From contig CP036162.1 in assembly GCA_019056595.1 (NCBI GenBank), forward strand, positions 1 to 64,000: DNA of 64,000 nucleotides, read 5' to 3'. Shown here one piece after another: positions 1 through 64,000 of the stretch; within the stretch, counting starts at the first letter, position 1, and the number at the start of each line of letters is the position of its first letter. A program made the position numbers and the translations under genes. Under the pieces are notes generated by a model that did not search any database, had not been told where the DNA came from, and saw only the letters and a program-made list of their open reading frames with translations. The DNA comes from Pectobacterium atrosepticum (lineage in GTDB: Bacteria; Pseudomonadota; Gammaproteobacteria; Enterobacterales; Enterobacteriaceae).

Positions 1-483
1 CTGACAAAATTCCCTGAAAACTGGAAAGACGACTTTGCGTGGCTCATGGAGTGGCGGATAGAAACGCAAATGGCACTGCTGACCTATTGCATGGCGGGTT
101 CACTCAATGGGGTGCAACATTTTGCAGATCGGGGCGGGAAAATCGGCGGTGAGCTGGAGCGTATCGAGTCGGCGATTGATTTCAACATCGCTGATTGGTG
201 GCAACCGACCAAAGCGAACTATTTCGGGCGTATCGGCAAAGACGTGATCGCCGATGATTTACGCGAGGCTGATTTGTCTGCGTTTGCAGACTCCGCGCTC
301 AAAATGAAAAAAGGCGATGCCGCAGAGCTGGCAGAAAACGAAATCGCCAAAACAGGCTGGTTACCAGCCTGCATGTTACGCGCTCCCGTGGCGCAGGAGC
401 CTGAAACCCCGCAAACCGCTGATGCGACAGACGTCGCTGAATCAGCGGATACCCAAGCCCTCGTTACCGACCTCGCTGCCTGA
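1..483 (+). CDS. ParB-like leading-region protein, C-terminal part (5' end outside window)
   Basis: The reading frame is open from base 1, so the gene begins before the window; the first in-window ATG (46) is unlikely to be the true start. The visible 160 residues resemble the C-terminal region of the large ParB/YubM-type proteins of plasmid leading regions. The W-x-P-T...YFGRIxK motif (about residues 66-78 of the visible part) is the segment I recognise. An Ala/Thr/Glu-rich tail ends the protein. It directly precedes psiB and psiA, the same order as yubM-psiB-psiA in F-type leading regions, which supports the call. The ParB/Srx nuclease-like N-terminal domain is not in the window, so biochemical activity cannot be judged. 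Confidence 0.65.
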   Translation: MTKFPENWKDDFAWLMEWRIETQMALLTYCMAGSLNGVQHFADRGGKIGGELERIESAIDFNIADWWQPTKANYFGRIGKDVIADDLREADLSAFADSALKMKKGDAAELAENEIAKTGWLPACMLRAPVAQEPETPQTADATDVAESADTQALVTDLAA

Positions 484-492
484 TACGGAGAC

Positions 493-510
493 GCCGCCCT
501 TACGGGCGGC
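493..510 (+). promoter_or_regulatory. Hairpin overlapping the psiB ribosome-binding region
   Basis: A perfect stem GCCGCCC/GGGCGGC with a 4-base loop lies between the ParB-like stop codon and the psiB ATG at 520. The only purine-rich stretch near the psiB start (GGCGG) sits in and just after the right arm. There is no T-tract, so it is a poor terminator. It may instead limit psiB translation or act in single-stranded DNA; that is inference. Confidence 0.4.
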
Positions 511-519
511 GGTTAACAC

Positions 520-963
520 ATGACAAAAGAACAAGAATTAAGCCTGTTAACCCTCATTCAGATGAGCGGCTTTGAGTATGAACAGTATGCCGAGCGCGGG
601 GAAGACTTCCGAAACCGTCTGAGTAACGCAGTTATTAAACATCTGCCCCTGCCAGAATATTGGCGCTGTGAAGCAGAGTTGCGCGGGGAGTTTGGCGGAT
701 GTTCGCCCGTTCACCTGCATTTGACGCACGCGCAGGTAGATGACCTGGTTGTGAACGTGTGCAGCGGAAATGATGATGTGCCGCTGTGGGCGGCATACAT
801 TAAGCCGGATGAGGAAAGTACGGTTTGGATTTACATGCGCGATGAGTTTGAACCCGACACCCTGAATGACGTGTTATTGCATTTGCATGAATGCGTTATC
901 GCGGGCGCGTCATCACGCGATGAAGTGATCGTGATGATGAGAAAGCAGGGGGCAGCCGTATGA
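520..963 (+). CDS. psiB: PsiB, plasmid SOS inhibition protein
   Basis: PsiB binds free RecA and blocks SOS induction when single-stranded plasmid DNA enters a recipient. The 147-residue product matches the usual length (about 144). It shares with F PsiB the E-F-G-G...P-V block near residues 51-58, the following H-x-x-F/L-T-x-A-H/Q segment, the V-C-S-x-G/N-D region, and the general plan of a short acidic protein. The gene overlaps psiA by the ATGA of the stop and start codons (960-963), implying translational coupling, as in other psiB-psiA pairs. Placement in the leading region downstream of a ParB-like gene fits. The call rests on recognised sequence similarity, not on a search. Confidence 0.88.
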   Translation: MTKEQELSLLTLIQMSGFEYEQYAERGEDFRNRLSNAVIKHLPLPEYWRCEAELRGEFGGCSPVHLHLTHAQVDDLVVNVCSGNDDVPLWAAYIKPDEESTVWIYMRDEFEPDTLNDVLLHLHECVIAGASSRDEVIVMMRKQGAAV

Positions 964-1697
964 TCCCGAATCATTTATCAATGGTGACACTGTCACCACA
1001 AAGACAAGCGGCGTTGGCGGCTATCGTCGAAGTGGAACAGCGAAAGGCAGCAGGAAAGCGCTTGTCTGATTACCCGCACGCGCGCACGTACTTCCGGCTA
1101 CTGACGGGGAAGAGTCGCCCGCGCCGGACTGAAATGTGGCAAGCCGGCTTTTATATCGACCCCAGTGATCGGCGAGTCAATCTCAAAGATACCGAACGGG
1201 CATTCGATGTTCTCATCAGCTCTGGCGGTCAGTATTGCCCCAATCCGTTAAGTTTTTCCGTGAGAGATCAGCTGTTCCCAGAAATGTTGTTCAAGCAGCG
1301 GCAGCGGTGTGAAAAACGCAATGATCTGTCAAGCAGCAAGCGTGACAGGATGATGAGTAAGCAGAGGTTACAGAAAACCCTGTTGCACCTGAATCTGGTT
1401 GACCGTGCTGTTATTGACCTCAATTTCCAGACTCCAGACACGATAAAGTTATGGTACGACCGCTGGCAAGAGGAATTGTTTTCTGACCAACTGGAAGCCC
1501 ATTTTTGGCGTTGGGTGTCGCGGTTCCCGTCATTGCGAGAGCTAGATCAACTCCGCTGGATAAAAGAGCCACTGTGGTATGTCATCTGCGAAGCGAGCCT
1601 GATTTCTGCTGACAGCGCACCGTTTGTTAAGGCTGTTGAATCCCTGTTCGTTCCGAACAAGCTGTGTGTGCAGCAGGGAGGGATGAGCCATGAGTAA
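960..1697 (+). CDS. psiA: PsiA, plasmid SOS inhibition-associated protein
   Basis: The product of 245 residues matches the usual PsiA length (about 239) and shares several blocks with F PsiA: L-S-x-x-Q-Q/R-A-A near the start, the YPHA...FFR-like segment (about residues 39-48), LFPE/S...F near 105-111, the F-x-x-P-x-T-V/I-x-x-W-x-x-RW segment (about 155-168), F-W-x-W...RFPSL (about 182-193) and P-x-KL near the end. PsiA is always coupled to psiB, but its own biochemical function is not settled. The start overlaps psiB (ATGA). The downstream 61-residue gene starts 8 bases before the psiA stop, so the operon continues. Confidence 0.88.
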   Translation: MIPNHLSMVTLSPQRQAALAAIVEVEQRKAAGKRLSDYPHARTYFRLLTGKSRPRRTEMWQAGFYIDPSDRRVNLKDTERAFDVLISSGGQYCPNPLSFSVRDQLFPEMLFKQRQRCEKRNDLSSSKRDRMMSKQRLQKTLLHLNLVDRAVIDLNFQTPDTIKLWYDRWQEELFSDQLEAHFWRWVSRFPSLRELDQLRWIKEPLWYVICEASLISADSAPFVKAVESLFVPNKLCVQQGGMSHE

Positions 1698-1875
1698 GCG
1701 AAAAATCGCTGCGAATCAGCGCCGTAGCCTCGACGTCATGCACATCAAGGTAGAGTCGATGGCGGCACTCTGGGCTGACTATGACCCCGAAATGCTGGGT
1801 GAACTGGAGGAATTAGCAGACAGCATAAAAGGGTGCATCGATGAGATGACCCGCTTGTGTACTGATGACGAATAA
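1690..1875 (+). CDS. Small acidic protein of the psi operon
   Basis: A 61-residue protein, basic at the N-terminus (KRKIAANQRR) and strongly acidic in the second half. It starts inside the last codons of psiA (AGGGAGGG lies 7-9 bases upstream of the ATG at 1690), so translation is very likely. No transmembrane segment or known motif is seen. The predicted structure is mostly helical. I do not recognise the family; small genes downstream of psiA are common in leading regions and most have no assigned role. Confidence 0.6.
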   Translation: MSKRKIAANQRRSLDVMHIKVESMAALWADYDPEMLGELEELADSIKGCIDEMTRLCTDDE

Positions 1876-1884
1876 GGCCAGCTC

Positions 1885-2166
1885 ATGCACAAAATTAGCT
1901 TTATTCATGCTGGTCAGTCGGTCGTCGTCAGCATACACAGCAAACGGAGTGGGACGGTAAATCACAGCGTAAGCATTGATGGGGTGAAATATCGACAAAC
2001 CACGCACGGCGGGTACTGGGAACGTTTATTTACGCCCGCAAAAGGCAAACGTGACTGGGGGCAGGCGGGGAGCCATTACCGCAAAGTCACATCGACAAAA
2101 ATGCTCGCGACCCTGAATGAAATCATTCAGGTAGCCGAAAAAACAGATATTACGCTGGATAGGTGA
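1885..2166 (+). CDS. Conserved small hypothetical protein (93 aa)
   Basis: It begins 9 bases after the preceding gene, with a purine-rich AAGG stretch at 1874-1877 upstream of the ATG, and its stop overlaps the next gene's upstream region. The N-terminal half is beta-rich with alternating hydrophobic residues (positions 1-35), followed by a basic G/W/R-containing stretch and a short helix at the end. No signal peptide and no membrane segment are present. The function is unknown; it appears to belong to the psiB-psiA transcription unit by spacing and strand. Confidence 0.5.
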   Translation: MHKISFIHAGQSVVVSIHSKRSGTVNHSVSIDGVKYRQTTHGGYWERLFTPAKGKRDWGQAGSHYRKVTSTKMLATLNEIIQVAEKTDITLDR

Positions 2167-2171
2167 AAAAT

Positions 2172-2963
2172 ATGACGCGACAATTTAGAAAGAGCGAGAA
2201 TGCGTTGGCATTGGTGGCTGCTCAGAATGAGCGGTTAGAACAACGGGTTCGTGAACTCGAAAGCCAGCTGGCAAACCCGCCTCTGCTGCCAAATGAGCTT
2301 AACAGAGAAGCGGCATTCGAGCTGTTGAACACATTTCCTGAAGGGGATGTTGTGGATTACGTTCTGCTAACGTGGAACGAGTGCCGCACTGATGCGATCC
2401 GGTTGTCCAGCAGCTCCGAGTCGGTGAGGGGCAATGACCAGCTGACCGACAATCTGGTCATGATGATTAAACGTCTGGCCTACTCGCTGCGCCGTGCCAA
2501 GCCGGACAGCAAAGCCGCGAAAGAGGCCACAGCGTTTCTCGTTGAGAATAAGCTGATAAGTGTTGCGGATTGTCTGAGAACGTCGCAAGCGGCAGCCGAG
2601 CCAGAACGCATTCTTCCTATTCTGCCTGTTCGTGATAAAGACGGCTGTTGGCGTCATCCCGATCGTCTAACGACGCCTTTCGATGAAATTGGCGGTACGG
2701 ATGAACAATATGCAGAGTGGTACGGCGCGCGCGGGATGGAAACGAAATTCACCTACATGAACGATGCGTTCTGTGAGTGTTGCACCTCGGGTGACATTGC
2801 CGAATTCCCAGCGCTGCACTGGAATCCTGAACCGCCTTCGGGAAGTGGTTGGATACTGACCATGATTTTCGATACAGAAGATGGCGTGTGCGCTGAGTGG
2901 ATTCGTTACATTGACGCAGGGCAGGACGGTAATCCTCGGATGCCATATGATATTAACAATTAG
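2172..2963 (+). CDS. Coiled-coil protein with a phage Ea22-like C-terminal region
   Basis: I chose the ATG at 2172 because AGGTG at 2161-2165 gives a normal spacing of 6 bases; a GTG at 2163 overlapping the previous stop is possible. The product has 263 residues. The first 35-40 residues after the basic start form a heptad-like coiled coil (AAQNERLEQRVRELES). The C-terminal third contains a Cys pair (E-C-C) and a P-P-S-G-S-G-W...DTEDG segment resembling small hypothetical proteins of lambdoid phages that often follow such coiled coils. No enzymatic motif is seen. Its function is unknown. Confidence 0.55.
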   Translation: MTRQFRKSENALALVAAQNERLEQRVRELESQLANPPLLPNELNREAAFELLNTFPEGDVVDYVLLTWNECRTDAIRLSSSSESVRGNDQLTDNLVMMIKRLAYSLRRAKPDSKAAKEATAFLVENKLISVADCLRTSQAAAEPERILPILPVRDKDGCWRHPDRLTTPFDEIGGTDEQYAEWYGARGMETKFTYMNDAFCECCTSGDIAEFPALHWNPEPPSGSGWILTMIFDTEDGVCAEWIRYIDAGQDGNPRMPYDINN

Positions 2964-2985
2964 AAAGTTTAAAAAGTGAGTGTAT

Positions 2986-3357
2986 ATGCCTAATTCTACT
3001 GGAAAATCAAGTCAGACGTGGATGCTGCTTCCACTTTTTGTGTATGGTGCTCAGGTGACGTTTTGGACAACTAAGATAGCTACGGAATCATGGCCGTTGG
3101 GTTTAACATCGCTGATATATGCGCTTGGGAGCATTGCTTTGCTTTTAATGGTGGCTTACAGCACAAGCAATGGTCACATAGAAGGATATGAATTCCAGCT
3201 TTCAGTAGTGTTACCTGGATTCGTAACCTTAATTTCGGTTCTTATTAAAAATTATTTATTGTGGGGTAGTTTTTCTATTTATCTTGGCTTCGAGTCTATA
3301 ATGGTCGTGACTTTCTTCACCCCTCTGATTTTAATGCTTTGGGCGGCTGTCAGCTAA
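2986..3357 (+). CDS. Four-helix inner-membrane protein, copy 1 of a tandem pair
   Basis: The ATG at 2986 is preferred because GTGAG lies 5 bases upstream and because it aligns with the start of the downstream paralogue: both begin M-x-N-S-T-x-K-S. The protein has 123 residues with about four hydrophobic helices (roughly 15-30, 40-58, 68-86 and 98-120) and short polar loops. It has no signal peptide and no known motif. The next gene (3448-3822) is a diverged duplicate, and each copy is followed by nearly the same terminator. The role is unknown; small membrane proteins in leading regions are often exclusion or defence accessory proteins, but nothing here shows that. Confidence 0.55.
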   Translation: MPNSTGKSSQTWMLLPLFVYGAQVTFWTTKIATESWPLGLTSLIYALGSIALLLMVAYSTSNGHIEGYEFQLSVVLPGFVTLISVLIKNYLLWGSFSIYLGFESIMVVTFFTPLILMLWAAVS

Positions 3358-3367
3358 AACTAAGACG

Positions 3368-3403
3368 GGCTGCTGCGGCTACGCCGCCGCGGCCTTTCTT
3401 CTT
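3368..3403 (+). terminator. Rho-independent terminator after the first membrane gene
   Basis: The GC-rich hairpin GGCTGCTGCGGC-TAC-GCCGCCGCGGCC is followed by a T-rich tail (TTTCTTCTTT). An almost identical hairpin follows the second membrane gene, so the duplication unit included the terminator. Confidence 0.8.
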
Positions 3404-3447
3404 TCGTTCAGGCTTAAGAGATAATGATGATTAAAGAGAATGTTTAT

Positions 3448-3822
3448 ATGTCTAATTCTACTGAAAAATCATTGTTGGTGTGGATGCCAGTTCCGGTAGT
3501 TGTATATTTTACTTTGCTGGCTTATTGGGCAAATAAAATAATTGAGGGGGAAGCGGTAAACGACTGGGGTCAATGGCTGTCATATGCCCTCGCGTGTATT
3601 ATTTTTCTTATAGTGATGGCTTATAACATACGCAAGGGTAGTGTCGAAGGCTCCATGCTCATGGTGTTGGTAATTGTTCACGTATTTACTGCCGTTACTG
3701 TCGCTTTAACTGGAATTTATCAGCAGGTTGATGTGACTGTTAATGATGTTGGTATCAGTATTGCCCTGATGACGCTTCTTACTGTCATATCGATAGCTAT
3801 CTTTAAAGCTGTTAAATTCTAA
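3448..3822 (+). CDS. Four-helix inner-membrane protein, copy 2 of a tandem pair
   Basis: The ATG at 3448 matches the start of the upstream paralogue (M-x-N-S-T-x-K-S), while an upstream in-frame ATG at 3424 would add eight residues lacking similarity; AAAGAGA at 3433-3439 serves as ribosome-binding site. The protein has 124 residues and about four membrane helices (roughly 13-30, 43-60, 66-85, 97-122). It shares layout with copy 1 (W-M-x-x-P...V-Y; later L-x-x-A-L; L-x-V-A/M-A-Y-x-x-x-x-G-x-x-E-G), but they have diverged well beyond recent duplication. The gene converges on the - strand gene at 3868. Confidence 0.55.
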   Translation: MSNSTEKSLLVWMPVPVVVYFTLLAYWANKIIEGEAVNDWGQWLSYALACIIFLIVMAYNIRKGSVEGSMLMVLVIVHVFTAVTVALTGIYQQVDVTVNDVGISIALMTLLTVISIAIFKAVKF

Positions 3823-3830
3823 AAAAGACG

Positions 3831-3867
3831 GGCTGCTGCGGCTTCGCCGCCGCGGCCTTTCTTTCTC
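3831..3867 (+). terminator. Rho-independent terminator, second copy
   Basis: Same stem sequence as at 3368 with TTC in place of TAC in the loop, followed by TTTCTTTCTC. It separates two convergent genes (3448-3822 + and 3868-4263 -) and may also slow the opposing transcript. Confidence 0.75.
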
Positions 3868-4263
3868 TCAGGCTTCAGCCAGCGCTCTTGCTTCATAACG
3901 TGTCTTTGCATCATTTAATTCTGCCACGACAGGGATGTCTATCCAGTTGGCCATTTTCTTGCACCAATCTCGTAATTCACTGATTTTCAGCCCGTATTCT
4001 TGACAAAGTTTAGAAGTAATATTTTCGCCCCAGTCAATTCTGCTCAGATGATGTGAGATGCACCACTCATCCCACATGCGACCGTCAAATGTCGGGGCAT
4101 GTTCTCGCCAGCCTCCTACTCGCACCTCACAAGTTCGGAGCCTATCTGTAACTTCATAAATATCAGCGTAGCCGACTTCACTGTCTGGTATGCAGTCCAG
4201 GTACAGATAGCCGATCGTTGGGTGTTCTGCACCGATGACGACAAAAGCAGGGGTTTCGGTCAT
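3868..4263 (-). CDS. Hypothetical protein (131 aa) on the strand opposite to its neighbours
   Basis: The ATG at 4263 has an upstream AGGAA (8 bases). The product is soluble, acidic and tryptophan-rich (W-x-x-W-C near residue 65; DWCKKMANW near 100-108), with a beta-strand-like start and a helical C-terminus. It is one of the few - strand genes in the leading region, so it would not be read from the entering strand. I do not recognise the family. Nothing in the context assigns a role. Confidence 0.5.
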   Translation of the reverse strand: MTETPAFVVIGAEHPTIGYLYLDCIPDSEVGYADIYEVTDRLRTCEVRVGGWREHAPTFDGRMWDEWCISHHLSRIDWGENITSKLCQEYGLKISELRDWCKKMANWIDIPVVAELNDAKTRYEARALAEA

Positions 4264-4295
4264 TTCTGGCGTTCCTGGCTGGGTGTGATGTGAAC

Positions 4296-4762
4296 CTACT
4301 TTATCATTTTCCTGTCTGCTGTTTTCCTGATTGTTCCTTCACTTTTCAACGTTGGCCGATTCTGACAATGGGCGTCCGGGCGGGCTGTCATGCTGCGCAC
4401 CGAGCCAGCAAGCTGTCTCGTCCCGGCCCCTGCGGGGCAGCGGGTTTCCATCCCTGACGCAACACCCAGCGCTTTCACCTGGCTACGCCAGCTGCGCTTT
4501 CACTGACCGGCGATAAACCTGCCGGTCGCTAATGACGCCACGCCGTTCCGTCGCGTCGGGTGTGTTCATCCTGCCCATCTGGTTTCCATTCCCGCCAGGA
4601 CTTCCGCGGAGGGCTATTCGTAGCACCATCCCGCCAAAAAAATCCAGGTAATGCAAAGCCGCTACGCGCCCTGGATTTTTTGTCTGGCTGTCGCTACTCG
4701 GCCCTTTGCCGCGAAAGACCTGACGAGAGATGGAAAATCAACCAGATGGGGAGAAAAATAGG
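4296..4762. repeat. Intergenic structured region with leading-region repeat R1 (copy a, 4369-4543)
   Basis: This 470-base gap holds no convincing gene. From 4369 (TGGGCGTCC) to about 4543 runs a sequence repeated at 8641-8805, in part at 10264-10436, and at 18348-18432. It contains the conserved TGTCATGCTGCGCAC and AGCCAGCAAGCTGTCT segments, a CCGGCCCC-TGC-GGGGCAGCGGG stem and, near its end, GACCGGC/GCCGGTC (4505-4511 and 4521-4527) flanking GATAAACCT. Multiple copies upstream of leading-region genes, with strong secondary structure, suggest single-strand promoters or priming sites; that role is inference. Confidence 0.6.
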
Positions 4763-5092
4763 ATGAACACACAGAACGTCAAAACCGCCACTCAAGAGCC
4801 CTCCGAAAGATGTGGGCTGAAAACCAAACCACTGCGTCATGGCGAAATCCCGCGCCTGTTGAATGCGATGGGGTTCGCGTATCACGACTGCGGCACGTTG
4901 TCCGTTGACGGGTGTAAAACCCATCGTTATTTCAAGGGCGAACTGCGTAACGGCTTAACGCGTGATGCCCTGAAAGCAACCTTTCCTGACGCTGATTTGT
5001 TTAAGTCCTCACCGTCGTATGCCCCTGAAATTTCGCATGTCGTCATCGCATTTCCTATGCGTAAACGTCTGCACGTCAATCAACCTGCCTGA
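4763..5092 (+). CDS. Hypothetical leading-region protein (109 aa)
   Basis: The ATG at 4763 follows GGGGAG at 4748-4753 and begins M-N-T-Q-N-V-K, more plausible than an in-frame ATG at 4730. The product is soluble and basic, with a P-R-L-L-N-x-M-G-F-x-Y-H-D-C-G-T segment (about residues 30-45) and a hydrophobic beta-like end (HVVIAFPM). It is the first gene after repeat R1a and lies 17 bases before the next gene, so the two are likely co-transcribed. I do not recognise a family. A helix-plus-beta fold is all that can be guessed. Confidence 0.5.
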   Translation: MNTQNVKTATQEPSERCGLKTKPLRHGEIPRLLNAMGFAYHDCGTLSVDGCKTHRYFKGELRNGLTRDALKATFPDADLFKSSPSYAPEISHVVIAFPMRKRLHVNQPA

Positions 5093-5109
5093 TATAAGGA
5101 CATACACAA

Positions 5110-6294
5110 ATGAACGCAACGAACACCAAAACTGACCTGCATGTAGAACTGGCTAATTATGAAGGTGAGCTGGCCGCGATGGCCTCCAAAGTTCGTCTGG
5201 GGCTGCTGGAAAAGACCAGCAATACGGATTTTTACGTCGCGTATGCGCGTGTCGATACCATCGCTAAGCGTATCCATGACCTGCAACGGGCGGGGGTTAT
5301 GGAAGGGTTAGCGCTGGAAATGCTGAATAGCATGACCGAATCAGCAATGAGTGTATTTGGCCACAATTGGTGGTACTGGACGGATATGATGGCACCGGAG
5401 AAACCTGTGCGTGAAACCTGCACGTTGATTGTCTGCGAACTGGATAGCGGCTTAGGGTTCCATTTTTGCAGTCATGATCTGCTCAGTGGCGGTAATAGTA
5501 ATCTGTGGTTCCCGCTGCATGACAAATCCCAGCTGCATCAGGAAGTGGAGCGGGTGATGGTCATGAATCATCAGGCGATTAACGTAACACGCCTCGATCC
5601 GTTGTGGAGTTCCGACAAATCAACCGACTATACCGTTACCTATAACGTTAATTCTGCGCGCCCTCGTATCGAAAATCACTGTTCAGAATTAAATCTGAGT
5701 GTGACGCCTCACGGAACGTGGGGTGCTGCATCAGCAGATGACACGCTGTCGCTGCTGGGTTTGCCGGAGGCGTTGCAGTCAATGATCCGTCAGGTTCTGG
5801 AGTGTCCGATTGATTTCCCAGAGAAAGCGAAAAAAATCGATCGCATGTTCAATTCTGTAAAGAACGGCGACCATTCTATGCTGCATGTCCAGGCGGCGGA
5901 AATTATCGAGTTTCAGGACAATCTGACAGAAGGCAGGCCGCAGCACCTGAACACACTGATTGAACGGGTTCAGACTGAGTATTGTTTTTATCCTGACCGT
6001 GAGACACACATGAGAGTACTCGAAAAAGCGCTGTTGAACGGGGATTTCTCTCTCGCGAAAGTACAGGCCGATGTGATCATCACGTCGCAGGAAAACTTGA
6101 GATCGGGCGCGAACCGGCTTTTAAAGCAACTGATAGATAGAGCGAATCACGAGACAGTCGAATTCCCACGTCGTGATGAGCAACTCAGGGAGATGAATGC
6201 CGCGATGCTCGGTCAGGATTTCGGTCTGGCTGAAGCGTTGGCAAATGGGATCATTGCGCGATCTGATAAGGCAAAAATCGAGCAGGCTAAATAA
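5110..6294 (+). CDS. Uncharacterised protein with three C-terminal helical repeats
   Basis: A 394-residue soluble protein. The N-terminal half (1-230) has no recognised motif but includes an aromatic stretch (HNWWYW near 97-102). The C-terminal part is built of three degenerate repeats of about 58 residues, roughly 232-290, 291-348 and 349-394. Each has an F-x-x-x (P/R) start, a helix, then (N/G)-G/Q-D-(H/F)-(S/G)-(M/L)-x-x-(V/A)-x-A-x-x-I-I and, in the first two, a helix ending in L-I-(E/D)-R. Such helical repeats usually bind protein partners. AAGGACA precedes the ATG at 5110. Its function is unknown. Confidence 0.55.
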   Translation: MNATNTKTDLHVELANYEGELAAMASKVRLGLLEKTSNTDFYVAYARVDTIAKRIHDLQRAGVMEGLALEMLNSMTESAMSVFGHNWWYWTDMMAPEKPVRETCTLIVCELDSGLGFHFCSHDLLSGGNSNLWFPLHDKSQLHQEVERVMVMNHQAINVTRLDPLWSSDKSTDYTVTYNVNSARPRIENHCSELNLSVTPHGTWGAASADDTLSLLGLPEALQSMIRQVLECPIDFPEKAKKIDRMFNSVKNGDHSMLHVQAAEIIEFQDNLTEGRPQHLNTLIERVQTEYCFYPDRETHMRVLEKALLNGDFSLAKVQADVIITSQENLRSGANRLLKQLIDRANHETVEFPRRDEQLREMNAAMLGQDFGLAEALANGIIARSDKAKIEQAK

Positions 6295-6304
6295 TCAGCA
6301 AAAC

Positions 6305-6352
6305 TAACCTATTAGGTTATATTTCTTGTAAATATTAACCTAATAGGTTAAT
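6305..6352. promoter_or_regulatory. Two MqsA-type palindromic operators upstream of the mqsRA operon
   Basis: Two palindromes, TAACCTATTAGGTTA (6305-6319) and ATTAACCTAATAGGTTAAT (6334-6352), fit the known MqsA recognition form AACCT-N3-AGGTT. They lie 38 bases or more before the first gene (6390); the second overlaps the likely promoter, whose -10 may be the TATACT/TATAAC stretch at about 6365-6377. MqsA or MqsR-MqsA binding here would repress the operon, including the membrane gene placed before mqsR. Confidence 0.85.
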
Positions 6353-6389
6353 ATTGATTGTAGGGTATACTGTATAACAGCGAGGATGT

Positions 6390-6617
6390 ATGGATATTTT
6401 TGAAGGTGTTCTTATGGGCGTTTTGTTTTTTGTTAACCACGTCTTTAACACTGCTGCTAAGATTTTTTCTACCGATCCGTTAGGAGGCACGGTCTATCTG
6501 CTGGTTATGCTGGTAATGATCGCAGGGCTATTTGTCACTATTTATCACATTGCGATTGATGTGATCGCTGACGTGAAGAAATTCGTAGCTCGTCGCGCTG
6601 CTAAAGCGCAGGGTTAA
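6390..6617 (+). CDS. Small membrane protein, first gene of the mqsRA operon
   Basis: The product has 75 residues: a hydrophobic stretch at about 7-22, a strong membrane helix at 31-54 and a basic tail (VKKFVARRAAKAQG) that should face the cytoplasm. GAGG lies just before the ATG at 6390. It sits between the MqsA operators and mqsR, 4 bases upstream of mqsR, so it must be co-regulated with the toxin-antitoxin pair. Chromosomal mqsRA has no such gene. Its function is unknown; it could be a passenger or an additional toxin-like membrane peptide, neither of which the sequence proves. Confidence 0.6.
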   Translation: MDIFEGVLMGVLFFVNHVFNTAAKIFSTDPLGGTVYLLVMLVMIAGLFVTIYHIAIDVIADVKKFVARRAAKAQG

Positions 6618-6621
6618 GTAG

Positions 6622-6918
6622 ATGGAAAAGGGGACGCCCCATACCCGCCTGCATATTGTGCAGGCGTTGGTTGCTGCGGGAAGGGTCAACGCAACGAGAA
6701 CGGCGGTAACAACGGCCGACGAACTGGGTATTGATCGTGAAGGTATGCACGCTGTGATAGCTGGCCTGACGGCCAAAGATTTTCACAAAAGTATGACAAC
6801 ATATAAGGATCATACTGTCTGGCAGGATGTGTACCTGCCGACCGTGAACGGGGTGACACTGTATGTCAAAGTCACTGTTATTGATGACGTGTTGATCGTG
6901 TCATTTAAGGAGAAATAA
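6622..6918 (+). CDS. mqsR: MqsR, mRNA interferase toxin
   Basis: MqsR is a RelE-fold ribonuclease that cleaves mRNA at GCU/GCA sites. The 98-residue product has family length and the recognised pattern ME-K-x-T-P-H-T-x-L near the start, A-x-x-T-A near residues 30-34, the GL-x-x-x-D-F-x-K-S-M-T-T-Y segment (about 51-63), then W-Q-D-V-Y and the C-terminal L-Y-V-K...VSFKEK strand. The conserved Lys, Tyr and Arg of the active site appear to be present. It is followed 1 base later by mqsA, with the toxin first and antitoxin second, as typical for this system. Confidence 0.93.
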   Translation: MEKGTPHTRLHIVQALVAAGRVNATRTAVTTADELGIDREGMHAVIAGLTAKDFHKSMTTYKDHTVWQDVYLPTVNGVTLYVKVTVIDDVLIVSFKEK

Positions 6919-6919
6919 T

Positions 6920-7315
6920 ATGAAATGTCCTGAGTGTGGCGGTGCCGAACTGGTACATGACACGAAAGACGTCCCGTATTCGTGGCGGGGTAAAAAAACC
7001 ATGCTGCGCAGCGTGACAGGACTGTATTGCCCTGCATGTGGTGAGGCGGTGCTAAACAAAGAAGAAGAAGCGGAGTATCGGGGAAAAATGACTGAGTTCA
7101 GAAACTCAATTATCAATGACACGGTTGAACCCGCGTACATCGCTAATATTCGGCAACGTCTGTCATTATCTCAGCGTGAAGCTGGCCAGATTTTTGGCGG
7201 CGGTGCGAATGCATTTAGCCGTTATGAAACGGGTAAGGCACAACCTCATCCGTCAACGGTGAAATTGTTGAAAATTTTAGATCTCCATCCTGACCTGCTG
7301 AAAGAAATCCGTTAA
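6920..7315 (+). CDS. mqsA: MqsA, antitoxin and DNA-binding repressor
   Basis: The 131-residue protein has the N-terminal zinc domain with Cys3, Cys6, Cys37 and Cys40, exactly as in E. coli MqsA, which binds MqsR. The C-terminal HTH-XRE domain includes the G-G-G-x-N-A-F-S-R-Y-E DNA-reading helix (around residues 93-103) and a P-H-P-S-T-x-K-L-L segment. GGAGAA precedes the ATG at 6920. It should bind the AACCT-N3-AGGTT palindromes at 6305-6352, repressing its own operon. Confidence 0.95.
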   Translation: MKCPECGGAELVHDTKDVPYSWRGKKTMLRSVTGLYCPACGEAVLNKEEEAEYRGKMTEFRNSIINDTVEPAYIANIRQRLSLSQREAGQIFGGGANAFSRYETGKAQPHPSTVKLLKILDLHPDLLKEIR

Positions 7316-7887
7316 ATCCAACTTTGCTGGGGCAGGGCGACCTTGCCTCAGCAGCCGCAACAAAAACCCGATAAGAATAATGCCAAGAGCGCTACTGCGA
7401 TGCGCCAGCAACGATCATCTGAACCCGCTGGAGGGAGTTGGCTGCCAGGGATAAGGAAGTCGGTCACTGGCATGCAACCTTACCTTACCAACCAGCGCGT
7501 GATAAGCATGCCTCTCACCTGGCTTCCCCGCTGACGTGCCGTTCCCTTCGCTTTTATGCCGTTACCGTTCTGCGAACAGAAACGGGAGGGGTAAAACCAC
7601 TCTGATAGCCCGGTGTTGTGACGGCTAACGCCGTGCCGGAACGGTAGCCGAGCGGCGGCGAAATCAATGTAATGCAGAGCCAGCGTCTCGCCCGTTCTCG
7701 CGTGTTCGGGCCGTTATTTTCCCGTCGTTCGCCCGCTCAAAGAATTCTCGGTCTCACCGTGCAAATCCCGTCACGCCCCCGCTGCGCTGCGGCCTCACCG
7801 CTGCCATTGATTTCGCCGCTATTCGCTCGTCTGTCGTGTCGGCACGGCGTAAGCCGGTTTCGATTTCTATGACACCGTGAGGATACT
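7316..7887. other. Intergenic region upstream of ardA
   Basis: About 570 bases without a supportable gene. It contains several short inverted repeats, including CCGTTCTG-CGAA-CAGAACGG-like pairing near 7565-7590, and a C-rich stretch before ardA. Its end (GCGCTGCGGCCTCACCGCTGCC) resembles no other copy here. The long structured untranslated stretch before ardA is typical of leading-region genes expressed from single-stranded DNA; no promoter can be fixed. Confidence 0.4.
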
Positions 7888-8391
7888 ATGAACAATTTTA
7901 CATCACCGTCCGTTTATGTTGGCACCTATCACAAATACAACTGCGGCAGCATTGCCGGACAGTGGCTGGATCTGGACGATTACAGCGATGAAGATGATTT
8001 CTATGAAGCGTGCAGGGCACTGCATGTCGATGAGGCCGACCCGGAATTCATGTTTCAGGATTATGAGGGGATCCCCGGAAGGTTTGCATCGGAGTCGTCG
8101 ATCGACTGGGATTTTATCGACGGATACAAAGAGGCTAGCAAGAATCAGCAACAGGCGGCGTATGTCGAGTGGACTGATCACTCTGGCCGGACGGACTATA
8201 GCGAGTTCGAGGATGCCTACATTGGGGAGGCGGACAGCGAAGAGGATTACGCCTATGAATACGTTCAGGACAATGGCCTGCTGGATAGTATGCCGGAATC
8301 CCTGAAGAGTTATTTTGACTATGAGTCATTCGGCCGCGATCTGTTCCTGAATGGGCTGACATGGTGCAATGGGTTCGTGTTCTCGCGCTAG
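7888..8391 (+). CDS. ardA: ArdA, antirestriction protein (DNA mimic)
   Basis: ArdA mimics about 42 bp of bent B-form DNA and blocks type I restriction enzymes. The 167-residue product has family length, is extremely acidic (many D/E runs such as D-D-Y-S-D-E-D-D), and shows the typical start P-S-V-Y-V-G-T-Y-H/A-K-Y-N-x-G-S-x-x-G-x-W-L-D-L, the D-Y-E-G-I-P segment near residue 54, and the C-terminal F-D-Y-E-x-F-G-R-D-L-x-L-x-G block. GAGGA precedes the ATG. Its position in the leading region is where ArdA is needed: early in the recipient. Confidence 0.95.
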   Translation: MNNFTSPSVYVGTYHKYNCGSIAGQWLDLDDYSDEDDFYEACRALHVDEADPEFMFQDYEGIPGRFASESSIDWDFIDGYKEASKNQQQAAYVEWTDHSGRTDYSEFEDAYIGEADSEEDYAYEYVQDNGLLDSMPESLKSYFDYESFGRDLFLNGLTWCNGFVFSR

Positions 8392-9037
8392 GCGAGTAAG
8401 CCCCGTTTAGCGGGGCAGGATACCGTTATCGGGAGGTCATGCGTCCGTGCCGGCGCCGTCAACATCTTTGCTACGCGTGTACGCGCGGCGCCTGCGGCGC
8501 CGGCCGTACGCGTCCAGCTCCTGAGCCAGTAAAGTGGCTTACGCTGCCATTGTTATAACGTGTTAATTTTATTTGTCTTATGTATCTGGCTTCTTCTTTT
8601 CCTTGTCTATGTCTCCATTAGCTGAAGCGTGTTAGTGACTTGGGCGTCCAGTCGGCTGTCATGCTGCGCACTGAGCCAGCAAGCTGTCTCTGCCCGGCCC
8701 CTTCGGGGCAGCGGGTTTCCATCCTGACGCAACACCTTCCGCTTGCAGCTGGCATTCGCCAGCGCCGCTCTCACTGACCGTCGATAAAACCTGCCGGTCG
8801 CTAAAGAGGCACGCCGTTTGCTCTCGCTGCGCCGTGCCTGGTTGCGCATCGTTCCCTTGTTGGCTGATGTCCCGTGGGATTCACGTCGCAGGTATCCCAC
8901 CACGTCGTCTCTCTATGCTGGCAAGGGAGGCTACGCCGCTACGCGCCCTTGTCAGCGCTCACCGCCGTGCTGTTCTCCTGTTTGCGACGCGAATACTCAC
9001 AGAGACATCTATTTAATCCAACAGGGGGAATTACAAC
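8392..9037. repeat. Intergenic region with GC palindrome, repeat R1 (copy b) and repeat R3 (copy a)
   Basis: No gene is supported in these 646 bases. Contents: a GCCCCG-TTTAG-CGGGGC hairpin just after ardA (8400-8416); a GC-rich palindrome GGCGCC-TGC-GGCGCC at 8487-8503, repeated at 10062-10078; repeat R1 copy b at 8641-8805, ending with a GACCG...CCGGTC stem; and from about 8865 a segment (R3) found again at 20395-20563, before a decayed paralogue of the following gene. All look like structured leading-region promoter or priming DNA rather than coding sequence. Confidence 0.55.
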
Positions 9038-9934
9038 ATGTTGCAACAACACATCAACGGCGCGACGGCGAAGCCTACAGAAACATCATTTCACGACATC
9101 GTATCTGACATCGGCATCGATACGCAGGCAGGACAGGGGCTGATCCCGTCAGTGGCCATCGATAAAATTCTGGCGCATCGTCAGGCAGGGTTAGGAGCGG
9201 TAGAAACCGCAATGGCGGCATTAGTTGAAGCGCTGACGGAATTCAATGCAGCGGGCTGTGAGTATCGCGGTGCGATGTCATTTGCAAGCGTGGTTGAAAA
9301 AAGTGTGCAGTATTGCGATCGGCCAGAAATATGGAAGAAGAATGTGAAGCGAGAAGTGGATCGTAAACTCTGGCACAAATTAATGCATGACACGGGAATG
9401 CTAACCTTGATGAACAGCGATCAGCTCAGTGAATGGCACGCATCGCTGTATAGCGACGCAATGCCGGAAGCAACGCTGGACAACGTAATGGCCTCATTCA
9501 AACAGCTCCACGCCGAATCCTCTCTGATGGTTGAAAAAGGCATTCTGTCACTGTTTAAAAAGCTATCATGGGATTATAAAACCAATAATCCGCGTATGTT
9601 TGGCAAAAAAATTATTATGAACTCGTTACTGGACGTCAATCGTTGGGGGGCCTCGGTTCGTTCACATGCCCAGGCACGTATTGATGATCTGCAAAAGGCA
9701 TTTTGCCTGCTCGACAAAAAGCCGGTGCCAGATTTTCGCGACGGTGCCGGCGTCGGATTCAGTGACTACGTGAATAAGCACGGTTTCGACGGTGAGCGCT
9801 TTGAATGCGAGTATTTCACGGTACGCTATTTCAAAAAGGGATCTGGCCATGTCACCTTTCTCCGGCCGGAGCTGGTAGACATGATGAATGATGTGTTGAG
9901 CCGTCACTACCCGCAGGCGTTGCCTGCGGCGTAA
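9038..9934 (+). CDS. DUF4942-like protein
   Basis: A 298-residue soluble protein. GGGGGAAT at about 9021-9028 is the ribosome-binding site. The region from about residue 40 to the end resembles DUF4942 proteins, which are common on enterobacterial plasmids and islands: an A-x-x-A-L...F-x-x-A segment, the W-x-x-L-x-x-x-(T/S)-G-M-x-x-L-M block (about 116-130), W-D-Y-K-T-N (about 173-178), F-G-K-K-I-I and the C-terminal Y-F-x-V-R-Y-F-K-K-G-(S/N)-G-H-x-x-F segment. The role is not known; no catalytic motif is evident. A decayed second copy lies at 20564-21220. Confidence 0.75.
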   Translation: MLQQHINGATAKPTETSFHDIVSDIGIDTQAGQGLIPSVAIDKILAHRQAGLGAVETAMAALVEALTEFNAAGCEYRGAMSFASVVEKSVQYCDRPEIWKKNVKREVDRKLWHKLMHDTGMLTLMNSDQLSEWHASLYSDAMPEATLDNVMASFKQLHAESSLMVEKGILSLFKKLSWDYKTNNPRMFGKKIIMNSLLDVNRWGASVRSHAQARIDDLQKAFCLLDKKPVPDFRDGAGVGFSDYVNKHGFDGERFECEYFTVRYFKKGSGHVTFLRPELVDMMNDVLSRHYPQALPAA

Positions 9935-9946
9935 GAACTATCGCTT

Positions 9947-9980
9947 AAGGCTGGCAGGATTACATGGGGGCCAGCCTTTA
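9947..9980 (+). terminator. Possible terminator after the DUF4942-like gene
   Basis: AAGGCTGGC and GCCAGCCTT form a 9-bp perfect stem with a 14-base loop, starting 13 bases after the stop codon. Only a short T/A stretch follows, so termination efficiency is uncertain. Confidence 0.5.
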
Positions 9981-10512
9981 CGTTACAACGAAAAAGCGTG
10001 GTCTTGTCTGCATAGGGGGGAGTCTCAGCGCCGCAAACACCTTCTGCTGCGCAAGCACGAGCGGCGCCTGCGGCGCCGGCCGTGCCAGTTCAGCTTATCA
10101 GACGCCTCAACGGTCGGTAACGATACGGCCTGTTTGTCATACCGTCACCTCTACTGTTTCTTCCTTGCTGGCTATTCTGCATGGTGCTGAGCGATGCGTG
10201 ATAAAGGCCCATTACAACAATCCTGGCCCCCTTCGGCTCCCCGCGGTGCGGGTCGTCTGCCAACTCCGCTAACCCGCTGCTGCGCACCGGCTAATCTCCG
10301 CCGAACCCCGCAAGCGGGTTTCGGGCCTGCCGGCTAATACCCGATGGCGAACGTCAACATCCTCCGCTTGCAGCTGGCGTACGCCAGCGCCGCTCTCACT
10401 GACCGCCGATAAAGCCAGGCGGTCGCTAAGGATGGCCGATCTGCTTTCCCCCACATAAATACCTGGCTGCGATAGATATCGCGTGTCGATCATCAATACC
10501 CGTTGTGAATAA
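9981..10512. repeat. Intergenic repeats: GC palindrome copy 2 and R1-related copy c
   Basis: No gene is supported. The block at 10060-10082 repeats the GGCGCC-TGC-GGCGCC palindrome of 8487-8503. From 10264 to 10436 the sequence is related to repeat R1, closest to copy b over 10361-10430 (CCGCTTGCAGCTGGC then GCCAGCGCCGCTCTCACTGACCG, split here at an inserted variable base) and ends in the same GACCG...CGGTCGCTAA stem. It also holds a CCCGCAAGCGGG hairpin at about 10307-10318. Confidence 0.5.
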
Positions 10513-10870
10513 GGGGAGTTTGGCTTGCATGTGCTGGCCACAGGCCATCACAGCATCCGGTAAATCACGCCCTGGCCGTCGCTGCGCGCCATCCAGCCCG
10601 AATCAACCGGACGCCTTCGGCGAGCCAATGTGAAGGTTATCCGTCGTCTGAAAGTCAGCTGCGGCTTGGCAGGGTGAAGGTCGGCGCGGGGCTGTATAGC
10701 AGCCTGTCACCAGCTTCGCTGGGCTTCCGGCGGGATAACCTTCGGAGTCACCTTTAGCGACATTTCCGCCTGCCATGCGCGTAGCGCATTTGTAAGGGAC
10801 GTTGCGCACTGCTCACGCCCCTGAATGCATTGAAATTGGCGATAAATAATTACTAAAAATACCCTATAAA
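10513..10870. repeat. Leading-region repeat R2, copy a
   Basis: A segment of roughly 350 bases, starting at GGGAGTTTGGCTTGC, that recurs at 18509-18857 with many substitutions but the same order of blocks: CATCCGGTAAATCACGCCC, CAACCGGACG-x-CTTCG-x-CGAGCC, CTGAAAGTCAGCTG, GCAGGGTGAAGGTCGGCGCG, CCAGCTTCGCTGGGCTTCCG, TATTTCCGCCTG and GCATTTGTAA. Each copy ends exactly at a KorA-type operator/promoter. It is full of short stems (CCGGACGCCTTCGGCG; CCAGCTTCGCTGG). It contains no credible gene. Confidence 0.75.
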
Positions 10871-10911
10871 TGATACTAAAAGTAGACTTTAAGTGATGGT
10901 TAATCTATAAT
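10871..10911 (+). promoter_or_regulatory. Promoter with KorA-type operator over the -35 box (copy 1)
   Basis: The element TGATACTAAAAGTNNACTTT is present with the 12-bp palindrome AAAGTAGACTTT at 10879-10890. A -35 (TAGACT, 10883-10888) lies inside the palindrome and a perfect -10 TATAAT (10906-10911) follows 17 bases later. The same arrangement occurs at 17813 and 18858. It would drive the operon beginning at 10999. The TrfB/KorA-like protein encoded at 17917 is the natural candidate repressor. Confidence 0.75.
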
Positions 10912-10998
10912 TAATACAGTTAGTTAGATGATTTTTACGGTGTCAGGCGGTAGTAAAAACCGGTCACTGTAATAGAGCCAACACTAAGGAACAGCAGT

Positions 10999-11340
10999 AT
11001 GAATACACAGAGCGCAAGACTTAACAATGGCCAGCTGAGTGAGTTGCCGCCGATGCGGGGGTTGGATATGCGAATTCAGTGGGGTAAGGCGATCGTGATG
11101 CGCGTTATCGACGAGCGAAAGGCTGATAACGAAGAGTTTGATGCGGTTGTTGGGGCGCAGTCTGCAGGGTATCGCGATTTCAGTTTAGGTGAGACTGAAC
11201 CTCCACATATGTTAGCTGACATTCCTGAGTTAGTCAGCGCATGGTTGGAGGGGTGGGGGTATGCAGCATCCTGTTACGAAACATCGACTTGTGAAACGTG
11301 CCAGAACGACAGTGGCGAACCTTGCCCGTATCACGATTAA
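10999..11340 (+). CDS. Hypothetical protein (113 aa), first gene of the long leading operon
   Basis: AAGGAACAG precedes the ATG at 10999, 88 bases downstream of the putative -10. The protein is acidic, with a central helical region and a Cys-rich end (C-Y-E-T-S-T-C-E-T-C...C-P-Y-H) that could bind a metal: Cys at about residues 93, 98, 101 and 109. I do not recognise the family. Its position directly behind the operator-controlled promoter makes it the first product of an operon that extends to 17558. Confidence 0.55.
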   Translation: MNTQSARLNNGQLSELPPMRGLDMRIQWGKAIVMRVIDERKADNEEFDAVVGAQSAGYRDFSLGETEPPHMLADIPELVSAWLEGWGYAASCYETSTCETCQNDSGEPCPYHD

Positions 11341-11375
11341 CCGACCTAATACTACAGTTGACGAGGGTTTCTGAG

Positions 11376-11888
11376 ATGACTGCTTTTACTGTAAATACCA
11401 TCAACAACCTGCCAGCTGGCCTGCGAAATGTGATCGGCAAGCATTTCGCGGATAACCGTTACAGCGAAACCCGGGATTATTACGACCAGCTGTCCTCGCG
11501 CTATCGAGTTACGGTCTGTTTTCATGCAGGGCTGAAAAAGCACCATACCACCATGGCGTTTGATGACATGACTATGTCAGAGCGTGAACAAATCGTGCAG
11601 GCACTGGATGAACTGCGTGGGGCATTTCCAAAAAACAGAAAGGCGGGCAGCAGACTGATGACGTTCTTGACCTGTCTGCGTGTCAGCGAACGCCGGACGC
11701 TGTATCGACATGCCGGACTGTCTGCTCAGGATTTCCTGCTGCCGGTCTCCGCTATTGACGGTGAAGACGAACTGAGAAAGCCAATTGCTGCGGCATTAGA
11801 TGAACTGTGTTCACTGTTTGCTGATATGCCACACATCCTGACGTCTGTCCAGGCAGAAGATTATCTGGCTAAGCTGGAGAGAGTGTGA
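11376..11888 (+). CDS. Hypothetical protein (170 aa)
   Basis: The ATG at 11376 follows GAGGG (11363-11367) and starts M-T-A-F-T-V; in-frame codons upstream overlap the previous gene and are less likely. The protein is soluble and mostly helical, with a central M-S-E-R-E-Q-I-V-Q-A-L segment and R-V-S-E-R-R-T-L-Y. Its stop overlaps the next start (TGATG), so expression is coupled to the PP-loop enzyme. No known family is recognised. Confidence 0.55.
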   Translation: MTAFTVNTINNLPAGLRNVIGKHFADNRYSETRDYYDQLSSRYRVTVCFHAGLKKHHTTMAFDDMTMSEREQIVQALDELRGAFPKNRKAGSRLMTFLTCLRVSERRTLYRHAGLSAQDFLLPVSAIDGEDELRKPIAAALDELCSLFADMPHILTSVQAEDYLAKLERV

Positions 11889-12970
11889 TGCATAGCTATG
11901 ATGACAATAAAATTATCCCAGGTCTGCGTAAGCAACTGGTATCCAGTGACACGATCGCTGCAGCGAAGACGTATTTTTCCGCGCCAGCTATCGACCTGGA
12001 TAGCTACGATAGCATTATCATCTGCATGTCAGGCGGGAAGGACTCAATAGCTTGTCTGCTGCACCTGATTGACCTGGGCGTTAATCTGTCACGCGTTGAG
12101 CTCTGGCATCATGATGTGGATGGCAGAGAAGGCTCTACATTAATGGACTGGCCGTTTATTGCTGACTACAACATAAAGCTGGCGCAAGTGTTTGGGGTGC
12201 CCCTTTATTTTTCCTGGCTGGAAGGGGGATTTGAAGGGGAAATGCTCAAGAATGAGAGTTACAGCCTGCCTCATCATATTGAAACCCCTGAAGGAAAATT
12301 GGTATTGCCCCGTGATACGGCGCGGGCGAAGCCAGGTTCACGCCTTAAGTTTCCTCAGTTGTCTGCCAGCTTGCAAACCCGTTGGTGCAGCTCCGCGCTG
12401 AAAATTGATGTTGGCCGACGTGCCCTCAATAACCAGAGCCGTTTCGATGGCCAGCGGGTGCTTTTTATCACCGGCGAACGCCGTGAAGAAAGCGCGAACC
12501 GTGCCAGATATAACCAACTGGAGCCGCATTCCTGCGATCGCCGTTCCGGCAGAAAGGGCCGTTGGGTAGACACCTGGCGCCCTGTACTCGATTGGTCTGA
12601 AGAACGGGTATGGAATACATTGCAGCGGTACGGTGTTCTTGCGCCGGTGCCATACCGACTGGGTTGGGGCCGATCGTCATGCATGAAATGTATATTCAGC
12701 GATGCTGTGTTGTGGGCAACGCTGCGCCATTATTTCCCAGGCAGTATCGATGACATCATGGGTTATGAAGAGCGGTTTGATACGACGATTAGTCGTAATC
12801 GAATTCCCGTCCGGGAGTTGTCAGTAAAAGTTAAACCACTCGATATCGACGACAGTGATGCACTTGTCCAAGCTGTTCGTCGTGAGTATTTGCTTCCTGT
12901 TTTAACATCTTCTGAACAATGGCAACTGCCTGCGGGGGCGTACAAGAAAACAGGGTGTGGTCCAACATAA
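11888..12970 (+). CDS. PP-loop ATPase of the PAPS reductase / DndC-like superfamily
   Basis: The 360-residue product has the PP-loop S-G-G-K-D-S at about residues 48-53, followed by a D-x-x-x-x-x-x-H-H-D-V-D-G segment where PAPS reductases have the substrate loop, W-C-S-x-x-L-K-I (about 160-167), the G-x-R-x-x-E-S-x-x-R signature (about 195-204) and a C-M-K-C motif near residue 263. Members adenylate or reduce sulfur compounds or modify nucleic acids; those on phages and plasmids have no settled role. Whether this is a nucleic-acid modifier cannot be read from the sequence. It overlaps the upstream gene by one base (TGATG). Confidence 0.75.
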   Translation: MHSYDDNKIIPGLRKQLVSSDTIAAAKTYFSAPAIDLDSYDSIIICMSGGKDSIACLLHLIDLGVNLSRVELWHHDVDGREGSTLMDWPFIADYNIKLAQVFGVPLYFSWLEGGFEGEMLKNESYSLPHHIETPEGKLVLPRDTARAKPGSRLKFPQLSASLQTRWCSSALKIDVGRRALNNQSRFDGQRVLFITGERREESANRARYNQLEPHSCDRRSGRKGRWVDTWRPVLDWSEERVWNTLQRYGVLAPVPYRLGWGRSSCMKCIFSDAVLWATLRHYFPGSIDDIMGYEERFDTTISRNRIPVRELSVKVKPLDIDDSDALVQAVRREYLLPVLTSSEQWQLPAGAYKKTGCGPT

Positions 12971-12985
12971 TATTGGAGAAATAAG

Positions 12986-13405
12986 ATGGCCATTCAGGCG
13001 CATGTGATATATACCGCAATTGTTGAATCAGTCGTTGTGAATCGTCAACGGGAAGACGTGCTGACAAAAATCTGCGAGACAAGTGGTTTTATCGACGTAT
13101 CCTTACCAGAGGATTCGCCAATGGACTATGTTGCTGTCTTTATTGCTGATGCAATTGCAAGGAAAAATTGTTTTGAAATCAATGGTAAAGTTGTTAGCGT
13201 TCCCAGCATTTCGGCTGAACACTGTAGATGCAGCGGGAAAATAAATCTTGGCCAAAGATTTGGGTCTAGTTGCGTAGTAAGGGGGTACTTGACGCTTCAG
13301 CTTGATGAGCTGAAAAACCGTGAATGGCTGGCAGCGCTGGGAGCGTCCGTATTAAATGAAAAGCCTGCTAGTTATTTTAAATTAATGAATTCCCCTTCTG
13401 TTTAA
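12986..13405 (+). CDS. Hypothetical protein (139 aa)
   Basis: GGAGAAATA lies before the ATG at 12986, 15 bases after the PP-loop gene, so it is probably in the same operon. The sequence is mixed alpha/beta with a H-C-R-C-S-G motif near residue 73 and no membrane segment. I do not recognise the family. It is the last gene before a 120-base AT-rich gap that holds an internal promoter-like site. Confidence 0.5.
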   Translation: MAIQAHVIYTAIVESVVVNRQREDVLTKICETSGFIDVSLPEDSPMDYVAVFIADAIARKNCFEINGKVVSVPSISAEHCRCSGKINLGQRFGSSCVVRGYLTLQLDELKNREWLAALGASVLNEKPASYFKLMNSPSV

Positions 13406-13420
13406 ATAAAGTAAAAAGCA

Positions 13421-13449
13421 TTGTTTTATTCTCATTATGAGAATATATT
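13421..13449 (+). promoter_or_regulatory. Internal promoter with a 17-bp palindrome between -35 and -10
   Basis: The palindrome ATTCTCAT-T-ATGAGAAT (13428-13444) fills the spacer between TTGTTT (13421-13426) and TATATT (13444-13449), 17 bases apart. This is the layout of a repressor-controlled promoter. It lies in the only sizeable AT-rich gap of the operon and precedes the block 13528-17558 that ends with the AcrVA2-like gene and an HTH gene. The HTH protein (17100-17558) is a plausible ligand; that is inference. Confidence 0.6.
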
Positions 13450-13527
13450 AATGATGTAATAAATAACTTTTTATTTCCACCAACCGATGGTGCGTAATCG
13501 GCAAAATCTCAAATTAAGGAGATGTAA

Positions 13528-14058
13528 ATGGGTTCTGCATACTACTGCTGTGCCGGATGTAAAAATGATTTTAAAGTTTCACGCGGCAATAATAGCGCGT
13601 CAGCACGCTACGCTAAATGGCTCGAATCTCAGGGCTATAAGTGCGACGAATGTCGCAAAGCAGATCGGGCCGCAGAGTATGCCGCGAAAGTGGCTGCAGC
13701 AGCGGTCGATTCTCGTAACCAACACCTTCCAGAGTTGAGTGGCACCGAAAAACAGGTGCAATGGGCTCAGTCTATTCGTCTCGATGTACTCTCCAAAATG
13801 GATGAGGCTCTGCTTGCTGTTCAGAAAAGTTTTTCGCGTGAACGATTCCTGCGTAATTTGTCGGATGAGGGACGAGAAGAAATCCTTGACGGTATTTCAT
13901 TAATTGCTCATGAAATTCAGCAGTGTGCTGATGCACGTACCTGGATAGACGATTACCGTTTTTATACGTTAGAACGCCATATTACCGTTCAATTTGAGAA
14001 ACGAATGAATACGCTGGCGCCAACCGCATTTGCTGAATACGCGAGGACGGATAAATGA
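13528..14058 (+). CDS. Zinc-finger-like hypothetical protein (176 aa)
   Basis: AAGGAGA (about 13516-13522) precedes the ATG at 13528. The N-terminus has C-C-x-x-C (residues 7-11) and C-D-E-C (about 39-42), a probable four-Cys zinc ribbon. A G-T-E-K-Q-V-Q-W-A-x-S-I-R segment (about 73-85) recalls small plasmid and phage zinc-ribbon proteins of unknown role. The rest is helical. The stop overlaps the next start by ATGA (14055-14058), implying coupled translation. Its function is unknown. Confidence 0.6.
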   Translation: MGSAYYCCAGCKNDFKVSRGNNSASARYAKWLESQGYKCDECRKADRAAEYAAKVAAAAVDSRNQHLPELSGTEKQVQWAQSIRLDVLSKMDEALLAVQKSFSRERFLRNLSDEGREEILDGISLIAHEIQQCADARTWIDDYRFYTLERHITVQFEKRMNTLAPTAFAEYARTDK

Positions 14059-14393
14059 AAACACGTACTGATTTCGTTGTAGGCATTATCGAGCAGTTTG
14101 ATGCTGAATTTATGCCCGATCAGGCTAATCGTCGTGCGGTGTCATTTGGCCTGGAAAAGAAATTTGGTGAGTGGAACGTGCCGGAGCTGCAGACGTTGGC
14201 TATTACTCTAAACAACGACGTAGTCACGAGTATCGTTGTTAATAGCATGCAAAAACCGAAAAATAAGTATGTGCGCGTTACAGATAAGCAGCGTGCGGTT
14301 GTCACGAATGCGCTGTTAGCGAAATACGGTACGTCGCGGGCTGTGTATGCGACCGCGCTCGGTATATCAGAGTCCGAGCTGACAGCGAACTAA
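14055..14393 (+). CDS. Hypothetical protein (112 aa)
   Basis: It starts inside the stop codon of the preceding gene (ATGA). The protein is a small basic alpha/beta protein; the second half (K-Q-R-A-V-V-T-N-A-L-L...Y-A-T-A-L-G-I-S-E-S-E-L) could fold as a helix-turn-helix-like helical bundle, but no clear family match is recognised. The next gene follows after 13 bases. Confidence 0.5.
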   Translation: MKTRTDFVVGIIEQFDAEFMPDQANRRAVSFGLEKKFGEWNVPELQTLAITLNNDVVTSIVVNSMQKPKNKYVRVTDKQRAVVTNALLAKYGTSRAVYATALGISESELTAN

Positions 14394-14406
14394 TGAGGAT
14401 CGGACG

Positions 14407-15021
14407 GTGAGCCTTGATTTTTCGGACCTAACCGATGATCAGCTAATCGAATTGGCGCGGGCATGCTGTGAAGAAGCCATGCGCCGAAACCCAGCTGCTC
14501 AGCAAGCCATGCAGGACATGATGCTATCAGAGGCAGAAAAGGCGAGAATCGCTAAAAACGCGTCTGAGATGGAAATACGGGCACAGCGCGCACGCGAACG
14601 CGAACGTATAGCAAAAGAAACGAAGGCCCAATTGCGGTACGAGGAAGAGGCCAGAGCGGCTGCCGAGCGTGAAAAGTCTGCGAAGGCGGCGGCGAAGCGT
14701 ACACGCGATAGTGCAGAACAGCGAAAACACCGCGCAATGGCGCTACTGCGCCAGGCCGCTGAATTAACTCGCCGCCCACCGCACGATATCGGGATTGTTT
14801 ACTGTAAAACAAACCGCGGCCTCAGAGTGATGATTAATCCCAATAGCGGGCGCTACACGACGACTCATATTGTCGACTACTACGTCGACACTGAAGAAAT
14901 TCATACAGTTCAAGCGCTCGTTAAGAGCAAAACCGAACTGGCCGCGTTTTGTGCCGGTATAGCAGCCGGTTTCCCGCTTGATACTTTTATTGCCGGTAGT
15001 AACTACACCTGGGCATCTTGA
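14407..15021 (+). CDS. Coiled-coil protein with GTG start (204 aa)
   Basis: It begins at GTG 14407, with GAGGATCGGA 4-13 bases upstream; no ATG fits as well. Residues 1-30 are helical (D-L-T-D-D-Q-L-I-E-L-A), residues about 40-110 form a long Ala/Glu/Arg-rich coiled coil, and residues 120-200 look like a compact alpha/beta domain (G-I-V-Y-C...R-V-M-I-N-P-N-S-G-R-Y). It lies 9 bases before the vWA gene. I do not recognise the family; the coiled coil suggests oligomerisation or scaffold use. Confidence 0.55.
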   Translation: MSLDFSDLTDDQLIELARACCEEAMRRNPAAQQAMQDMMLSEAEKARIAKNASEMEIRAQRARERERIAKETKAQLRYEEEARAAAEREKSAKAAAKRTRDSAEQRKHRAMALLRQAAELTRRPPHDIGIVYCKTNRGLRVMINPNSGRYTTTHIVDYYVDTEEIHTVQALVKSKTELAAFCAGIAAGFPLDTFIAGSNYTWAS

Positions 15022-15030
15022 GGTTCTGGA

Positions 15031-15636
15031 ATGAAAAATTTACCCGTTAATCCGCTGCAGGCACTGATAAAAAAATCGGCCACGCAGCTGCCTGTTCAGA
15101 CAGGGGCTGTCGATCGTTATGCTCAACGTCTAAATAGGGCCGACGGCCCGCTCATCATCCTGGCAGATGTTTCGCCTTCAATGGACGAACTGGCCTGGGG
15201 ACGACGTCGACGCATTGATTTATTGCGAGAATCCGTCGATGCGTTATTGCGGCAGCATACGGACCCTATCCGGATCATTGCGTTTGCGGGGGAACCAGAC
15301 GACAGCGTCGAGACTATCCCACCGCACCCGCAGCGGGGAGGAACGGCAATGCATCTGGCGATTGATTGTGCGGCTAAATTTAACCCGCGTGCGACGTTGA
15401 TCATCAGTGATGGCCAACCAGATGACGAGGATCTGGCTATTGCGGCCGCACATGCGCTGCCTGGTCGTATCGATACGCTCTACATTGGTCCTGATATCAG
15501 TATTTCTGCCGTGAGATTTATGCGCCGTCTGGCAGAAGTCGGTTGCGGCCGACATTCTGCGAACGATATATCAAACACCAGTCCGCTGGCATTAACTCAC
15601 AGCATTACAAAACTTCTCATAGGGCAAAGCGTATGA
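15031..15636 (+). CDS. Von Willebrand factor A (vWA) domain protein
   Basis: The 201-residue product is essentially one vWA domain with a complete metal-ion-dependent adhesion site: D-V-S-P-S (about residues 48-52), the Thr in G-G-T-A-M (about 107-111) and the Asp in I-S-D-G-Q-P (about 130-135). Such stand-alone bacterial vWA proteins usually work inside protein complexes, often with AAA+ ATPases, but no ATPase is seen next to it. The stop overlaps the next start (ATGA at 15633-15636). GGTTCTGG upstream is a weak ribosome-binding site. Confidence 0.75.
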   Translation: MKNLPVNPLQALIKKSATQLPVQTGAVDRYAQRLNRADGPLIILADVSPSMDELAWGRRRRIDLLRESVDALLRQHTDPIRIIAFAGEPDDSVETIPPHPQRGGTAMHLAIDCAAKFNPRATLIISDGQPDDEDLAIAAAHALPGRIDTLYIGPDISISAVRFMRRLAEVGCGRHSANDISNTSPLALTHSITKLLIGQSV

Positions 15637-16058
15637 TCTCGATTGCAAATAACGGGCAGTCAATTGAGCACACCACGTATTTTGATAGCCAGCATGCAGC
15701 TGCAGGTTTTTTGTATGCAAGCTGGAATGCCGGTGCATTACGCCTTTTGCTCCCAGACTCAGCGCTCGACATGCTCATCGAGATGAAAACGGGAACGCAG
15801 GTCGGCGTCACTCGCGGGACATTGCAAGGCCGCAAGGATGCTCTTGAGATTATGTTTGACGATAATAGCGATGCACCGTATGCCATTCATATCGTGCGTG
15901 AGCAGTACGACAATCTTATCCGTGATGAGAATGTCAGTATCACAGTTTCAGTGTGGGGGCGGTCAGGAAAACTGGCTGAGTGGCCAGGATTCTATCGCAC
16001 AGCGCAGACGCTGCCATTTCTCGAACCGCTCCCGGAGATCAAGCATGGTTCAGTTTGA
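15633..16058 (+). CDS. Hypothetical protein (141 aa) coupled to the vWA gene
   Basis: The ATG at 15633 overlaps the vWA stop (ATGA) and has AGGGC 8 bases upstream; a longer frame opening at 15543 would overlap the vWA gene for 90 bases and is rejected. The protein is an acidic alpha/beta protein without membrane segments. Its last 14 bases overlap the AcrVA2-like gene, so the two are translationally linked. I recognise no family. Confidence 0.55.
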   Translation: MISIANNGQSIEHTTYFDSQHAAAGFLYASWNAGALRLLLPDSALDMLIEMKTGTQVGVTRGTLQGRKDALEIMFDDNSDAPYAIHIVREQYDNLIRDENVSITVSVWGRSGKLAEWPGFYRTAQTLPFLEPLPEIKHGSV

Positions 16059-17103
16059 CAAGAAATCTCACAGGGCTCGCGAAGCTTTGCTTGATGCTGG
16101 GCGTGATTATCCCGATTGCTGGAAGACTGGCGACAAATTACGTGAAATGAACGGCGTGGGGATGTCATGGCCAGAATGGTGCTACCTGCCCTTAGGAGGG
16201 TGGTATGCGGTTGTATCGCAGCAGCGGGTAGGTGGCGGGCTGTTAACGTCGTTGCGCGATAGTGCTGATGTGTCTCGTCTGGGTGCGTTGGGTGCATGGA
16301 GGTTAACGCAGGGGATATACCGTTTCGATGAGACATTACTCACTCAGCTGATAGATACCCCGCTGGGGAGTGAAACACCACTGCCGAGTGAGGTCCTATA
16401 CCGTTTACCCGAGTGGTGTATGTACATTGAAATGCCCGATGTGGCTGATGGCGTGCATGGCTTTTGGGTTCATCTGGAGCACGATGTTAACGACGGTCGC
16501 GATGAGCTACGTCTGCTCGTTGACAGCGACAATGCGTTATACCCGCTGATTTTACACCTAGGAAATTGGACAATTACTGAAGCAATGGATCGGGCGTTGG
16601 AAGAAGCACGGGTCCAGGCAGAGCGAATGACGCAAGCACATGTTAACGCAGAATACATGACGAAACAGAAATACAAGGCGAATGAGGTTGTTTTGCTGCC
16701 AGCACTATCTCTACTGCTGTACATCTGCTCTGAATCAGCAGAATACAGCCGGCGTGGGAAAGATGATGTGCCAAGTATGCCGCGGCCGAAAAAAACAAAG
16801 CGCGGATGGCGCCTGTTCCCTGCTGAGGGGCCAGTGGAATGGGATGTTGGTGTGCGGCTAGGTGCCGCATTGAGACAATCACACCAGTTGTCTGACAATC
16901 AGGATAGCGGCACACATGCCAGTCCGCGTGCTCATATGCGGCGGGCTCACTGGCATGGTTTTCGGGCTGGACCGCGGAAACGTGAAGATGGTACGGATAT
17001 TCCGAATAGTGAGCGTAAATTTTCACTGAAATGGTTGCCGCCGATCCCAGTTAATGTCGGAGACGATGAGCTGTTACCGGCAACGCTAAGGGTCATCAAA
17101 TGA
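16045..17103 (+). CDS. AcrVA2-like protein (putative anti-CRISPR, Cas12a)
   Basis: The ATG at 16045 is chosen because GGAG (16034-16037) lies 7 bases upstream and the protein then starts where AcrVA2 homologues do; the frame is open further upstream but overlaps the preceding gene. The 352-residue product matches, from memory of Moraxella AcrVA2 (about 322 aa): L-G-A-W-R-x-T-x-G-I-Y (about 86-96), L-P-(D/E)-W-C-(V/M)-Y-(V/I) (about 127-134), H-G-F-W after a D/G-rich turn, R-L-G-x-x-(L/V)-R (about 280), and R-x-H-x-R-R-(A/G)-H-W-H-G-(F/Y) followed by F-x-x-(K/R)-W-x-P-x-x-V-N. AcrVA2 lowers Cas12a levels by acting on its mRNA or nascent product. Whether this homologue does so, or has another target, is unknown. 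Confidence 0.8.
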   Translation: MVQFDKKSHRAREALLDAGRDYPDCWKTGDKLREMNGVGMSWPEWCYLPLGGWYAVVSQQRVGGGLLTSLRDSADVSRLGALGAWRLTQGIYRFDETLLTQLIDTPLGSETPLPSEVLYRLPEWCMYIEMPDVADGVHGFWVHLEHDVNDGRDELRLLVDSDNALYPLILHLGNWTITEAMDRALEEARVQAERMTQAHVNAEYMTKQKYKANEVVLLPALSLLLYICSESAEYSRRGKDDVPSMPRPKKTKRGWRLFPAEGPVEWDVGVRLGAALRQSHQLSDNQDSGTHASPRAHMRRAHWHGFRAGPRKREDGTDIPNSERKFSLKWLPPIPVNVGDDELLPATLRVIK

Positions 17104-17558
17104 CACCGGAAGAGCTACAGGCGTGGCAGGAACGTATGGGCCTGACGCCGAAAGCAGCAGCTGAACAACTGGGTGTCAGCCTTGCCACGTATTACGGGTA
17201 CCTGTCCGGTAAAAACCGGAACACAGGAAAGCCCGTGTCAATGGATAGGCAGACCGCGCTGGCCTGCGCCGCGCTTGAAGCTGGGCTCATGCCGATCGGG
17301 GGGGCAGCAGCAACTGACGCAGAGGAGAGGAGGCGGACGGTTAACCTGGGATTGCTGGCATCTGCATTGAACCTTAACCGCAAGGAGCTGGCTGGGATTG
17401 TCACCCTGGGCGGTTTAAAAACATCAGCAAGCCAGGCCGACAGATGGCTGCGTTCTGAGTCATCAAAGAAAGGCTACGCGCACATTACAGACGATCAGTT
17501 TCACGCATTCTGTGTTGGATTGAAACCGTGGCTTGACGTTAATGAAGGAGAGAGTTAA
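17100..17558 (+). CDS. HTH regulator fused to a DUF1456-like domain (Aca-like position)
   Basis: It starts at the ATGA overlap with the AcrVA2-like stop. Residues 1-50 form an HTH (Q-E-R-M-G-L-T-P-K-A-A-A-E-Q-L-G-V-S-x-A-T-Y-Y-G-Y-L-S-G), while residues about 78-148 resemble one DUF1456/YehS repeat (N-L-G-L-L-A-S-A-L-N-L...I-V-T-L-G-G...A-D-R-W-L-R-S-E). Small HTH genes directly behind anti-CRISPR genes are typical Aca repressors of the acr promoter. This one differs by the extra domain. The palindrome at 13428-13444 is a candidate operator. Repressor function is inferred. Confidence 0.65.
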   Translation: MTPEELQAWQERMGLTPKAAAEQLGVSLATYYGYLSGKNRNTGKPVSMDRQTALACAALEAGLMPIGGAAATDAEERRRTVNLGLLASALNLNRKELAGIVTLGGLKTSASQADRWLRSESSKKGYAHITDDQFHAFCVGLKPWLDVNEGES

Positions 17559-17812
17559 CGTAAATTGGTTCCCCATGAGCAGTTTATTGTAGTTTTCACC
17601 GCCGCGCAGGCAGATTGACGCTGATAATGCCCTCATTATTCCATCGTCAAATGTTAACTGCTGTACATGGGGATAAGTCGTTATTAGGTTGTAAATGTTT
17701 TGCTTCCCCGTTTTACGGGGATCATCTCAGAACAACATACACAGAAGCGCGACAGCACTTCTGTGTATGTCCCCTCCCGAATCTGCTTGAATAACCTGCT
17801 CACCATTCAAAA
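17559..17812. other. Intergenic region with a long inverted repeat (17735-17770)
   Basis: No gene is supported. It contains a CCCCG-TTTTA-CGGGG hairpin (17706-17720), possibly ending the upstream operon, although no T-run follows. It also has a perfect 13-bp inverted repeat, ACATACACAGAAG (17735-17747) and CTTCTGTGTATGT (17758-17770), around a 10-base loop. The second could be a weak terminator or a protein-binding site upstream of the KorA-type promoter. Confidence 0.5.
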
Positions 17813-17853
17813 TGATACTAAAAGTTGACTTAAAGTCTTCACCACAGTACTGT
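17813..17853 (+). promoter_or_regulatory. Promoter with KorA-type operator over the -35 box (copy 2, in front of the repressor gene)
   Basis: TGATACTAAAAGTTGACTTA holds the palindrome AAGTTGACTT (17822-17831). TTGACT (17825-17830) is a good -35 and TACTGT (17848-17853) a -10, spaced by 17 bases. It lies 64 bases before the KorA-like start codon, so autorepression is expected. Confidence 0.75.
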
Positions 17854-17916
17854 TTGCCGCATTGACCTTATTTATCAGTGTACTTATTCGCTAGATTACA
17901 GATTGTGAGAAAATAT

Positions 17917-18219
17917 ATGGCTAGAGAACGTATCTCCAGTGAGGAGTGGGCGCGCCTGCTACCAGCACTATCAAAGTGCGCCAAAGTTACGATCGAAATG
18001 GCTCATGAAATTTTAGTCGAAGGGCGACGCCAGGTTGATGTCGCTGAGAAATATGGCAGAACTAAAACAACGGTTAACGCGGCAAAACGGCGTGTGTTAG
18101 AGCTTTGTGAAGAGGTTATCTCGGCACCTGACCTGGAATTCGTAGAGGTCTGGCTCCCCCGAGAAGAAGCGCAGCGCGTTCTTCAGATGGCCAGTAAGTA
18201 CGCCGTGAATAAAAAATAA
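17917..18219 (+). CDS. TrfB/KorA-like transcriptional repressor
   Basis: The ATG at 17917 gives a 100-residue protein, matching IncP KorA/TrfB (about 101); the 13 in-frame residues before it look like non-coding sequence. The segment T-I-E-M-A-H-E-I-L-V-E-G-R-R-Q (about 26-40) matches the KorA T-I-E-I-A-R-x-V-L-V-D-G-(K/R)-x-Q block. It is followed by the HTH V-A-E-K-Y-G-R-T-K-T-T-V-N-A-A-K-R-R-V. The C-terminal part (V-W-L-P-x-x-E-A) corresponds to the dimerisation region. Its own promoter and two others in this window share a palindrome, so it probably controls leading-region genes. Confidence 0.8.
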   Translation: MARERISSEEWARLLPALSKCAKVTIEMAHEILVEGRRQVDVAEKYGRTKTTVNAAKRRVLELCEEVISAPDLEFVEVWLPREEAQRVLQMASKYAVNKK

Positions 18220-18508
18220 CAATTACCAGTTTATGGCCAGCTCTAGGCTCGAGCTGGCACCTGTCCGTTTCCGTGTTTTCCCTCTGCTTTTCCCATCCTA
18301 TACATCGATAGATTTCATGCGCTGGCCATCCTGGCCTGCATTTGTTATGGGCGTCCGAGCGGGTTGTCATGCTGCGCACTGAGCCAGACAAGCTGTCTCG
18401 GCCCTTCTGGTTTCCATCTCTGGCGCAATCCCACTGAAGAATAAATCTCATAACACCCAGGAACTGAGTCGCCGAATGTCTGTTTGGGCATGAAGTCGGC
18501 TGTGGATG
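18220..18508. repeat. Intergenic region with repeat R1 (copy d, 18348-18432)
   Basis: No gene is supported. The R1 copy here is short: TGGGCGTCCGAGCGGG, TGTCATGCTGCGCACTGAGCC, AAGCTGTCTCGGCC and TTTCCATC, then it diverges and lacks the terminal GACCGGC stem. A CTAGGCTCGAGCTGGC-type short inverted repeat (AGCTCTAG-GCTCGAGCT) lies at about 18239-18257, soon after the KorA-like stop. Confidence 0.5.
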
Positions 18509-18857
18509 GGGGGAGTTGGCTTGCGCGTGTCGGCCGCTGGCCGTCACGGCATCCGGTAAATCACGCCCCTGTCGTCGCAAGCGCCACCAGGTCCGCTCAA
18601 CCGGACGACTTCGTCGAGCCAATGTGGGCTATGCGTCGCCTGAAAGTCAGCTGGGCTTTGCAGGGTGAAGGTCGGCGCGGGGCTGTATATGAGCGTGTAA
18701 CCAGCTTCGCTGGGCTTCCGGCGGGATAACCCTCTGAGCCACCTTCAGCGGTATTTCCGCCTGCATGCGCTACGCGCATTTGTAAAGGACTCTGCGCGCA
18801 GCTCGGGCCATTTACATACAAAAATATACCAAATCTAGTTAATTTGATGTCATTCAA
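18509..18857. repeat. Leading-region repeat R2, copy b
   Basis: This copy of the segment at 10513-10870 has the same order of conserved blocks (CATCCGGTAAATCACGCCC, CAACCGGACGACTTCGTCGAGCC, split here by a base change, GAAAGTCAGCTG, GCAGGGTGAAGGTCGGCGCG, CCAGCTTCGCTGGGCTTCCG) and ends at the third KorA-type operator. Identity is high in stems and lower in loops, suggesting selection on structure. Confidence 0.75.
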
Positions 18858-18898
18858 TGATACTAAAAGTATACTTTACGGGTGGTTTAATATATTAT
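18858..18898 (+). promoter_or_regulatory. Promoter with KorA-type operator over the -35 box (copy 3)
   Basis: TGATACTAAAAGTATACTTTA holds the 12-bp palindrome AAAGTATACTTT (18866-18877). A -35-like TATACT (18870-18875) and the -10 TATTAT (18893-18898) are 17 bases apart, as in the other two copies. It would drive the small genes from 18991. Confidence 0.72.
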
Positions 18899-18990
18899 CT
18901 ATACAGTCAGTTGAATTATTTATTTGGTTTGTTGGCCGGTGATGAAACCGCTTTAGCACAAGACAAGGACAGAGTGAAGGAATAGTGAAA

Positions 18991-19230
18991 ATGGGTGGAA
19001 TAAAAAAAGTAGTAATGCATGTGCTGGAACGAGCCGCCTATTCTGTATTTTGTGAAGAAGAAGCCAATTTACATTATGGCGATAAATTCACTCAAATAGA
19101 CAGAGCTAAGGTGTGGTTATCGGGAGCTCTAGATGCTATTAAATCAGTGTTTGCATCAAAAGTATCTGGAATAAGAAATTTCAGACGATGTAGATCTTTG
19201 AGCAGGCTCATCAGTACTGTTCGGCGATAG
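18991..19230 (+). CDS. Small hypothetical protein (79 aa)
   Basis: The ATG at 18991 is preferred over GTG 18985 because AAGGAA (18977-18982) then has normal spacing. The first 60 residues look like a helical protein domain (ERAAYSVFCEEEANLHYGD...W-L-S-G-A-L-D-A-I); the last 20 residues are Arg/Ser-rich and unlike the rest, so a frameshift near 19180 that replaced the original end is possible. No family is recognised. Confidence 0.45.
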   Translation: MGGIKKVVMHVLERAAYSVFCEEEANLHYGDKFTQIDRAKVWLSGALDAIKSVFASKVSGIRNFRRCRSLSRLISTVRR

Positions 19231-19381
19231 AGTCCGAGAGCAGTAGTACATTGTAGAATTCAGACAGAATTACGCGGAGATCATTAATTTGAAGAAAAGC
19301 AGGGTTTCCCCTGCTCCTCATGCCGGTTTATCCCTGAGAAAGCTAGACCGGCATTCATCAAAACTACATGGAGACAAAGCC

Positions 19382-19645
19382 ATGCAACATCATGAGAGAT
19401 CAATCATTACACCAACTGCTGTGTATGTAAAGCTGATGGCAGAAGAATGCCAGGCGCCGCGTAAACAGGTTCGCTTTATTCGTGATGAGATAGCGCCCAG
19501 TGAACTTGATCCAAAAATGCTCGATCGCGGAGACGATATTGTTCAGCGGTGTAGTAAAGGGCAACGCGTAAGGATTCCCGCCATGCAGGTAAGCGAACTG
19601 GGTCATGTGTTACGGACACTGGAGCTGAAAAGGGCTTGTGCCTGA
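19382..19645 (+). CDS. Small hypothetical protein (87 aa)
   Basis: The ATG at 19382 has GGAGAC about 8 bases upstream. A longer frame from a TTG at 19289 crosses two inverted repeats (GCAGGGTTTCCCCTGC at about 19300 and ATGCCGGT...ACCGGCAT at about 19320-19356) and is rejected. The protein is basic and alpha/beta (R-Q-V-R-F-I-R-D-E-I...L-G-H-V-L-R-T-L-E-L). No known motif is seen. Confidence 0.45.
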   Translation: MQHHERSIITPTAVYVKLMAEECQAPRKQVRFIRDEIAPSELDPKMLDRGDDIVQRCSKGQRVRIPAMQVSELGHVLRTLELKRACA

Positions 19646-19678
19646 TTTAATTGCCGTCCGGGCTGGGCGGCATTTCAG

Positions 19679-19915
19679 ATGGATGAAGAGATCACCGTGA
19701 ATATAAGTGAAGTGAGAACCAGAGCGAAGCAATTAGTCGCTAAATGGGAACCAATGTTGAAGCAGGGCACGACCGTAGGGGTTTCTAACGTCACTAAATA
19801 TGGAGACGAACAAATTGAAATTCGTAGAGAAGGGGGGCTGTACTGGCGCGCTTGGACGTTTGAGGATGGTTTTCTGACCGATTTTGAGAAAAATTTGGAC
19901 TTTAGCCGATGCTAA
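19679..19915 (+). CDS. Small hypothetical protein (78 aa)
   Basis: It starts at ATG 19679, 33 bases after the previous gene, with only weak ribosome-binding similarity (GGCATTTCAG upstream). The sequence is a beta-rich small domain, T-V-G-V-S-N-V-T-K-Y-G-D-E-Q-I-E-I-R-R-E then G-G-L-Y-W-R-A-W, followed by an acidic/aromatic end. A strong terminator follows at 19931. The family is not recognised. Confidence 0.45.
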   Translation: MDEEITVNISEVRTRAKQLVAKWEPMLKQGTTVGVSNVTKYGDEQIEIRREGGLYWRAWTFEDGFLTDFEKNLDFSRC

Positions 19916-19930
19916 TATGATTGCGTAACA

Positions 19931-19963
19931 TGAGCCAGTGCTGCGGCACGGCTCATCTTTTTT
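19931..19963 (+). terminator. Rho-independent terminator
   Basis: TGAGCC-A-GTGC-TGC-GGCAC-GGCTCA is followed by TCTTTTTT. It ends the + strand unit of small genes and overlaps the last codon of the convergent HTH gene at 19953-20210. Confidence 0.85.
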
Positions 19964-20210
19964 CAATGTTATGCAGGGATTCAAGCATCGTGAGTATGGC
20001 TTCTCGCGGATGTTTACGCGGGTGCTTTCGCCAGTCGGGCAGTAATTGGTTGGTGCTCAAGGCAATGGTGGCCAGTTCAGTCTGCCGTGACACTTCCTGC
20101 GCATTCTCCCAGTCATGCCATGTCCGCAGACTGACGCCTATTTCCCTAGCCGCTTTCTCCCGTGACCAGTACATTCCCCTGCGCCAGAGTTTAAGTTCCC
20201 ATCCGGTCAT
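19953..20210 (-). CDS. Small XRE-type HTH regulator
   Basis: The product of 85 residues has a helix-turn-helix (W-S-R-E-K-A-A-R-E-I-G-V-S-L-R-T-W-H-D-W-E, about residues 14-34) typical of Cro/C1-type regulators with a short C-terminal tail. It is transcribed leftwards from a promoter region carrying two 15-bp palindromes (20228-20287), which probably are its own operators. The downstream + strand DUF4942 copy is decayed, so the regulator may have lost a target. The functional assignment is by HTH pattern only. Confidence 0.65.
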   Translation of the reverse strand: MTGWELKLWRRGMYWSREKAAREIGVSLRTWHDWENAQEVSRQTELATIALSTNQLLPDWRKHPRKHPREAILTMLESLHNIEKR

Positions 20211-20227
20211 ATTTGTCTCATAAATAA

Positions 20228-20287
20228 GTGCAGAATCTGCACCTATATTATCGAAAATTTTTTATTTAAAAAGTGCAAATTCTGCAC
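20228..20287. promoter_or_regulatory. Two 15-bp operator palindromes upstream of the HTH gene
   Basis: GTGCAGAATCTGCAC (20228-20242) and GTGCAAATTCTGCAC (20273-20287) fit one consensus, GTGCARAWTCTGCAC. They are 45 bases apart centre to centre, which is about four helical turns and would let bound dimers face the same side. The AT-rich stretch between them likely contains the divergent promoters. Confidence 0.75.
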
Positions 20288-20394
20288 TTTTTTTATACTA
20301 AGGATACGCACCTGTCTGACACCTGCGGGCGCACTGTTTTTTTCCGGCGGCACCACACCGTGCCGAGTGGTGCCGCCGTTCGCCGGTGACCGGG

Positions 20395-20563
20395 TGTCCG
20401 TCCGTGGCGGATTTCCTGTCGCAGGTATCTCATCACAACGTCTCGCTGGTTGGCAAGGAACGCAAGCTGGCCAGAGGTCTCCCTGATAGCGCTCCCCGCC
20501 GTGCTGTTGGTCCTGTTACGACACGAAGATCCGCAACTTTTTATCCACCAGGAGGACACCATT
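20395..20563 (+). repeat. Repeat R3, copy b (upstream region of the decayed DUF4942 copy)
   Basis: This stretch matches the sequence at about 8865-9037 that precedes the intact DUF4942-like gene: GTCGCAGGTATC, CATCACAACGTCTC, GGCAAGG, GCCGTGCTGTT and CCAGGAGGACA before the ATG. The duplication therefore covered the upstream control region together with the gene. Confidence 0.65.
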
Positions 20564-21220
20564 ATGCAGCAACACCACAACGGCACTGCAGAAGACGTGT
20601 TGTCACATTGCGTGCTCAGTGCAGACATTCAGCCGGACAGCGCCTTGTATCACTGAGAAGATAAAAACCGCTGGCAGAAAACTATCCTTCGCGACGTTGA
20701 CCAGGAGATCTGGCAGAAACTGATGCATGATTCCGGCATGCTTACCCTAATGAAAACCGATAAGATCGATGCCTGGCACACGTCGCTGTACAGCGTTGAT
20801 ATGCCGGAAGTCACGCTGGATAACATGCTGGCTTCCTTCCGTCAGTTGCATGCTTTATCTGCGTCAATGTTTGAGCAGGGCGTGGCGTCGCTGTTTGAAT
20901 AACTGTCGTAGGATTATAAAACCAACAATGTGCGGAGTTTTGGAAAGGATATTATCATCAATACGTTAGTTGATGTCACCCAGTGGGGTGTCAGTGCTCA
21001 TCAACGTGGTATCACCCGACTCGACGATCTGAATAAAGCTTTCTGCTGGTTGGACAATAAACCCGTGATCGATTTTCGTGACGGAGATGGATGCTGGTTC
21101 CGAGATTTTGTGCATACCCATCAGCTGAACGGTGAGGATTTTACGTCAGCATATTTCAGTCTACGTCATTTCAAAAAAGGATCGGGTCATATCACCTTTC
21201 TGCGCATGGGCCTGGTTTAA
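20564..21220 (+). pseudogene. Decayed copy of the DUF4942-like gene
   Basis: It starts like the gene at 9038 (M-Q-Q-H-H-N-G-T-A versus M-L-Q-Q-H-I-N-G-A-T-A). It lacks about 70 codons of the N-terminal third, has a TGA near 20654, and carries two further stops (TAA and TAG) where the intact copy has K and W in K-K-L-S-W-D-Y-K-T-N (around 20899-20913). The remaining 20930-21220 region is collinear with the intact C-terminus (F-G-K-x-I-I, R-H-F-K-K-G-S-G-H-I-T-F-L-R) but ends early. It cannot produce a full protein. Confidence 0.85.
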
Positions 21221-21539
21221 AAGAGGAATAACATTCTGGCACATTATTATCCGAATGTATTACTTCCTTCATAAATCATCCTCCGTGCAGCCTGTCATAA
21301 GGCTGCCTGTTTATGCGAATGGATTATTTTCTCACATGTGCATTTTACCTTCGACCAGACTGCTGTGAGCGGTTGTTCCTGTCTTAACCTGCATTACCGT
21401 ACTGGCAGAAAATAGGTACGCAAGGTTTTACTCCCTGTTTCTGCCGGTGAGGCGATGCGAACGGTTGATGTGAACAATCTAAATGCGCGCAGTCTGGTAA
21501 GGCTGACGGCATAATATGTGATAACCGGAGCATATACAG
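21221..21539. other. Non-coding remnant DNA
   Basis: About 320 bases with no gene supported; short open frames here have no ribosome-binding site and no recognisable product. GTGCAGCCTGTCATAAGGCTGCCTG (about 21282-21306, broken palindrome) may be a terminator-like stem. The region lies between two pseudogenes and is probably decayed as well. Confidence 0.35.
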
Positions 21540-21842
21540 ATGGATTTTTATCGTGTCAAATTTGAAAATATTGTATCCATTGCCCGTTATACCTGTGATG
21601 TTGTGGAGGTCATCTCTCTGGACTTTACGGTGGTGTTTTCCTGAAAACTGGCGAAATTGAATGCGCAGGCACTGGCCGAATGGTAGGACAATGAGGTGTA
21701 TACAGATTAGATCGGCGATGAATTTGTCGAGGAAATGAAATGTTTTGAAGCTACTCAGATTTTTTCCGTAATCTGCCATTATCGCTGGCAGATTACGGAA
21801 GCACCATTTTTCTCTGCCTCCGTCACCAGAATTTTACTTTAG
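21540..21842 (+). pseudogene. Decayed small gene (about 100 codons, three in-frame stops)
   Basis: From ATG 21540 one frame runs 101 codons to TAG at 21840-21842 but is broken by TGA and two TAG codons (about 21642, 21687 and 21708). The translation between the stops looks protein-like (M-D-F-Y-R-V-K-F-E-N-I-V; I-G-D-E-F-V-E-E-M-K-C-F-E-A-T-Q-I-F), and GGAG lies 8 bases upstream of the ATG. I do not know the ancestral family. It could alternatively be chance, but the intact flanks and start signal favour decay. Confidence 0.5.
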
Positions 21843-22035
21843 CTGGTAGCCTCATACTGCCGGTGTAAAATTATCCGGATGGCAGAGAAAAAAAAGTAAA
21901 CCAGAAGAAGAACTTTACACTGGTTGTGAATAAAAAAAGGCGACTTCTGGTGAAAAAATTGATCCACATGACAGCATGCTGATTGCAGGATTGTGTGGAA
22001 AACTTGCTGGTAATGAGGAATGTAATTCAGGAAAT

Positions 22036-22061
22036 CAGGAAGGACGTAAATGTCCTTCCTG
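22036..22061 (-). terminator. Perfect 10-bp inverted repeat downstream of the gene at 22077
   Basis: CAGGAAGGAC (22036-22045) and GTCCTTCCTG (22052-22061) flank a 6-base loop, 16 bases past the stop codon of the - strand gene. No clear T-run follows on that strand, so it may be a weak terminator or an mRNA 3' stabiliser. Confidence 0.5.
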
Positions 22062-22076
22062 TCACATCTATTGGTT

Positions 22077-22385
22077 TTATAAAATCGCTGGATTAGCTTG
22101 CTTCGGATTGCGATTTTTTTTGATAACTTTTTTCTTTTCGGCATCACGCATAATATCACGTAATGCTCTGTCGCTTATCCCATAGCCCGCTGTTTTAAGA
22201 GTCTCTTTGATGTCAGTAAGGGTATACCCTTTAGTTTTCACTAGTGCTATCAGATCGTCACGGATCGCCGCCAGAAAATCCTGCTGTGTTTTGCGCTGTG
22301 GCGTTAAATCCGGCAATTCGGCCAGCGCTGATTTTGCCTTTTCAATGTCGGAATCGGAATAAAATGTTTTTTTGCTCACCTGCAT
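22077..22385 (-). CDS. Putative mobilisation accessory protein next to oriT (MobC-like)
   Basis: A 102-residue protein transcribed away from oriT, divergent from nikA. The N-terminus has K-K-T-F-Y-S-D-x-D-I-E-K-A-K followed by E-L-P-D-L-T-P; the middle has a K-G-Y-T-L-T-D-I-K-E-T-L-K-T-A-G-Y segment that reads like a small DNA-binding domain; and the basic end (K-K-K-V-I-K-K-N-R-N-P-K-Q) could contact DNA. Similar small proteins beside oriT in other plasmids are annotated MobC, but classical R64 is not known to need one. A role in relaxosome regulation is inference. Confidence 0.5.
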   Translation of the reverse strand: MQVSKKTFYSDSDIEKAKSALAELPDLTPQRKTQQDFLAAIRDDLIALVKTKGYTLTDIKETLKTAGYGISDRALRDIMRDAEKKKVIKKNRNPKQANPAIL

Positions 22386-22490
22386 ACCTTATGTAATCGA
22401 AAAATCCCGAAAATCATACCATTTATGCCGGGAAATTGGCAGTGCTCCGCACTGCCTATGCCGTCAAAACCGCCATAGTCGAAACCTAAA

Positions 22491-22570
22491 TTGACGTGTA
22501 TAATGGCCTAAAAAACGGGACAGGATGTGCATTTGTAATACCGCGCACGCACGATATTACAAATGCTACC
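22491..22570. other. oriT: Origin of transfer (oriT), R64/ColIb type, with nic site and NikA inverted repeat
   Basis: The core AAAAAACGGGACAGGATG (22510-22527) is the R64 nic region; on the - strand it reads CATCCTG followed by TCCCG, with the expected nick opposite 22520/22521. Next is the NikA-type inverted repeat GCATTTGTAATA (22529-22540) and TATTACAAATGC (22555-22566), with the GCGCACGCAC spacer also as in R64. A TATAAT at 22499-22504, just before nic, may be the -10 of the nikAB promoter, so relaxosome binding would repress it. The strand nicked sends the DNA left of oriT (positions below 22520) first. Confidence 0.93.
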
Positions 22571-22610
22571 TGGTCAGGGCTGAGCCCCGACACCCGAGTA
22601 TGGAGCACGT

Positions 22611-22946
22611 ATGAGTGATAGAGTGTCTCGAAGAGGGACTGAAAAACGGCAGAAAACCGTTATCAAAACCCTGAGATTTACGCCCGAAGAAATCGAGAAG
22701 ATTGAGGCTGAGGCTGAAGCGACAGGACAAAGTGTGTCGGCTTATATCCGAAATGCAGCGATGAACAGAAAGGTGATTTCAAAAGTTGACGACACTTTTC
22801 TGACTGAGCTTTTGAGGCTAGGTCGTTTGCAAAAACATCACTTTGTTGAAGGAAAACGAATAGGTGATAAGCAGTACTCTAACGTGTTAGTCGCGATTAC
22901 CGAACTGGCCAATACACTCAGAAATCAATTGATGAATAACGAATGA
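22611..22946 (+). CDS. nikA: NikA, oriT-binding relaxosome protein
   Basis: NikA is a ribbon-helix-helix protein that binds the oriT inverted repeat, bends it and recruits the relaxase. The 111-residue product has the R64 length (about 109). The RHH pattern is clear: a beta strand K-T-V-I-K-T-L-R-F-T-P-E-E, then helix I-E-K-I-E-A-E-A and G-Q-S-V-S-A-Y-I-R-N-A-A. It is 44 bases after the oriT inverted repeat and 22 bases before nikB. It should autoregulate the nikAB promoter. Confidence 0.95.
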   Translation: MSDRVSRRGTEKRQKTVIKTLRFTPEEIEKIEAEAEATGQSVSAYIRNAAMNRKVISKVDDTFLTELLRLGRLQKHHFVEGKRIGDKQYSNVLVAITELANTLRNQLMNNE

Positions 22947-22968
22947 TCCTAAAGGAAAAATCGAAATT

Positions 22969-25671
22969 ATGATCCCTGTCATTCCACCGAAACGAAAAGA
23001 TGGCAAGTCCTCATTTGGGGATCTTGTTTCTTATGTTTCTGTGCGTGATGAGGAGAAGAATGATGACCTTTTGGAAGCCATAAGATCATCAGGTCTTAAA
23101 CCAGAAATGCCACACCGTAGTCGTTTTTCTAGGTTGGTAGATTACGCGACAAAGCTGCGTGATGAGTCGTTTATTTCCCTGGTTGATGTGATGCCTGATG
23201 GTGGTGAATGGGTGAATTTTTACGGCGTTACGTGTTTTCATAATTGCACGTCTATCGAAACTGCTGCTGATGAGATGGAGTATTCCGCTCGCAAAGCGAA
23301 GTTTGCGCACAACGATAGCGACCCTGTGTTCCACTACTTGCTTAGTTGGCAGTCTCATGAAAGCCCGCGCCCAGAGCAGATTTATGATTCTGTGAGGCAT
23401 TCCCTTAATCGACTTGGACTGGCCGAACACCAGTTTGTTTCAGCTGTTCACACCGACACAGATAACCTCCATGTCCATGTTGCAGTCAATCGTGTCCATC
23501 CTGATAACGGTTATCTCAACAGGCTTTCATACAGCAAAGAAAAACTGAATAAAGCATGCCGAGAAATGGAACTAAAGCATGGTTTTGCACCAGACAATGG
23601 CTCTTTCGTTATTGGTCCAGATAAACGTATTGTTCGCCGGACATCGATAGAGCGTGACAGGCAAAGCGCCTGGAAGCGGGGCAGGACACAGAGTCTTAAA
23701 GAGTATATTGCAGATACAGCTATTGCCGGATTGCGTGAAGAACCGGTTACTGACTGGGCTGCTCTTCATCAGCGTTTTGCAAAAGAAGGCCTGTTTCTTT
23801 CTGATGAAAATGGTGTACTGAAGGTGAAAGACGCTTGGGATCGTGAACGATCCGGTGTCATTCTCACTGCGTTTGGCCATTCATGGAATACCGACAAATT
23901 GATTCGTAGGTTGGGAGCATTTACACCGCCCACGCAAGATATTTTCCATCAGGTGGCACATGTAGGACGTTACGATCCTAAAAAAATCAGTACGCCTGTT
24001 CGTCCTGAACAAATGTCGGAAGAACTTAGCCTGGCTGATTATGCCACGACGAAACTGCGTACATCGCTACTGGCTCTTGACCAGGATCCTACCCAAAGAA
24101 ATATACATACTGTACATCGATTACTCGCGGATTCCGGTCTCTACCTGCGTGAACAACATGGTCGATTGGTTATTTGTGATGGGTATGATAAGACGCGTAC
24201 ACCAGTGCGTGCAGAACGAATCTGGCCAGCTCTGACTAAAACGGTAATGGCGAGTTATGAGGGAGGATGGCAACCAGTTCCTCACGATATTTTCCTGCAG
24301 GTTACCCCATCAGAACGTTTCACTGGCGGTGAACTTAAAGCCAGACCTGTGAGCGATCTGCAGTGGAGAAAACTACGAACGGGATCTGGTCCTCAGGGTG
24401 CGATTAAGCGTGAAATTTTCTCTGATAAAGAGAGTTTGTGGGGGTATGCGATATCGCACTGTCGCCATGAAATCGAAACACTTGTCAGTGGTGGGCAGTT
24501 CTCTTGGGAACGTTGCCATGAGTTGTTTGCTCGACAGGGGCTATTACTGATGCGAGAGCATCAGGGACTGGTCGTTATGGATGCATACAACCATGATCAA
24601 ACACCTGTCCGAGCGAGTTATGTTCATCCTGATCTGGCACTTGCACGGGCAGAACCCCATGCCGGTTCGTTTGAACGAGTGCCAGTGGATATCTTTGAAC
24701 GTGTTCAACCTGAAAGCCGTTATAACCCTGACCTGGCTGTCAGTGACCGTGATATTCCGGGCATGAAACGTGATCCAGAATTACGCCGACTGCGCCGCGA
24801 GGAGCGTGCAGGTGCGCGTGAAGATCTGAAGGCGCGCTATGCTGCCTGGCGTGCGAACTGGCGCCGTCCTGACCTGCAAGGACGGGAACGGTATCAGCAA
24901 ATTCATAGTAATTGCAGAAGGCGTAAAGCAATTATCCGTGCACAACAGCGAGATCCGCTTGTCAGAAAGCTGCATTATCATATTGCCGAAGTACAACGTA
25001 TGCAGGCTTTGATTGAGCTAAAAGAAAGTATGAAGGCGGAACGACTAGAACTTGTTGGTGAGGGTAAATGGTATCCATTGTCGTATAGACAGTGGGTAGA
25101 GGTGGAGGCATTGAAAGGTGACAGGGCTGCGATATCGCAGCTGCGAGGGTGGGATTATCGTGATCGCCGGCAAGACAATGCCATTTTAACGACAGATCAA
25201 CGTTGCGTTGTTATCTGCGAGCCAGGTGGCACACCTGTGTATCTGAATATGCCTGGGTTGAAAGCTGCACTGCAAAAGAACGGCAGTGTCCGGTTCAATG
25301 ATGCTAATACAGGCCAGCATGTCTGTACTGACTTTGGCGATCGGGTAGTGTTCAGGAATAGAAATGATTTTGCATCCCTTCAGCAGGAACTGAATAAGGT
25401 TTCTCCTGTTCTGTTCTGTAGAGATCCGAGAATAGGGTTTTCGCCAGAGGGTCGAGATGTGAAATTTAACCAAGCTATTGCTGAAATGGTGGGTTGGTAT
25501 AACGTCAATCGGGATCGGGATGAAGAGCAATTCCGTATTAATCGACCTGAAGTGGATAGGATGAGGGTTGAGTGTGAACAGATTTTCCGAGAAATGGGAT
25601 CGAAAGAGGTGGGCTCCGATGAGGGATATCAGGAACCACGTAATGGGTGGGTGCCGCCGTCACCTCGTTAA
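22969..25671 (+). CDS. nikB: NikB, conjugative relaxase (MOBP1)
   Basis: NikB nicks oriT and stays covalently attached to the 5' end of the transferred strand. The product has 900 residues, as in R64 (899). Tyr22 (in L-V-S-Y-V-S-V) is the expected nucleophile by alignment with RP4 TraI Tyr22. The HxDxxNxHxHxxxN motif (H-T-D-T-D-N-L-H-V-H-V-A-V-N) lies near residues 161-174 and holds the metal-binding histidines. Three related central segments (L-x-x-x-G-L-x-L...P-V-R-A...F) follow, as in other NikB proteins. AAAGGAAAAA precedes the ATG. A strong terminator lies downstream. Confidence 0.96.
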   Translation: MIPVIPPKRKDGKSSFGDLVSYVSVRDEEKNDDLLEAIRSSGLKPEMPHRSRFSRLVDYATKLRDESFISLVDVMPDGGEWVNFYGVTCFHNCTSIETAADEMEYSARKAKFAHNDSDPVFHYLLSWQSHESPRPEQIYDSVRHSLNRLGLAEHQFVSAVHTDTDNLHVHVAVNRVHPDNGYLNRLSYSKEKLNKACREMELKHGFAPDNGSFVIGPDKRIVRRTSIERDRQSAWKRGRTQSLKEYIADTAIAGLREEPVTDWAALHQRFAKEGLFLSDENGVLKVKDAWDRERSGVILTAFGHSWNTDKLIRRLGAFTPPTQDIFHQVAHVGRYDPKKISTPVRPEQMSEELSLADYATTKLRTSLLALDQDPTQRNIHTVHRLLADSGLYLREQHGRLVICDGYDKTRTPVRAERIWPALTKTVMASYEGGWQPVPHDIFLQVTPSERFTGGELKARPVSDLQWRKLRTGSGPQGAIKREIFSDKESLWGYAISHCRHEIETLVSGGQFSWERCHELFARQGLLLMREHQGLVVMDAYNHDQTPVRASYVHPDLALARAEPHAGSFERVPVDIFERVQPESRYNPDLAVSDRDIPGMKRDPELRRLRREERAGAREDLKARYAAWRANWRRPDLQGRERYQQIHSNCRRRKAIIRAQQRDPLVRKLHYHIAEVQRMQALIELKESMKAERLELVGEGKWYPLSYRQWVEVEALKGDRAAISQLRGWDYRDRRQDNAILTTDQRCVVICEPGGTPVYLNMPGLKAALQKNGSVRFNDANTGQHVCTDFGDRVVFRNRNDFASLQQELNKVSPVLFCRDPRIGFSPEGRDVKFNQAIAEMVGWYNVNRDRDEEQFRINRPEVDRMRVECEQIFREMGSKEVGSDEGYQEPRNGWVPPSPR

Positions 25672-25812
25672 TCAGAAGAAGCGGGCAACGATAACTAACG
25701 GAATCTTTAATTAGAAAACCTGTTATTAAAGCGTCTTTTAGTAATCTGTGATAGTTTGTCGAAGCGCAGGAAAGGCGTCAGTCTGGAAGACTTGATGTTA
25801 TCTGAGCAAAAA

Positions 25813-25840
25813 AAAAGCCGCTTTCGCGGCTTTTGGGGTC
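25813..25840. terminator. Bidirectional terminator between nikB and the trb operon
   Basis: AAAAGCCGC-TTTC-GCGGCTTTT forms a 9-bp stem with A-run and T-run on its two sides, so it can end both the nikAB transcript (+) and the long tra/trb transcript (-). Confidence 0.9.
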
Positions 25841-25861
25841 TCTTATTTTATTAAAGTTGAG

Positions 25862-26515
25862 TTAGCTGAGAAACCAGTCCTCAAAATCTGAGTGCGTGTT
25901 GGGCTGATTGGAAGCTGATATGCACACATCACCATAACCGCCATCGTGAGAAGCGGCGTAACGAGCGACAGCAAACGCATCATCGAGCTCAGAGAGTATG
26001 GCTATTACTTTTTCCTTGTTATCTATCTGGTGAATACAATAGTTTGCTTCAGGGGGCAATTTTTCCTGAATATAAACACAGCCCTCACTGCCTTGTGGTG
26101 AACCGTAGGCCTTATTGTATATGATATTTTCACGTTCTATTTTTTTGGGTACACCAGAGTTTTCCTCTTCTTCTGCTAATTCCCAAATTTCCCCTTCTTC
26201 TTCTAATTCCCTAAGCTGTTTTTCGTAACCAATGCGACCATAATCACCACTTTCTACTCCATCAGCCCATTTACCTGGCGCTATTTCGTTGGCGAGTGAG
26301 CAGATCGATGAGATCACATCGGAACATGGGCCTGGCAAGAAAGACTGTTTGTGAATTTGTTCCCAACCAAAATCCCATGCGATCTGTTCAATAAGATAAG
26401 GACAACGACTTCCCCATCGTAATTCTGAAAGCAGTTCAATCAACTGGCTCTCGATGCATGCGAGTGTATATATCAGTTCACTATTTTTAGTATTAGACAG
26501 GAGATTAGTAGTCAT
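25862..26515 (-). CDS. Hypothetical acidic protein, last gene of the tra/trb unit
   Basis: A 217-residue protein overlapping the 3' end of trbC by 11 bases (GAGAG upstream of the ATG at 26515). It is acidic in the middle (E-L-E-E-E-G-E-I-W-E-L-A-E-E-E-E) and has no membrane segment or signal peptide. Residues 165-200 (K-V-I-A-I-L-S-E-L-D-D-A-F-A-V-A-R-Y-A) look like a helical domain. R64 has no gene I know of at this place. Coupling to trbC hints at a role near the coupling protein or in immunity, but there is no direct evidence. Confidence 0.55.
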   Translation of the reverse strand: MTTNLLSNTKNSELIYTLACIESQLIELLSELRWGSRCPYLIEQIAWDFGWEQIHKQSFLPGPCSDVISSICSLANEIAPGKWADGVESGDYGRIGYEKQLRELEEEGEIWELAEEEENSGVPKKIERENIIYNKAYGSPQGSEGCVYIQEKLPPEANYCIHQIDNKEKVIAILSELDDAFAVARYAASHDGGYGDVCISASNQPNTHSDFEDWFLS

Positions 26516-28811
26516 GGTTTTCTCTCATCTGGAAACGGATGTCATCAGGTATTTCTGGTGGGTTCCACCCGGCGTCTTTTTGTTGGGTGATCTTCCTGGT
26601 AAGAGTGGGGAGGGCAGGCAACGTAATGTTTTTAAGAAGTGCGGCAGATGTCATTTGAGATTCATCTGAAGATAATTCATCACTATCAGGTTTATTTAGC
26701 GTGATGTAACGGATGGTTCTCTCTGCGATCGTTGTGGTTCTAATGATATCTAAGGCTTCTTCCCATAAATTTTTGTCACGGCCAGAAAAATCCAGATCAT
26801 ATTGTGTCAGCAGGTTATGCGAGCCCTGCCGGTTTGCTAGTCGCTGCTGGAAGGTGTCGATCACTTTCCATGGTTCTGCAATAGTTTTTTTACGGCGACG
26901 GGAGGGTTTGGCTGTCAGCACACCAATGATGCTGCTGACCTTTTCCGGTGTGGGTAAACGGCGCTGTGCAGTTCGTGGAACAAGCTTACGTAGCTGTTCT
27001 AATTTCGGTGGATTGACGGTGATGTAGCGGTTAATTATTAGGGGGGCATTGCATGTTTTCTCGCTGTCCTCAATGAAAAATGCTGCTCCAGGGGTCGGAT
27101 CTCCCTGAAATATGGTGAAATTTTCTCCTGGCTGAAGCTTGATCAAATCCTGTACGTTGATTTTGTTTTCCATCTGGATACTGATGTTGTCTCCATCAAT
27201 CCAGGATGTACCTATAATTCCATCCTGCCGCTGAAGACTCACCATGCGTGCTCGAGCCTCCTTACCCGCGGCATTACTGATGGTCTGGGCCGTTTTATCG
27301 TCACTGACGATTTTACCGGCTACCTTAATGCCGGCGTTCTGCATGAGTGTTGCCACATTGGCGGCAGACGTCTGATTTTCGATACGCTCCTGATCCTGGC
27401 TCATCATGATGAGCGCGAATAAAAGAGAGCGCACTTGGGTTGCCTGAACGGCAAGACGTTCGGTGTAGTATGCCCCGACTTCATCATAAAACCCTAAATA
27501 GGGAAACACCCCTTTGTACTTGCTTACCTCAAGCGTTTCTGCATCCAGTCCCTCCAGCTTGTAGCCAAGATCACGTGCCAAAATCATACTTTGCTGAGTG
27601 ATGAGCATACGGCCTAGCGCAGAGGTCGTGTGCTCTGACGTATTTAACGCAGGGATTAATACCAGCAGTATTCGGTCACTATGAATGCTGTCGCGGATAT
27701 CGATATCGCCGGCATCTTCAGCAAAAACATCACCAAAGGTCTCAGTAAACGTGCTGAAAGTCTCCAGAAATTGCCCTGTAAGGTAGCTATGCTGTTTTCG
27801 CGGTTCTTCTGTCCATGCTGAAGGTACCCGCACCAATGCCATGTCAAAGCCAGGGACATCGACCAGATAATTGTATAGTGGGGAAACGGCTTCCTCAGGC
27901 CATTGATCATCTACTGCTCTGCAGTACAGCTCTGCCAGTTTTTCTAACGGCATAAATTCGCGCAGCAGCTGCAAAGACATTATTTTATTCTCTCGAACGC
28001 AATAAAACTTGGTTCCGAACACGAGAGCTTTATTCATCGCAATAGCTCTGGATTGCCATTCTCCTCCCTGTACGTTTTTCGGTAACATTGATTGCATGGT
28101 TTCGGCAATAAAAGCCTCTGTACTATGGCCGAACGGATTATAGTCATTGGACTGTGGTCGAGTTTTATACCCTTTATTGATGATCTCACTGCGAGACATA
28201 TCACCATTCATGAAGTTGATATATTCCACATCATCTTCACGGCCAAACCGACGCGCTAGGTAATAGCAAGTGCGTGCTGTTTCAACCTGTGCCTTGCCAT
28301 CGACAAAGGTATAGCCTCGACCCCAGCAGAGTGGATTAATCATCCAGGCGTAGATGGTTTCTGTCTTACCGCCCCCTGTGGAGGCGAAGAACATGAGGTG
28401 TCGAGTCAGATCGTCGATGCTGAGCCAAAGCTCTCGGCCTACGTCATGTATTCTCTGATAGCCGAGATAAAAAATACCCCGCCCGTTACGCTCCAGTCTG
28501 GAGTCGTACTGAAATAATGAAGGGTATGCCTTTAGAAGACTACGGCGAACCTGACGGTCTTCTGATGGGTCCGGTAGGTTTAGTTGTAAAGGCATACGTA
28601 TCGGCATACGCCAGCGATGGGTGCTGAAGCTGATACTGGCAATGATCGCTAATAGTAGGCAAAGCGGGATAGCCAATGGCCAGATGAATCCAACCACAAC
28701 ACTGCCTGCCATTATGACGGCATACAGCAGGTGATCTCGCATGAGCTCAATCAGAGGTGATTGCCAGGCACTACGATTTATTAGTGCCTGATTGACAGGG
28801 GTATTCTGCAT
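26505..28811 (-). CDS. trbC: TrbC, type IV coupling protein (VirD4/DotL-like)
   Basis: TrbC is the inner-membrane ATPase that brings the relaxase-DNA complex to the transfer channel. The product has 768 residues, close to R64 TrbC. Two membrane helices lie in about residues 29-60. Walker A S-T-G-G-G-K-T is at about 144-150, and the Walker B-like L-G-F-Y-D-E-V-G lies around residue 450. The C-terminal 150 residues hold Arg/Pro-rich segments. It follows trbB by 2 bases. By analogy with Dot/Icm, it should work with TrbA (DotM) and TraT (DotN). Confidence 0.93.
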   Translation of the reverse strand: MQNTPVNQALINRSAWQSPLIELMRDHLLYAVIMAGSVVVGFIWPLAIPLCLLLAIIASISFSTHRWRMPIRMPLQLNLPDPSEDRQVRRSLLKAYPSLFQYDSRLERNGRGIFYLGYQRIHDVGRELWLSIDDLTRHLMFFASTGGGKTETIYAWMINPLCWGRGYTFVDGKAQVETARTCYYLARRFGREDDVEYINFMNGDMSRSEIINKGYKTRPQSNDYNPFGHSTEAFIAETMQSMLPKNVQGGEWQSRAIAMNKALVFGTKFYCVRENKIMSLQLLREFMPLEKLAELYCRAVDDQWPEEAVSPLYNYLVDVPGFDMALVRVPSAWTEEPRKQHSYLTGQFLETFSTFTETFGDVFAEDAGDIDIRDSIHSDRILLVLIPALNTSEHTTSALGRMLITQQSMILARDLGYKLEGLDAETLEVSKYKGVFPYLGFYDEVGAYYTERLAVQATQVRSLLFALIMMSQDQERIENQTSAANVATLMQNAGIKVAGKIVSDDKTAQTISNAAGKEARARMVSLQRQDGIIGTSWIDGDNISIQMENKINVQDLIKLQPGENFTIFQGDPTPGAAFFIEDSEKTCNAPLIINRYITVNPPKLEQLRKLVPRTAQRRLPTPEKVSSIIGVLTAKPSRRRKKTIAEPWKVIDTFQQRLANRQGSHNLLTQYDLDFSGRDKNLWEEALDIIRTTTIAERTIRYITLNKPDSDELSSDESQMTSAALLKNITLPALPTLTRKITQQKDAGWNPPEIPDDIRFQMRENHDY

Positions 28812-28813
28812 TA

Positions 28814-30076
28814 TTACTCCTGTGGAATGACTGTTTTCAGAAAGCTATCAGCTTGTTCTGGAGCCATTGAGTCGGTGGTTTTGAGGAAGAGATCAATTTT
28901 GGCTGGTTCAGCCAGTAGGCCGGTAGGCAAACGAAAGCCGGTATCGGTAACTACCCACGGTGTGCCTTTGAAGCCAAACTGACGAAAAGCATAGTCATTG
29001 ACCGCTACCGCAGCAGCAGCGGACTTTTCGCACTCAGTGTTGTCCGGAGCACTTACGTTGTTACCAGGTAATGACATACCAGCATCTGCGCGGAACAGCG
29101 CCAGCCATCCGGATGCACGCTTGGCTGAGTCTGTTTGACAAAGTAAAGGCGCTATTTTTTCAACTGCATTGCCGCCATTATTAACGTCATTAACTACCGA
29201 TACCGGGAACACGATGACATTAAATTCCTGCGCCAGACGTTCAATGGCAGGTTCCATCGTTCTACAAACAGAGCAGGTTGGATCGAGGAATGCATAAAGT
29301 GTGCGCTCATGACCGGAGGACAAATTAATGGTAAACATGCCTCTGGCCGCGTTGAGTTTGAGAACCGCCGCCATTTGTATCCGTGAAGAAGTTTCTATGG
29401 ATGTTTTGGGTGCTGAACTAACCTCGGAGTTTGCCGGCGAATTAGCTGGTGATACTGGCGTTGCGATTGGAGATGCTGTTTTTAGTGTATCGGCAGGCGA
29501 TGCCGGCAACGCATTGCGATTTTCCTGGATGGCATTCTGCATGTTTTGCGTTTCAGTTACTGCAGCCTTGGCTATCGACTCACTGGCTGACAGCGGGCTA
29601 GGGTCTGTATGCGGTAATGCGTTCATCATAGTGGCCGCTCTGGCTTTTTCTCCGGATCCGTTCGGATAATCAGGATAATCATGTCCAAAGGGCATTCCGA
29701 CTAATGCAGACGATGTTCGTATCTCAGTTGGTTGATCATTTGAGGATGTGAGGAACCACGCGGTAGAAACTATTAGTGCCCCGACTATAGCGCTGGTCAG
29801 ATACTTCAAACAGCGTCTGGTTGCTTGTTTTTTCCTTTGTTCAAGTTCCAGGGCAATCGCGTTGAGTATGGCACCGGCATTGTGCTCAGGGTCATCAAGC
29901 AAAGTAGCGGCTTGGTATGATAATGAGTAAAAACCAATCAGTTTGTTCTGGCAGATGGCCAGCCGTTGCGGACTCCGAAAAATTGTCAGCGCCTGTGGCG
30001 TGTCATTTTCTCTATGATGCATAACAACAATGCTATCGTCACAGTGGATTATAGAATAGGTATTTGCTATTGACAT
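28814..30076 (-). CDS. trbB: TrbB, DsbC-like thiol:disulfide isomerase
   Basis: The ATG at 30076 (M-S-I-A-N-T-Y) is chosen because GGAG lies 8-9 bases upstream; the open frame extends to 30154 but overlaps trbA and lacks such a site. The 420-residue protein has a cytoplasmic N-terminal part, one membrane helix (about residues 120-138), a Ser/Ala/Pro-rich linker and a C-terminal thioredoxin-fold domain with D-P-T-C-S-V-C-R (CxxC) and a downstream G-T-P-W-V cis-Pro loop. It probably folds disulfide-bonded parts of the pilus or channel in the periplasm. Confidence 0.9.
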   Translation of the reverse strand: MSIANTYSIIHCDDSIVVMHHRENDTPQALTIFRSPQRLAICQNKLIGFYSLSYQAATLLDDPEHNAGAILNAIALELEQRKKQATRRCLKYLTSAIVGALIVSTAWFLTSSNDQPTEIRTSSALVGMPFGHDYPDYPNGSGEKARAATMMNALPHTDPSPLSASESIAKAAVTETQNMQNAIQENRNALPASPADTLKTASPIATPVSPANSPANSEVSSAPKTSIETSSRIQMAAVLKLNAARGMFTINLSSGHERTLYAFLDPTCSVCRTMEPAIERLAQEFNVIVFPVSVVNDVNNGGNAVEKIAPLLCQTDSAKRASGWLALFRADAGMSLPGNNVSAPDNTECEKSAAAAVAVNDYAFRQFGFKGTPWVVTDTGFRLPTGLLAEPAKIDLFLKTTDSMAPEQADSFLKTVIPQE

Positions 30077-30131
30077 GGGGGTCTCCGGTAGACTGTGTCT
30101 TAATAAAAAAGGATATAGGCAGATAAAATGG

Positions 30132-31349
30132 TCAGAACGGTGATTCATCACCATCTTCCATTCCTGGGCGGGCTAGAACGTCGTCGGTTAGGGACCAGTT
30201 ATTCCTGATACGACGTTTTCGGTCTTTATCTGGCTGTGGCTCGTCCCAGATCAGTCCCAAAGAAATCATATCGATGCGAAAACCATCGACGGCCTCTTCA
30301 ACGCAGGCAGTGGGGCAGGGAAGTCCTAGCCTAATAGCTTCATTTTCGGTACGAGCCACGGCAACGATTCCCGCTCCCTCGATAAACTCTTTCGTTGTGT
30401 TTGCCCGATGTAGGGCATAAAACAAAGTACGATCGATGCCTTTTAACCAAAGCCAGTTAGGTGGTGTCAGACGTAGGTCATGTGCATATAACCACACAAG
30501 ACCACTTCTGACGTATCGGTGTTCCTTGAGCCAACGGATAGCACCTTCGCTACGAATGACTCGCATGAATGCCGGTTTGGCCAATGAATATACTGGGACT
30601 GAAAATTTACCCTTGTCTCTTCTGCTTTTTAGACGGCAAGAGCGATTCAGGTTGTCCATTAAGGATTTAGCCGCGTCTCGATCATCCAGGAAGTACTGGA
30701 GGCCGAAGATGGCGAACAGGGCTTTTTCATGTGGAGCAAGGCTTTTCCATGATGTGAGTGGTTCTCCAAGTTGCCCCATAAATGCAGTTCGACATCGAGC
30801 TACGTCGAGCTGCATGTTGCTGATCAGTTGATGTTCTACAGCGAACTCTTCGGGCCTCTGCGCAGGGCGTCTTTCGGGCCGACGTTTATCCAGTAATAGG
30901 CGGAGAGGATCACCTTCATTCAGTATCGGTGCGATCGCGGGTGAGATGCTTTCCATGGTAAACGGCAAGGTGTGAATATTGAGTACGCGACGGGTATACC
31001 AATTTCTGGCCGGATGATTCACCCAACTCCATAACGACGCGGTGGAGAGCGGAATGAGGAATATCATCAGGATGCCGGTAGTCTGCTCCATAACACTCAC
31101 CCATTGCTCAAAGGAGACGTTTTCAGCGTTATTCCCAGTGATTGCCAGAAGGTTGTAGCGCGGAGCGGCCCAGGTATGGAAGGGGCCGAAATCGACCATT
31201 CCCCACAGAATATGCAGAATGAAGCAAGACCAATATACGAATACTGGCAGAAAGAACCAGGCAACTAGTAACAACATAATGCCTATTACGGCAATGGCAC
31301 CCCAGGTATCCATTGAATCGATGGACGTGCCTGGACGGACTGTTGACAT
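30132..31349 (-). CDS. trbA: TrbA, DotM/IcmP-like inner-membrane protein
   Basis: The 405-residue product has N-terminal membrane helices (about 13-45 and 85-108) and a large cytoplasmic domain. It resembles Legionella DotM/IcmP, a partner of the coupling protein DotL; the segment R-C-R-T-A-F-M-G-Q-L-G-E-P (about 195-207) and Y-A-L-H-R-A-N region are typical. GGAG precedes the ATG at 31349. It is placed before trbB and trbC as in R64, and should form the coupling subcomplex with TrbC and TraT. Confidence 0.9.
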   Translation of the reverse strand: MSTVRPGTSIDSMDTWGAIAVIGIMLLLVAWFFLPVFVYWSCFILHILWGMVDFGPFHTWAAPRYNLLAITGNNAENVSFEQWVSVMEQTTGILMIFLIPLSTASLWSWVNHPARNWYTRRVLNIHTLPFTMESISPAIAPILNEGDPLRLLLDKRRPERRPAQRPEEFAVEHQLISNMQLDVARCRTAFMGQLGEPLTSWKSLAPHEKALFAIFGLQYFLDDRDAAKSLMDNLNRSCRLKSRRDKGKFSVPVYSLAKPAFMRVIRSEGAIRWLKEHRYVRSGLVWLYAHDLRLTPPNWLWLKGIDRTLFYALHRANTTKEFIEGAGIVAVARTENEAIRLGLPCPTACVEEAVDGFRIDMISLGLIWDEPQPDKDRKRRIRNNWSLTDDVLARPGMEDGDESPF

Positions 31350-31633
31350 GAATAAATCTCCTTCATTGACAGTAACGCCTATAAATAGGAAGTAAAAATT
31401 AAATAATAATTAGGCGTAGGTCTGCGATAATTAAAAGGTATTGTTAGAAAATCAGAACGTAAAGGTTATGGTGAGAACTTAATTGATCGGGGTTTTATTT
31501 GTTTTGTCTGGATCTAATATGGATCTCCTTTCAAAATCCTTATTGTGTACTCTTTTTTAGAGTGCTTATATGATTAACCTTACACAAGATTTTCAGTGTA
31601 TTTATCTGTGCATGATGTAATAGAAACAAAAGA
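31350..31633. other. Intergenic region between exc and trbA
   Basis: About 280 AT-rich bases before trbA. With the exc terminator at 31634-31651 just upstream (in - strand terms), a new promoter for trbA-trbB-trbC is expected here. Candidate -10 boxes on the - strand are too many in this AT-rich DNA to choose one. No gene is supported. Confidence 0.45.
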
Positions 31634-31651
31634 GCCGGTTATGAAACCGGC
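31634..31651 (-). terminator. Rho-independent terminator after exc
   Basis: GCCGGTT-ATGA-AACCGGC is a 7-bp GC-rich stem. On the - strand it is followed by TCTTTTGTTTC, suiting termination of the traY-exc transcript about 40 bases past the exc stop. Confidence 0.75.
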
Positions 31652-31688
31652 AAAAGGATACTCTAAGGAGGAGATAAATGGTTGTTTA

Positions 31689-32321
31689 TTAAATAAGTTC
31701 AGGGACTGGCATCCCAGCCAAAGATTCCAATTCTTTACGTTTATTCTGGACAATATTGGGGAAATTAAAATTATAGCTGTAGCCTTTGTTGTTCATACCA
31801 TGCAAGTGGTTTGCAATGTTTGAAGCCGCGGATGTTTCAATAGGGATCATGGGCAATGATGCAAACCTCGTATACAGGCGCAGCTTAGAGCCCTCAACCT
31901 CTGTGCGTACAAGGCTGTATGCATCGAAGCCAATGACATCCATGACTTTCCCCGGATAGATACGGATGTATACCATCGTACCATTCTGGTAGTCACAACC
32001 AAGATAAGTGTTTTGCCAGAATAACCAACCTTCAGCGTCTCTCGTTGGATTGAAGTGGCCTGAAGATTTTATATCATCCAGAACCGTCTGAATCTTCATT
32101 TTGCGTTTTTTTGCAATGAGGTAATTTATGGCAAAGGGGGCAGTAAGAAGAATCCAGCAGCCAAAAGCAATTACATATTCTCGAGTGTTGGCATATGGTG
32201 AGTCAAATGCAAATAAAGTGAATAAAGGCGCAAAAAATATAAGTATGATGACACCGAATCGTAAAAAAAGACTTTTGGCCACATAATAAATAAGCCACTT
32301 TTTAGGAAAACGTTCGATCAT
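31689..32321 (-). CDS. exc: Entry-exclusion protein (ExcA-like)
   Basis: The ATG at 32321 follows a strong GGAGGAGG with 6-base spacing. The product of 210 residues has two membrane helices at about 17-40 and 49-68, then a cytoplasmic domain. R64/R144 ExcA is of similar size (about 220) and topology and lies at the same place between traY and trbA; it blocks entry of related plasmids by recognising TraY of the donor. Residue similarity was not recognised in detail, so the call leans on position and topology. Internal Met at about residue 73 could give a shorter ExcB-like form, though without a clear ribosome-binding site. Confidence 0.7.
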   Translation of the reverse strand: MIERFPKKWLIYYVAKSLFLRFGVIILIFFAPLFTLFAFDSPYANTREYVIAFGCWILLTAPFAINYLIAKKRKMKIQTVLDDIKSSGHFNPTRDAEGWLFWQNTYLGCDYQNGTMVYIRIYPGKVMDVIGFDAYSLVRTEVEGSKLRLYTRFASLPMIPIETSAASNIANHLHGMNNKGYSYNFNFPNIVQNKRKELESLAGMPVPELI

Positions 32322-32383
32322 ATACAACCTCCTCCATAATTTTTATCGTCATTATATAACGTGGGTTATTGGGTGTCTATAAA

Positions 32384-34540
32384 TTATCCATTGATTCCAT
32401 CTTTATTTGGTGGGGCATTGTTCATTGTATTGGTATTTACTCCAGGTGTGCGGCGCATATTCGTGTTACCTGCGATGAAAATATCTTTAACAGCGTTAGC
32501 CATACTACCTAAAGTATTTGCCGCATCGCGTCCACCCAAGAATGAGATGACGTAATCTGGCAGATAGGCTTGTAATGCAAACATACTGGATACTAGTGCG
32601 GTAGAAATTCGTGCGTAGAGCATTAAAAATCCAATTAAGCTGAACACACCCGTTAAAGAATTTGCTTGAACGTTAACCAGAGCAGCACCAAATAGTGCGT
32701 GTAAGATAGTACCTGCGGCGACGATAGCGACCGACGCGAAGAAGAAACCAAACACCATTAAAGGGGGACGTATCATTGTGTCGATTAAATAAATATATCC
32801 GTAGGCTGCTCTACTTCCTCTGTCTTGTGATGTTCCAAGGTGTGTGGCTCCCCATAACGGTCCCGCGGCACAGCCAACCATTACGCTAACGATCCAGTTT
32901 CCAATTCCTGTCATCCAGTAGATGAACGGGATAAAAGGCAAATAAATAGATAGTGTGAAACCTGTTGTGAACATAAGCAGTAAAAGGAAGTAGACAGCTG
33001 GAGAAAGTGCCTCTAATCCCTTGTCGACAGCACTAATAGAACCTGTGAGATCGATGATTTTGCCAATAATAGATGCTTCGCCGCCAGCCACCAGTGCACG
33101 GGCAATCGTATATGCCGCCAGGCTTCCTTCAGCCGCTACTAACGTATAATCGCCGACATTTTTCATTTTAATAAGTGGATTGACTTGAGTATTTCCTGTA
33201 CCGGATCCACTAAACGATGTGGCAATCCAGGTGGTGAATGATTGCATTGGGCCAGCGATTGTATTCATTAAGATACTATTAGGATCATTGCTTTGCCCTG
33301 CCAGTTGCTCATTGTTCGAGACAACCGTTCCAAGCGCTGGCGTATAGGTGGAGTTCTGCAGCTGTGTGCGATAGGCCGTCATTACTGCCGTGAATAAATC
33401 CGTGTCTCCGATCTCCCCCAGAGAAGACATTCCACTTGTTGATGGCGCGCGGCTGGCTACTTCGGTTAAACGTTGGTTCGCGGTTGCAAAGGTTTGATAC
33501 CAGGCCCCCAGTGCAGCCCATCCATAGGTATCGAGATAATTTCTGACCGCATCCTGTATTGCGTTCTGTTCATTCTGCGCGGGTAGTGCCCTTTGAACTG
33601 TCTGCTCATATGTATTGGCGGCGTGCTGTATTCGGCTTTCAATGTCTGGTAGTGCCCCTGTGCCGTTTTCTCGTTTCGCCCTGAACCCTCGAACAAATTC
33701 ACTGGCTACGCTGTCCATATCGGTGATCATTGCCGCCATCGCGGCGTGCTGCGCGTCCACAATTTCACGTGTGTCATTTGAGTTAAACGGGTTTAGAAAG
33801 TTACCCCAACTGGAAGAGGAGCTTGATGTCTGTTGTTCAGGAATACTGCTCGTTCCACAAACCCCGCTACCATTGTTCACTCTGACAGTGTAGTTACCTC
33901 CACTGGTACCAGATGATTCCAGCATTTTCGGTGTAGACGAAGCGGCGGTTGCGTTGTAATCATCAATGACGCTGTTGATGGCATACTTGCAGAGCTGCAT
34001 TTCAAAAATACCGCGTGCAGCTGTTCGTGTAGAGGGCTGGATAGGTTGTACGGTGAGCGAATAGCCACTGGCAATATCATTAGCTGCTTTCTGTACCATC
34101 AGGTTCGCGGATCCTACACCCATAATGGATGCTCCCCACAACATAGCGAGCTGCGCAAGGCTCCATCCGTTGCTGCTGGGTATTATCATCAAAAATCCCA
34201 GTAATGTACTGAGTGTACCAACAATGTCCCGATCACCATTGAATACCTTGCCCTGGTGACCGGTTTTACTGATGTGACGTAAGCCAATAACGATGAACCA
34301 GACGACGGCAAGAATGGCTATGATGCCATTGAATAGGGCAAATAGATTGCCAACCATTGTTGTATTGCCCCCTGCCAAGGGATTGGTCACAACGTCACCA
34401 AAGATGGTGATCAGCGCCTGACGAGACAGGTCTTGGGCATTTGTAGCTGCTGCAAGAATATCGTCGTATGTGACGGCGGCTCGAACTGGTATTGCAGGCA
34501 TGAGCAGGCCTGCGCAAAGCACAAGGAATCGATTTTTCAC
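32384..34540 (-). CDS. traY: TraY, DotA-like polytopic membrane protein
   Basis: The 718-residue protein has a signal peptide (M-K-N-R-F-L-V-L...A-I-P-V-R-A-A), an early membrane helix (about 60-85), a long periplasmic Ser/Asn/Gln-rich middle region, and several membrane helices in the C-terminal third (about 510-680). This matches R64 TraY (about 745) and Legionella DotA. In R64, TraY in the donor is the partner sensed by Exc in the recipient, and the two genes are adjacent here as well. It has no nucleotide-binding motif. Confidence 0.9.
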   Translation of the reverse strand: MKNRFLVLCAGLLMPAIPVRAAVTYDDILAAATNAQDLSRQALITIFGDVVTNPLAGGNTTMVGNLFALFNGIIAILAVVWFIVIGLRHISKTGHQGKVFNGDRDIVGTLSTLLGFLMIIPSSNGWSLAQLAMLWGASIMGVGSANLMVQKAANDIASGYSLTVQPIQPSTRTAARGIFEMQLCKYAINSVIDDYNATAASSTPKMLESSGTSGGNYTVRVNNGSGVCGTSSIPEQQTSSSSSSWGNFLNPFNSNDTREIVDAQHAAMAAMITDMDSVASEFVRGFRAKRENGTGALPDIESRIQHAANTYEQTVQRALPAQNEQNAIQDAVRNYLDTYGWAALGAWYQTFATANQRLTEVASRAPSTSGMSSLGEIGDTDLFTAVMTAYRTQLQNSTYTPALGTVVSNNEQLAGQSNDPNSILMNTIAGPMQSFTTWIATSFSGSGTGNTQVNPLIKMKNVGDYTLVAAEGSLAAYTIARALVAGGEASIIGKIIDLTGSISAVDKGLEALSPAVYFLLLLMFTTGFTLSIYLPFIPFIYWMTGIGNWIVSVMVGCAAGPLWGATHLGTSQDRGSRAAYGYIYLIDTMIRPPLMVFGFFFASVAIVAAGTILHALFGAALVNVQANSLTGVFSLIGFLMLYARISTALVSSMFALQAYLPDYVISFLGGRDAANTLGSMANAVKDIFIAGNTNMRRTPGVNTNTMNNAPPNKDGING

Positions 34541-34672
34541 GGTAACTCCGGATGATTACGGGAACGCAGGAAGAGGAGTGAAAACCAGTATGGCGACTGA
34601 CTTTAACGCCTGAGTCTGTGGAGTGGGAGAAAAGTGATGATGCCGATTTATGTAATCAGCTTGGCTTAGTCA

Positions 34673-35212
34673 TCAGTCCCCGCAGACAGCATTGCGTACC
34701 GCATTTGTCTCTGACATAAAATGGCGAAAGGTCCCTCTTTCCGCTAGGCTCACTCGTCGATTACGTAGCTGCCACAGACGGAATGTAACGATGAGCGCCT
34801 TTGACCACGCTACGCCCGTACCGGAGAGAAGAACCAGACAGGTGCTGATCTGATGGACTGTTATATCTGCGCTGTTGCTTAACGAGAACATTGTGAAGGG
34901 CGGTACCAGGATGGACAATAACCAGAACATGGCTCGCCAGCGTCGTCTTTGACGACAGTATCCCTTCTCTAGCTCCTCTAGTGTCAGCCCAGAGGCTGCA
35001 ACAGCTTCTTCCCAGTCAGGAGATGCCGTTTCAGCATCGGATGCATCTTCCAGTTCGGGAAATGCTTTTCGGATACGTTCCATGTTCCGGGTAGTGATAT
35101 CTTTGGATGTTCGGAGATACCACTGCGTCTCCTGTATTGGCAAAAAAATACTTAAAGCGCCCCTGGCCATGCGCCATAGTCGGCGTTTATGCGGTTTTTC
35201 TATGATTGTCAT
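34673..35212 (-). CDS. traX: TraX, conjugal transfer membrane protein
   Basis: The 179-residue protein has two membrane helices (about 91-108 and 117-140) following a cytoplasmic charged N-terminal region, and ends in a basic tail. The size, topology and order (traW-traX-traY) match R64 traX. It overlaps the end of traW by 4 bases. No Dot/Icm counterpart is established that I can name. Required for IncI1 transfer according to published R64 work; the molecular role is not known. Confidence 0.8.
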   Translation of the reverse strand: MTIIEKPHKRRLWRMARGALSIFLPIQETQWYLRTSKDITTRNMERIRKAFPELEDASDAETASPDWEEAVAASGLTLEELEKGYCRQRRRWRAMFWLLSILVPPFTMFSLSNSADITVHQISTCLVLLSGTGVAWSKALIVTFRLWQLRNRRVSLAERGTFRHFMSETNAVRNAVCGD

Positions 35213-36411
35213 CTTGCAGTTCCCTGATTCATGGCTGATTCCAGCTCCTTCAGACGTGGAGCGTAGGCCAGTCGAGCTTCGTTAGCCAGAAGTTGGCCTG
35301 CCAATACATTCCCTTTTCGCAATTGCTCCTTAAGGTCATTCAATTGCCAGTTCATTTGTGAGGTGGTGCGAATTAGTTCACGCGTCAGATTATCGCCTTC
35401 CATTTCCTGCAGGTCGGTAATGTACGCTGTATTGGCATAGCGTCGGCCAGCTTCGAACGCCTCAAATTCTCGTTGACTCATGTACCCCTTTGTTTTTGCT
35501 TCAGGAGAAGCAACCTCACTAAAGTACTTAGATGCTGACGGTGATTGGAGCGCTTCTTGCAAAGCCGCCTTTGTTGCCTCATTAGGCTTACTGTCCGCGA
35601 TTAGAGACAATTGCGGTTCAGAAGCAGCGTCAATAATACCGTTATACTCGTTCATCAAGCCAACATAAGTACGACCGGTTAAGGTGTTGACTTCACCTTT
35701 GCCTGGGGTACGCCCGGCTGAAGGGCGAGCAGTATTTTTCATATAGGCCATGGCTGCGTCAGCCTGTTCTTGAGACCAGGTCAATGTCGGTGCTTGTCCT
35801 ACAGGTCCTGCGCCGTCATAGACAGAGCGTACCTGGCTGTCACCACCAGGAAGTTCTCCGACGGCAGGGCATACGTCTGTCCCACCGAAAAGTTCGTATT
35901 CTGCTGCTGTACAGTAACTTGCATGAACATTTGCACCATCGTAGGCATCGCGAGATTGCCCTTGGGGTGCATTTGATATGCGTTTACGGATTGAGCTGTT
36001 GGCAATTCCTCCCCCTGAAGAAAGATGGGATGCTGTTCTACCTGCCGTACTTTTGCTTTGAGCAGCAACACCGGAAGCCGAATCACTGCAGATGGAATCT
36101 GGAACAGAGAAACTTCTTCGCGCTTCTTCAAGTCGCTGAGTTTCGTTGTTGAAGATCATCTGCTGCCGGGTCGCTTGACCATCCTGACTGATGATAGTGG
36201 CCAGCTTGTCGGAGTTTTGGTTAATCGCTGTACCCGTTGCTTGCTGCATGCGAAGAATTTCTGCCAATGTGGCTTGAATAGTTGCCATTTCAGGCAGGAT
36301 TTGGGTTGTCACTGGGACACTGGAATTAACATTCACAGTAAAAGCACTAGCGATGTGAGGTATGCCTGTCGACATGACCAATACCAGTGTAGAAAGTCGA
36401 AGTCGTTTCAT
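35209..36411 (-). CDS. traW: TraW, exported protein (IcmX-like)
   Basis: The ATG at 36411 (M-K-R-L-R-L) gives a clear signal peptide cleaved near I-A-S-A-F; AGAGG lies 7 bases upstream. An open frame to 36429 adds only six residues. The 400-residue protein contains a coiled-coil N-terminal half with Q/T-rich stretches, a central Cys-containing segment and a helical C-terminus. Its length and position agree with R64 TraW, the counterpart of Legionella IcmX, a periplasmic protein. It overlaps traX by 4 bases and follows traV. Confidence 0.85.
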   Translation of the reverse strand: MKRLRLSTLVLVMSTGIPHIASAFTVNVNSSVPVTTQILPEMATIQATLAEILRMQQATGTAINQNSDKLATIISQDGQATRQQMIFNNETQRLEEARRSFSVPDSICSDSASGVAAQSKSTAGRTASHLSSGGGIANSSIRKRISNAPQGQSRDAYDGANVHASYCTAAEYELFGGTDVCPAVGELPGGDSQVRSVYDGAGPVGQAPTLTWSQEQADAAMAYMKNTARPSAGRTPGKGEVNTLTGRTYVGLMNEYNGIIDAASEPQLSLIADSKPNEATKAALQEALQSPSASKYFSEVASPEAKTKGYMSQREFEAFEAGRRYANTAYITDLQEMEGDNLTRELIRTTSQMNWQLNDLKEQLRKGNVLAGQLLANEARLAYAPRLKELESAMNQGTAR

Positions 36412-36425
36412 AAAAACCTCTGGAT

Positions 36426-36998
36426 TCAAGTAAGCGGGATGAGAGTGTCTGGGATGCGTTCAGAGAATGTATCCGCAGCAAGTGCTACTAGGGGAAAGGT
36501 CTGAAACCGGCGAATGAGCCTCCCATGACGATTTCTCGTATCGATAATCGTCAATCCCCTGCGTTGTATGCGAGAGTAAGGAGGTGTCGTAATATCCATT
36601 ACCGGCCAGTCACCGGGGCTGAGTGGTGGGGTTTCCGATACATCTGGCCAAATCCATGTATCATCAGTCATCAAACTTGTGCGTCGCTGGGGCAACAGCC
36701 ATTGGACGACATGGCGGACTTCTCGGATCGGCTCCCCCTGTTCTTGAACGCGCCAGATGGATGTGGTGACCAGACTGGTAGGTTGCGATTGCAACATCAG
36801 TAAGAGCCCGTTAGCACTAAGTGATGCGTGTTTGTCCGTGATGTGAACCGCTCTTTCACCTATTGATTTATCAGTCCTGAAATGCTGAGACGGCAGGGTG
36901 AATACCGTACTGTCAGCGTCGATTAACAATCGGGCCAGACTGACCTGACCGCGCGTTGGCCTTCTGCATCGAGGGGTCAGGTGAATGGTACATATCAA
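36426..36998 (-). CDS. traV: TraV, conjugal transfer protein
   Basis: A 190-residue protein without membrane helices or signal peptide, rich in Arg and Thr, with beta-rich character (S-T-V-F-T-L-P; W-P-V-M-D-I-T-T-P-P). Its size, order and overlaps (4 bases with traU upstream) match R64 traV. I recognise it mainly by context. The biochemical role is not known. Confidence 0.75.
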   Translation of the reverse strand: MICTIHLTPRCRRPTRGQVSLARLLIDADSTVFTLPSQHFRTDKSIGERAVHITDKHASLSANGLLLMLQSQPTSLVTTSIWRVQEQGEPIREVRHVVQWLLPQRRTSLMTDDTWIWPDVSETPPLSPGDWPVMDITTPPYSRIQRRGLTIIDTRNRHGRLIRRFQTFPLVALAADTFSERIPDTLIPLT

Positions 36999-39900
36999 AG
37001 GTCAAACCCCAATTCATCAATCATTTCTTTTGCCATCAGCTCAATGACACCCTTGTCGCCGCGAGCAGCAGCATTTCTCTCTCGGTACTCAATGAGTTTT
37101 TTGGCTGACCCACGTGGAAATTTATAGGCTAGCAATTTGCGGGCACGATCAGAACCAATGTCCTCAGTGAGGAAACGACGTAATGCCCCGTCTTTCTTGT
37201 CCGAATTGAGCGACCAGAGTTCCAGAGGGCCAATCGTAAATCGAACAATCCGTGCCAGTGTTCCCTGCGTTGTACGCATAACGCACAGTAAAGGTACGCC
37301 GCTGCCGTCGGCGGCTGGTCCCGATGGCATCCGGAGAAAATCCTGTAATGTGTGTTCCGGTACTTTGAAGTGATCACGCAACAACTCAATGTCCTGCTGC
37401 CGATAACGTAGTAACCAAAGGGTGTTCGCTGAGTCCAGCATGCTTTTGGGATAGTCTGTCAGGAACTGCGTACTGAGTACGGTACGAATGCCAAACTTGC
37501 GCTGTTCACGGTCCTGGGTATCGAGCGCCTCATAAATAAAATTGATGCCTCTCGCATTATGAAGCTCGTCGTAGATTTTGGTTTTCATCTCACTGTCGAG
37601 CTGGTTGATACGTCGGAGAATATCTGGGTGATAGACGTTCGGTAGGTTCTTTAATACCTCGTCTCGATATTGTGGCAGGGCAAAATCACCGGCAGTGATG
37701 TGGCCGGCGAACAGATACATTATGCCTGTTTTCAGCCGTCCAGCCGGTGTCGCGTCTCCCGCTACGTTATTCAAATCAACGGCTACGATACGTGTATTCG
37801 GATTCAGTGCGAATCGAGTACGGCTGGCCATCATGGGATAGTCTTGCCGCGCCTGGATCATACAGCGTTCGATATAACCTAACAGGGGTTCTTGTGACCC
37901 GTCACGTTGGACTTTGCCGAAATTTTCCTGAATGGTTTCACTACTCAGAAGGGCGGGCATATCGGCGAGCTCTGGCACTGCCTGGTAATGTGCTCGCTGA
38001 GCAGCTTGGAGTAATCCCTTCTCATGTAGAATGTCACGGACCTCATACCAAGGGGTTGCTGCCCACCATTCCATATCATGTTGTTCCCATAACCCAGATT
38101 CCCGTAGGGCTGTATCCACCTCGATTTCAACATGTTCACGATACATGTTAGGTTCCTGACCGCTGCGAATATCGTAGGCAAGTTCGATAAGTCGTTCAAA
38201 TATCTGGCGGGTATCGGTGGGGTTGGGAGGAGTCCCTTTATCTGGTTCGATACAGAATGCGGTCAGCATTGAACTAATGAATTGCTTTTCTGGTGTAATG
38301 GGATGGCGTGCTCCATACAGAATATCGAACAAGTTACGCGATTTAGATGGATCGTTGCTGAGGATGATACCGATAGCCTCATCCTTACGTTCAACTGGCA
38401 GACAGTCACGGATCAACTGGATGGTTCCCATAGCCCCGAACCCCTTATCTATGTGAGCTACATAAGGTAGTGAAACCTGCGCAGAGGATACCTGAATGGT
38501 GGTAAGTGTATTGATAAGTACCGTTTTCCCAAGGCCAGAATCACCAGGAGCCAATTCAGTGTGTTTATTTTGCCGTGACGAGGCCAATCCTACTTCCCAA
38601 GAGCAGCCGTCTTCGGTGTGCAGCATCAGATTACCTTCACCGCGCCATACGGTACCCGGACGATTAAAAGGCATCATTGAGAGTGCGTGTGACAAGGGCG
38701 GATAAAGAGGGATTGGGCCAGAGCCTGCTGATGCGGCCAGCATTGAATTTACCCACCCTCTACGAGGATCACCAAAGGTTGTTGTTGTGCTGCATACTCC
38801 CCATCCCTGAATCGCAGATTCAAGCAGCATTTGATTACGTGAGCAGATTTCGCGAGATTTACCCCATGTAGTGGCAATAATGGTCATAACGCAAACCGGA
38901 TCGCTATCATCGGTTTGCGCCAACTGAGTGAATGCGTCATACAGAGGGCGAATGGCAGGGATAAACTGCCCAAAGGAAGCGATATTCCGTTTCCAGCCCA
39001 GAGCTTTAATACCTCCAGGCATTAAATCAATACGGACTCTCCAGGGAACAGTGCGGGGTACTGATTTGACCAATTCATTAAACGGTTGTGGATGCTGGGG
39101 CGGTAAAGTAACAGAGATCATGCCATGCCAGAGCCCGTCTGCATGGATGAAATTTCCTTCTGTTTTGGGGGTCCCACCGAAAACTTGCAAATTCAGCGAA
39201 GGAGCGAGCAAGGCTGAGTTATCACCCTCCTGTCGAACTCCTGCAACTGCCAAATCCCCTGGAAGGTGTGGGCGCCACTGCGACGCCGTATTGTCACGCG
39301 CCATTTCACGACGAATTTCATTACAAACCTCGGGCACATCCATTAATCGAACCAGCAGGCCTTCACCTCCCCGTACAAGTGCTTTTTCCAGTGTTGTGAT
39401 AAAGCTGTCGTGCCGGATTTTCAGACCGGACATCAGGTAGCGCCAGGGTTGCTGTCCGAATCGGGCTATGGGGGCTTTATCACTGATGGCATTTATTTCT
39501 TTATTGAAATCAGTACGCTCCTGTTGGCTGACCAGTATTGGAGAGCTCCATACGGCGAGCCAACAACGCTCCCGGACTAACCAAGGAGAGAGTGTGGCTA
39601 TTTTCTCATTCAACAGATCATCCAATTGGATGGCCGTATGTTGAATAGAACGTTTTTGCGGGGCAATCATCGTGCTGATCTCGTCAGCACCTTTTTCCGG
39701 ATCGCGCTCGAAGATAAATGCCATCTTGTGGCCTGTTTTTTTCCAGGTCGTACTGAGCGTGGTCGCGAGATGCGTGATCAGACCTTCAAAGGCATCTGGG
39801 TGGTCAATAGGGGCATCTTCTGACAGTTCACGCAGAGCACCTGAGATTTCAAATACAGAGAGATAATACCCTTGGTGGGTGACGGCAATATAGGGTGCCT

Positions 39901-40063
39901 GTAGCCAGGGCCGGATTTCCAGATCTTGTTTATCCAATCCGATGACTGTTCTCAGGTCACAATAGTCGACAAAATCAGCGGAGACGGTAAACCGGGAAAG
40001 CGTGTTCAGTATGTCTTCAATAGCGAAGACAATTCGTTTGATATTCATAAGATTGTAATTCAC
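36995..40063 (-). CDS. traU: TraU, DotO/IcmB-like ATPase of the transfer apparatus
   Basis: The 1022-residue protein matches R64 TraU (about 1014). It has a Walker A motif G-D-S-G-L-G-K-T near residue 500 and a VirB4/TraC-like C-terminal domain including R-I-V-A-V-D-L-N-N-V as Walker B and the T-V-L-S-T-Q-F-L segment typical of these ATPases. It is the VirB4-type energy source at the cytoplasmic base of the channel. A 110-base gap separates it from traT. Confidence 0.95.
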   Translation of the reverse strand: MNYNLMNIKRIVFAIEDILNTLSRFTVSADFVDYCDLRTVIGLDKQDLEIRPWLQAPYIAVTHQGYYLSVFEISGALRELSEDAPIDHPDAFEGLITHLATTLSTTWKKTGHKMAFIFERDPEKGADEISTMIAPQKRSIQHTAIQLDDLLNEKIATLSPWLVRERCWLAVWSSPILVSQQERTDFNKEINAISDKAPIARFGQQPWRYLMSGLKIRHDSFITTLEKALVRGGEGLLVRLMDVPEVCNEIRREMARDNTASQWRPHLPGDLAVAGVRQEGDNSALLAPSLNLQVFGGTPKTEGNFIHADGLWHGMISVTLPPQHPQPFNELVKSVPRTVPWRVRIDLMPGGIKALGWKRNIASFGQFIPAIRPLYDAFTQLAQTDDSDPVCVMTIIATTWGKSREICSRNQMLLESAIQGWGVCSTTTTFGDPRRGWVNSMLAASAGSGPIPLYPPLSHALSMMPFNRPGTVWRGEGNLMLHTEDGCSWEVGLASSRQNKHTELAPGDSGLGKTVLINTLTTIQVSSAQVSLPYVAHIDKGFGAMGTIQLIRDCLPVERKDEAIGIILSNDPSKSRNLFDILYGARHPITPEKQFISSMLTAFCIEPDKGTPPNPTDTRQIFERLIELAYDIRSGQEPNMYREHVEIEVDTALRESGLWEQHDMEWWAATPWYEVRDILHEKGLLQAAQRAHYQAVPELADMPALLSSETIQENFGKVQRDGSQEPLLGYIERCMIQARQDYPMMASRTRFALNPNTRIVAVDLNNVAGDATPAGRLKTGIMYLFAGHITAGDFALPQYRDEVLKNLPNVYHPDILRRINQLDSEMKTKIYDELHNARGINFIYEALDTQDREQRKFGIRTVLSTQFLTDYPKSMLDSANTLWLLRYRQQDIELLRDHFKVPEHTLQDFLRMPSGPAADGSGVPLLCVMRTTQGTLARIVRFTIGPLELWSLNSDKKDGALRRFLTEDIGSDRARKLLAYKFPRGSAKKLIEYRERNAAARGDKGVIELMAKEMIDELGFDL

Positions 40064-40173
40064 TCCATAGGTATAAGCATGTTGTCAGAGGGAATGGAAC
40101 TTCAGTGAAATTTGTGAATAAAAGGGGTGAATCGATGGCAGGAGTAAGCACTAATAGTGTGTATAACTAAGCG

Positions 40174-40992
40174 CTATGTAATCTCGGAAAGATAATCGCG
40201 TTCGATAACAGAGTCTGGTGTCAGAATTAACACCACTCCGGCCATTTTTTCCCGCAGATCATCACGCTGAGAAGGGGGATATCGGCGTAAGGCATCTGCA
40301 AAATCAGCCGGTTTCCAACCGCCAAATCGTTCTTCAACAGGCAGCCGATGGCGCAGCAAATCTGAAAGAACCTTACGCCCTTCTCGGGCAATAGTCGGAC
40401 TGATGCTAAACATCGCGTGTAATGCGTGACGATTTATTGTCACTACGTTCCGTGGATGCAAGTCAGGAAGCCAGACCATACTCCCCTGAGCCGCAGCATA
40501 GCCATTGAGTGCATGCCAGGCATGGCAGATGTAACAGAGATGAAATGGTTGTGAGAGCTGGCTGAGCTGTGCTCTTTCCTGAGTTGATAATTCACCGTTT
40601 TCTGTGAGCGAACTAGCGGGAATATGTCTTAGAGCGAGACGGCGTGCAGCCAGAGAGGCATGTTGCAGACTGGCTCTCGCTGATTTCAGTGCCCTATAAA
40701 ATTTCTCCCGCTCTGACGGGTCTTGTGGCGGCTGTCGGGATTCCAGGCGCCGAAATACATCATGTTCTCGGTCAAGTCGGAGTAGAGAATCCTCAGCCGT
40801 TTCTGCCAACCGCGTTAGTGGCAAGGACTCAGTCAGGAGAAAACGGTGTTTCATGTCCGACTGGCAACAAAAACAACGACCACCGGTTACCAATTCTGGC
40901 GTGGGTAATAAAGGTTCTGTGGTATGCACGACATCGGGCAGTGGCAGCGGGTGAAGATAAGGGGACTCTGTCAGTTTTTTACTCGCACTCAT
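40174..40992 (-). CDS. traT: TraT (IncI type), DotN/IcmJ-like zinc protein
   Basis: The 272-residue protein has two Cys pairs, C-F-C-C (about residues 40-43) and C-Y-I-C-H-x-W-H (about 153-160), consistent with the rubredoxin-like zinc site of DotN/IcmJ. It resembles R64 TraT (about 267 aa) and is unrelated to F TraT. In Legionella, DotN binds the coupling protein DotL; a similar link to TrbC is likely. It overlaps traS by 14 bases. Confidence 0.88.
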   Translation of the reverse strand: MSASKKLTESPYLHPLPLPDVVHTTEPLLPTPELVTGGRCFCCQSDMKHRFLLTESLPLTRLAETAEDSLLRLDREHDVFRRLESRQPPQDPSEREKFYRALKSARASLQHASLAARRLALRHIPASSLTENGELSTQERAQLSQLSQPFHLCYICHAWHALNGYAAAQGSMVWLPDLHPRNVVTINRHALHAMFSISPTIAREGRKVLSDLLRHRLPVEERFGGWKPADFADALRRYPPSQRDDLREKMAGVVLILTPDSVIERDYLSEIT

Positions 40993-41173
40993 TGGCCTCT
41001 CCGGTAAGCGTTTTCACCATCGCCAGAATACAGGCTGCAATATCAGGGGAACTGCATTCTGCAAACACGAACTCCTGATTGTCCTTATCATCACGAGCAA
41101 TCACATTGCCATGTTCCGTGCGCAATAGAGTGATACCTTGCAGCGCTTGAAAAATATGGGGGGATATTGACAT
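40979..41173 (-). CDS. traS: TraS (IncI type), small protein
   Basis: The ATG at 41173 (M-S-I-S-P-H-I-F) with AGAGG upstream is preferred over an in-frame start at 41200. The 64-residue acidic protein has a beta-hairpin-like middle (G-N-V-I-A-R-D-D) and a helical end (D-I-A-A-C-I-L-A-M-V-K-T-L). R64 carries a similarly small traS between traR and traT; the identification is by position and size. Its function is unknown. Confidence 0.65.
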   Translation of the reverse strand: MSISPHIFQALQGITLLRTEHGNVIARDDKDNQEFVFAECSSPDIAACILAMVKTLTGEANECE

Positions 41174-41221
41174 ACAAACCTCTGAAAGCGGTGCCGGCAA
41201 AAGCCGACACCTTTCTGTGGG

Positions 41222-41626
41222 TCAACTGATGGTGACAGCGCTCGTCCCCATTTGTCTCTGGGTGTTGCCCATAATTTCGGGAACAACGACGAGAAGTGCC
41301 CCAATACCTAAACCGCCAAGGCATGCGCCAAGTGTAACCTGCGGATGTTTGCCAACTTTTTTCAAACTCAACAGAGAGGCAATAAAAATAACCACGCCAA
41401 GGGCCTGAGCTATTTTTAGACCAGACGTTTTCCCTCGCGTAGCGCCGTCAGCAACGCTATCAATCATGTCAGCTATGTCACCGGCTGCAAATGCTAAACC
41501 CGGCAACAGAGTTATGAGTAATACGCACAGGGCTTTGATTGCACGTTCGCGTAACTGCATCATGGATAATTGAGCAAAAATTACGACGGCGTAAACATGC
41601 GCCGTCATGGCACGGAAAAGTGACAT
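41222..41626 (-). CDS. traR: TraR (IncI type), membrane protein of the IcmD/IcmC class
   Basis: The 134-residue protein, equal in length to R64 TraR, has a hydrophobic region at about 29-47 ending in an A-F-A-A signal-like site and two further helices (about 75-88 and 99-115) separated by a K-K-V-G-K-H-P turn. It belongs to the small Dot/Icm-type inner-membrane proteins (IcmD/DotP or IcmC/DotE group). It has no relation to F-plasmid TraR. Confidence 0.82.
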   Translation of the reverse strand: MSLFRAMTAHVYAVVIFAQLSMMQLRERAIKALCVLLITLLPGLAFAAGDIADMIDSVADGATRGKTSGLKIAQALGVVIFIASLLSLKKVGKHPQVTLGACLGGLGIGALLVVVPEIMGNTQRQMGTSAVTIS

Positions 41627-41656
41627 AGTGTCTCCTTGGATTGATATAACAGGGTA

Positions 41657-42184
41657 TTAAAAGAGGAGGCCAAGACTGGCCAGCAGTTTGTCTATCAGTT
41701 GCGGTGAGAACACCAGTGCAGTACCCGCGACCACTTTTACCGTGGCGGAACGAACACTCTCACTGGTGCTTAAAGCGGTGTGGCCTTCTAATCCTGACGT
41801 GCGATACATGTTCAGTCCTGAGTGAACAAAGCCTACACCGGCCAGTCTTGCCAGTGACAACACGGCATTGGCCGCGCCAGCTGCTTCCCCGAAGGAGGAT
41901 GGCTGTACGTAGGCAATCGCATCAAACGTTGTTGATTGGAACCCGAACTGAGCACCGGCAGCGTTGATAATTGATGGGAGGGATACCATAGCTGCACAGG
42001 CGAAAAGACCGCCAAAGAATTTGCCCGGAGACAGCGGTATCGCTGTTGTTGAGCGAGCCCGCGTCAGTAATGCTATCAAACAGATGAAACCGAGAGTTTC
42101 TCCCCATATAAACAGGAAGCGGATCCCGCTGTTGAAGACCCCTGCAGCAAAATTTTCAATAGCAGTCAGTGCATCCAGCGTCAT
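41657..42184 (-). CDS. traQ: TraQ (IncI type), four-helix membrane protein
   Basis: A 175-residue protein with hydrophobic helices at about 17-40, 52-75, 92-115 and 150-172. Its size, position and topology match R64 TraQ, a relative of Legionella IcmC/DotE-type proteins. It starts one base before the end of traP (42184 is shared), so the two genes are coupled. Confidence 0.82.
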   Translation of the reverse strand: MTLDALTAIENFAAGVFNSGIRFLFIWGETLGFICLIALLTRARSTTAIPLSPGKFFGGLFACAAMVSLPSIINAAGAQFGFQSTTFDAIAYVQPSSFGEAAGAANAVLSLARLAGVGFVHSGLNMYRTSGLEGHTALSTSESVRSATVKVVAGTALVFSPQLIDKLLASLGLLF

Positions 42185-42951
42185 TAGCGTAGTGTTCCGC
42201 CAGTCGTGATAATACTTCGACTGACTGGATCAATTTGACGGATAGTGATTTTCCCAAGCGTGTCTCCCTCCCGGACAGCCCAGGTACTACCTTGCCATTT
42301 TATCCACGCCATCCCGTTTTCCAACGACATCACTTTCATACCGGAAATGAGACTCGCTGCCCCCGGTTTCCCTGATGAAGGTTTTGACGTGGATACGGTG
42401 CCGGCCGCCTGCTTGGCTTCCAATGCCGTTAGTCGTTGTATTAACGTATTAAGCTGATTACGGGTTTCAACTGCATAAGTCTCATCCCGCTTAATTGCTT
42501 CGGATAATTGACTGACACTGTCTTTCAATGTGATGAGGGTATTATTGGTTTTACTATCTCGCGCATTCAATTCATCACGAACATCCGTCATTAATGCTAT
42601 TTTGTCGTTATGCGCAGCGTCTGGTAACTGAGGCTGTGCTGACAATTCACTGCTCTGATGTGCAGAAAGTGGGGATGCTCCGCCCATTGTGTCGGTATTT
42701 GCTCTGCCCAGTGTGTTTTCCACTTCACTGAAGGCGCTGTCTGACGGTGTTTTACTCATGAACGGCAAAGACGGACCAAACAAGTAACCCGCTCCAACAA
42801 CGAGTAGCCCTGCAGCGCCTAAAAGCCAAGGCAATGAATAGCCCAAGAGCAGTTCACGCTTCCAAAACGGTTTTTTTTCTCCGTTGTCGGCTTCGCCAAA
42901 ATCACCGGCGTCTTCCTCGCCCGTGATAGACAAATCGTTTTGCTGTTTCAT
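42184..42951 (-). CDS. traP: TraP (IncI type), bitopic membrane protein (DotF/IcmG-like)
   Basis: The 255-residue protein has an acidic cytoplasmic N-terminus, one membrane helix (about 37-58), a periplasmic Ser-rich linker, a coiled coil (about 120-165, with T-L-K-D-S-V-S-Q-L) and a compact C-terminal domain (G-M-K-V-M-S-L-E-N-G-M-A-W-I-K-W-Q-G). This layout matches R64 TraP and, more loosely, DotF/IcmG, which lies between inner-membrane and core proteins. Confidence 0.85.
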   Translation of the reverse strand: MKQQNDLSITGEEDAGDFGEADNGEKKPFWKRELLLGYSLPWLLGAAGLLVVGAGYLFGPSLPFMSKTPSDSAFSEVENTLGRANTDTMGGASPLSAHQSSELSAQPQLPDAAHNDKIALMTDVRDELNARDSKTNNTLITLKDSVSQLSEAIKRDETYAVETRNQLNTLIQRLTALEAKQAAGTVSTSKPSSGKPGAASLISGMKVMSLENGMAWIKWQGSTWAVREGDTLGKITIRQIDPVSRSIITTGGTLR

Positions 42952-42953
42952 TT

Positions 42954-44240
42954 TTACTCCTTGCTGGGTTCTGTGTCGCCATACTGGCGACGGATTTCAG
43001 CCTTACGGCGTTCGATGGCTTCCTGTAGACGGGATTGGGGCAATTGTTCTGTGGATACGGTCGCGGAAGTGAGGGGGCTGATTGAGGCTCCCGATGTATT
43101 TTTATTGCCTGCGATATCGTCAGTATTGACGGCATCGACAAAGAGAATAGAAATTACCTCATTTTGCTTAACAGTGACCTGACGGAATGGTTCGCGCGCT
43201 ATTTCCTTTCCTATTACCTCCGAGCCTTTCTCCGCAGCACCGCCGAGCATTACCCCCCCCACAGTGCTGGCGTCAGGTTTACCCACGCGACCTGTAACTG
43301 TGCTAACGCTGCTCTGAAGTACCTGCGTATTCGCGTCTTTGTACAAGCCTCCCACGTTCCCTACACCGCCTAAAAAAGCAGGCAGAATGATATGCGTTCC
43401 CCACCGATGGTTTACGTCGCTGGCAACGGACGACATCAGGTTGTCATCACGTTGCGCATACGCATTGACGTTCAGTTCCATGCCCCGCCAACTCATTCGG
43501 GTGAAATGGATTTCGAGGCCTTCGCCGACGAGTTTTGTCGAAGGGCTGTGTAGGCGGGCTCCTGCCATTCTTCCTGTCGGGATAATGGCCACTACTTGAG
43601 AGGTCGGGTTATCTGAATCAACAGCGGTTTCAAGGTATCCCGGTGCTCGAGTCAGTGCAGGGATTAGTTGCTGTTGTAATTCCGCACCTCTTATTGATTG
43701 CTGGGTTGGTATCTCAGATACCATCTGCTTACCAGCGTTCTCTGTGCCCTCGATGGCTCGGGCCTGAACAGGAATATCGCCCCCAGCTCGAGCAAGATTG
43801 ATTCGGGTCAGTAATTTTTGTAGCCGCTCCTGGCGTTTCTCATTTGCCTGCTGTTCCGCTGCCGGTGTCGTTTGCTGACGCGGAGGCGGAGAAGGTTGAG
43901 GGGCTTTAGGCGGTGGAGCGGGGCGCTTCTCTGGTGTTGGCTCTCGGGTATCTAGCCCAACGGGCAGGCTGGCGATGAATGACCGGTTTTCGCGCGTCGC
44001 CTCCGATGCGCCAAAATCATTGGAGGCTTTTAGTAATTCTCGGTAGCGCGGTGTTTCGGGGGTTACTGACCCGGCACTGGAAGCCGTTCCATTTAAATTC
44101 ACGGCAGAATTTGTTCCAGTTCCATCCTTATTCCACCATGAAAACAACAAATAACTTCCGGCCAGTATGGCCAGGGCGGCAAGGCCGATGATGGAAAAGA
44201 GTTTTTTACCGTTCTGACCGGCATCCTGTTCTGCGCTCAT
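42954..44240 (-). CDS. traO: TraO, DotG/IcmE-like core channel protein
   Basis: The ATG at 44240 (M-S-A-E-Q-D-A-G-Q-N) gives 428 residues, the length of R64 TraO; the frame continues upstream only as overlap with traN. There is one membrane helix (about 18-37), a Pro-rich linker (A-P-P-P-K-A-P-Q-P-S-P-P-P) and a C-terminal VirB10-like domain (about 210-400) with the G-A-R-L and W-G-T-H-I-I-L-P-A-F segments. It spans the envelope as the VirB10/DotG component. Confidence 0.93.
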   Translation of the reverse strand: MSAEQDAGQNGKKLFSIIGLAALAILAGSYLLFSWWNKDGTGTNSAVNLNGTASSAGSVTPETPRYRELLKASNDFGASEATRENRSFIASLPVGLDTREPTPEKRPAPPPKAPQPSPPPRQQTTPAAEQQANEKRQERLQKLLTRINLARAGGDIPVQARAIEGTENAGKQMVSEIPTQQSIRGAELQQQLIPALTRAPGYLETAVDSDNPTSQVVAIIPTGRMAGARLHSPSTKLVGEGLEIHFTRMSWRGMELNVNAYAQRDDNLMSSVASDVNHRWGTHIILPAFLGGVGNVGGLYKDANTQVLQSSVSTVTGRVGKPDASTVGGVMLGGAAEKGSEVIGKEIAREPFRQVTVKQNEVISILFVDAVNTDDIAGNKNTSGASISPLTSATVSTEQLPQSRLQEAIERRKAEIRRQYGDTEPSKE

Positions 44241-44242
44241 AA

Positions 44243-45232
44243 TTATTCCAACTCCGGGGTGACGTGAACAGACTGACCGTTCACGGAGAAGGTAAGAAGC
44301 GGGGTGACAGGAAGCTTCCACAGATGTGTTCCATCAGCGGACGAAAGTGTCTGCTCAAACTCATCGCGTAACGTGGCACGAGAGCGGACCATCAAGTCGT
44401 CCCCAGTTTGCCATATAGCCGTGTCAGGCACATTTCCCTGAAACTTGAGCCGGCGTGCATCCTTAGGCGGAATGCCATCGAGAAAGGCCTGTAGCATCGC
44501 ATCATGGATAGCTATTTTGTCTACTGGAGCACCGATAGGTGATGAACCAGGCCCTAAACGAGGGATCCGTAAATCCAAACGAGAGTCAATTTCCTGACTG
44601 GCTGTTCGGGTATCTGTCTCACCACTGGTGACATTAATCATGACTGGGACATCAAGGCCTTTTAGGTAGACTGAAATGTTACCTGCTGCCCAAGGACGTA
44701 GCGGGGTAATGGTTAGCATGTTGCTACCTTTGTTGAACTGCACGTCAAAATTAGCCGGACTGGCGTTTAATGGAGCATCTGATTGTGGCCAGGGAGCCCC
44801 ACTGATATCCGTCAGGGTAATGACACTCTGATTGTTCAGGGCGGTACGGACCAAGGGAATACTTGCACCTGGCGAGAGGTTCAAAGTGAGGGAACTGATG
44901 CGAGGAACAACGCTGATAACTGGCGCGTTGACAGAGCGCTCTGTATCCGTCATACGCGAACGTAACTCACGAATTTCAGCTGGTGATAAAGGCGAATCCA
45001 GACTGGCAGCTTCCTCAACCAGAGGAGAACTTTGCCCAGGGGTAGGAAGCTCACCATTGATAAGTGTGGCCGGGACGCCAGCGCTCTGGTGTCCCGATTC
45101 TTGCGGGGCTGGGGCTGGGGCTGTTGGTGTACCATTTGGCGTTCTAGCATTCTGCCAGCCGCTGTCGTCTGAAGCGGACGCTAAGGCCGGCTCAAATAGC
45201 AGTAGTGTGATCAGAAAATAACGGAATAACAT
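44243..45232 (-). CDS. traN: TraN (IncI type), DotH/IcmK-like outer core protein
   Basis: The 329-residue exported protein has a signal peptide (M-L-F-R-Y-F-L-I-T-L-L-L-F...A-L-A-S-A-S) and, after a Pro/Ala-rich linker, a C-terminal beta-rich VirB9-like domain (I-S-S-L-T-L-N-L-S-P-G-A; P-L-R-P-W-A-A-G-N). It matches R64 TraN in length (about 327). It is the VirB9/DotH-type component of the outer-membrane complex. There are 2 bases between its stop and the traO start. Confidence 0.92.
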   Translation of the reverse strand: MLFRYFLITLLLFEPALASASDDSGWQNARTPNGTPTAPAPAPQESGHQSAGVPATLINGELPTPGQSSPLVEEAASLDSPLSPAEIRELRSRMTDTERSVNAPVISVVPRISSLTLNLSPGASIPLVRTALNNQSVITLTDISGAPWPQSDAPLNASPANFDVQFNKGSNMLTITPLRPWAAGNISVYLKGLDVPVMINVTSGETDTRTASQEIDSRLDLRIPRLGPGSSPIGAPVDKIAIHDAMLQAFLDGIPPKDARRLKFQGNVPDTAIWQTGDDLMVRSRATLRDEFEQTLSSADGTHLWKLPVTPLLTFSVNGQSVHVTPELE

Positions 45233-45242
45233 AATGGGATCC

Positions 45243-45944
45243 TCAGAGGTTACGAGGCGCGTTACGAGAGATCATCTGGCGGATTTCCATGCCTACTGGT
45301 TTCAGGCGCGAATCTACCCGCTGGATAGTGATTTCGAAGACAAAAGACTGTTCAGGGCGGCTTGTTGTCTGGCCAACAACGCGCAGTCGCACAGGGTACT
45401 GCATGGTCCAAAACCAGGTACCGTCGGTTAGGCGCCCACGACGGACTACCACGCCGGCACCAACGGTGGCTGTTAAGTTCATGCGATCTTTACGCAGAGC
45501 ATCAAGAATGTTTGAGCTTGTCAGGGCCTGGATATAACTAGCGTGGCCTTCTTCCGAAAATAAGGGGGCAATGGATGAGACTTGTTCACGATAATGGACA
45601 AAGTCCAGGTTAAAAGCCTGAGTCAGCGCTTTACTCCCAAAAGAGATAGCATCATCCTGACTCCATGCCGGTTCACTGGTTGGCGCTAGCCGAACCAAGC
45701 GTCCGCTGTCAGTAGCGAAATAATCGCGTTCTTTCTGGGCCAAAGACCAGAACAGGCAGGCGTTGAGGATGATGCTAACGAACAAACCTATGGCCAGTAC
45801 CAGGTTGGATTTCATGAGGTCTGGTGCCATATTCTGCCGTTTTTCTGCTTGTTTCATCAGGTCAACGGCATTTTTTAGTGGGTCTGGTGCAGAGGAAGGC
45901 CCCCCCCTTTTTTCAGGGGGGGCTACTTGAGTCATGTTTGTCAT
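45243..45944 (-). CDS. traM: TraM (IncI type), DotI/IcmL-like protein
   Basis: The 233-residue protein has one membrane helix (about 47-67) and a periplasmic domain of the VirB8-like type (about 95-230; W-F-W-T-M-Q-Y-P-V-R-L-R-V-V). It is close in size to R64 TraM (about 230), the DotI homologue that forms a ring at the inner membrane. It overlaps traL by 4 bases. Confidence 0.92.
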   Translation of the reverse strand: MTNMTQVAPPEKRGGPSSAPDPLKNAVDLMKQAEKRQNMAPDLMKSNLVLAIGLFVSIILNACLFWSLAQKERDYFATDSGRLVRLAPTSEPAWSQDDAISFGSKALTQAFNLDFVHYREQVSSIAPLFSEEGHASYIQALTSSNILDALRKDRMNLTATVGAGVVVRRGRLTDGTWFWTMQYPVRLRVVGQTTSRPEQSFVFEITIQRVDSRLKPVGMEIRQMISRNAPRNL

Positions 45945-46300
45945 AGGCGATTAGAGTAGTCTTTCCATGGGTCGATGTTGGTGGGGATGTTTTGGTTCAC
46001 TTTGTCCACGGCGGCGTTACAGATCTCATTTTCCAGTTGCGAAAGTAAATCGCTGAGGTTGGGGAACTCCGGCACGGTAATCGTGATTTTTTTGATACGG
46101 GACAGACAGGACTGTAGTGAGGATGAGACATTGCTTTCCCGCTGCGACCAAGCAGTCGCTGCTGCCCTCGATCTTTCGTAACCAGCCTGGCTTCCCGCCT
46201 GGGCAGCACTTCCCGCCCGACAGGTTGTTTCAGCTATTGAAGCAGCAGAAAAAAGTACAAAGCCGAACAAAATTCCGGCTTTTAATTTGTGATATCGCAT
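45941..46300 (-). CDS. traL: TraL (IncI type), small exported protein
   Basis: The 119-residue protein has a signal peptide (cleavage near A-S-I-A-E-T) and three Cys residues in the mature part (positions about 27, 64 and 93), suggesting a disulfide that TrbB might handle. The position between sog and traM is that of R64 traL. The molecular role is unknown. Confidence 0.82.
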   Translation of the reverse strand: MRYHKLKAGILFGFVLFSAASIAETTCRAGSAAQAGSQAGYERSRAAATAWSQRESNVSSSLQSCLSRIKKITITVPEFPNLSDLLSQLENEICNAAVDKVNQNIPTNIDPWKDYSNRL

Positions 46301-46317
46301 TCTCTCTCCTTATCGGC

Positions 46318-49062
46318 TCAGCGGCCGGGGCTGTGGGAGCGTTCCTGATGAAGCACTTTTTCCTGTCTGTCCTCCGGCTTTCGGGCGTCATCCCACTGCT
46401 TCCAAGTCTGTTCAAAGCCTAGGCGCTGGAATAGGGCATCATCCTGTTTTTCCGGTGTATACAGTTTGGCGGGAAGGAGGGCTTCCTCTTCTCGTCCTTT
46501 CAGGTGAAATGTCATCAACTGAGGTGCGGTACGGGTTGTACCGTCTGGTTCGAAATTTACTGCCTGGCCGTAGCCTGCGTAACGGGGACCTGTATCGGTA
46601 ATAGCACTGACAACCAACTGCTGATTATCTGCGGTTGGTGTTGCGATCGCTGGATAGAGGGTGTCGTTAAGGCGAACCACGCCTTGCAGATGTTGGCCAG
46701 CTGATTGTACAAGTAGCAGATCCATTCGATTGGTCTGATGATCCACGGATGCCATTACCGGCGTGAGTGCAGCCGGGGCATCGTGACTCGGAGGTATCGA
46801 TTTTATTGCTCCTTGAGGACTCATTACTGGATGGCGATCCTCTCCAAGGTAAAACTGTCTGTCCTCAAAACGGGGAGGTAATGTTAGGCCAGACATGTGA
46901 TCAGGCCAGGCTTGTCGGATTTTTTGGGTAAGTTTTGAGAACGTGTCGATCGGAAATGACAGAAGTTGTTGGCCTTGCTCAGGGCGGGAATGAGATACAG
47001 CGATCCCAGTAGATGCAGCACCGAGAGACCAGTTGTTTTTCACTCGCTCTTTTTCTTCGTTTGGGAACGACCATGTATCACGAGAGTTTAGTGTAAGTGT
47101 TACCATATCACCTGCTTTATGGTTCTCGACCAGCTTCCGAAGGTCTTGTCCCCAGTAGGTATGGCTGCCACCACGGTTCTGCAATTCAATGAAAAAACTG
47201 TTGCCACGTTGCTCCTTGTTTTCATACATAGCTTCTCCGTAGTTCATCAATACGGCAGTGACGCTTTCTCCGGGAGATAATGTTGTCGGCGCCGGTTCTT
47301 CAGGTGCCTTCGAAACCTGAATAGCATCTGAGCTCGCCATTGCCGGTGTCCCTGGCACAGGGGTATCGGCAGGGACCGACGATACCGGTTGTGATGGTTC
47401 TGCGATTATTGGGGGAGGCAAAGGGGCGTCTGGGTAAGATCCCATCGGAGCAGGGGGGATCTGAGGTTGTGGTATTACTGTTGCCCCCGTTTGTGTCACG
47501 GGTTCTACATGTCCCGCAGAAGGCTTTGCCTCAGGTATCTTCTCTTTCTCATTAAACGGAGTATTCCTGTTGAGATCCGGTGTCGGCATATGAGTAACAA
47601 CGGCATCTTGAATGGTACCTATCTGTTTACGTAACTCTTCGAATTGTGCTCGCTGTGCCGGAAGTTTCATACGGATATCAAGGTCATGCTCGATAATCAA
47701 TCGCATGGCTTTTTCTTTAAACTCGCTGCTACCAGTCAACTCAATAACACCGCCATAGAATTTAGCTGCTACGGCAAGAGCAGCGAGAACCTTGCGATCA
47801 TCCTGACTTGCACCATTACACATTTCGAGACGATTGCCGAGATCGTGGAATGCGTCTTCAGCATCTAGTCGGTACAGCACTTTGTTATTGCTTAGCGCTT
47901 CTGATGTCAGCGCTTTGATTATCTTTTCAAGATCTTCCTTTTGCAGCGCATCGGGGCGTCTTGGGCCGTAGACAATTGCATCTGTTTCAACTTCGGGGGG
48001 GTTAGTAGAAACATTTGGCTTTTCCTGTGCCGTACTTTTTAGCGTTAGGTCTGGCGCTTCGTTTTCTTTATCTTCCCCAGCGTTGGGCGTTGTTTGTTTA
48101 AATAAATCGGCGGTGCGGTTGGTTTCTGTTACGCCTATCTCTGAAATAACGCCTTCAGGTGAAGGAGAAGGGATTTCCGTATCGATAGCTGCCGGTGCCT
48201 GTAGAGCCGGTGTAGGTAGTGTTTCTGAAACTCCGGGAATGGGTTTTTCAGTAGTATCTAGAACGGGAGAAGCCGATATTTTTAATTCTTCATCTTTCGT
48301 TTCTACGTGAACCTTGCTACTGGTTTCACTTTGTTCATTTTGCGCAGTGGGGGTTGATTCGGATGGTGAAGTGGTAGCTGATGGCAAAGGTGCCACATCG
48401 TTTTTTTCTGCCCGATTGATATCAGTGATGATCTTTGTTGTGTAATTGAAATCATCAATGCTGAATTGGCCGGATAATAATGAGCGATTGAATTCATTGC
48501 TCAGTTTATTTAACTCGTTATCAAATTCCTTTCGAGTCATGTCTCCTAGTGCTACCTGCTTATGCAACGTAGATAACTTGTTCCCGATACTACGAACATC
48601 AGAATAGGCTACGATATCGCTATTACGAGATTGACGTTCTTTATCAGCCCCGATTTCATGCAGTATTGAGGTGGTATAATTAATATCGGCCTGGCTGTAA
48701 TTTCCAGACAATAATGAATGACTAAAATCTTCAACTTTTTCATTGACTAGCCTGTTAAACTTAGTTTGGCTAATATCTCCATTAGACAGTAGTTCTCTAA
48801 GATCAACGACACTATTCCCTATACTTCTCATGTCGCTAGAGACACTGAGCGGTAGGCTATTTGCATCTTGTTGAATTTTCTGTGTCTCAACCGTAATTTT
48901 TTTGCCTTCTTTTTGGATATCCCGCTCATATTCTTGTAGTGAGCGTGTATCACGGGTGGTATCTGAAGGGGAATCTGACACCAATGATTCTGAGGTCAGA
49001 GTCTGCGATGTATTCTCTTGACCGGACACCTGAGCTGTGCCGGGGGATGCTTCTTTTTCCAT
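46318..49062 (-). CDS. sogS: SogS, short form from an internal in-frame start
   Basis: An ATG at 49062 is in frame with sogL (codon 416) and has a good ribosome-binding site, AGGAA with 6 bases spacing. It would yield 914 residues (M-E-K-E-A-S-P-G...) without the primase domain. ColIb makes SogL of 1255 and SogS of 844 residues, a difference of about 411, close to the 415 here. The start is therefore very probably used; SogS coats or accompanies the transferred strand. Confidence 0.8.
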   Translation of the reverse strand: MEKEASPGTAQVSGQENTSQTLTSESLVSDSPSDTTRDTRSLQEYERDIQKEGKKITVETQKIQQDANSLPLSVSSDMRSIGNSVVDLRELLSNGDISQTKFNRLVNEKVEDFSHSLLSGNYSQADINYTTSILHEIGADKERQSRNSDIVAYSDVRSIGNKLSTLHKQVALGDMTRKEFDNELNKLSNEFNRSLLSGQFSIDDFNYTTKIITDINRAEKNDVAPLPSATTSPSESTPTAQNEQSETSSKVHVETKDEELKISASPVLDTTEKPIPGVSETLPTPALQAPAAIDTEIPSPSPEGVISEIGVTETNRTADLFKQTTPNAGEDKENEAPDLTLKSTAQEKPNVSTNPPEVETDAIVYGPRRPDALQKEDLEKIIKALTSEALSNNKVLYRLDAEDAFHDLGNRLEMCNGASQDDRKVLAALAVAAKFYGGVIELTGSSEFKEKAMRLIIEHDLDIRMKLPAQRAQFEELRKQIGTIQDAVVTHMPTPDLNRNTPFNEKEKIPEAKPSAGHVEPVTQTGATVIPQPQIPPAPMGSYPDAPLPPPIIAEPSQPVSSVPADTPVPGTPAMASSDAIQVSKAPEEPAPTTLSPGESVTAVLMNYGEAMYENKEQRGNSFFIELQNRGGSHTYWGQDLRKLVENHKAGDMVTLTLNSRDTWSFPNEEKERVKNNWSLGAASTGIAVSHSRPEQGQQLLSFPIDTFSKLTQKIRQAWPDHMSGLTLPPRFEDRQFYLGEDRHPVMSPQGAIKSIPPSHDAPAALTPVMASVDHQTNRMDLLLVQSAGQHLQGVVRLNDTLYPAIATPTADNQQLVVSAITDTGPRYAGYGQAVNFEPDGTTRTAPQLMTFHLKGREEEALLPAKLYTPEKQDDALFQRLGFEQTWKQWDDARKPEDRQEKVLHQERSHSPGR

Positions 49063-50307
49063 AGTGGTTTCCTGAGCTGGAGTAAATACGAATCCGCCGA
49101 GAGATAATGCGTCGCGGATTTGAGGTTCATTGCTGAAAGACGTTTGGATGCCTATAGAGAGAAGCTGGACGTTCATTACATGTTGGAAGAGATCTCTTCC
49201 CCGACTAACGTCCAGATCGTTAAAGTCGGTGAGTTGCTGAGCGAGTTCTGTGGGGTTAAAGGCTGGGGCGATAACTTCGCCGTTCGTTAGTTCCGCTGCT
49301 TTTTGTGCGCTAATAATACCTTTGTTTTCTGGCTCGCCAGTTTTTGGGTTTTTTAAAAGATGGTCATTATCGGCACAAAAAATAAAGCGACTGTCCGGCC
49401 ATACTGCACGCGCATTTTGTGCCACTGCTATCATATTCCCAGCATCGACAGTCATCATTACTGGCAGCCCCGTTGCCTCGTGTATCGACGCGGATGTGGA
49501 GTAACCTTCTGCGAACAATAGCGGCTGGCCATTTACGGGGGTGCCAAACGGAAACCAGTTCCCGGTTTTTTCACTATCTTTCAATATACGGGCATCTTTA
49601 CCTCCCGTAGGAGGCACCCGTTGGTAGGAGCGAATATCCCCCTTTGCGTTACTAAAAGGGATAACTAGTTCTCCTTTAGGGTTGATTCGTACTCCTGGTG
49701 CTGCTTGTACCCCCTTGCGAGTCAGGTATTGACTAGTTGTTGCCTGAGGAAGACTGGAAACATATCGAGTGGCGTACGCTGCCTTGCTGTTGTACTGTTT
49801 TTCCAATTCCCTAGCTTTATCTTCGCGGGTCTGTTGAGCGTGTGCCCGTAGATGGAGACTGGCCAGTGGATCCATTTTATCCCCACCTGAAAATGTCCAT
49901 TTTGTGGGATGCTGCTCACCGCTTCGATAATCGCGATACCAACCTGCTGGACGACCGTCCATGAAGCCCTTGTAAACGCCGCTTTGGCTCCCTTTTTTAT
50001 CTTGCTTTGTTGGGACTCGTTGCAGTGTTCCATCCATGATCGGAAGGCCTTTGAGAACCAGGCCAGCACCTTCTAGCACTTGGGCAAATTCAGACACTGG
50101 GTCGTCTGAATTCATCGATAGGTCATGTGGATGGGGAAGCCAGCGCTCAAAATTGTTCAGTTCCACACCGGGACGGGCATACCAGAGCCTGAGTTCCTTA
50201 TCCCACACAATAGCGTTCTGGCCATCACCAAGACGTGGGTGAGCATTAATAGCCTCGTCTTTCTCTTCGTGAGGCACAGCAAGCCATATGCGGTGACTTT
50301 TTTTCAT
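46318..50307 (-). CDS. sogL: SogL, conjugative DNA primase (long form)
   Basis: SogL primes lagging-strand synthesis on entering DNA and is itself transferred. The ATG at 50307 has GGAG 7 bases upstream. The 1329 residues compare with ColIb SogL at about 1255. The primase part (1-410) ends in a Toprim-like segment: L-L-F-A-E-G-Y-S-T-S-A-S-I (about 254-266) and F-I-F-C-A-D-N-D (about 302-309). The rest is a long, low-complexity and coiled region with two tandem repeats of about 78 residues (roughly 490-630; R-S-I-G-N...L-L-S-G-N/Q-Y/F-S...N-Y-T-T), and a C-terminal domain shared with SogS. It lies between traK and traL as in R64. Confidence 0.93.
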   Translation of the reverse strand: MKKSHRIWLAVPHEEKDEAINAHPRLGDGQNAIVWDKELRLWYARPGVELNNFERWLPHPHDLSMNSDDPVSEFAQVLEGAGLVLKGLPIMDGTLQRVPTKQDKKGSQSGVYKGFMDGRPAGWYRDYRSGEQHPTKWTFSGGDKMDPLASLHLRAHAQQTREDKARELEKQYNSKAAYATRYVSSLPQATTSQYLTRKGVQAAPGVRINPKGELVIPFSNAKGDIRSYQRVPPTGGKDARILKDSEKTGNWFPFGTPVNGQPLLFAEGYSTSASIHEATGLPVMMTVDAGNMIAVAQNARAVWPDSRFIFCADNDHLLKNPKTGEPENKGIISAQKAAELTNGEVIAPAFNPTELAQQLTDFNDLDVSRGRDLFQHVMNVQLLSIGIQTSFSNEPQIRDALSLGGFVFTPAQETTMEKEASPGTAQVSGQENTSQTLTSESLVSDSPSDTTRDTRSLQEYERDIQKEGKKITVETQKIQQDANSLPLSVSSDMRSIGNSVVDLRELLSNGDISQTKFNRLVNEKVEDFSHSLLSGNYSQADINYTTSILHEIGADKERQSRNSDIVAYSDVRSIGNKLSTLHKQVALGDMTRKEFDNELNKLSNEFNRSLLSGQFSIDDFNYTTKIITDINRAEKNDVAPLPSATTSPSESTPTAQNEQSETSSKVHVETKDEELKISASPVLDTTEKPIPGVSETLPTPALQAPAAIDTEIPSPSPEGVISEIGVTETNRTADLFKQTTPNAGEDKENEAPDLTLKSTAQEKPNVSTNPPEVETDAIVYGPRRPDALQKEDLEKIIKALTSEALSNNKVLYRLDAEDAFHDLGNRLEMCNGASQDDRKVLAALAVAAKFYGGVIELTGSSEFKEKAMRLIIEHDLDIRMKLPAQRAQFEELRKQIGTIQDAVVTHMPTPDLNRNTPFNEKEKIPEAKPSAGHVEPVTQTGATVIPQPQIPPAPMGSYPDAPLPPPIIAEPSQPVSSVPADTPVPGTPAMASSDAIQVSKAPEEPAPTTLSPGESVTAVLMNYGEAMYENKEQRGNSFFIELQNRGGSHTYWGQDLRKLVENHKAGDMVTLTLNSRDTWSFPNEEKERVKNNWSLGAASTGIAVSHSRPEQGQQLLSFPIDTFSKLTQKIRQAWPDHMSGLTLPPRFEDRQFYLGEDRHPVMSPQGAIKSIPPSHDAPAALTPVMASVDHQTNRMDLLLVQSAGQHLQGVVRLNDTLYPAIATPTADNQQLVVSAITDTGPRYAGYGQAVNFEPDGTTRTAPQLMTFHLKGREEEALLPAKLYTPEKQDDALFQRLGFEQTWKQWDDARKPEDRQEKVLHQERSHSPGR

Positions 50308-50532
50308 GGTCACACTCCTGAAAGAAATAGGGGGTCAGCGCTGATGCGCGAGGGAAAAGTGCTGTTTGAGAGTATTCCGGAAAGGATGTTAACTAACGTG
50401 CTAATGACTACTATCGTTTAGAGTGTCTGTGTCAGATGTGTTTTGCTGCGTTAACAATAACGTAGCCTGAGAAACTTGCTATATCGGCATGAAAACATGA
50501 ATTAATGACATACAAGTAACCTCATATGAGCG
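50308..50532. other. Gap between sog and traK
   Basis: About 220 bases with no gene. It probably contains a promoter for the sog-to-traY part of the cluster, since sog has its own strong start signal; AT-rich stretches at about 50385-50500 would suit but no unambiguous -35/-10 pair is seen. Confidence 0.35.
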
Positions 50533-50820
50533 TTAGAGCCCAGTCCAGTCACGAGGTGTTTCAACAAAGTGTCGATACCACCATGGGCGTCCGGAAGCAG
50601 TTTTACCACGGACTGTGCTGATAATTCGTGTGATGATGGCTCGTACACTCCAGCCAAAATAATTAAGACCAACAAAGAATGCCAGAATAGCGGTGCAGAT
50701 CCAGACTGTTGTCTCTGAGGGCCAACGGAAACAGACGAGGTAAATCAGCAGGAAAGGTAATGGTATGCCAAAGAAATTGACTGCAGGAGTCGCGTAACGC
50801 CAGAAACCTTCTCGTTTCAT
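50533..50820 (-). CDS. traK: TraK (IncI type), IcmT-like small membrane protein
   Basis: The 95-residue protein has two adjacent membrane helices (about 16-32 and 36-55) and a basic end with a short W-Y-R-H-F-V-E-T-P-R-D-W tail. It matches R64 TraK and Legionella IcmT (about 86). It overlaps traJ by 4 bases. Confidence 0.9.
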   Translation of the reverse strand: MKREGFWRYATPAVNFFGIPLPFLLIYLVCFRWPSETTVWICTAILAFFVGLNYFGWSVRAIITRIISTVRGKTASGRPWWYRHFVETPRDWTGL

Positions 50821-51977
50821 GCCGTAAGTTCCTTAATGGGGAGGTAAAGCATTGCTTCTGAACGGTCGATTTCTTTGCGAATGTACATTTCTCGTACCTG
50901 ATCAACAATACGCCGCTTTTCTTTGTGCAGAATAGAGTCTAGGAAGTGTCCCCATTTCTCTGGTGGCATTTCCTGGAGTTTGTTGCACAACTCATCAGTG
51001 AAAACGATATATTCTCGCAGGGCGCAGCGTTTACCGTCGGTTGTTTTGACGAGCACCTGTATCACGATGAATCTCAGTACACCAAGTAGAGCCCAGGCCA
51101 TTGCATCGCGTATTTGCGAGTTGAACAGACCCAAAATTCGGGGAATCGTTTCGCCTGGAGAACGTGTGTGCATGGTTCCTATGCAGAGGTGCCCGGTTTG
51201 TCCAGCCTGAACGGCGGCCTCCGCTGTTTCTGTATCCCTGATCTCACCAATACCAATCAGTTCCGGGTTACGACGCATGGCAGAACGTAACCCCTCAGCA
51301 AAGCTAAATACATCACGCCCTATCTGAGCCTGATGAGGCGGTAGGAGATCCTCCGTTCTGCCCAGAATATATTCGACCGGATCTTCATAGGTTACGATTT
51401 TTCGATCCGGATGAGTGTCTTGGCTGTAGCGATACAGTGCGGCCAGAAGAGTGGATTTACCGGACCCCGTTTCTCCACATACAAAACCCAGCCCATTTTT
51501 CGGCAGCATGGCGGCTGCAAGGTCGGGTTCAATCCCCATAGACATAAAATCAGGGATAGCGGAGGGGATTACCCTCATCGTCACGGAAATAGCTTTTTCT
51601 TCGCGTGCTGATGTTCCCTGGATAATGTGAGAACGAAGACGGACCCGTTCTCCCCGCCCAAGTCCATAGCGACCATGCATATCACCGTCAATCTGGATCG
51701 GACGATCAGAGGGTTTACCACTCTGTACGCGGGGCTTAATCTCACGCCCGAGAAGGTCATCCAACATATTACCCAGCAGGGTATTGGGTAGCACGCTTGC
51801 AGAGCAGCGTTCACGTCTGCCGTATCGGCTGACCGATACGGAGGACCCTCCTACCAAGTCTACGTCACTGACAGCATGCCGGGCACACCATGCGAAGAAC
51901 GTTTTGAACTCTTCAGCGGTAAAGTTTCCCGTGAAGGGATAAATCCCGAATTTATCGGGTGGATCCGGCAGGCTCAT
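50817..51977 (-). CDS. traJ: TraJ (IncI type), DotB-like secretion ATPase
   Basis: The 386-residue PilT/VirB11-family ATPase has Walker A G-E-T-G-S-G-K-S (about 168-175), an Asp box (T-Y-E-D-P-V-E-Y), a Walker B (L-I-G-I-G-E-I-R-D) and the His box (G-T-M-H-T-R). It matches DotB and R64 TraJ (about 382). It overlaps the end of traI by 26 bases, showing tight coupling. It powers assembly or opening of the channel. Confidence 0.95.
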   Translation of the reverse strand: MSLPDPPDKFGIYPFTGNFTAEEFKTFFAWCARHAVSDVDLVGGSSVSVSRYGRRERCSASVLPNTLLGNMLDDLLGREIKPRVQSGKPSDRPIQIDGDMHGRYGLGRGERVRLRSHIIQGTSAREEKAISVTMRVIPSAIPDFMSMGIEPDLAAAMLPKNGLGFVCGETGSGKSTLLAALYRYSQDTHPDRKIVTYEDPVEYILGRTEDLLPPHQAQIGRDVFSFAEGLRSAMRRNPELIGIGEIRDTETAEAAVQAGQTGHLCIGTMHTRSPGETIPRILGLFNSQIRDAMAWALLGVLRFIVIQVLVKTTDGKRCALREYIVFTDELCNKLQEMPPEKWGHFLDSILHKEKRRIVDQVREMYIRKEIDRSEAMLYLPIKELTA

Positions 51978-52797
51978 GCAAGAGGGCTCCTTTTTCTATG
52001 GTAATAGCAGGTCTCCAGCGAGACTTTTGCAGTTCAAATGAAGCATGGGTTTTCAGGCGCCGGACACGATCACCAGTGACCAGCTTTTGTCCGGTGCCGG
52101 TGACCGTTTGCTGTTGTTCGCTGACTTCCGGCCGGGTAATCATGCCTTGACGCCATAGAAGGGAGTAAAGCATCATGCCGCGATAATCTCGGGTAAGTTG
52201 ATTCATGTTTGCTTCCAAGGTCAGGTCTGCGTTTTCACGGCCTTCCTGCCACCCTTTTTTTAATGCCTCCTCCCAGACTTCTCGCTGTGTGCTGTCTTCG
52301 GGTGTTACCAATCCTTCAGTGCCTGGTGTCGCAGTAGTGGCCAGTCCCCGCAGTAACCAATTTCGCCAGTTAGGAGGATTACTGACAAACCGCTCAGGGC
52401 GAATGATGGTCCAAACTTTGGTGGACGTGCGTATCTGATCAGGGGTGATATGCGCTACATCCTGGGCCTCATCAATAACGGGTGGAAGCCAGCCTTCTGG
52501 ACTGATGATAGGGCGGAAGTCATAGAGTGCATTTAACGTAGATTCCCTGGCAGTGAGTGCCAATGTTAATTCCCAGGCTCGTTGGGCTTTACCTCCACGA
52601 AATCCCAACGTTTTTCCTGCTTCTGTCAGCATTTGCCAGCGAGTATCGGATAGTCCTTCTGGACGCTGGCGCTTTGGATTGAGCCAGGCGTGAATGTCAG
52701 GTGGGGCAGCGCCGTGTTGAACAGGGCCAGGTGAACGGGAGTTTGCACACCCGGTTAGTAGAATTATAGGGATGAAAATGGATATGAGGCTTTTCAT
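51952..52797 (-). CDS. traI: TraI (IncI type), DotC-like lipoprotein
   Basis: The 281-residue protein has a lipoprotein signal with lipobox L-T-G-C (Cys at residue 17) and similarity in layout to DotC: a P-I-I-S-P-E-G-W-L-P-P-V-I-D-E-A segment (about 100-115), then F-V-S-N-P-P-N-W-R-N-W-L (about 139-150). DotC is an outer-membrane lipoprotein needed to place DotH. It is unrelated to F TraI. It overlaps traH by 4 bases. Confidence 0.92.
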   Translation of the reverse strand: MKSLISIFIPIILLTGCANSRSPGPVQHGAAPPDIHAWLNPKRQRPEGLSDTRWQMLTEAGKTLGFRGGKAQRAWELTLALTARESTLNALYDFRPIISPEGWLPPVIDEAQDVAHITPDQIRTSTKVWTIIRPERFVSNPPNWRNWLLRGLATTATPGTEGLVTPEDSTQREVWEEALKKGWQEGRENADLTLEANMNQLTRDYRGMMLYSLLWRQGMITRPEVSEQQQTVTGTGQKLVTGDRVRRLKTHASFELQKSRWRPAITIEKGALLHEPAGSTR

Positions 52798-53267
52798 TTT
52801 CTACTGCTCCCTTGTTGCATAAAGCTAAGCTGCAGCAAACCCGGATATTGCTGCAGCGATGCGCGCCAGGCAGTCTGGGATTCTAAAAGACGAAGAACGT
52901 TGGCAAATGTCATTTCACGAACATGCAGCGTTACGGGCAATGGGAGGCGGACTCCACTGTAGTTAAATTGTAAGCCTCGTACTCGAGCCAGCTCAGCAAG
53001 TAGCTCCACAGCGTCGCCTTCCCAGTCAAATGAAACGGCATCACTATTCGCTCGAATGATGTGAGCCGCCGATTGCGATGATGCTGTGGAAGAGTAGATT
53101 CCCTTGTCCCACATTTGGTACTGCTTATGCCGTGTGATGGCAACGGAAGACGCTGCCCCGTAACGATCAGGGGAAGCTTGATGCTGTGGGGGCGATGTTG
53201 GTGGGAATGACTGGCAGCCAACAAGCAGGCTAATGGCCAGCACGCCAGGAAGAATAGAATGATTCAT
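52794..53267 (-). CDS. traH: TraH (IncI type), DotD-like lipoprotein
   Basis: The 157-residue protein has lipobox L-V-G-C (Cys at residue 18) and a secretin N-domain-like fold: V-S-F-D-W-E-G-D-A-V-E-L-L-A-E-L-A (about 81-97) and F-N-Y-S-G-V-R-L-P-L-P-V-T-L (about 106-119). This agrees with Legionella DotD and R64 TraH. It is the first gene of the traH-sog block, after a 148-base gap. Confidence 0.92.
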   Translation of the reverse strand: MNHSILPGVLAISLLVGCQSFPPTSPPQHQASPDRYGAASSVAITRHKQYQMWDKGIYSSTASSQSAAHIIRANSDAVSFDWEGDAVELLAELARVRGLQFNYSGVRLPLPVTLHVREMTFANVLRLLESQTAWRASLQQYPGLLQLSFMQQGSSRK

Positions 53268-53415
53268 TCGTAAGTACCTTGCCGTATGGGGTTGTCGGCT
53301 AACGATTAAACAGATGAGTAGCTGGGTGAGATAGAACCGTTTTAACTGATGGCAGTCTTGGTAAATGAGACTCGATAAGTTTGCAACCGCGAAATGTCTG
53401 ATGAAAAAGGAAGCC

Positions 53416-53919
53416 CTATGAGGGATTCGGTGTTGTATGCAGCCCTTTGGTTAACCTAAAGTTTATTGGTCTTATGACCACCAGAACACCGGTCTCAGGT
53501 ACTGTGATCCATCGCCATTCCTGCAACAAAATTTGTACTCTAATGCCTATGCGGATCAGCTTGGGGATTTTAACCTGGCAAGAACGCCAGCGGCGTGAGG
53601 GGGCTTCTGATGCGAGAACTCCCCTCATACTGCGAAAGTGCGTAGGTCTGAGCAGATGAGACATGAAATATACTGAGGTATTTTCATGTCTCAGTATTTT
53701 CGACAAAGTAGCAAGAAAGCTCTTATGGAACCGGATAGAACGATGTCGATTTAGGCATCCAACGCGATCATATATGGACAAATGCATCGTGTTGTACCGT
53801 TTATTTCTGCGTTGCATAGTTGCTGTGCGAAATCCCTGCCATGGCGTCAAAATACATATTAGTGCCATCACTGGGCAGTAGAGCAGCAAAGCGACAGCTG
53901 TAATTAGGACATAGAACAC
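53416..53919 (-). CDS. Uncertain small membrane-anchored protein
   Basis: A GTG start at 53919 has AGGAG 6-7 bases upstream, the best argument that it is translated. The 167-residue product has one hydrophobic N-terminal helix (about 2-26) and an Arg-rich remainder with no recognised motif. R64 carries traE, traF and traG between rci and traH; none is recognisable here, so this could be a remnant or an unrelated replacement. The lack of Asp/Glu and richness in Arg make a frame-shifted relic possible. Confidence 0.35.
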   Translation of the reverse strand: MFYVLITAVALLLYCPVMALICILTPWQGFRTATMQRRNKRYNTMHLSIYDRVGCLNRHRSIRFHKSFLATLSKILRHENTSVYFMSHLLRPTHFRSMRGVLASEAPSRRWRSCQVKIPKLIRIGIRVQILLQEWRWITVPETGVLVVIRPINFRLTKGLHTTPNPS

Positions 53920-53950
53920 AGGGACTCCTGGATGCGTAATGTTTAAATAT

Positions 53951-55117
53951 TTAGTTCAAGCGAGATTGAGCGAAAGCCTGAGATGGATTGAGTGGGCAAA
54001 CCATGATTCGAGCCTTATTGCCTACAGGTAACTCACCTGGAGCTGGTACCCGTTCACCTCGTTGTGCTGCAAGTGCCAAGGTGCGCAGCAGCAACTCGCT
54101 AGCACGTTCAAGCGCAGCCTCATGTGTTGGGGCTGAAACTTTCAAGTCTTCAAAGTCACAGATCATTACGCTGACAAGACCGGATTCAGGACAATCAGTT
54201 TCGACCAAAGCAGGGTATGGTACGAAATAGGGAGCGATTTTTTGTGTCTGCCTGCGCCTGGCATCTAGCTTACTGACCAACTGATATGCTCGTAAATGGG
54301 TGTAGCGTTTCAGCATATTCATGGAGCGATGTCCTGATATGGCTGCAATTTCCATAACATTCAGTGTGCCAAGTTCAAAAAAACGGCTTATAGCTTCGTG
54401 TCGTAGATCGTGAAAATGTAAGTTTTCAATATGTAACACCAAAAGAGCATTGCGCCATGCGCTCTTAAAGCCAGATGAGGTGTAATCAAAGATATTTCCT
54501 GATAACTGTGCTGGCAGCATTTGGAGAAGATTACGCGCTTTGCGCGACAATGGTACATCGCGAGATGTGCCATTTTTTGTGTCTGGTAAGTGAGCAACTC
54601 CGTGTTGTAAGTCAACATGTTCCCAGCGAAGGCTAAGGATTTCGCCCTGGCGCATGGCGGTTTCCAAAGCAATGTGAAATATCATATAGAGGATCAAATT
54701 CCGCTCCCGGAAATGCCGGGATAATCTACGTTCTTCCGTTGCAGTTAGTCGACGGTCTCGACCCTTTGAAACCTTTGGCTTTCGAACCAATTCGACAGGA
54801 TTAATACGGCAGGTGCCCCATTCCACGCGTGCAATGTTAAACAATGAAGACAGTAGCGCCAGCTCTAGGCGTACCGTATTGCCGGTGATATTTTTTCCTG
54901 TACGTGGATTAATTTGTGAGAGCCGTTCATCGCGGTAAGCTGCTATATCGACGGTAGTTATGTCATCCATGAATTTCCCTACGATTGGGTGTTTTTTGAT
55001 GACGTTAACCCGATAGAATTCCTGTAAATGCCCCTTTTTATGAACTGAAACTGATTCGTAATATTTATCCAGGCCGCGAGAGAGAGCCATTTTACGGAGC
55101 CGTATAACAGATGACAT
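53951..55117 (-). CDS. rci: Rci, shufflon site-specific recombinase
   Basis: Tyrosine recombinase of the integrase family. The ATG at 55117 ([10 protein letters not shown]) has a better-spaced AGGGA than the ATG at 55123, and matches the start of R64 Rci. Of its 388 residues (R64: 384), the catalytic set is complete: Arg (A-M-R-Q-G-E, about 156), H-D-L-R-H (about 236-240), His in S-G-H-R (about 263) and the Tyr nucleophile in K-R-Y-T-H (about 272). Similarity to R64 Rci runs over nearly the whole length; the C-terminal 90 residues, which confer sfx specificity in R64, are the most diverged. It acts on the five sfx sites at 55171-56571. Confidence 0.97.
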
Positions 55118-55170
55118 GTTCATTCCCTAAAACCCGCTAAAATATAGCGTTAAGGGAAAAGGTCAATATT

Positions 55171-55190
55171 CCTGTCAATCCGGTACGTGG
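55171..55190 (+). repeat. Shufflon site sfx-1
   Basis: CTGTCAATCCGGTACGTGG (core 55172-55190), + orientation, 54 bases from the rci start. The consensus of all five sites is CTGTCAATCCGGTRCGTGG, the counterpart of the R64 sfx repeat. Confidence 0.92.
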
Positions 55191-55397
55191 ACTCAGAGCA
55201 GCGGAGTCGGTGCCCTGAGTGTTTATGTGTCTGATAATTCAAATAGGGATCGTTATATTGGTCAGCATTCGTTTTGCGCGATTACAGCTACAGATTTGCA
55301 TAATGCGTTATGTCGTTTAGAGCTAGTGAACAAAAACGATTGGTATCTAATGATGAGTCACTTAACTTCTAACACATGCAGAGTCACCTGCTTCTGA
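55173..55397 (+). CDS. Silent PilV C-terminus E (74 aa, from sfx-1)
   Basis: Reading from the sfx-1 core in the pilV frame gives C-Q-S-G-T-W followed by T-Q-S-S-G-V-G-A-L and an end at TGA 55395-55397 (T-C-R-V-T-C-F). There is no start codon; it is expressed only if inversion joins it to the pilV N-terminal part. It is unlike the other four C-termini and is the shortest. Confidence 0.8.
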   Translation, partial: CQSGTWTQSSGVGALSVYVSDNSNRDRYIGQHSFCAITATDLHNALCRLELVNKNDWYLMMSHLTSNTCRVTCF

Positions 55398-55413
55398 GGC
55401 CTACTGGCGAAAA

Positions 55414-55432
55414 CTGTCAATCCGGTACGTGG
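55414..55432 (+). repeat. Shufflon site sfx-2
   Basis: CTGTCAATCCGGTACGTGG, + orientation, identical to sfx-1; 224 bases separate the two. Confidence 0.92.
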
Positions 55433-55690
55433 ACGCCTGGCGGTGGGTTAACAGATGTCGCTATTAAAAATGGTGGATACGGCGGGTATCTGAATCAATG
55501 TCCGCCAGGGCAGATGTTAGTCGGCATGTACGGATTTATGAGAAAAAACGGATCCAACAGCTCAACAGAGGGTTATATGTGGATCACACCGTTCGACGCC
55601 ACTCAGAGCGTCGATTGTTCACATAATGACAACTCATGTTCTAGACCGATGTATCAGCTCAACATAATCGAAAAAATTAAGTGCGGCTAA
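55415..55690 (+). CDS. Silent PilV C-terminus D (91 aa, from sfx-2)
   Basis: In the pilV frame: C-Q-S-G-T-W-T-P-G-G-G-L-T-D-V, then Q-C-P-P-G-Q-M-L-V-G-M-Y-G-F-M, ending E-K-I-K-C-G at TAA 55688-55690. The K-C-G end is shared with C-terminus C. It has six Cys residues, consistent with an exported disulfide-rich adhesin tip. Confidence 0.88.
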   Translation, partial: CQSGTWTPGGGLTDVAIKNGGYGGYLNQCPPGQMLVGMYGFMRKNGSNSSTEGYMWITPFDATQSVDCSHNDNSCSRPMYQLNIIEKIKCG

Positions 55691-55705
55691 CTCCCTGTAA
55701 CCTCC

Positions 55706-55724
55706 CTGTCAATCCGGTGCGTGG
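55706..55724 (+). repeat. Shufflon site sfx-3
   Basis: CTGTCAATCCGGTGCGTGG, + orientation. It differs from sfx-1 and sfx-2 by one base (GCG for ACG), as in sfx-4 and sfx-5. Confidence 0.92.
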
Positions 55725-55997
55725 GCCGCAGGCGGCGGATTACAGACGTTGACCGGCTCGTTGTGCCCCGGATCGAGTAATGTACCGGTGATGTACTATG
55801 TGACAGAGGGCTACGCTTGGGGAAACGGCAATCGTCGTTATACTGAAATCGGGCAAAAATGGATATCGTCTAGTCAGATTAACGATACGGGCGAAAACTG
55901 CTGGAATTCAGGCTCAAACGGCGAAAACGGCTCTGGCGGACAGAGTTGTGCTCTGTTCAATAAATACTCAAAAATAACGACTGTGAAATGTGGATAA
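55707..55997 (+). CDS. Silent PilV C-terminus C (96 aa, from sfx-3)
   Basis: In the pilV frame: C-Q-S-G-A-W-A-A-G-G-G-L-Q-T-L-T-G-S-L-C-P, then a Gly/Asn/Ser-rich middle (S-G-S-N-G-E-N-G-S-G-G, with the frame's I-N-D-T-G-E-N-C before it), ending T-T-V-K-C-G. It stops at 55997, 7 bases before the stop of the opposing C-terminus B, so the two share one invertible segment. Confidence 0.88.
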   Translation, partial: CQSGAWAAGGGLQTLTGSLCPGSSNVPVMYYVTEGYAWGNGNRRYTEIGQKWISSSQINDTGENCWNSGSNGENGSGGQSCALFNKYSKITTVKCG

Positions 55998-56004
55998 CGA
56001 GCGG

Positions 56005-56241
56005 CTAACGTGTGTTAGCACACACGTAGACGCCGTGCGTCCCTGAACCTGCATTATTGTTCCCATTGCCTTCTGCTTCTTGCGTCCTCTCAATCAAAAA
56101 CGCTCTAGTCCCAGCTGGACATACGCAATTTTTAGTCTGTAATGTTGAGAATTCGCACACAAACTGATTTCTGTATCGATACGTTTGATAGAGTTCTATA
56201 CCAGCATTTGGCGAAGAAGCCGCCCACGCACCGGATTGACA
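56005..56241 (-). CDS. Silent PilV C-terminus B (78 aa, from sfx-4)
   Basis: On the - strand in the pilV frame: C-Q-S-G-A-W-A-A-S-S-P-N-A-G-I-E-L, then N-C-V-C-P-A-G-T-R-A-F-L-I-E-R, ending V-Y-V-C-A-N-T-R. It already has the strand of pilV but lies beyond the pilV stop, so at least two inversions are needed to express it. Confidence 0.88.
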   Translation of the reverse strand, partial: CQSGAWAASSPNAGIELYQTYRYRNQFVCEFSTLQTKNCVCPAGTRAFLIERTQEAEGNGNNNAGSGTHGVYVCANTR

Positions 56242-56242
56242 G
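56224..56242 (-). repeat. Shufflon site sfx-4
   Basis: Reverse complement of CTGTCAATCCGGTGCGTGG; - orientation, opposed to sfx-1, -2 and -3 and therefore a partner for inversion with them. Confidence 0.92.
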
Positions 56243-56255
56243 GGTAATTGGCAGC

Positions 56256-57539
56256 TTACGGTTTCACACAACTGATCGACGTAAATTTAAGTATGTTATC
56301 TGTTTTATTGTCACCGCCCCCTGATGATTCACTGGTTTCAAACTCTCCTGCCAGGAATTTTTTATAGCCGTTTTGACAACCACACCGGCCTATCAGCGGG
56401 TTTGAAGTTGAGCAATAACGTTGGTCAAAATTGTTCAGCGTGTCGTTAAAAATGCCTGGTTTTGTTCCGCCATCCGTAACATTTATATAGCTGTATACCG
56501 ATCTGGCTGCTATAGCTAAAATGTACTGACCGCCGGAATCACTGGCAGCTCCCCACGCACCGGATTGACAGGAAAGTACGCCACCTCTCTCATCACGGCT
56601 TACCTGTCCGTTTGGATAACAGGCGGCACCGGAAATATTGATTTTATCGAGTTGCAAAACACCGCCTGCAGAAAGGTTTCCATCAGCACTAACTGCTGAC
56701 CCAGTGACCAGCCCGCTAGCCGTCATGTTACCGCCTGCGGTGATATCACTTTCAGCTTGGACCGTTTCACCTTTGACTTGACCGCCGGCTGTTAGGTTTA
56801 GACTAAAATTTCCGTACTCGCCGCGCACTTCACCACTAAAGTTGCCATTCTGACCATTCACTGTAGCAACGTTATTAATATTATTTGCCCCCATATCAAT
56901 GGCAGTGTGCATCCTATTGAGATCTGGTCTCCCGTTAACCTGAAAACGGTAAAGCCGATCGTTGTCATCCTGGGCAGCGGATAGCTCGTCAGATGACAGC
57001 AATACAGCAAGATGGCCTGTTCCGGTGTTGGCTCCATAGGCACTGAGTGGAATACTCCAGGTACGTAGTGCGCCGGTAACTGTTTGACCATCATGGGTAT
57101 AACCGCCAAACCCAGTTTTGATATTCTTAGACATCATAATTAGGCCTTTCAACGGAAAATCGCTTCCGCCAGTTGAAATGACCATGGCCTGCAGAAGATC
57201 TGTATTTTGTGCGTTTCTGACAACATGAGTCTGCATACGCTGGGCTTGGCTATTAGTTTCTGTAAAACCGACCGGAAGAAAGCCAGTATTTTTCAGCATA
57301 CTGGTTGTTATCACAGAGGGGGATGTGGTGGTACTAGCGTTAAGCAGTGTTGCATAGTTACGGCCAATATAGGCTCGTGTGGCTGCTGCGTAAGTATTAG
57401 TTCGTAAAGCTTCGACTTGCCAGTTTTTATCCTGAATATAATCTTTATATTTACCAGCAGAGAAAGTGACTACCACCATCAGCACTAGTAATCCACCCAA
57501 GACGTCAGCGCTAGCCCAACCACGGTCATGTTTTTTCAT
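56256..57539 (-). CDS. pilV: PilV, type IVb minor pilin / tip adhesin with shufflon C-terminus A
   Basis: PilV at the thin-pilus tip recognises recipient lipopolysaccharide in R64. The ATG at 57539 overlaps the pilU stop (TGATG) and starts M-K-K-H-D-R-G-W; cleavage after R-G is expected, leaving W1...D5, followed by a hydrophobic helix (about 11-27). The 427 residues comprise a constant part (about 1-322, with L-S-A-G, Gly/Asn-rich beta repeats) up to sfx-5, and the variable C-terminus A (104 residues, [10 protein letters not shown]...S-C-V-K-P). The longer frame to 57587 overlaps pilU and is rejected. Confidence 0.95.
56553..56571 (-). repeat. Shufflon site sfx-5 (inside pilV)
   Basis: Reverse complement of CTGTCAATCCGGTGCGTGG, read as C-Q-S-G-A-W within PilV. 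It is the junction between the constant and variable parts of the expressed gene. Confidence 0.93.
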
Positions 57540-58210
57540 CAGATGAGTACCCATACAGGTTGATATAAATGACTCAGCAGGAAGCAACCTCCGCTGATAG
57601 AAAACCAGGGGCCTAGAGGCCCTTCTTTTTTACCGGAAAGATGCCAGGTGAATTGCCACAGGAAGAATCCACCCATTCCGCATAGAGTGATGAGTGCTGC
57701 ATCATGTAATCCTCTCCATGCCGTTAGGCCGACAATGAGCCACAGATCACCACGCCCGATACGCTGTACATTTCTATTAGCTAGCGTATTCACGATCAGC
57801 ATTAAAGCGCCCATGATGGCAATTTCTTGCCACTGAAGATAAACGGTCTCAATGGATTCTGTAGCAACCCCTCCTGTGAGAAGACCGGCCAACAAGAAAC
57901 GACCAGTAAACGCTAAAGGAAGGTACCCGCTTACTGCATCGGTAATACCTGACTGCAGTAAAAAGGCCAGCATTAACACACCAGTAACCCGTTCCTGCAG
58001 TGAAGCTGGTGAAATAACAGCCAACATGCTAAATAATGCAAAGATCCAGATCCCAATCGTAATTACGGGATCGCCGGAACGATAAGGAAAAGCAATTTCC
58101 TGGAAAAAATCTGATACCCGCCATATTAGGCACTTTCCAATGAGGGCGAATCCCAGCAGCAGTGGTAGGGTGACACCAAAAGTAACGCTGGTGACTATGA
58201 TGGTACGCAT
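57539..58210 (-). CDS. pilU: PilU, prepilin peptidase
   Basis: The 223-residue polytopic protein of the A24 aspartic peptidase family has about six membrane helices. The two active-site Asp residues are visible in [11 protein letters not shown] (about 86-96) and G-R-G-D-L-W-L (about 152-158, the GxGD motif). It lacks the N-terminal methyltransferase-type Cys domain, as expected for R64 PilU. It should process PilS and PilV. It overlaps pilT by 16 bases and pilV by one. Confidence 0.93.
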
Positions 58211-58752
58211 GGCGCCTTTCCTTTAGTAGGGTGACACAACTTAAGTCCCTTCAGTTCCAGATAAATCCGCCAGATTCGATTAGCATATTTCTCACGGGTT
58301 TCGTGACGGTCCTTTCTGAATCCAGCGTTGTAAGAACCAAGACAATTCCACGTAACGCCGCAGACCTGAAAGTGCTTCGCGAGAATCCATGCACCTATAT
58401 GGATATTGAGGCATGGTCGTTTAAGCAGATCTTCTGCCGCCTGAATGACTCCCATCCGTATGAGTCCTGGGATCTGGATTGAATTAACCTGCATCAATCC
58501 ATAGTCCGTACTGACAGGATTCCCTTTTTCGTCCCGATTAGTATTGGTTATCCAAGGCCTAAATGTTGATTCCCCTTTTGCAATGGCTTTTAGCAACAGT
58601 GGCTCGATTTGGTAACGTGCGCCGGCTGCGCTAAAACAAGCATCGAACGTTGTTGGGGGGAGGGGCGACATAGCGAAAGTAGGCTGAGAATAAAATGGGA
58701 ACAGAAAGATAGTCAGTGTCAGGAGGTATAAGAGAAAGCGGTACACCCGCAT
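58195..58752 (-). CDS. pilT: PilT (IncI type), lytic transglycosylase
   Basis: The ATG at 58752 (M-R-V-Y-R-F-L-L) is preceded by GGAGG and gives a signal peptide ending near T-F-A. The frame continues upstream only over a pilin-like relic. The 185-residue protein has the SLT signature: catalytic Glu in A-K-G-E-S-T-F (about 55-61), D-Y-G-L-M-Q-V-N (about 81-88) and the C-L-G-S-Y-N-A-G segment. It opens peptidoglycan for pilus passage. It is not the retraction ATPase named PilT in other systems. Confidence 0.93.
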   Translation of the reverse strand: MRVYRFLLYLLTLTIFLFPFYSQPTFAMSPLPPTTFDACFSAAGARYQIEPLLLKAIAKGESTFRPWITNTNRDEKGNPVSTDYGLMQVNSIQIPGLIRMGVIQAAEDLLKRPCLNIHIGAWILAKHFQVCGVTWNCLGSYNAGFRKDRHETREKYANRIWRIYLELKGLKLCHPTKGKAPCVPS

Positions 58753-59048
58753 GTAGCCTCCTAAGTTATTCACACTGAAAGTCAGCGTGTTGGAGTTTGT
58801 TACGTCATTGCCTAACTTACAATTCATACAAGCAGACTAAATGGATACTTTGCCGTCACTTGTGGCGCGTCGCGGTTCCCGATGAAGGTATACCGCGAAC
58901 ACTCATTTCCCAGAAGACTTATTCATCTGGATCAAGCTTTGCAGTAAACGTTGAACACAGAAAAATCTGTTGCGGAAGGTAGGATAAGCATGATCACAGA
59001 AGATTGCAGGATGCTGTAATGAAGTGGGCAACACTGCATATGACATCC
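58753..59048 (-). pseudogene. Possible relic of a duplicated pilin 3' end
   Basis: On the - strand, just before pilT, the translation D-G-K-V-S...S-A-C-M-N-C...N-T-L-T-F-S-V-N-N parallels the PilS end D-G-K-V-T-T-E-D-A-S-E-Q-C...N-K-L-T-F-T-V-N-G. A stop codon follows D-G-K-V-S-I and frameshifts are needed further upstream. It looks like the remnant of a tandem pilS duplication. Alternatively the similarity could be limited to a short gene conversion tract. Confidence 0.5.
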
Positions 59049-59663
59049 TTAGCCGTTTACGGTGAAAGTCAGCTTATTGGTCCCAGTGCTTCCATTGTCA
59101 GCTGTACACTGCTCGCTGGCATCTTCAGTGGTCACTTTGCCGTCGGCATGGTTGGTACTGTTCAGCGTAATGCCGTTGGCGATAGAAGCTTTGCTGATTT
59201 GGGTAGCAATCTGAATGCACTCACCCTGTGGCACACGTTCATAGGTCAATGTGAAGCCATTGGTAAATCCGGACGTGGATACCGGAACCAGCGTGACAGC
59301 CCCTCCCCAGGTGTTATACAGAGTGGCTGATCCTGAGGATGCCGTGCCGCGAACAGTCATACTTTTCGGCACTGCGCCCATCTGAATTAATGCTCCCATC
59401 ATTTTTTCTCCGGAGCTAAAGGTATAGCCATCGGAGCCTTTCAATAGGTTCTGTGAACTGGTGATCAGTGACTGGATATTGGATGACTCGGAACCCACGT
59501 TAACTCGAGACTTGATCACCGCGTAGCTGGCTAAAACCAACGCAATGAGGACTAATACGAGTAACCCTATTCCCCCTTGTTCAAGAAATCCCCAACCACG
59601 ATGATGAGTTGGCGATGACGTCGTTGTTGGCTGGTTAATGGTGTTTTCAAACTGTAATTGCAT
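59049..59663 (-). CDS. pilS: PilS, major type IVb prepilin
   Basis: The 204-residue prepilin has a 24-residue leader ending H-H-R-G, cleaved before W to give W-G-F-L-E with the Glu at position 5 that type IV pilins need, then a long hydrophobic helix (G-I-G-L-L-V-L-V-L-I-A-L-V-L). The mature domain contains two Cys residues (about 164 and 190), a likely disulfide loop. GGA lies 7 bases upstream of the ATG at 59663. The length and order pilR-pilS-pilT match R64. Confidence 0.95.
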   Translation of the reverse strand: MQLQFENTINQPTTTSSPTHHRGWGFLEQGGIGLLVLVLIALVLASYAVIKSRVNVGSESSNIQSLITSSQNLLKGSDGYTFSSGEKMMGALIQMGAVPKSMTVRGTASSGSATLYNTWGGAVTLVPVSTSGFTNGFTLTYERVPQGECIQIATQISKASIANGITLNSTNHADGKVTTEDASEQCTADNGSTGTNKLTFTVNG

Positions 59664-59680
59664 GATTTTTCCTCAGTATA

Positions 59681-60778
59681 CTAATACGTGCTGATACTGC
59701 CGTCGTTGAGGGCATTAATGTCCACAACAACAAAAGCCAGTAACAGGAGCATCAGGATGATTGACAGATACATAAATAGACGTACAACAACCGCACGTTT
59801 GCTGACACGACCAAGCGCTTGCTCAAGCCAACGCTGGCCATAATTGCTAATAAGATCATCTGCGCCATCCCCCTGTAACAGAGAGAGGAAGTTGGCGGCC
59901 TCTTGGGATGGAAATTTGTAACCACAGTCCCTCAGGGCCTGGCCAAGATGCTTCCCTTCGCGGACGTGTTCTGTGATGGTATCGATCCGAACGGCAAGCC
60001 AGGGGGATGCAGATTCCTGGAGTAACTCCAACGCATCCTTCGTTTTTACTCCTGCGCGTAGAAGTGCACCCATATTGAGCAGAAAGGTGGCACCCTGAAT
60101 ATCTTTATACACCGACCAGGGCATCACACTGTCACAGGCTCGACGAATTCTGTCTGGGCGATGCCAGCGGGGAATTGACCAGATAATCCAGCTGACGACA
60201 AGGGTAAGACCTGCACCGGTTACTATTCCGTAATGACTGATGAACTGGGACAGCCCGTACAGAAAGCCCAGTGCACCAGTCCAGTTCTCAGGTGGGCTTA
60301 TCCAAAGCAGGGAGGGGACCACTTGTGTGTTCAGTATAAATAACGTACTGGACAACATTATGGTTAATCCCAATGGATAGATGGACATTTGCCAGACGGC
60401 CTGTCTGATACGTTTACTGGCCAGCGTCAGCGTGTTTGCATACCCGAGGGCCTGAGACAGAGAGCCACTGCGAACGCCGGCGCTGATAACCGATGCTTCG
60501 GCGTGTGGCAACCATCGGATTAGTGTTCGAGCCAGTGTCCTTTCACCACTGTTTTCCCTTATTGCATCAATACAATCATCGATAAGTTCAGCGTAGGGAT
60601 GCCAGTGCCGTCCGAAGTCAGTCCAAGCATCGCGCATCAGCTCTAGTGCGGTTTTCAGTTGCTGACGGTTTTCAATCAGGAAACGAAGGGCGTCATAGAA
60701 TTGAACCCGATATTGTGCGGTGAAGGTTTTCCTCACAAAGTGATAACGTAAACGCCGCCAGAGGGTCATCTCACGCAT
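59681..60778 (-). CDS. pilR: PilR, inner-membrane platform protein (GspF-like)
   Basis: The ATG at 60778 is chosen because GGAGG lies 6 bases upstream; it overlaps the end of pilQ by 8 bases. The 365-residue protein belongs to the T2SF/PilC family, with three membrane helices (about 140-160, 185-208 and 340-360) between two cytoplasmic domains and the G-x-x-L-x-x-A-L-x-x-C/G motif (H-L-G-Q-A-L-R-D-C-G). It is the platform for pilus assembly with PilQ. Confidence 0.93.
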   Translation of the reverse strand: MREMTLWRRLRYHFVRKTFTAQYRVQFYDALRFLIENRQQLKTALELMRDAWTDFGRHWHPYAELIDDCIDAIRENSGERTLARTLIRWLPHAEASVISAGVRSGSLSQALGYANTLTLASKRIRQAVWQMSIYPLGLTIMLSSTLFILNTQVVPSLLWISPPENWTGALGFLYGLSQFISHYGIVTGAGLTLVVSWIIWSIPRWHRPDRIRRACDSVMPWSVYKDIQGATFLLNMGALLRAGVKTKDALELLQESASPWLAVRIDTITEHVREGKHLGQALRDCGYKFPSQEAANFLSLLQGDGADDLISNYGQRWLEQALGRVSKRAVVVRLFMYLSIILMLLLLAFVVVDINALNDGSISTY

Positions 60779-62330
60779 CATCAACCTCCAGGCGTTCATC
60801 TTCATCCAGGGGGATAATGCGATTGGCCAATAGAGGATCAACCAGCCCATCATTGATCTTGCTCAGCACGTGTTTGACGCGGCTGATGCCTTGCATGTGA
60901 TTAATCCAGTATTGGCGAGCAGCTACTTTCCCTTCCGTTTTCAACAAGCGGAATAAACGGTTGTTGGTTTCTATCACCTCGGCAATGACAGTGCGCCCTT
61001 TAATGCCTTGGCCTACCTCAAGCCTGAGTTGATCGTTAATGATAACTTTCTGAGTACAGGTAGTGCACCCGGCTGAGTTATGAAAATAAATATTGTCTGT
61101 TGTGCATAACTCTTTGACGTTGCAGTATTTTTCCAGAAAGGCTCGGTCCCTTTCAGACAGCGTTTTGACTTGTTCTTTCCAGGGAATACGGCAGTCCGGA
61201 CATAGGGTTGGTACGAGCCGTTGACTGATTAATCCAATGAGTAGTTGTGCATCGCACAGCAGGTTTTCATTCACCCCCTGTGTCACCATGCGCTCGGGTA
61301 TGCCGAGAGCAGAGTTTGTGTGCAGGGTAGTCAGCACCAGATGACCAGTTTGTGCGGCATAAATAGTCGCGAGCATGGAAATGAGCTCGCGCATTTCGCC
61401 TACCATAATTCCATCAGGGTCGAGGCGAAGTGCCGCCGATAGGGCACGAATCCAAGCTAAAGTGATGGCCTCATCGTCTGACTTGTCACATATAATCGGG
61501 GTCTGTACAGCATCAACTACCTGACCTTCCAGGGGATCTTCAATCGTCAGCAGATGCATACCCGGATTTCCATCCAGATACATGCGACAGGCAGTGCGCA
61601 GGGTGGTTGACTTACCAGAGCCCGTTGGTCCAGAAAGTACGATTTTTCCTTCTGGACGAGAAATCATCCTGGCCAAAAGAGTTACTTGTTCAGGTAGAAA
61701 GCCCAGTTGCTGGAAAGTAGGGACACTATTCCCGTCATCAGGAATGAGGCGCATCACAGCAATAAGACCATCCCCGGTGGGTTTGTGACTGTAGCGTGCG
61801 CCAAATAGCCCGATCTTCCTCATCATTGATGGCTTTAGACGCGCATCCTGTTCGCGATGTGGATAGAACATGGTTTCAGCGACATCCGATAGAGAGAGGA
61901 TACAGGTTGCACACAGCGCTATACCTTCTCCTGGCTGGCGCTCATCTATCACATGCAAGCGGCCATGGATACGCATCTTGACCCGAAACAATGTTTCCGA
62001 AATTAGAAAATGAATATCGGATGATCCAAGTTTCCGAGCGAGAGAAAAATATTTCAGTATCTTTTGTTCACTTCCGCTCACATCTCCCAGGTCTGTTAGC
62101 TTTAGCCCACTTTTACTATCCATACTCGGAGAAGGTTGCTGTTTTTCTCTCGCTTCTCGCAGGTCAGACAGAGATACAAAGCGGTGGGAAGCATCAGGGT
62201 TTTTGGTTAGCAGGGTCATTAACTGCGCCTGCACCGCCTGGTTAGACCGCATGTTGGTATCGATAAGGATTTCGGTTTTATCGTTTACACGAGATAGCAG
62301 AAGGGACTCTTCAACGGTCGCGTAACTCAT
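60771..62330 (-). CDS. pilQ: PilQ (IncI type), pilus assembly ATPase (GspE-like)
   Basis: The 519-residue ATPase (R64 about 511) has Walker A S-G-P-T-G-S-G-K-S (about 233-241), Asp box T-I-E-D-P-L-E (about 265), Walker B G-I-M-V-G-E-M-R (about 300), His box T-L-H-T-N-S and a late C-P-D-C...C-T-T-C pair that may bind zinc as in GspE. It hydrolyses ATP to polymerise PilS. It is not the secretin that is called PilQ elsewhere. Confidence 0.95.
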   Translation of the reverse strand: MSYATVEESLLLSRVNDKTEILIDTNMRSNQAVQAQLMTLLTKNPDASHRFVSLSDLREAREKQQPSPSMDSKSGLKLTDLGDVSGSEQKILKYFSLARKLGSSDIHFLISETLFRVKMRIHGRLHVIDERQPGEGIALCATCILSLSDVAETMFYPHREQDARLKPSMMRKIGLFGARYSHKPTGDGLIAVMRLIPDDGNSVPTFQQLGFLPEQVTLLARMISRPEGKIVLSGPTGSGKSTTLRTACRMYLDGNPGMHLLTIEDPLEGQVVDAVQTPIICDKSDDEAITLAWIRALSAALRLDPDGIMVGEMRELISMLATIYAAQTGHLVLTTLHTNSALGIPERMVTQGVNENLLCDAQLLIGLISQRLVPTLCPDCRIPWKEQVKTLSERDRAFLEKYCNVKELCTTDNIYFHNSAGCTTCTQKVIINDQLRLEVGQGIKGRTVIAEVIETNNRLFRLLKTEGKVAARQYWINHMQGISRVKHVLSKINDGLVDPLLANRIIPLDEDERLEVDDA

Positions 62331-62332
62331 AA

Positions 62333-62827
62333 CTAGCCTCCGAATATCAGTAAAGTACCATCGCTGAGCGTGACACCGGCAAGCGTGATGCTCTTGACTG
62401 TTTGATCTATCCCTGGCAACTGACTGCCCGGTGAGACGACCAACGTTTGTCCTGACGCCAATTGCAGTGTGGCGTGTAGCTTTTTATCGCGTCCGCTGAT
62501 TTCAAGGACTACAGGCCGAGAACTACTGGTTATGGAGCGGGTAACAGAACCTGGAAGCGAGGTATATCCCACTGCATTGGGGGCAGGCGGTACGACTGAT
62601 GGACCGGTTCCTGCGCGGTTTTCTTCCAATTGCCGTTGGAGTTGAGCGCCCTGAACCTGAGCTTGCAGAAGGATGTTGCGGGTATGGAGCTGCTCTAATT
62701 CTCCCTGCGTTAAGGAGGGTGGGGATACTGGGCTGGTTGATTCCGAAGCCTGTGTCTGAACGGAATAAAACAGGATTAGCAAGAGAAGACACGCGGTTGT
62801 TGGCCGACAATTATTTAGTTGAAGCAT
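62333..62827 (-). CDS. pilP: PilP (IncI type), exported pilus-biogenesis protein
   Basis: The 164-residue protein has a signal peptide (M-L-Q-L-N-N-C...V-Q-T-Q-A-S), a coiled-coil part (G-E-L-E-Q-L-H-T-R-N-I-L-L-Q-A-Q-V) and a small beta domain (V-V-L-E-I-S-G...T-L-V-V-S-P-G). It matches R64 PilP in length and order, and overlaps pilO by 17 bases. The thin pilus needs it; the role is probably periplasmic. Confidence 0.88.
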   Translation of the reverse strand: MLQLNNCRPTTACLLLLILFYSVQTQASESTSPVSPPSLTQGELEQLHTRNILLQAQVQGAQLQRQLEENRAGTGPSVVPPAPNAVGYTSLPGSVTRSITSSSRPVVLEISGRDKKLHATLQLASGQTLVVSPGSQLPGIDQTVKSITLAGVTLSDGTLLIFGG

Positions 62828-63962
62828 AAATTTTACCTTCTGTGGTGTAGCTGTACGTACTGCCGCTCAGCTCAAATTTGACTCTTGTAAGGCGAAGGCC
62901 CGTATCATCTATCCCATGAAAAAGAAGCGCCGGGGGCACTGGACCCGAGAAGTTGAAGGCGTATTCCTTCCAGTCCTGAATGGGTAATGGTTCCCCTTCT
63001 TTACCTGGGAGAATGAGTGCCGGAGGCGTTTCGCTGAAATTCAGCATGACTTGCCGACGTTGAAACCACGAGAGCACGCGCATCAGTTGTGATGAGGCAT
63101 CAGGAAGCACTTCATCCCTGGCTGGAGTCTCTGGCAAAGGGATGGGAACGAAGACTTCTCTGGCACCTTCTTTTAGGTTGAAATTTGGGGTGACGCCGAA
63201 AATTTCTCTACTTCGCTTCAGGAAGCCTTCGGCGGTGCCTCCGGGTAAAATTCGATAGGATAGTGTCACTCCCTCGGAACTACAGGTTCCTGATGTCAGT
63301 TTCCATCCCTCAATCACGCTTGGTGCCGGGGATTGGATTAGCTGACAGTGAGTCAGCATTGCAGGTACTGTGATGCGTGTTGCCCACGGATGTGGTAGCA
63401 GCGGCGGAGGCGCAGGTTTGGCAAACATAACCTTAGCTCTTGCCCTTATTTCTTCAGCAGTTAACTCCGGCTCTGGTGCCGGCTGATTATATTGCCACCA
63501 TCCGATGGCACTGGCGGCTGTAAGCAGCAGGGCTGTTAACGGTAACCATCGTTTTCCACGCAGACCATCAAACTCTACTCTGCACATCCGCCTGTCTCGG
63601 GCGGTGAGCGTCGCCGGTAGCGTGAGTACATCGGCGGGCTCATCAATGTTCGCGAGAACTTTCCATCCAGCGGACGGTTCCTCGTTCATTGATAGAAAGA
63701 GCGTTAATAGCTCCTGCATCCGGTTCAAGTTGCCCGTTTTATCCGCAGTGACAGCAGGCAACCCATTGATACTGGCCAGGAACACATAATCTGTACTATT
63801 CAGCTGATAAATGCCGTATCCGTTCTGAGTCTGTTGGCAGAAAGCAAGTGCCAGCGAATACAACTGATGATGGCGGTGATGTGATTGCAGGCGGCCTCTA
63901 CCTTCCACAGCAACGTTATTTCCGCTTGCTCTTACCTTACCGATGACAACGTTTACGCCCAT
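62811..63962 (-). CDS. pilO: PilO (IncI type), pilus-biogenesis membrane protein
   Basis: The ATG at 63962 is preceded by AGGAG with 7-base spacing, so the gene is complete. The 383-residue protein has a cytoplasmic actin-like N-terminal half (about 1-135), one membrane helix (about 138-155) and a periplasmic domain. The layout fits R64 PilO, a type IVb pilus accessory protein. The gene overlaps pilP by 17 bases and lies at the window edge just after the end of pilN. Confidence 0.88.
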   Translation of the reverse strand: MGVNVVIGKVRASGNNVAVEGRGRLQSHHRHHQLYSLALAFCQQTQNGYGIYQLNSTDYVFLASINGLPAVTADKTGNLNRMQELLTLFLSMNEEPSAGWKVLANIDEPADVLTLPATLTARDRRMCRVEFDGLRGKRWLPLTALLLTAASAIGWWQYNQPAPEPELTAEEIRARAKVMFAKPAPPPLLPHPWATRITVPAMLTHCQLIQSPAPSVIEGWKLTSGTCSSEGVTLSYRILPGGTAEGFLKRSREIFGVTPNFNLKEGAREVFVPIPLPETPARDEVLPDASSQLMRVLSWFQRRQVMLNFSETPPALILPGKEGEPLPIQDWKEYAFNFSGPVPPALLFHGIDDTGLRLTRVKFELSGSTYSYTTEGKIYASTK

Positions 63963-64000
63963 TCCGGGCTCCTGATGGGAGCGAGTCGTCTTCTGTACTA
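63937..64000 (-). CDS. Probable 3' end of pilN (secretin), truncated by window end
   Basis: Upstream of pilO on the - strand, one frame is open from the window end to a TAA at 63937-63939 (…S-T-E-D-D-S-L-P-S-G-A-R). In R64 pilN, the lipoprotein secretin, precedes pilO, often with overlap. Only about 20 codons are visible, so this rests on gene order. Confidence 0.35.
   Translation of the reverse strand, partial: STEDDSLPSGARNGRKRCHR

Follow-up and report, generated by a model that had tools for sequence, protein, structure and literature searches.

An AcrVA2- and FinQ-related protein in the leading region of a Pectobacterium atrosepticum plasmid: a possible target-specific gene silencer

A 352-residue protein encoded in the leading region of a Pectobacterium atrosepticum plasmid belongs, by sequence comparison, to a single superfamily with the Cas12a inhibitor AcrVA2 and the plasmid transfer inhibitor FinQ. 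Because this large superfamily of mobile-element proteins includes both a CRISPR blocker and an inhibitor of transfer, the gene probably acts by silencing a single specific gene once the plasmid has entered a new cell. We propose that its product is a target-specific mRNA silencer acting in that cell, and we judge the chances of this proposal as a whole to be about even. The DNA analysed here (the window) comprises bases 1-64000 of a 112,252-base plasmid; a second contig is the 4.92-Mb chromosome, and the plasmid records that best cover this plasmid come from Pectobacterium. The features discussed are collected in Table 1.

Table 1. Features of the window, with positions counted from its first base; L numbers denote compared loci
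Feature	Coordinates	Strand	Basis and remarks
PsiB (520-963) and PsiA (960-1697)	520..1697	+	NCBIfam, E 5e-27 and 3e-70, both slightly below curated cut-offs
ArdA antirestriction protein	7888..8391	+	Pfam, E 1e-33
Intergenic element upstream of the gene row	10504..10998		Repeated at 18501; possible CUP-like control region
Eight-gene segment absent from P. parmentieri pPAR01	12972..17811		Plasmid comparison
Cassette gene	12986..13405	+	ORF
Cassette gene, phrog_16123-like	13528..14058	+	Weak relatives near family genes in L043, L097, L158 and L171
Cassette gene	14055..14393	+	Weak relative in L034 (E 4e-5)
Cassette gene	14407..15021	+	Relative in L034
vWA-like protein	15031..15636	+	Relative directly 5' of the family gene in Vulcaniibacterium (L034)
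141-aa protein	15633..16058	+	Relative directly 5' of the family gene in Mariprofundus (L076)
AcrVA2/FinQ-superfamily protein, 352 aa (family gene)	16045..17103	+	ORF, PDB-sequence search, profile, FinQ alignment, dN/dS
Codons of the C-terminal core, residues 296-331 (HMRRAHWH ... G ... W)	16930..17037	+	Alignments, 12-member count
HTH and DUF1456-like protein, 152 aa	17100..17558	+	Pfam below gathering scores; HTH neighbours elsewhere; possible operon repressor
KorA/ArdK-type (TrfB) repressor, downstream of the cassette	17878..18219	+	PF16509, E 3.5e-15; relative annotated ArdK
Second copy of the upstream element, 84% identical	18501..18804		Self-comparison
Nic-type site after an inverted repeat, presumed oriT	22520..22527	-	Motif and repeat
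MobA-type protein and MOBP relaxase	22611..25671	+	Profile matches

Homology and family tree

Judged by its divergence, the open reading frame is a real gene under purifying selection. Third positions account for 59 of the 91 nucleotide differences between the window copy and that on P. versatile p.MYP201603, with 31 residues changed and a dN/dS of 0.15; the copy on P. odoriferum p.Jk2_1 differs at 1 residue (99.7% identity). The frame overlaps the preceding gene by 14 bases and the following one, an HTH gene, by 4.

The sequence-only reading had described the protein as a homologue of AcrVA2, and database searches bear this out. In a phmmer search against PDB sequences (E up to 1), AcrVA2 (7ci1/7ci2) was the sole match, at E 7.3e-17. 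The profile search, named beforehand as one check on that reading, was built on 101 sequences and again matched AcrVA2 alone, with a significant E of 4.2e-58 over residues 3-320 of the 323-residue chain. All four ordered blocks that had been picked out by eye were found, as LGAWRLTQGIY, LPEWCMY, RAHMRRAHWHG and WLPPIPVN, and at the level of sequence a chance resemblance to AcrVA2 is ruled out. The protein also matches phrog_6160 (E 6.9e-54, residues 22-339), which is a sequence family only and gives no mechanism; none of the Pfam, NCBIfam and PADLOC models matched it at the limits used.

FinQ belongs to the same group. Its alignment with the window protein spans residues 85-348 at 29% identity (E 7e-29); a Moraxella phage AcrVA2-type protein matches FinQ at E 8e-20, and AcrVA2 itself does so at E 3.4e-16, the one further match in that search being a hydrogenase at E 0.04, which is noise. 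Plasmid records matching the window protein number 548, all except two of them (546) below 60% identity, and FinQ is the annotation on 53 of 60 among the plasmid matches listed. On these alignments, AcrVA2, FinQ and the window protein are members of one superfamily.

Among phage records, 38 contain a match (Erwinia 23, Moraxella 5, Leptospira 4, Lactobacillus 2, Pasteurella 2, Shewanella 1 and one unnamed), and the Shewanella match is annotated AcrVA2. In scans for the motif H[MIV]RR[AG]HWH, 112 of 150 stretches from species genomes and 113 of 136 from viral contigs proved to hold relatives, and the best 80 of each set were kept. Within Enterobacterales, family matches were found in 7 of 394 genomes, the plasmid's own included; some of these matches are short, with E about 1e-6, and were left unused as possible chance hits.

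A tree of 116 rows spans eight phyla, with many rows from metagenome bins. In it the AcrVA2-type proteins of Moraxella and Shewanella form one clade (support 100, branch 2.9) and FinQ pairs with Pantoea L106 (support 99, branch 2.3), apart from the window protein, which is in neither grouping and lies among poorly resolved prophage and genome relatives. The tree was made by a quick method that leaves 49 of 112 inner branches open and brings long branches together; the FinQ pair joins a long branch, the placement of FinQ is unsure, and we use only the two named groupings and the window protein's absence from them. AcrVA2 and FinQ thus look like two specialised offshoots of the superfamily. The window protein has all four motif blocks of Moraxella AcrVA2 (PDB 7ci1/7ci2) together with its C-terminal HxRRxHWHG...W core, but it falls outside the AcrVA2 clade and is encoded in a plasmid leading region rather than a prophage, in a host with no detected Cas12a.

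Conserved core

The window protein carries the core HxRRxHWH..G plus W330. In an alignment of 101 rows (A2), residues H297, R299, R300, H302, W303 and H304 are invariant, although this invariance, like that of the core in 112 rows, is partly circular because most rows were found by the scan requiring H[MIV]RR[AG]HWH. For this reason, the claim of conservation rests on a fresh count in 12 members that tblastn had found independently of the motif. H297, R299, H302 and G309 are kept in all 12 members, R300 and H304 in 11 and W303 in 10. Residues 286-310 are the best conserved part of these proteins, with a mean share of the commonest residue of 0.61 compared with 0.29-0.44 elsewhere, and residues 141-212 and 236-262 are among the least conserved.

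Two core positions differ in the window protein, which has A296 in place of the P found in 11 of the 12 members and R307 in place of the W found in 10; read from the alignment, these departures would count against a silencing role for this particular protein. The P. versatile copy (L196:19351-20863) has Q at the otherwise kept H302, and the adjoining HTH frame is broken and annotated as two genes, which together suggest a decaying copy. Given that loss, the function may be dispensable. A comparison of peptide-pocket residues was dropped, as the docking-derived residues (PMC10846135) differ even between AcrVA2-type proteins and decide nothing.

Plasmid setting

The family gene lies on the leading side of the presumed oriT, among the genes for ArdA and PsiA/PsiB, whose presence in the same leading region had been asserted from sequence alone and is confirmed by Pfam and NCBIfam matches. 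The presumed oriT is marked by CATCCTGT, which we take to be a nic-type motif. The motif stands between the mob genes, immediately after an inverted repeat; alone it is insignificant, with 12 matches in the window against 8.4 expected. Its place on the minus strand after the repeat makes that strand the presumed T-strand, which would then be the template for the plus-strand genes below 22.5 kb, the family gene included. The orientation thus fits the earlier suggestion that the gene is on the strand read early after entry, a fit that depends on the nic motif and the inverted repeat.

In IncN plasmids, according to the portions of PMC6289460 and PMC9723621 drawn on here, ArdK binds CUP elements of the leading region. 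We infer by analogy that the window's leading region may be under similar ArdK-type control, a candidate repressor and a repeated element both being present. The repeated part of the upstream element covers about 310 bp (10504-10814). Searched with the stretch around it, 94 plasmid records gave a match, which extends over most of that stretch in only 3; the majority of the matches listed share about 60 bp (about 10551-10610, E 6e-6), and one that was examined has an IncN leading-region setting with TrfB-related and CcgAII genes nearby. This shared stretch, the TrfB/ArdK-type gene and ArdA liken the region to the ArdK-controlled leading regions of pKM101-type IncN plasmids, whereas the MOBP relaxase, the I-type transfer genes and the AcrVA2/FinQ-like cassette set the window plasmid apart from them. 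Other intergenic elements are also repeated within the leading region (4369-4547, 8641-8818, 8730-8807 and 10355-10432); they are 87-94% alike and unlike the 10504/18501 pair. The region further contains an MqsR/MqsA toxin-antitoxin pair (6622-7315), with the toxin gene first.

The leading region is common to p.Jk2_1 at about 94%, and a related one is found on P. parmentieri pPAR01, with 82-94% identity in matching pieces. On pPAR01 the matches that flank the eight-gene segment stand 37 bases apart. The segment is a 4.8-kb cassette and an optional part of the leading region; pPAR01 also lacks other pieces, for example the MqsR/MqsA pair and a DUF4942 gene. A Vulcaniibacterium locus (L034:3499-6274) has relatives of the genes starting at 14055 and 14407 and of the vWA, family and HTH genes, with the order kept and the weakest match at E 4e-5; L117 is the same contig, which is also listed as a viral contig. 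Directly before the cassette the window encodes a PAPS-reductase-like protein (11885-12970), and, as read from the sequences, family genes in L043, L048, L116 and L119 likewise have genes of this kind upstream.

The family gene followed by an overlapping HTH gene resembles the layout of acr-aca operons. In contrast to such operons, the HTH protein here is a putative repressor, and an anti-CRISPR function of the family gene is not supported.

Proposed function and alternatives

In the sections cited here, AcrVA2 is described as recognising nascent N-terminal residues of Cas12a and triggering decay of the mRNA in translation (PMC13131331, PMC10403363), and, in part of a 2025 meeting report, as also lowering other nucleases when tagged (PMC12908700). 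The cited text on FinQ states that it ends F tra transcription at several sites in a Rho-independent manner (PMC8744291, citing Ham and Skurray 1989). Both proteins reduce a particular foreign message, and the account that most simply covers the two would be mRNA silencing guided by protein, in which the effector core stays the same and the targets change. For FinQ, use of the AcrVA2 mechanism would be an analogy, set beside the Rho-independent transcription termination given in that text.

We therefore word the proposal conditionally. The window protein would act as a target-specific gene silencer in the cell just receiving the plasmid, its variable middle part recognising one protein during its synthesis and its conserved C-terminal core (HxRRxHWH...G...W) taking part in the loss of the mRNA under translation, in the way reported for AcrVA2 and Cas12a. 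The target would probably be the mRNA of a recipient defence or of a resident rival element, and probably not that of cas12a. The gene would be expressed early, with the entering strand as template and subject to ArdK-type control, and its overlapping HTH neighbour would damp the operon. A wider version is held more tentatively, at somewhat short of an even chance: AcrVA2 and FinQ would be specialised branches of a large mobile-element family of nascent-peptide-triggered mRNA silencers, what is described as 'transcription termination' by FinQ in the F tra operon would come down to mRNA decay coupled to translation, and the window protein would represent the family in a leading region, with a target that is new. 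Such protein-guided silencers would then be carried by many phages and plasmids, each directed against a different rival or defence gene.

The protein might instead be a FinQ-like fertility inhibitor, which would silence not a recipient defence but the transfer genes of a rival plasmid in the same cell. Among the plasmid-borne relatives considered here, FinQ alone has a reported function. It is encoded on conjugative I-type (IncI) plasmids and has the same core as the window protein, which also comes from a conjugative plasmid; by tblastn the window protein scores higher to FinQ (94 bits) than to Moraxella phage AcrVA2-type proteins (64 bits). However, the two proteins occupy separate branches of the tree, and finQ is a transfer-region gene, placed between excA and trbA, whereas the window gene is in the leading region. 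Furthermore, the 99.7% identical copy is on p.Jk2_1, whose transfer genes are F-type, in contrast to the I-type transfer genes and MOBP relaxase of the window plasmid. We consider a fertility inhibitor unlikely, though less so than the other alternatives. The preferred silencer proposal is itself touched by the last observation, in that I-type and F-type plasmids carrying the gene may differ in their needs, which would speak against it.

Considerably less probable is an inhibitor of the type I-F system of this host range, working by mRNA silencing or direct binding. The host chromosome does encode such a system (G000:C2:1914676-1927472), comprising Cas1, Cas3 with a Cas2 domain, Csy1-Csy4 and two arrays that together hold 47 repeats at up to 2 mismatches. 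No exact match to the plasmid was found among 48 spacers cut from the arrays and from looser repeats (up to 4 mismatches). Similarity to an integrase-type gene of the plasmid (Pfam PF00589; C1 91890 and 92200) is seen in two spacers, with 6 and 8 mismatches of 33; both protospacers adjoin CC, and the best matches in a shuffled control (48 spacers, 15 rounds) had 9-11 mismatches, so that a third spacer with 9 mismatches is within chance. Relatives of the plasmid may thus have been targets of the I-F system. Nevertheless, both spacers are inexact, the 6-mismatch one is flanked by two degenerate repeats away from the main arrays, and neither is evidence of inhibition. The window protein is unrelated to known I-F inhibitors, and the family is spread far beyond this host group.

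A toxin-antitoxin-like pair, in which the family protein would degrade mRNA as the toxin and the overlapping HTH gene would supply the antitoxin, we regard as very unlikely. The 4-base overlap with a small HTH gene would suit such a pair, and a same-strand HTH gene occurs within 300 bp of the family gene at 19 of 163 distinct loci, window included, while the remaining 18 bins of 300 bp contain 0-2 each (10 same-strand HTH matches in total, 4 of them seeds). These counts come from an HTH model seeded with 14 ORFs chosen as neighbours of family genes, and 10 of the 19 close matches are seeds and 9 are not. Against the pairing, 144 of the 163 loci have no such HTH match (divergent HTH genes could have escaped the model), finQ on pJIE174 has no annotated HTH regulator next to it, and the HTH frame adjoining the P. 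versatile copy is broken.

The presence of Cas12a was assessed with the model TIGR04330, chosen because it matched in the Pseudomonadota genomes, where it found a full-length Cas12a in 1 of 398; 14 named control genomes gave no match in either search. Pfam REC1 was discarded as a probe, having matched nowhere, controls included. TIGR04330 detected Cas12a in none of 33 family-bearing genomes (32 drawn from 80 genome loci, plus the window's own), many of which are drafts of unstated completeness. Together with its rarity in Pseudomonadota, this makes Cas12a an unlikely usual target of the family, many drafts being among the genomes. A true AcrVA2, that is, a Cas12a inhibitor protecting the plasmid in type V-A CRISPR recipients and the option that the sequence-only reading had placed first, is accordingly hardly credible despite the homology and the position among establishment genes, given a host of type I-F and a protein outside the AcrVA2-type clade. 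The anti-CRISPR function inferred in that reading is thus not borne out, FinQ being in the same superfamily, and the reading was right to leave the target open.

Implications

Work on AcrVA2 reportedly mentions homologues outside Cas12a hosts. As far as our searches reach, the link between FinQ and AcrVA2 and the leading-region cassette are new: no paper treating AcrVA2 together with FinQ, or FinQ with anti-CRISPR, was found in the open-licence PMC literature. In the portion of a leading-region anti-defence paper covered here (PMC11541004), FinQ and Cas12a are absent and both occurrences of 'acrVA' are acrVA5.

If the mechanism is shared, a fertility-inhibition effect of 1989 and a recent anti-CRISPR mechanism become one testable question, namely whether the loss of F tra mRNA under FinQ depends on translating the N-terminus of a tra protein. 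A shared mechanism would also mean that the many unannotated prophage and plasmid relatives are silencers with undiscovered targets rather than 'Cas12a inhibitors', some of them probably acting in the first minutes after plasmid entry. An anti-CRISPR label based on homology alone would mislead the annotation of such relatives.

A separate matter of annotation concerns FinQ on E. coli pJIE174 (L005:5734-6819). The annotated start at 6040 (codon ATC) omits about 100 codons, and the open frame from the ATG at 5734 includes the conserved WRYTKKIY block; this FinQ gene model looks truncated.
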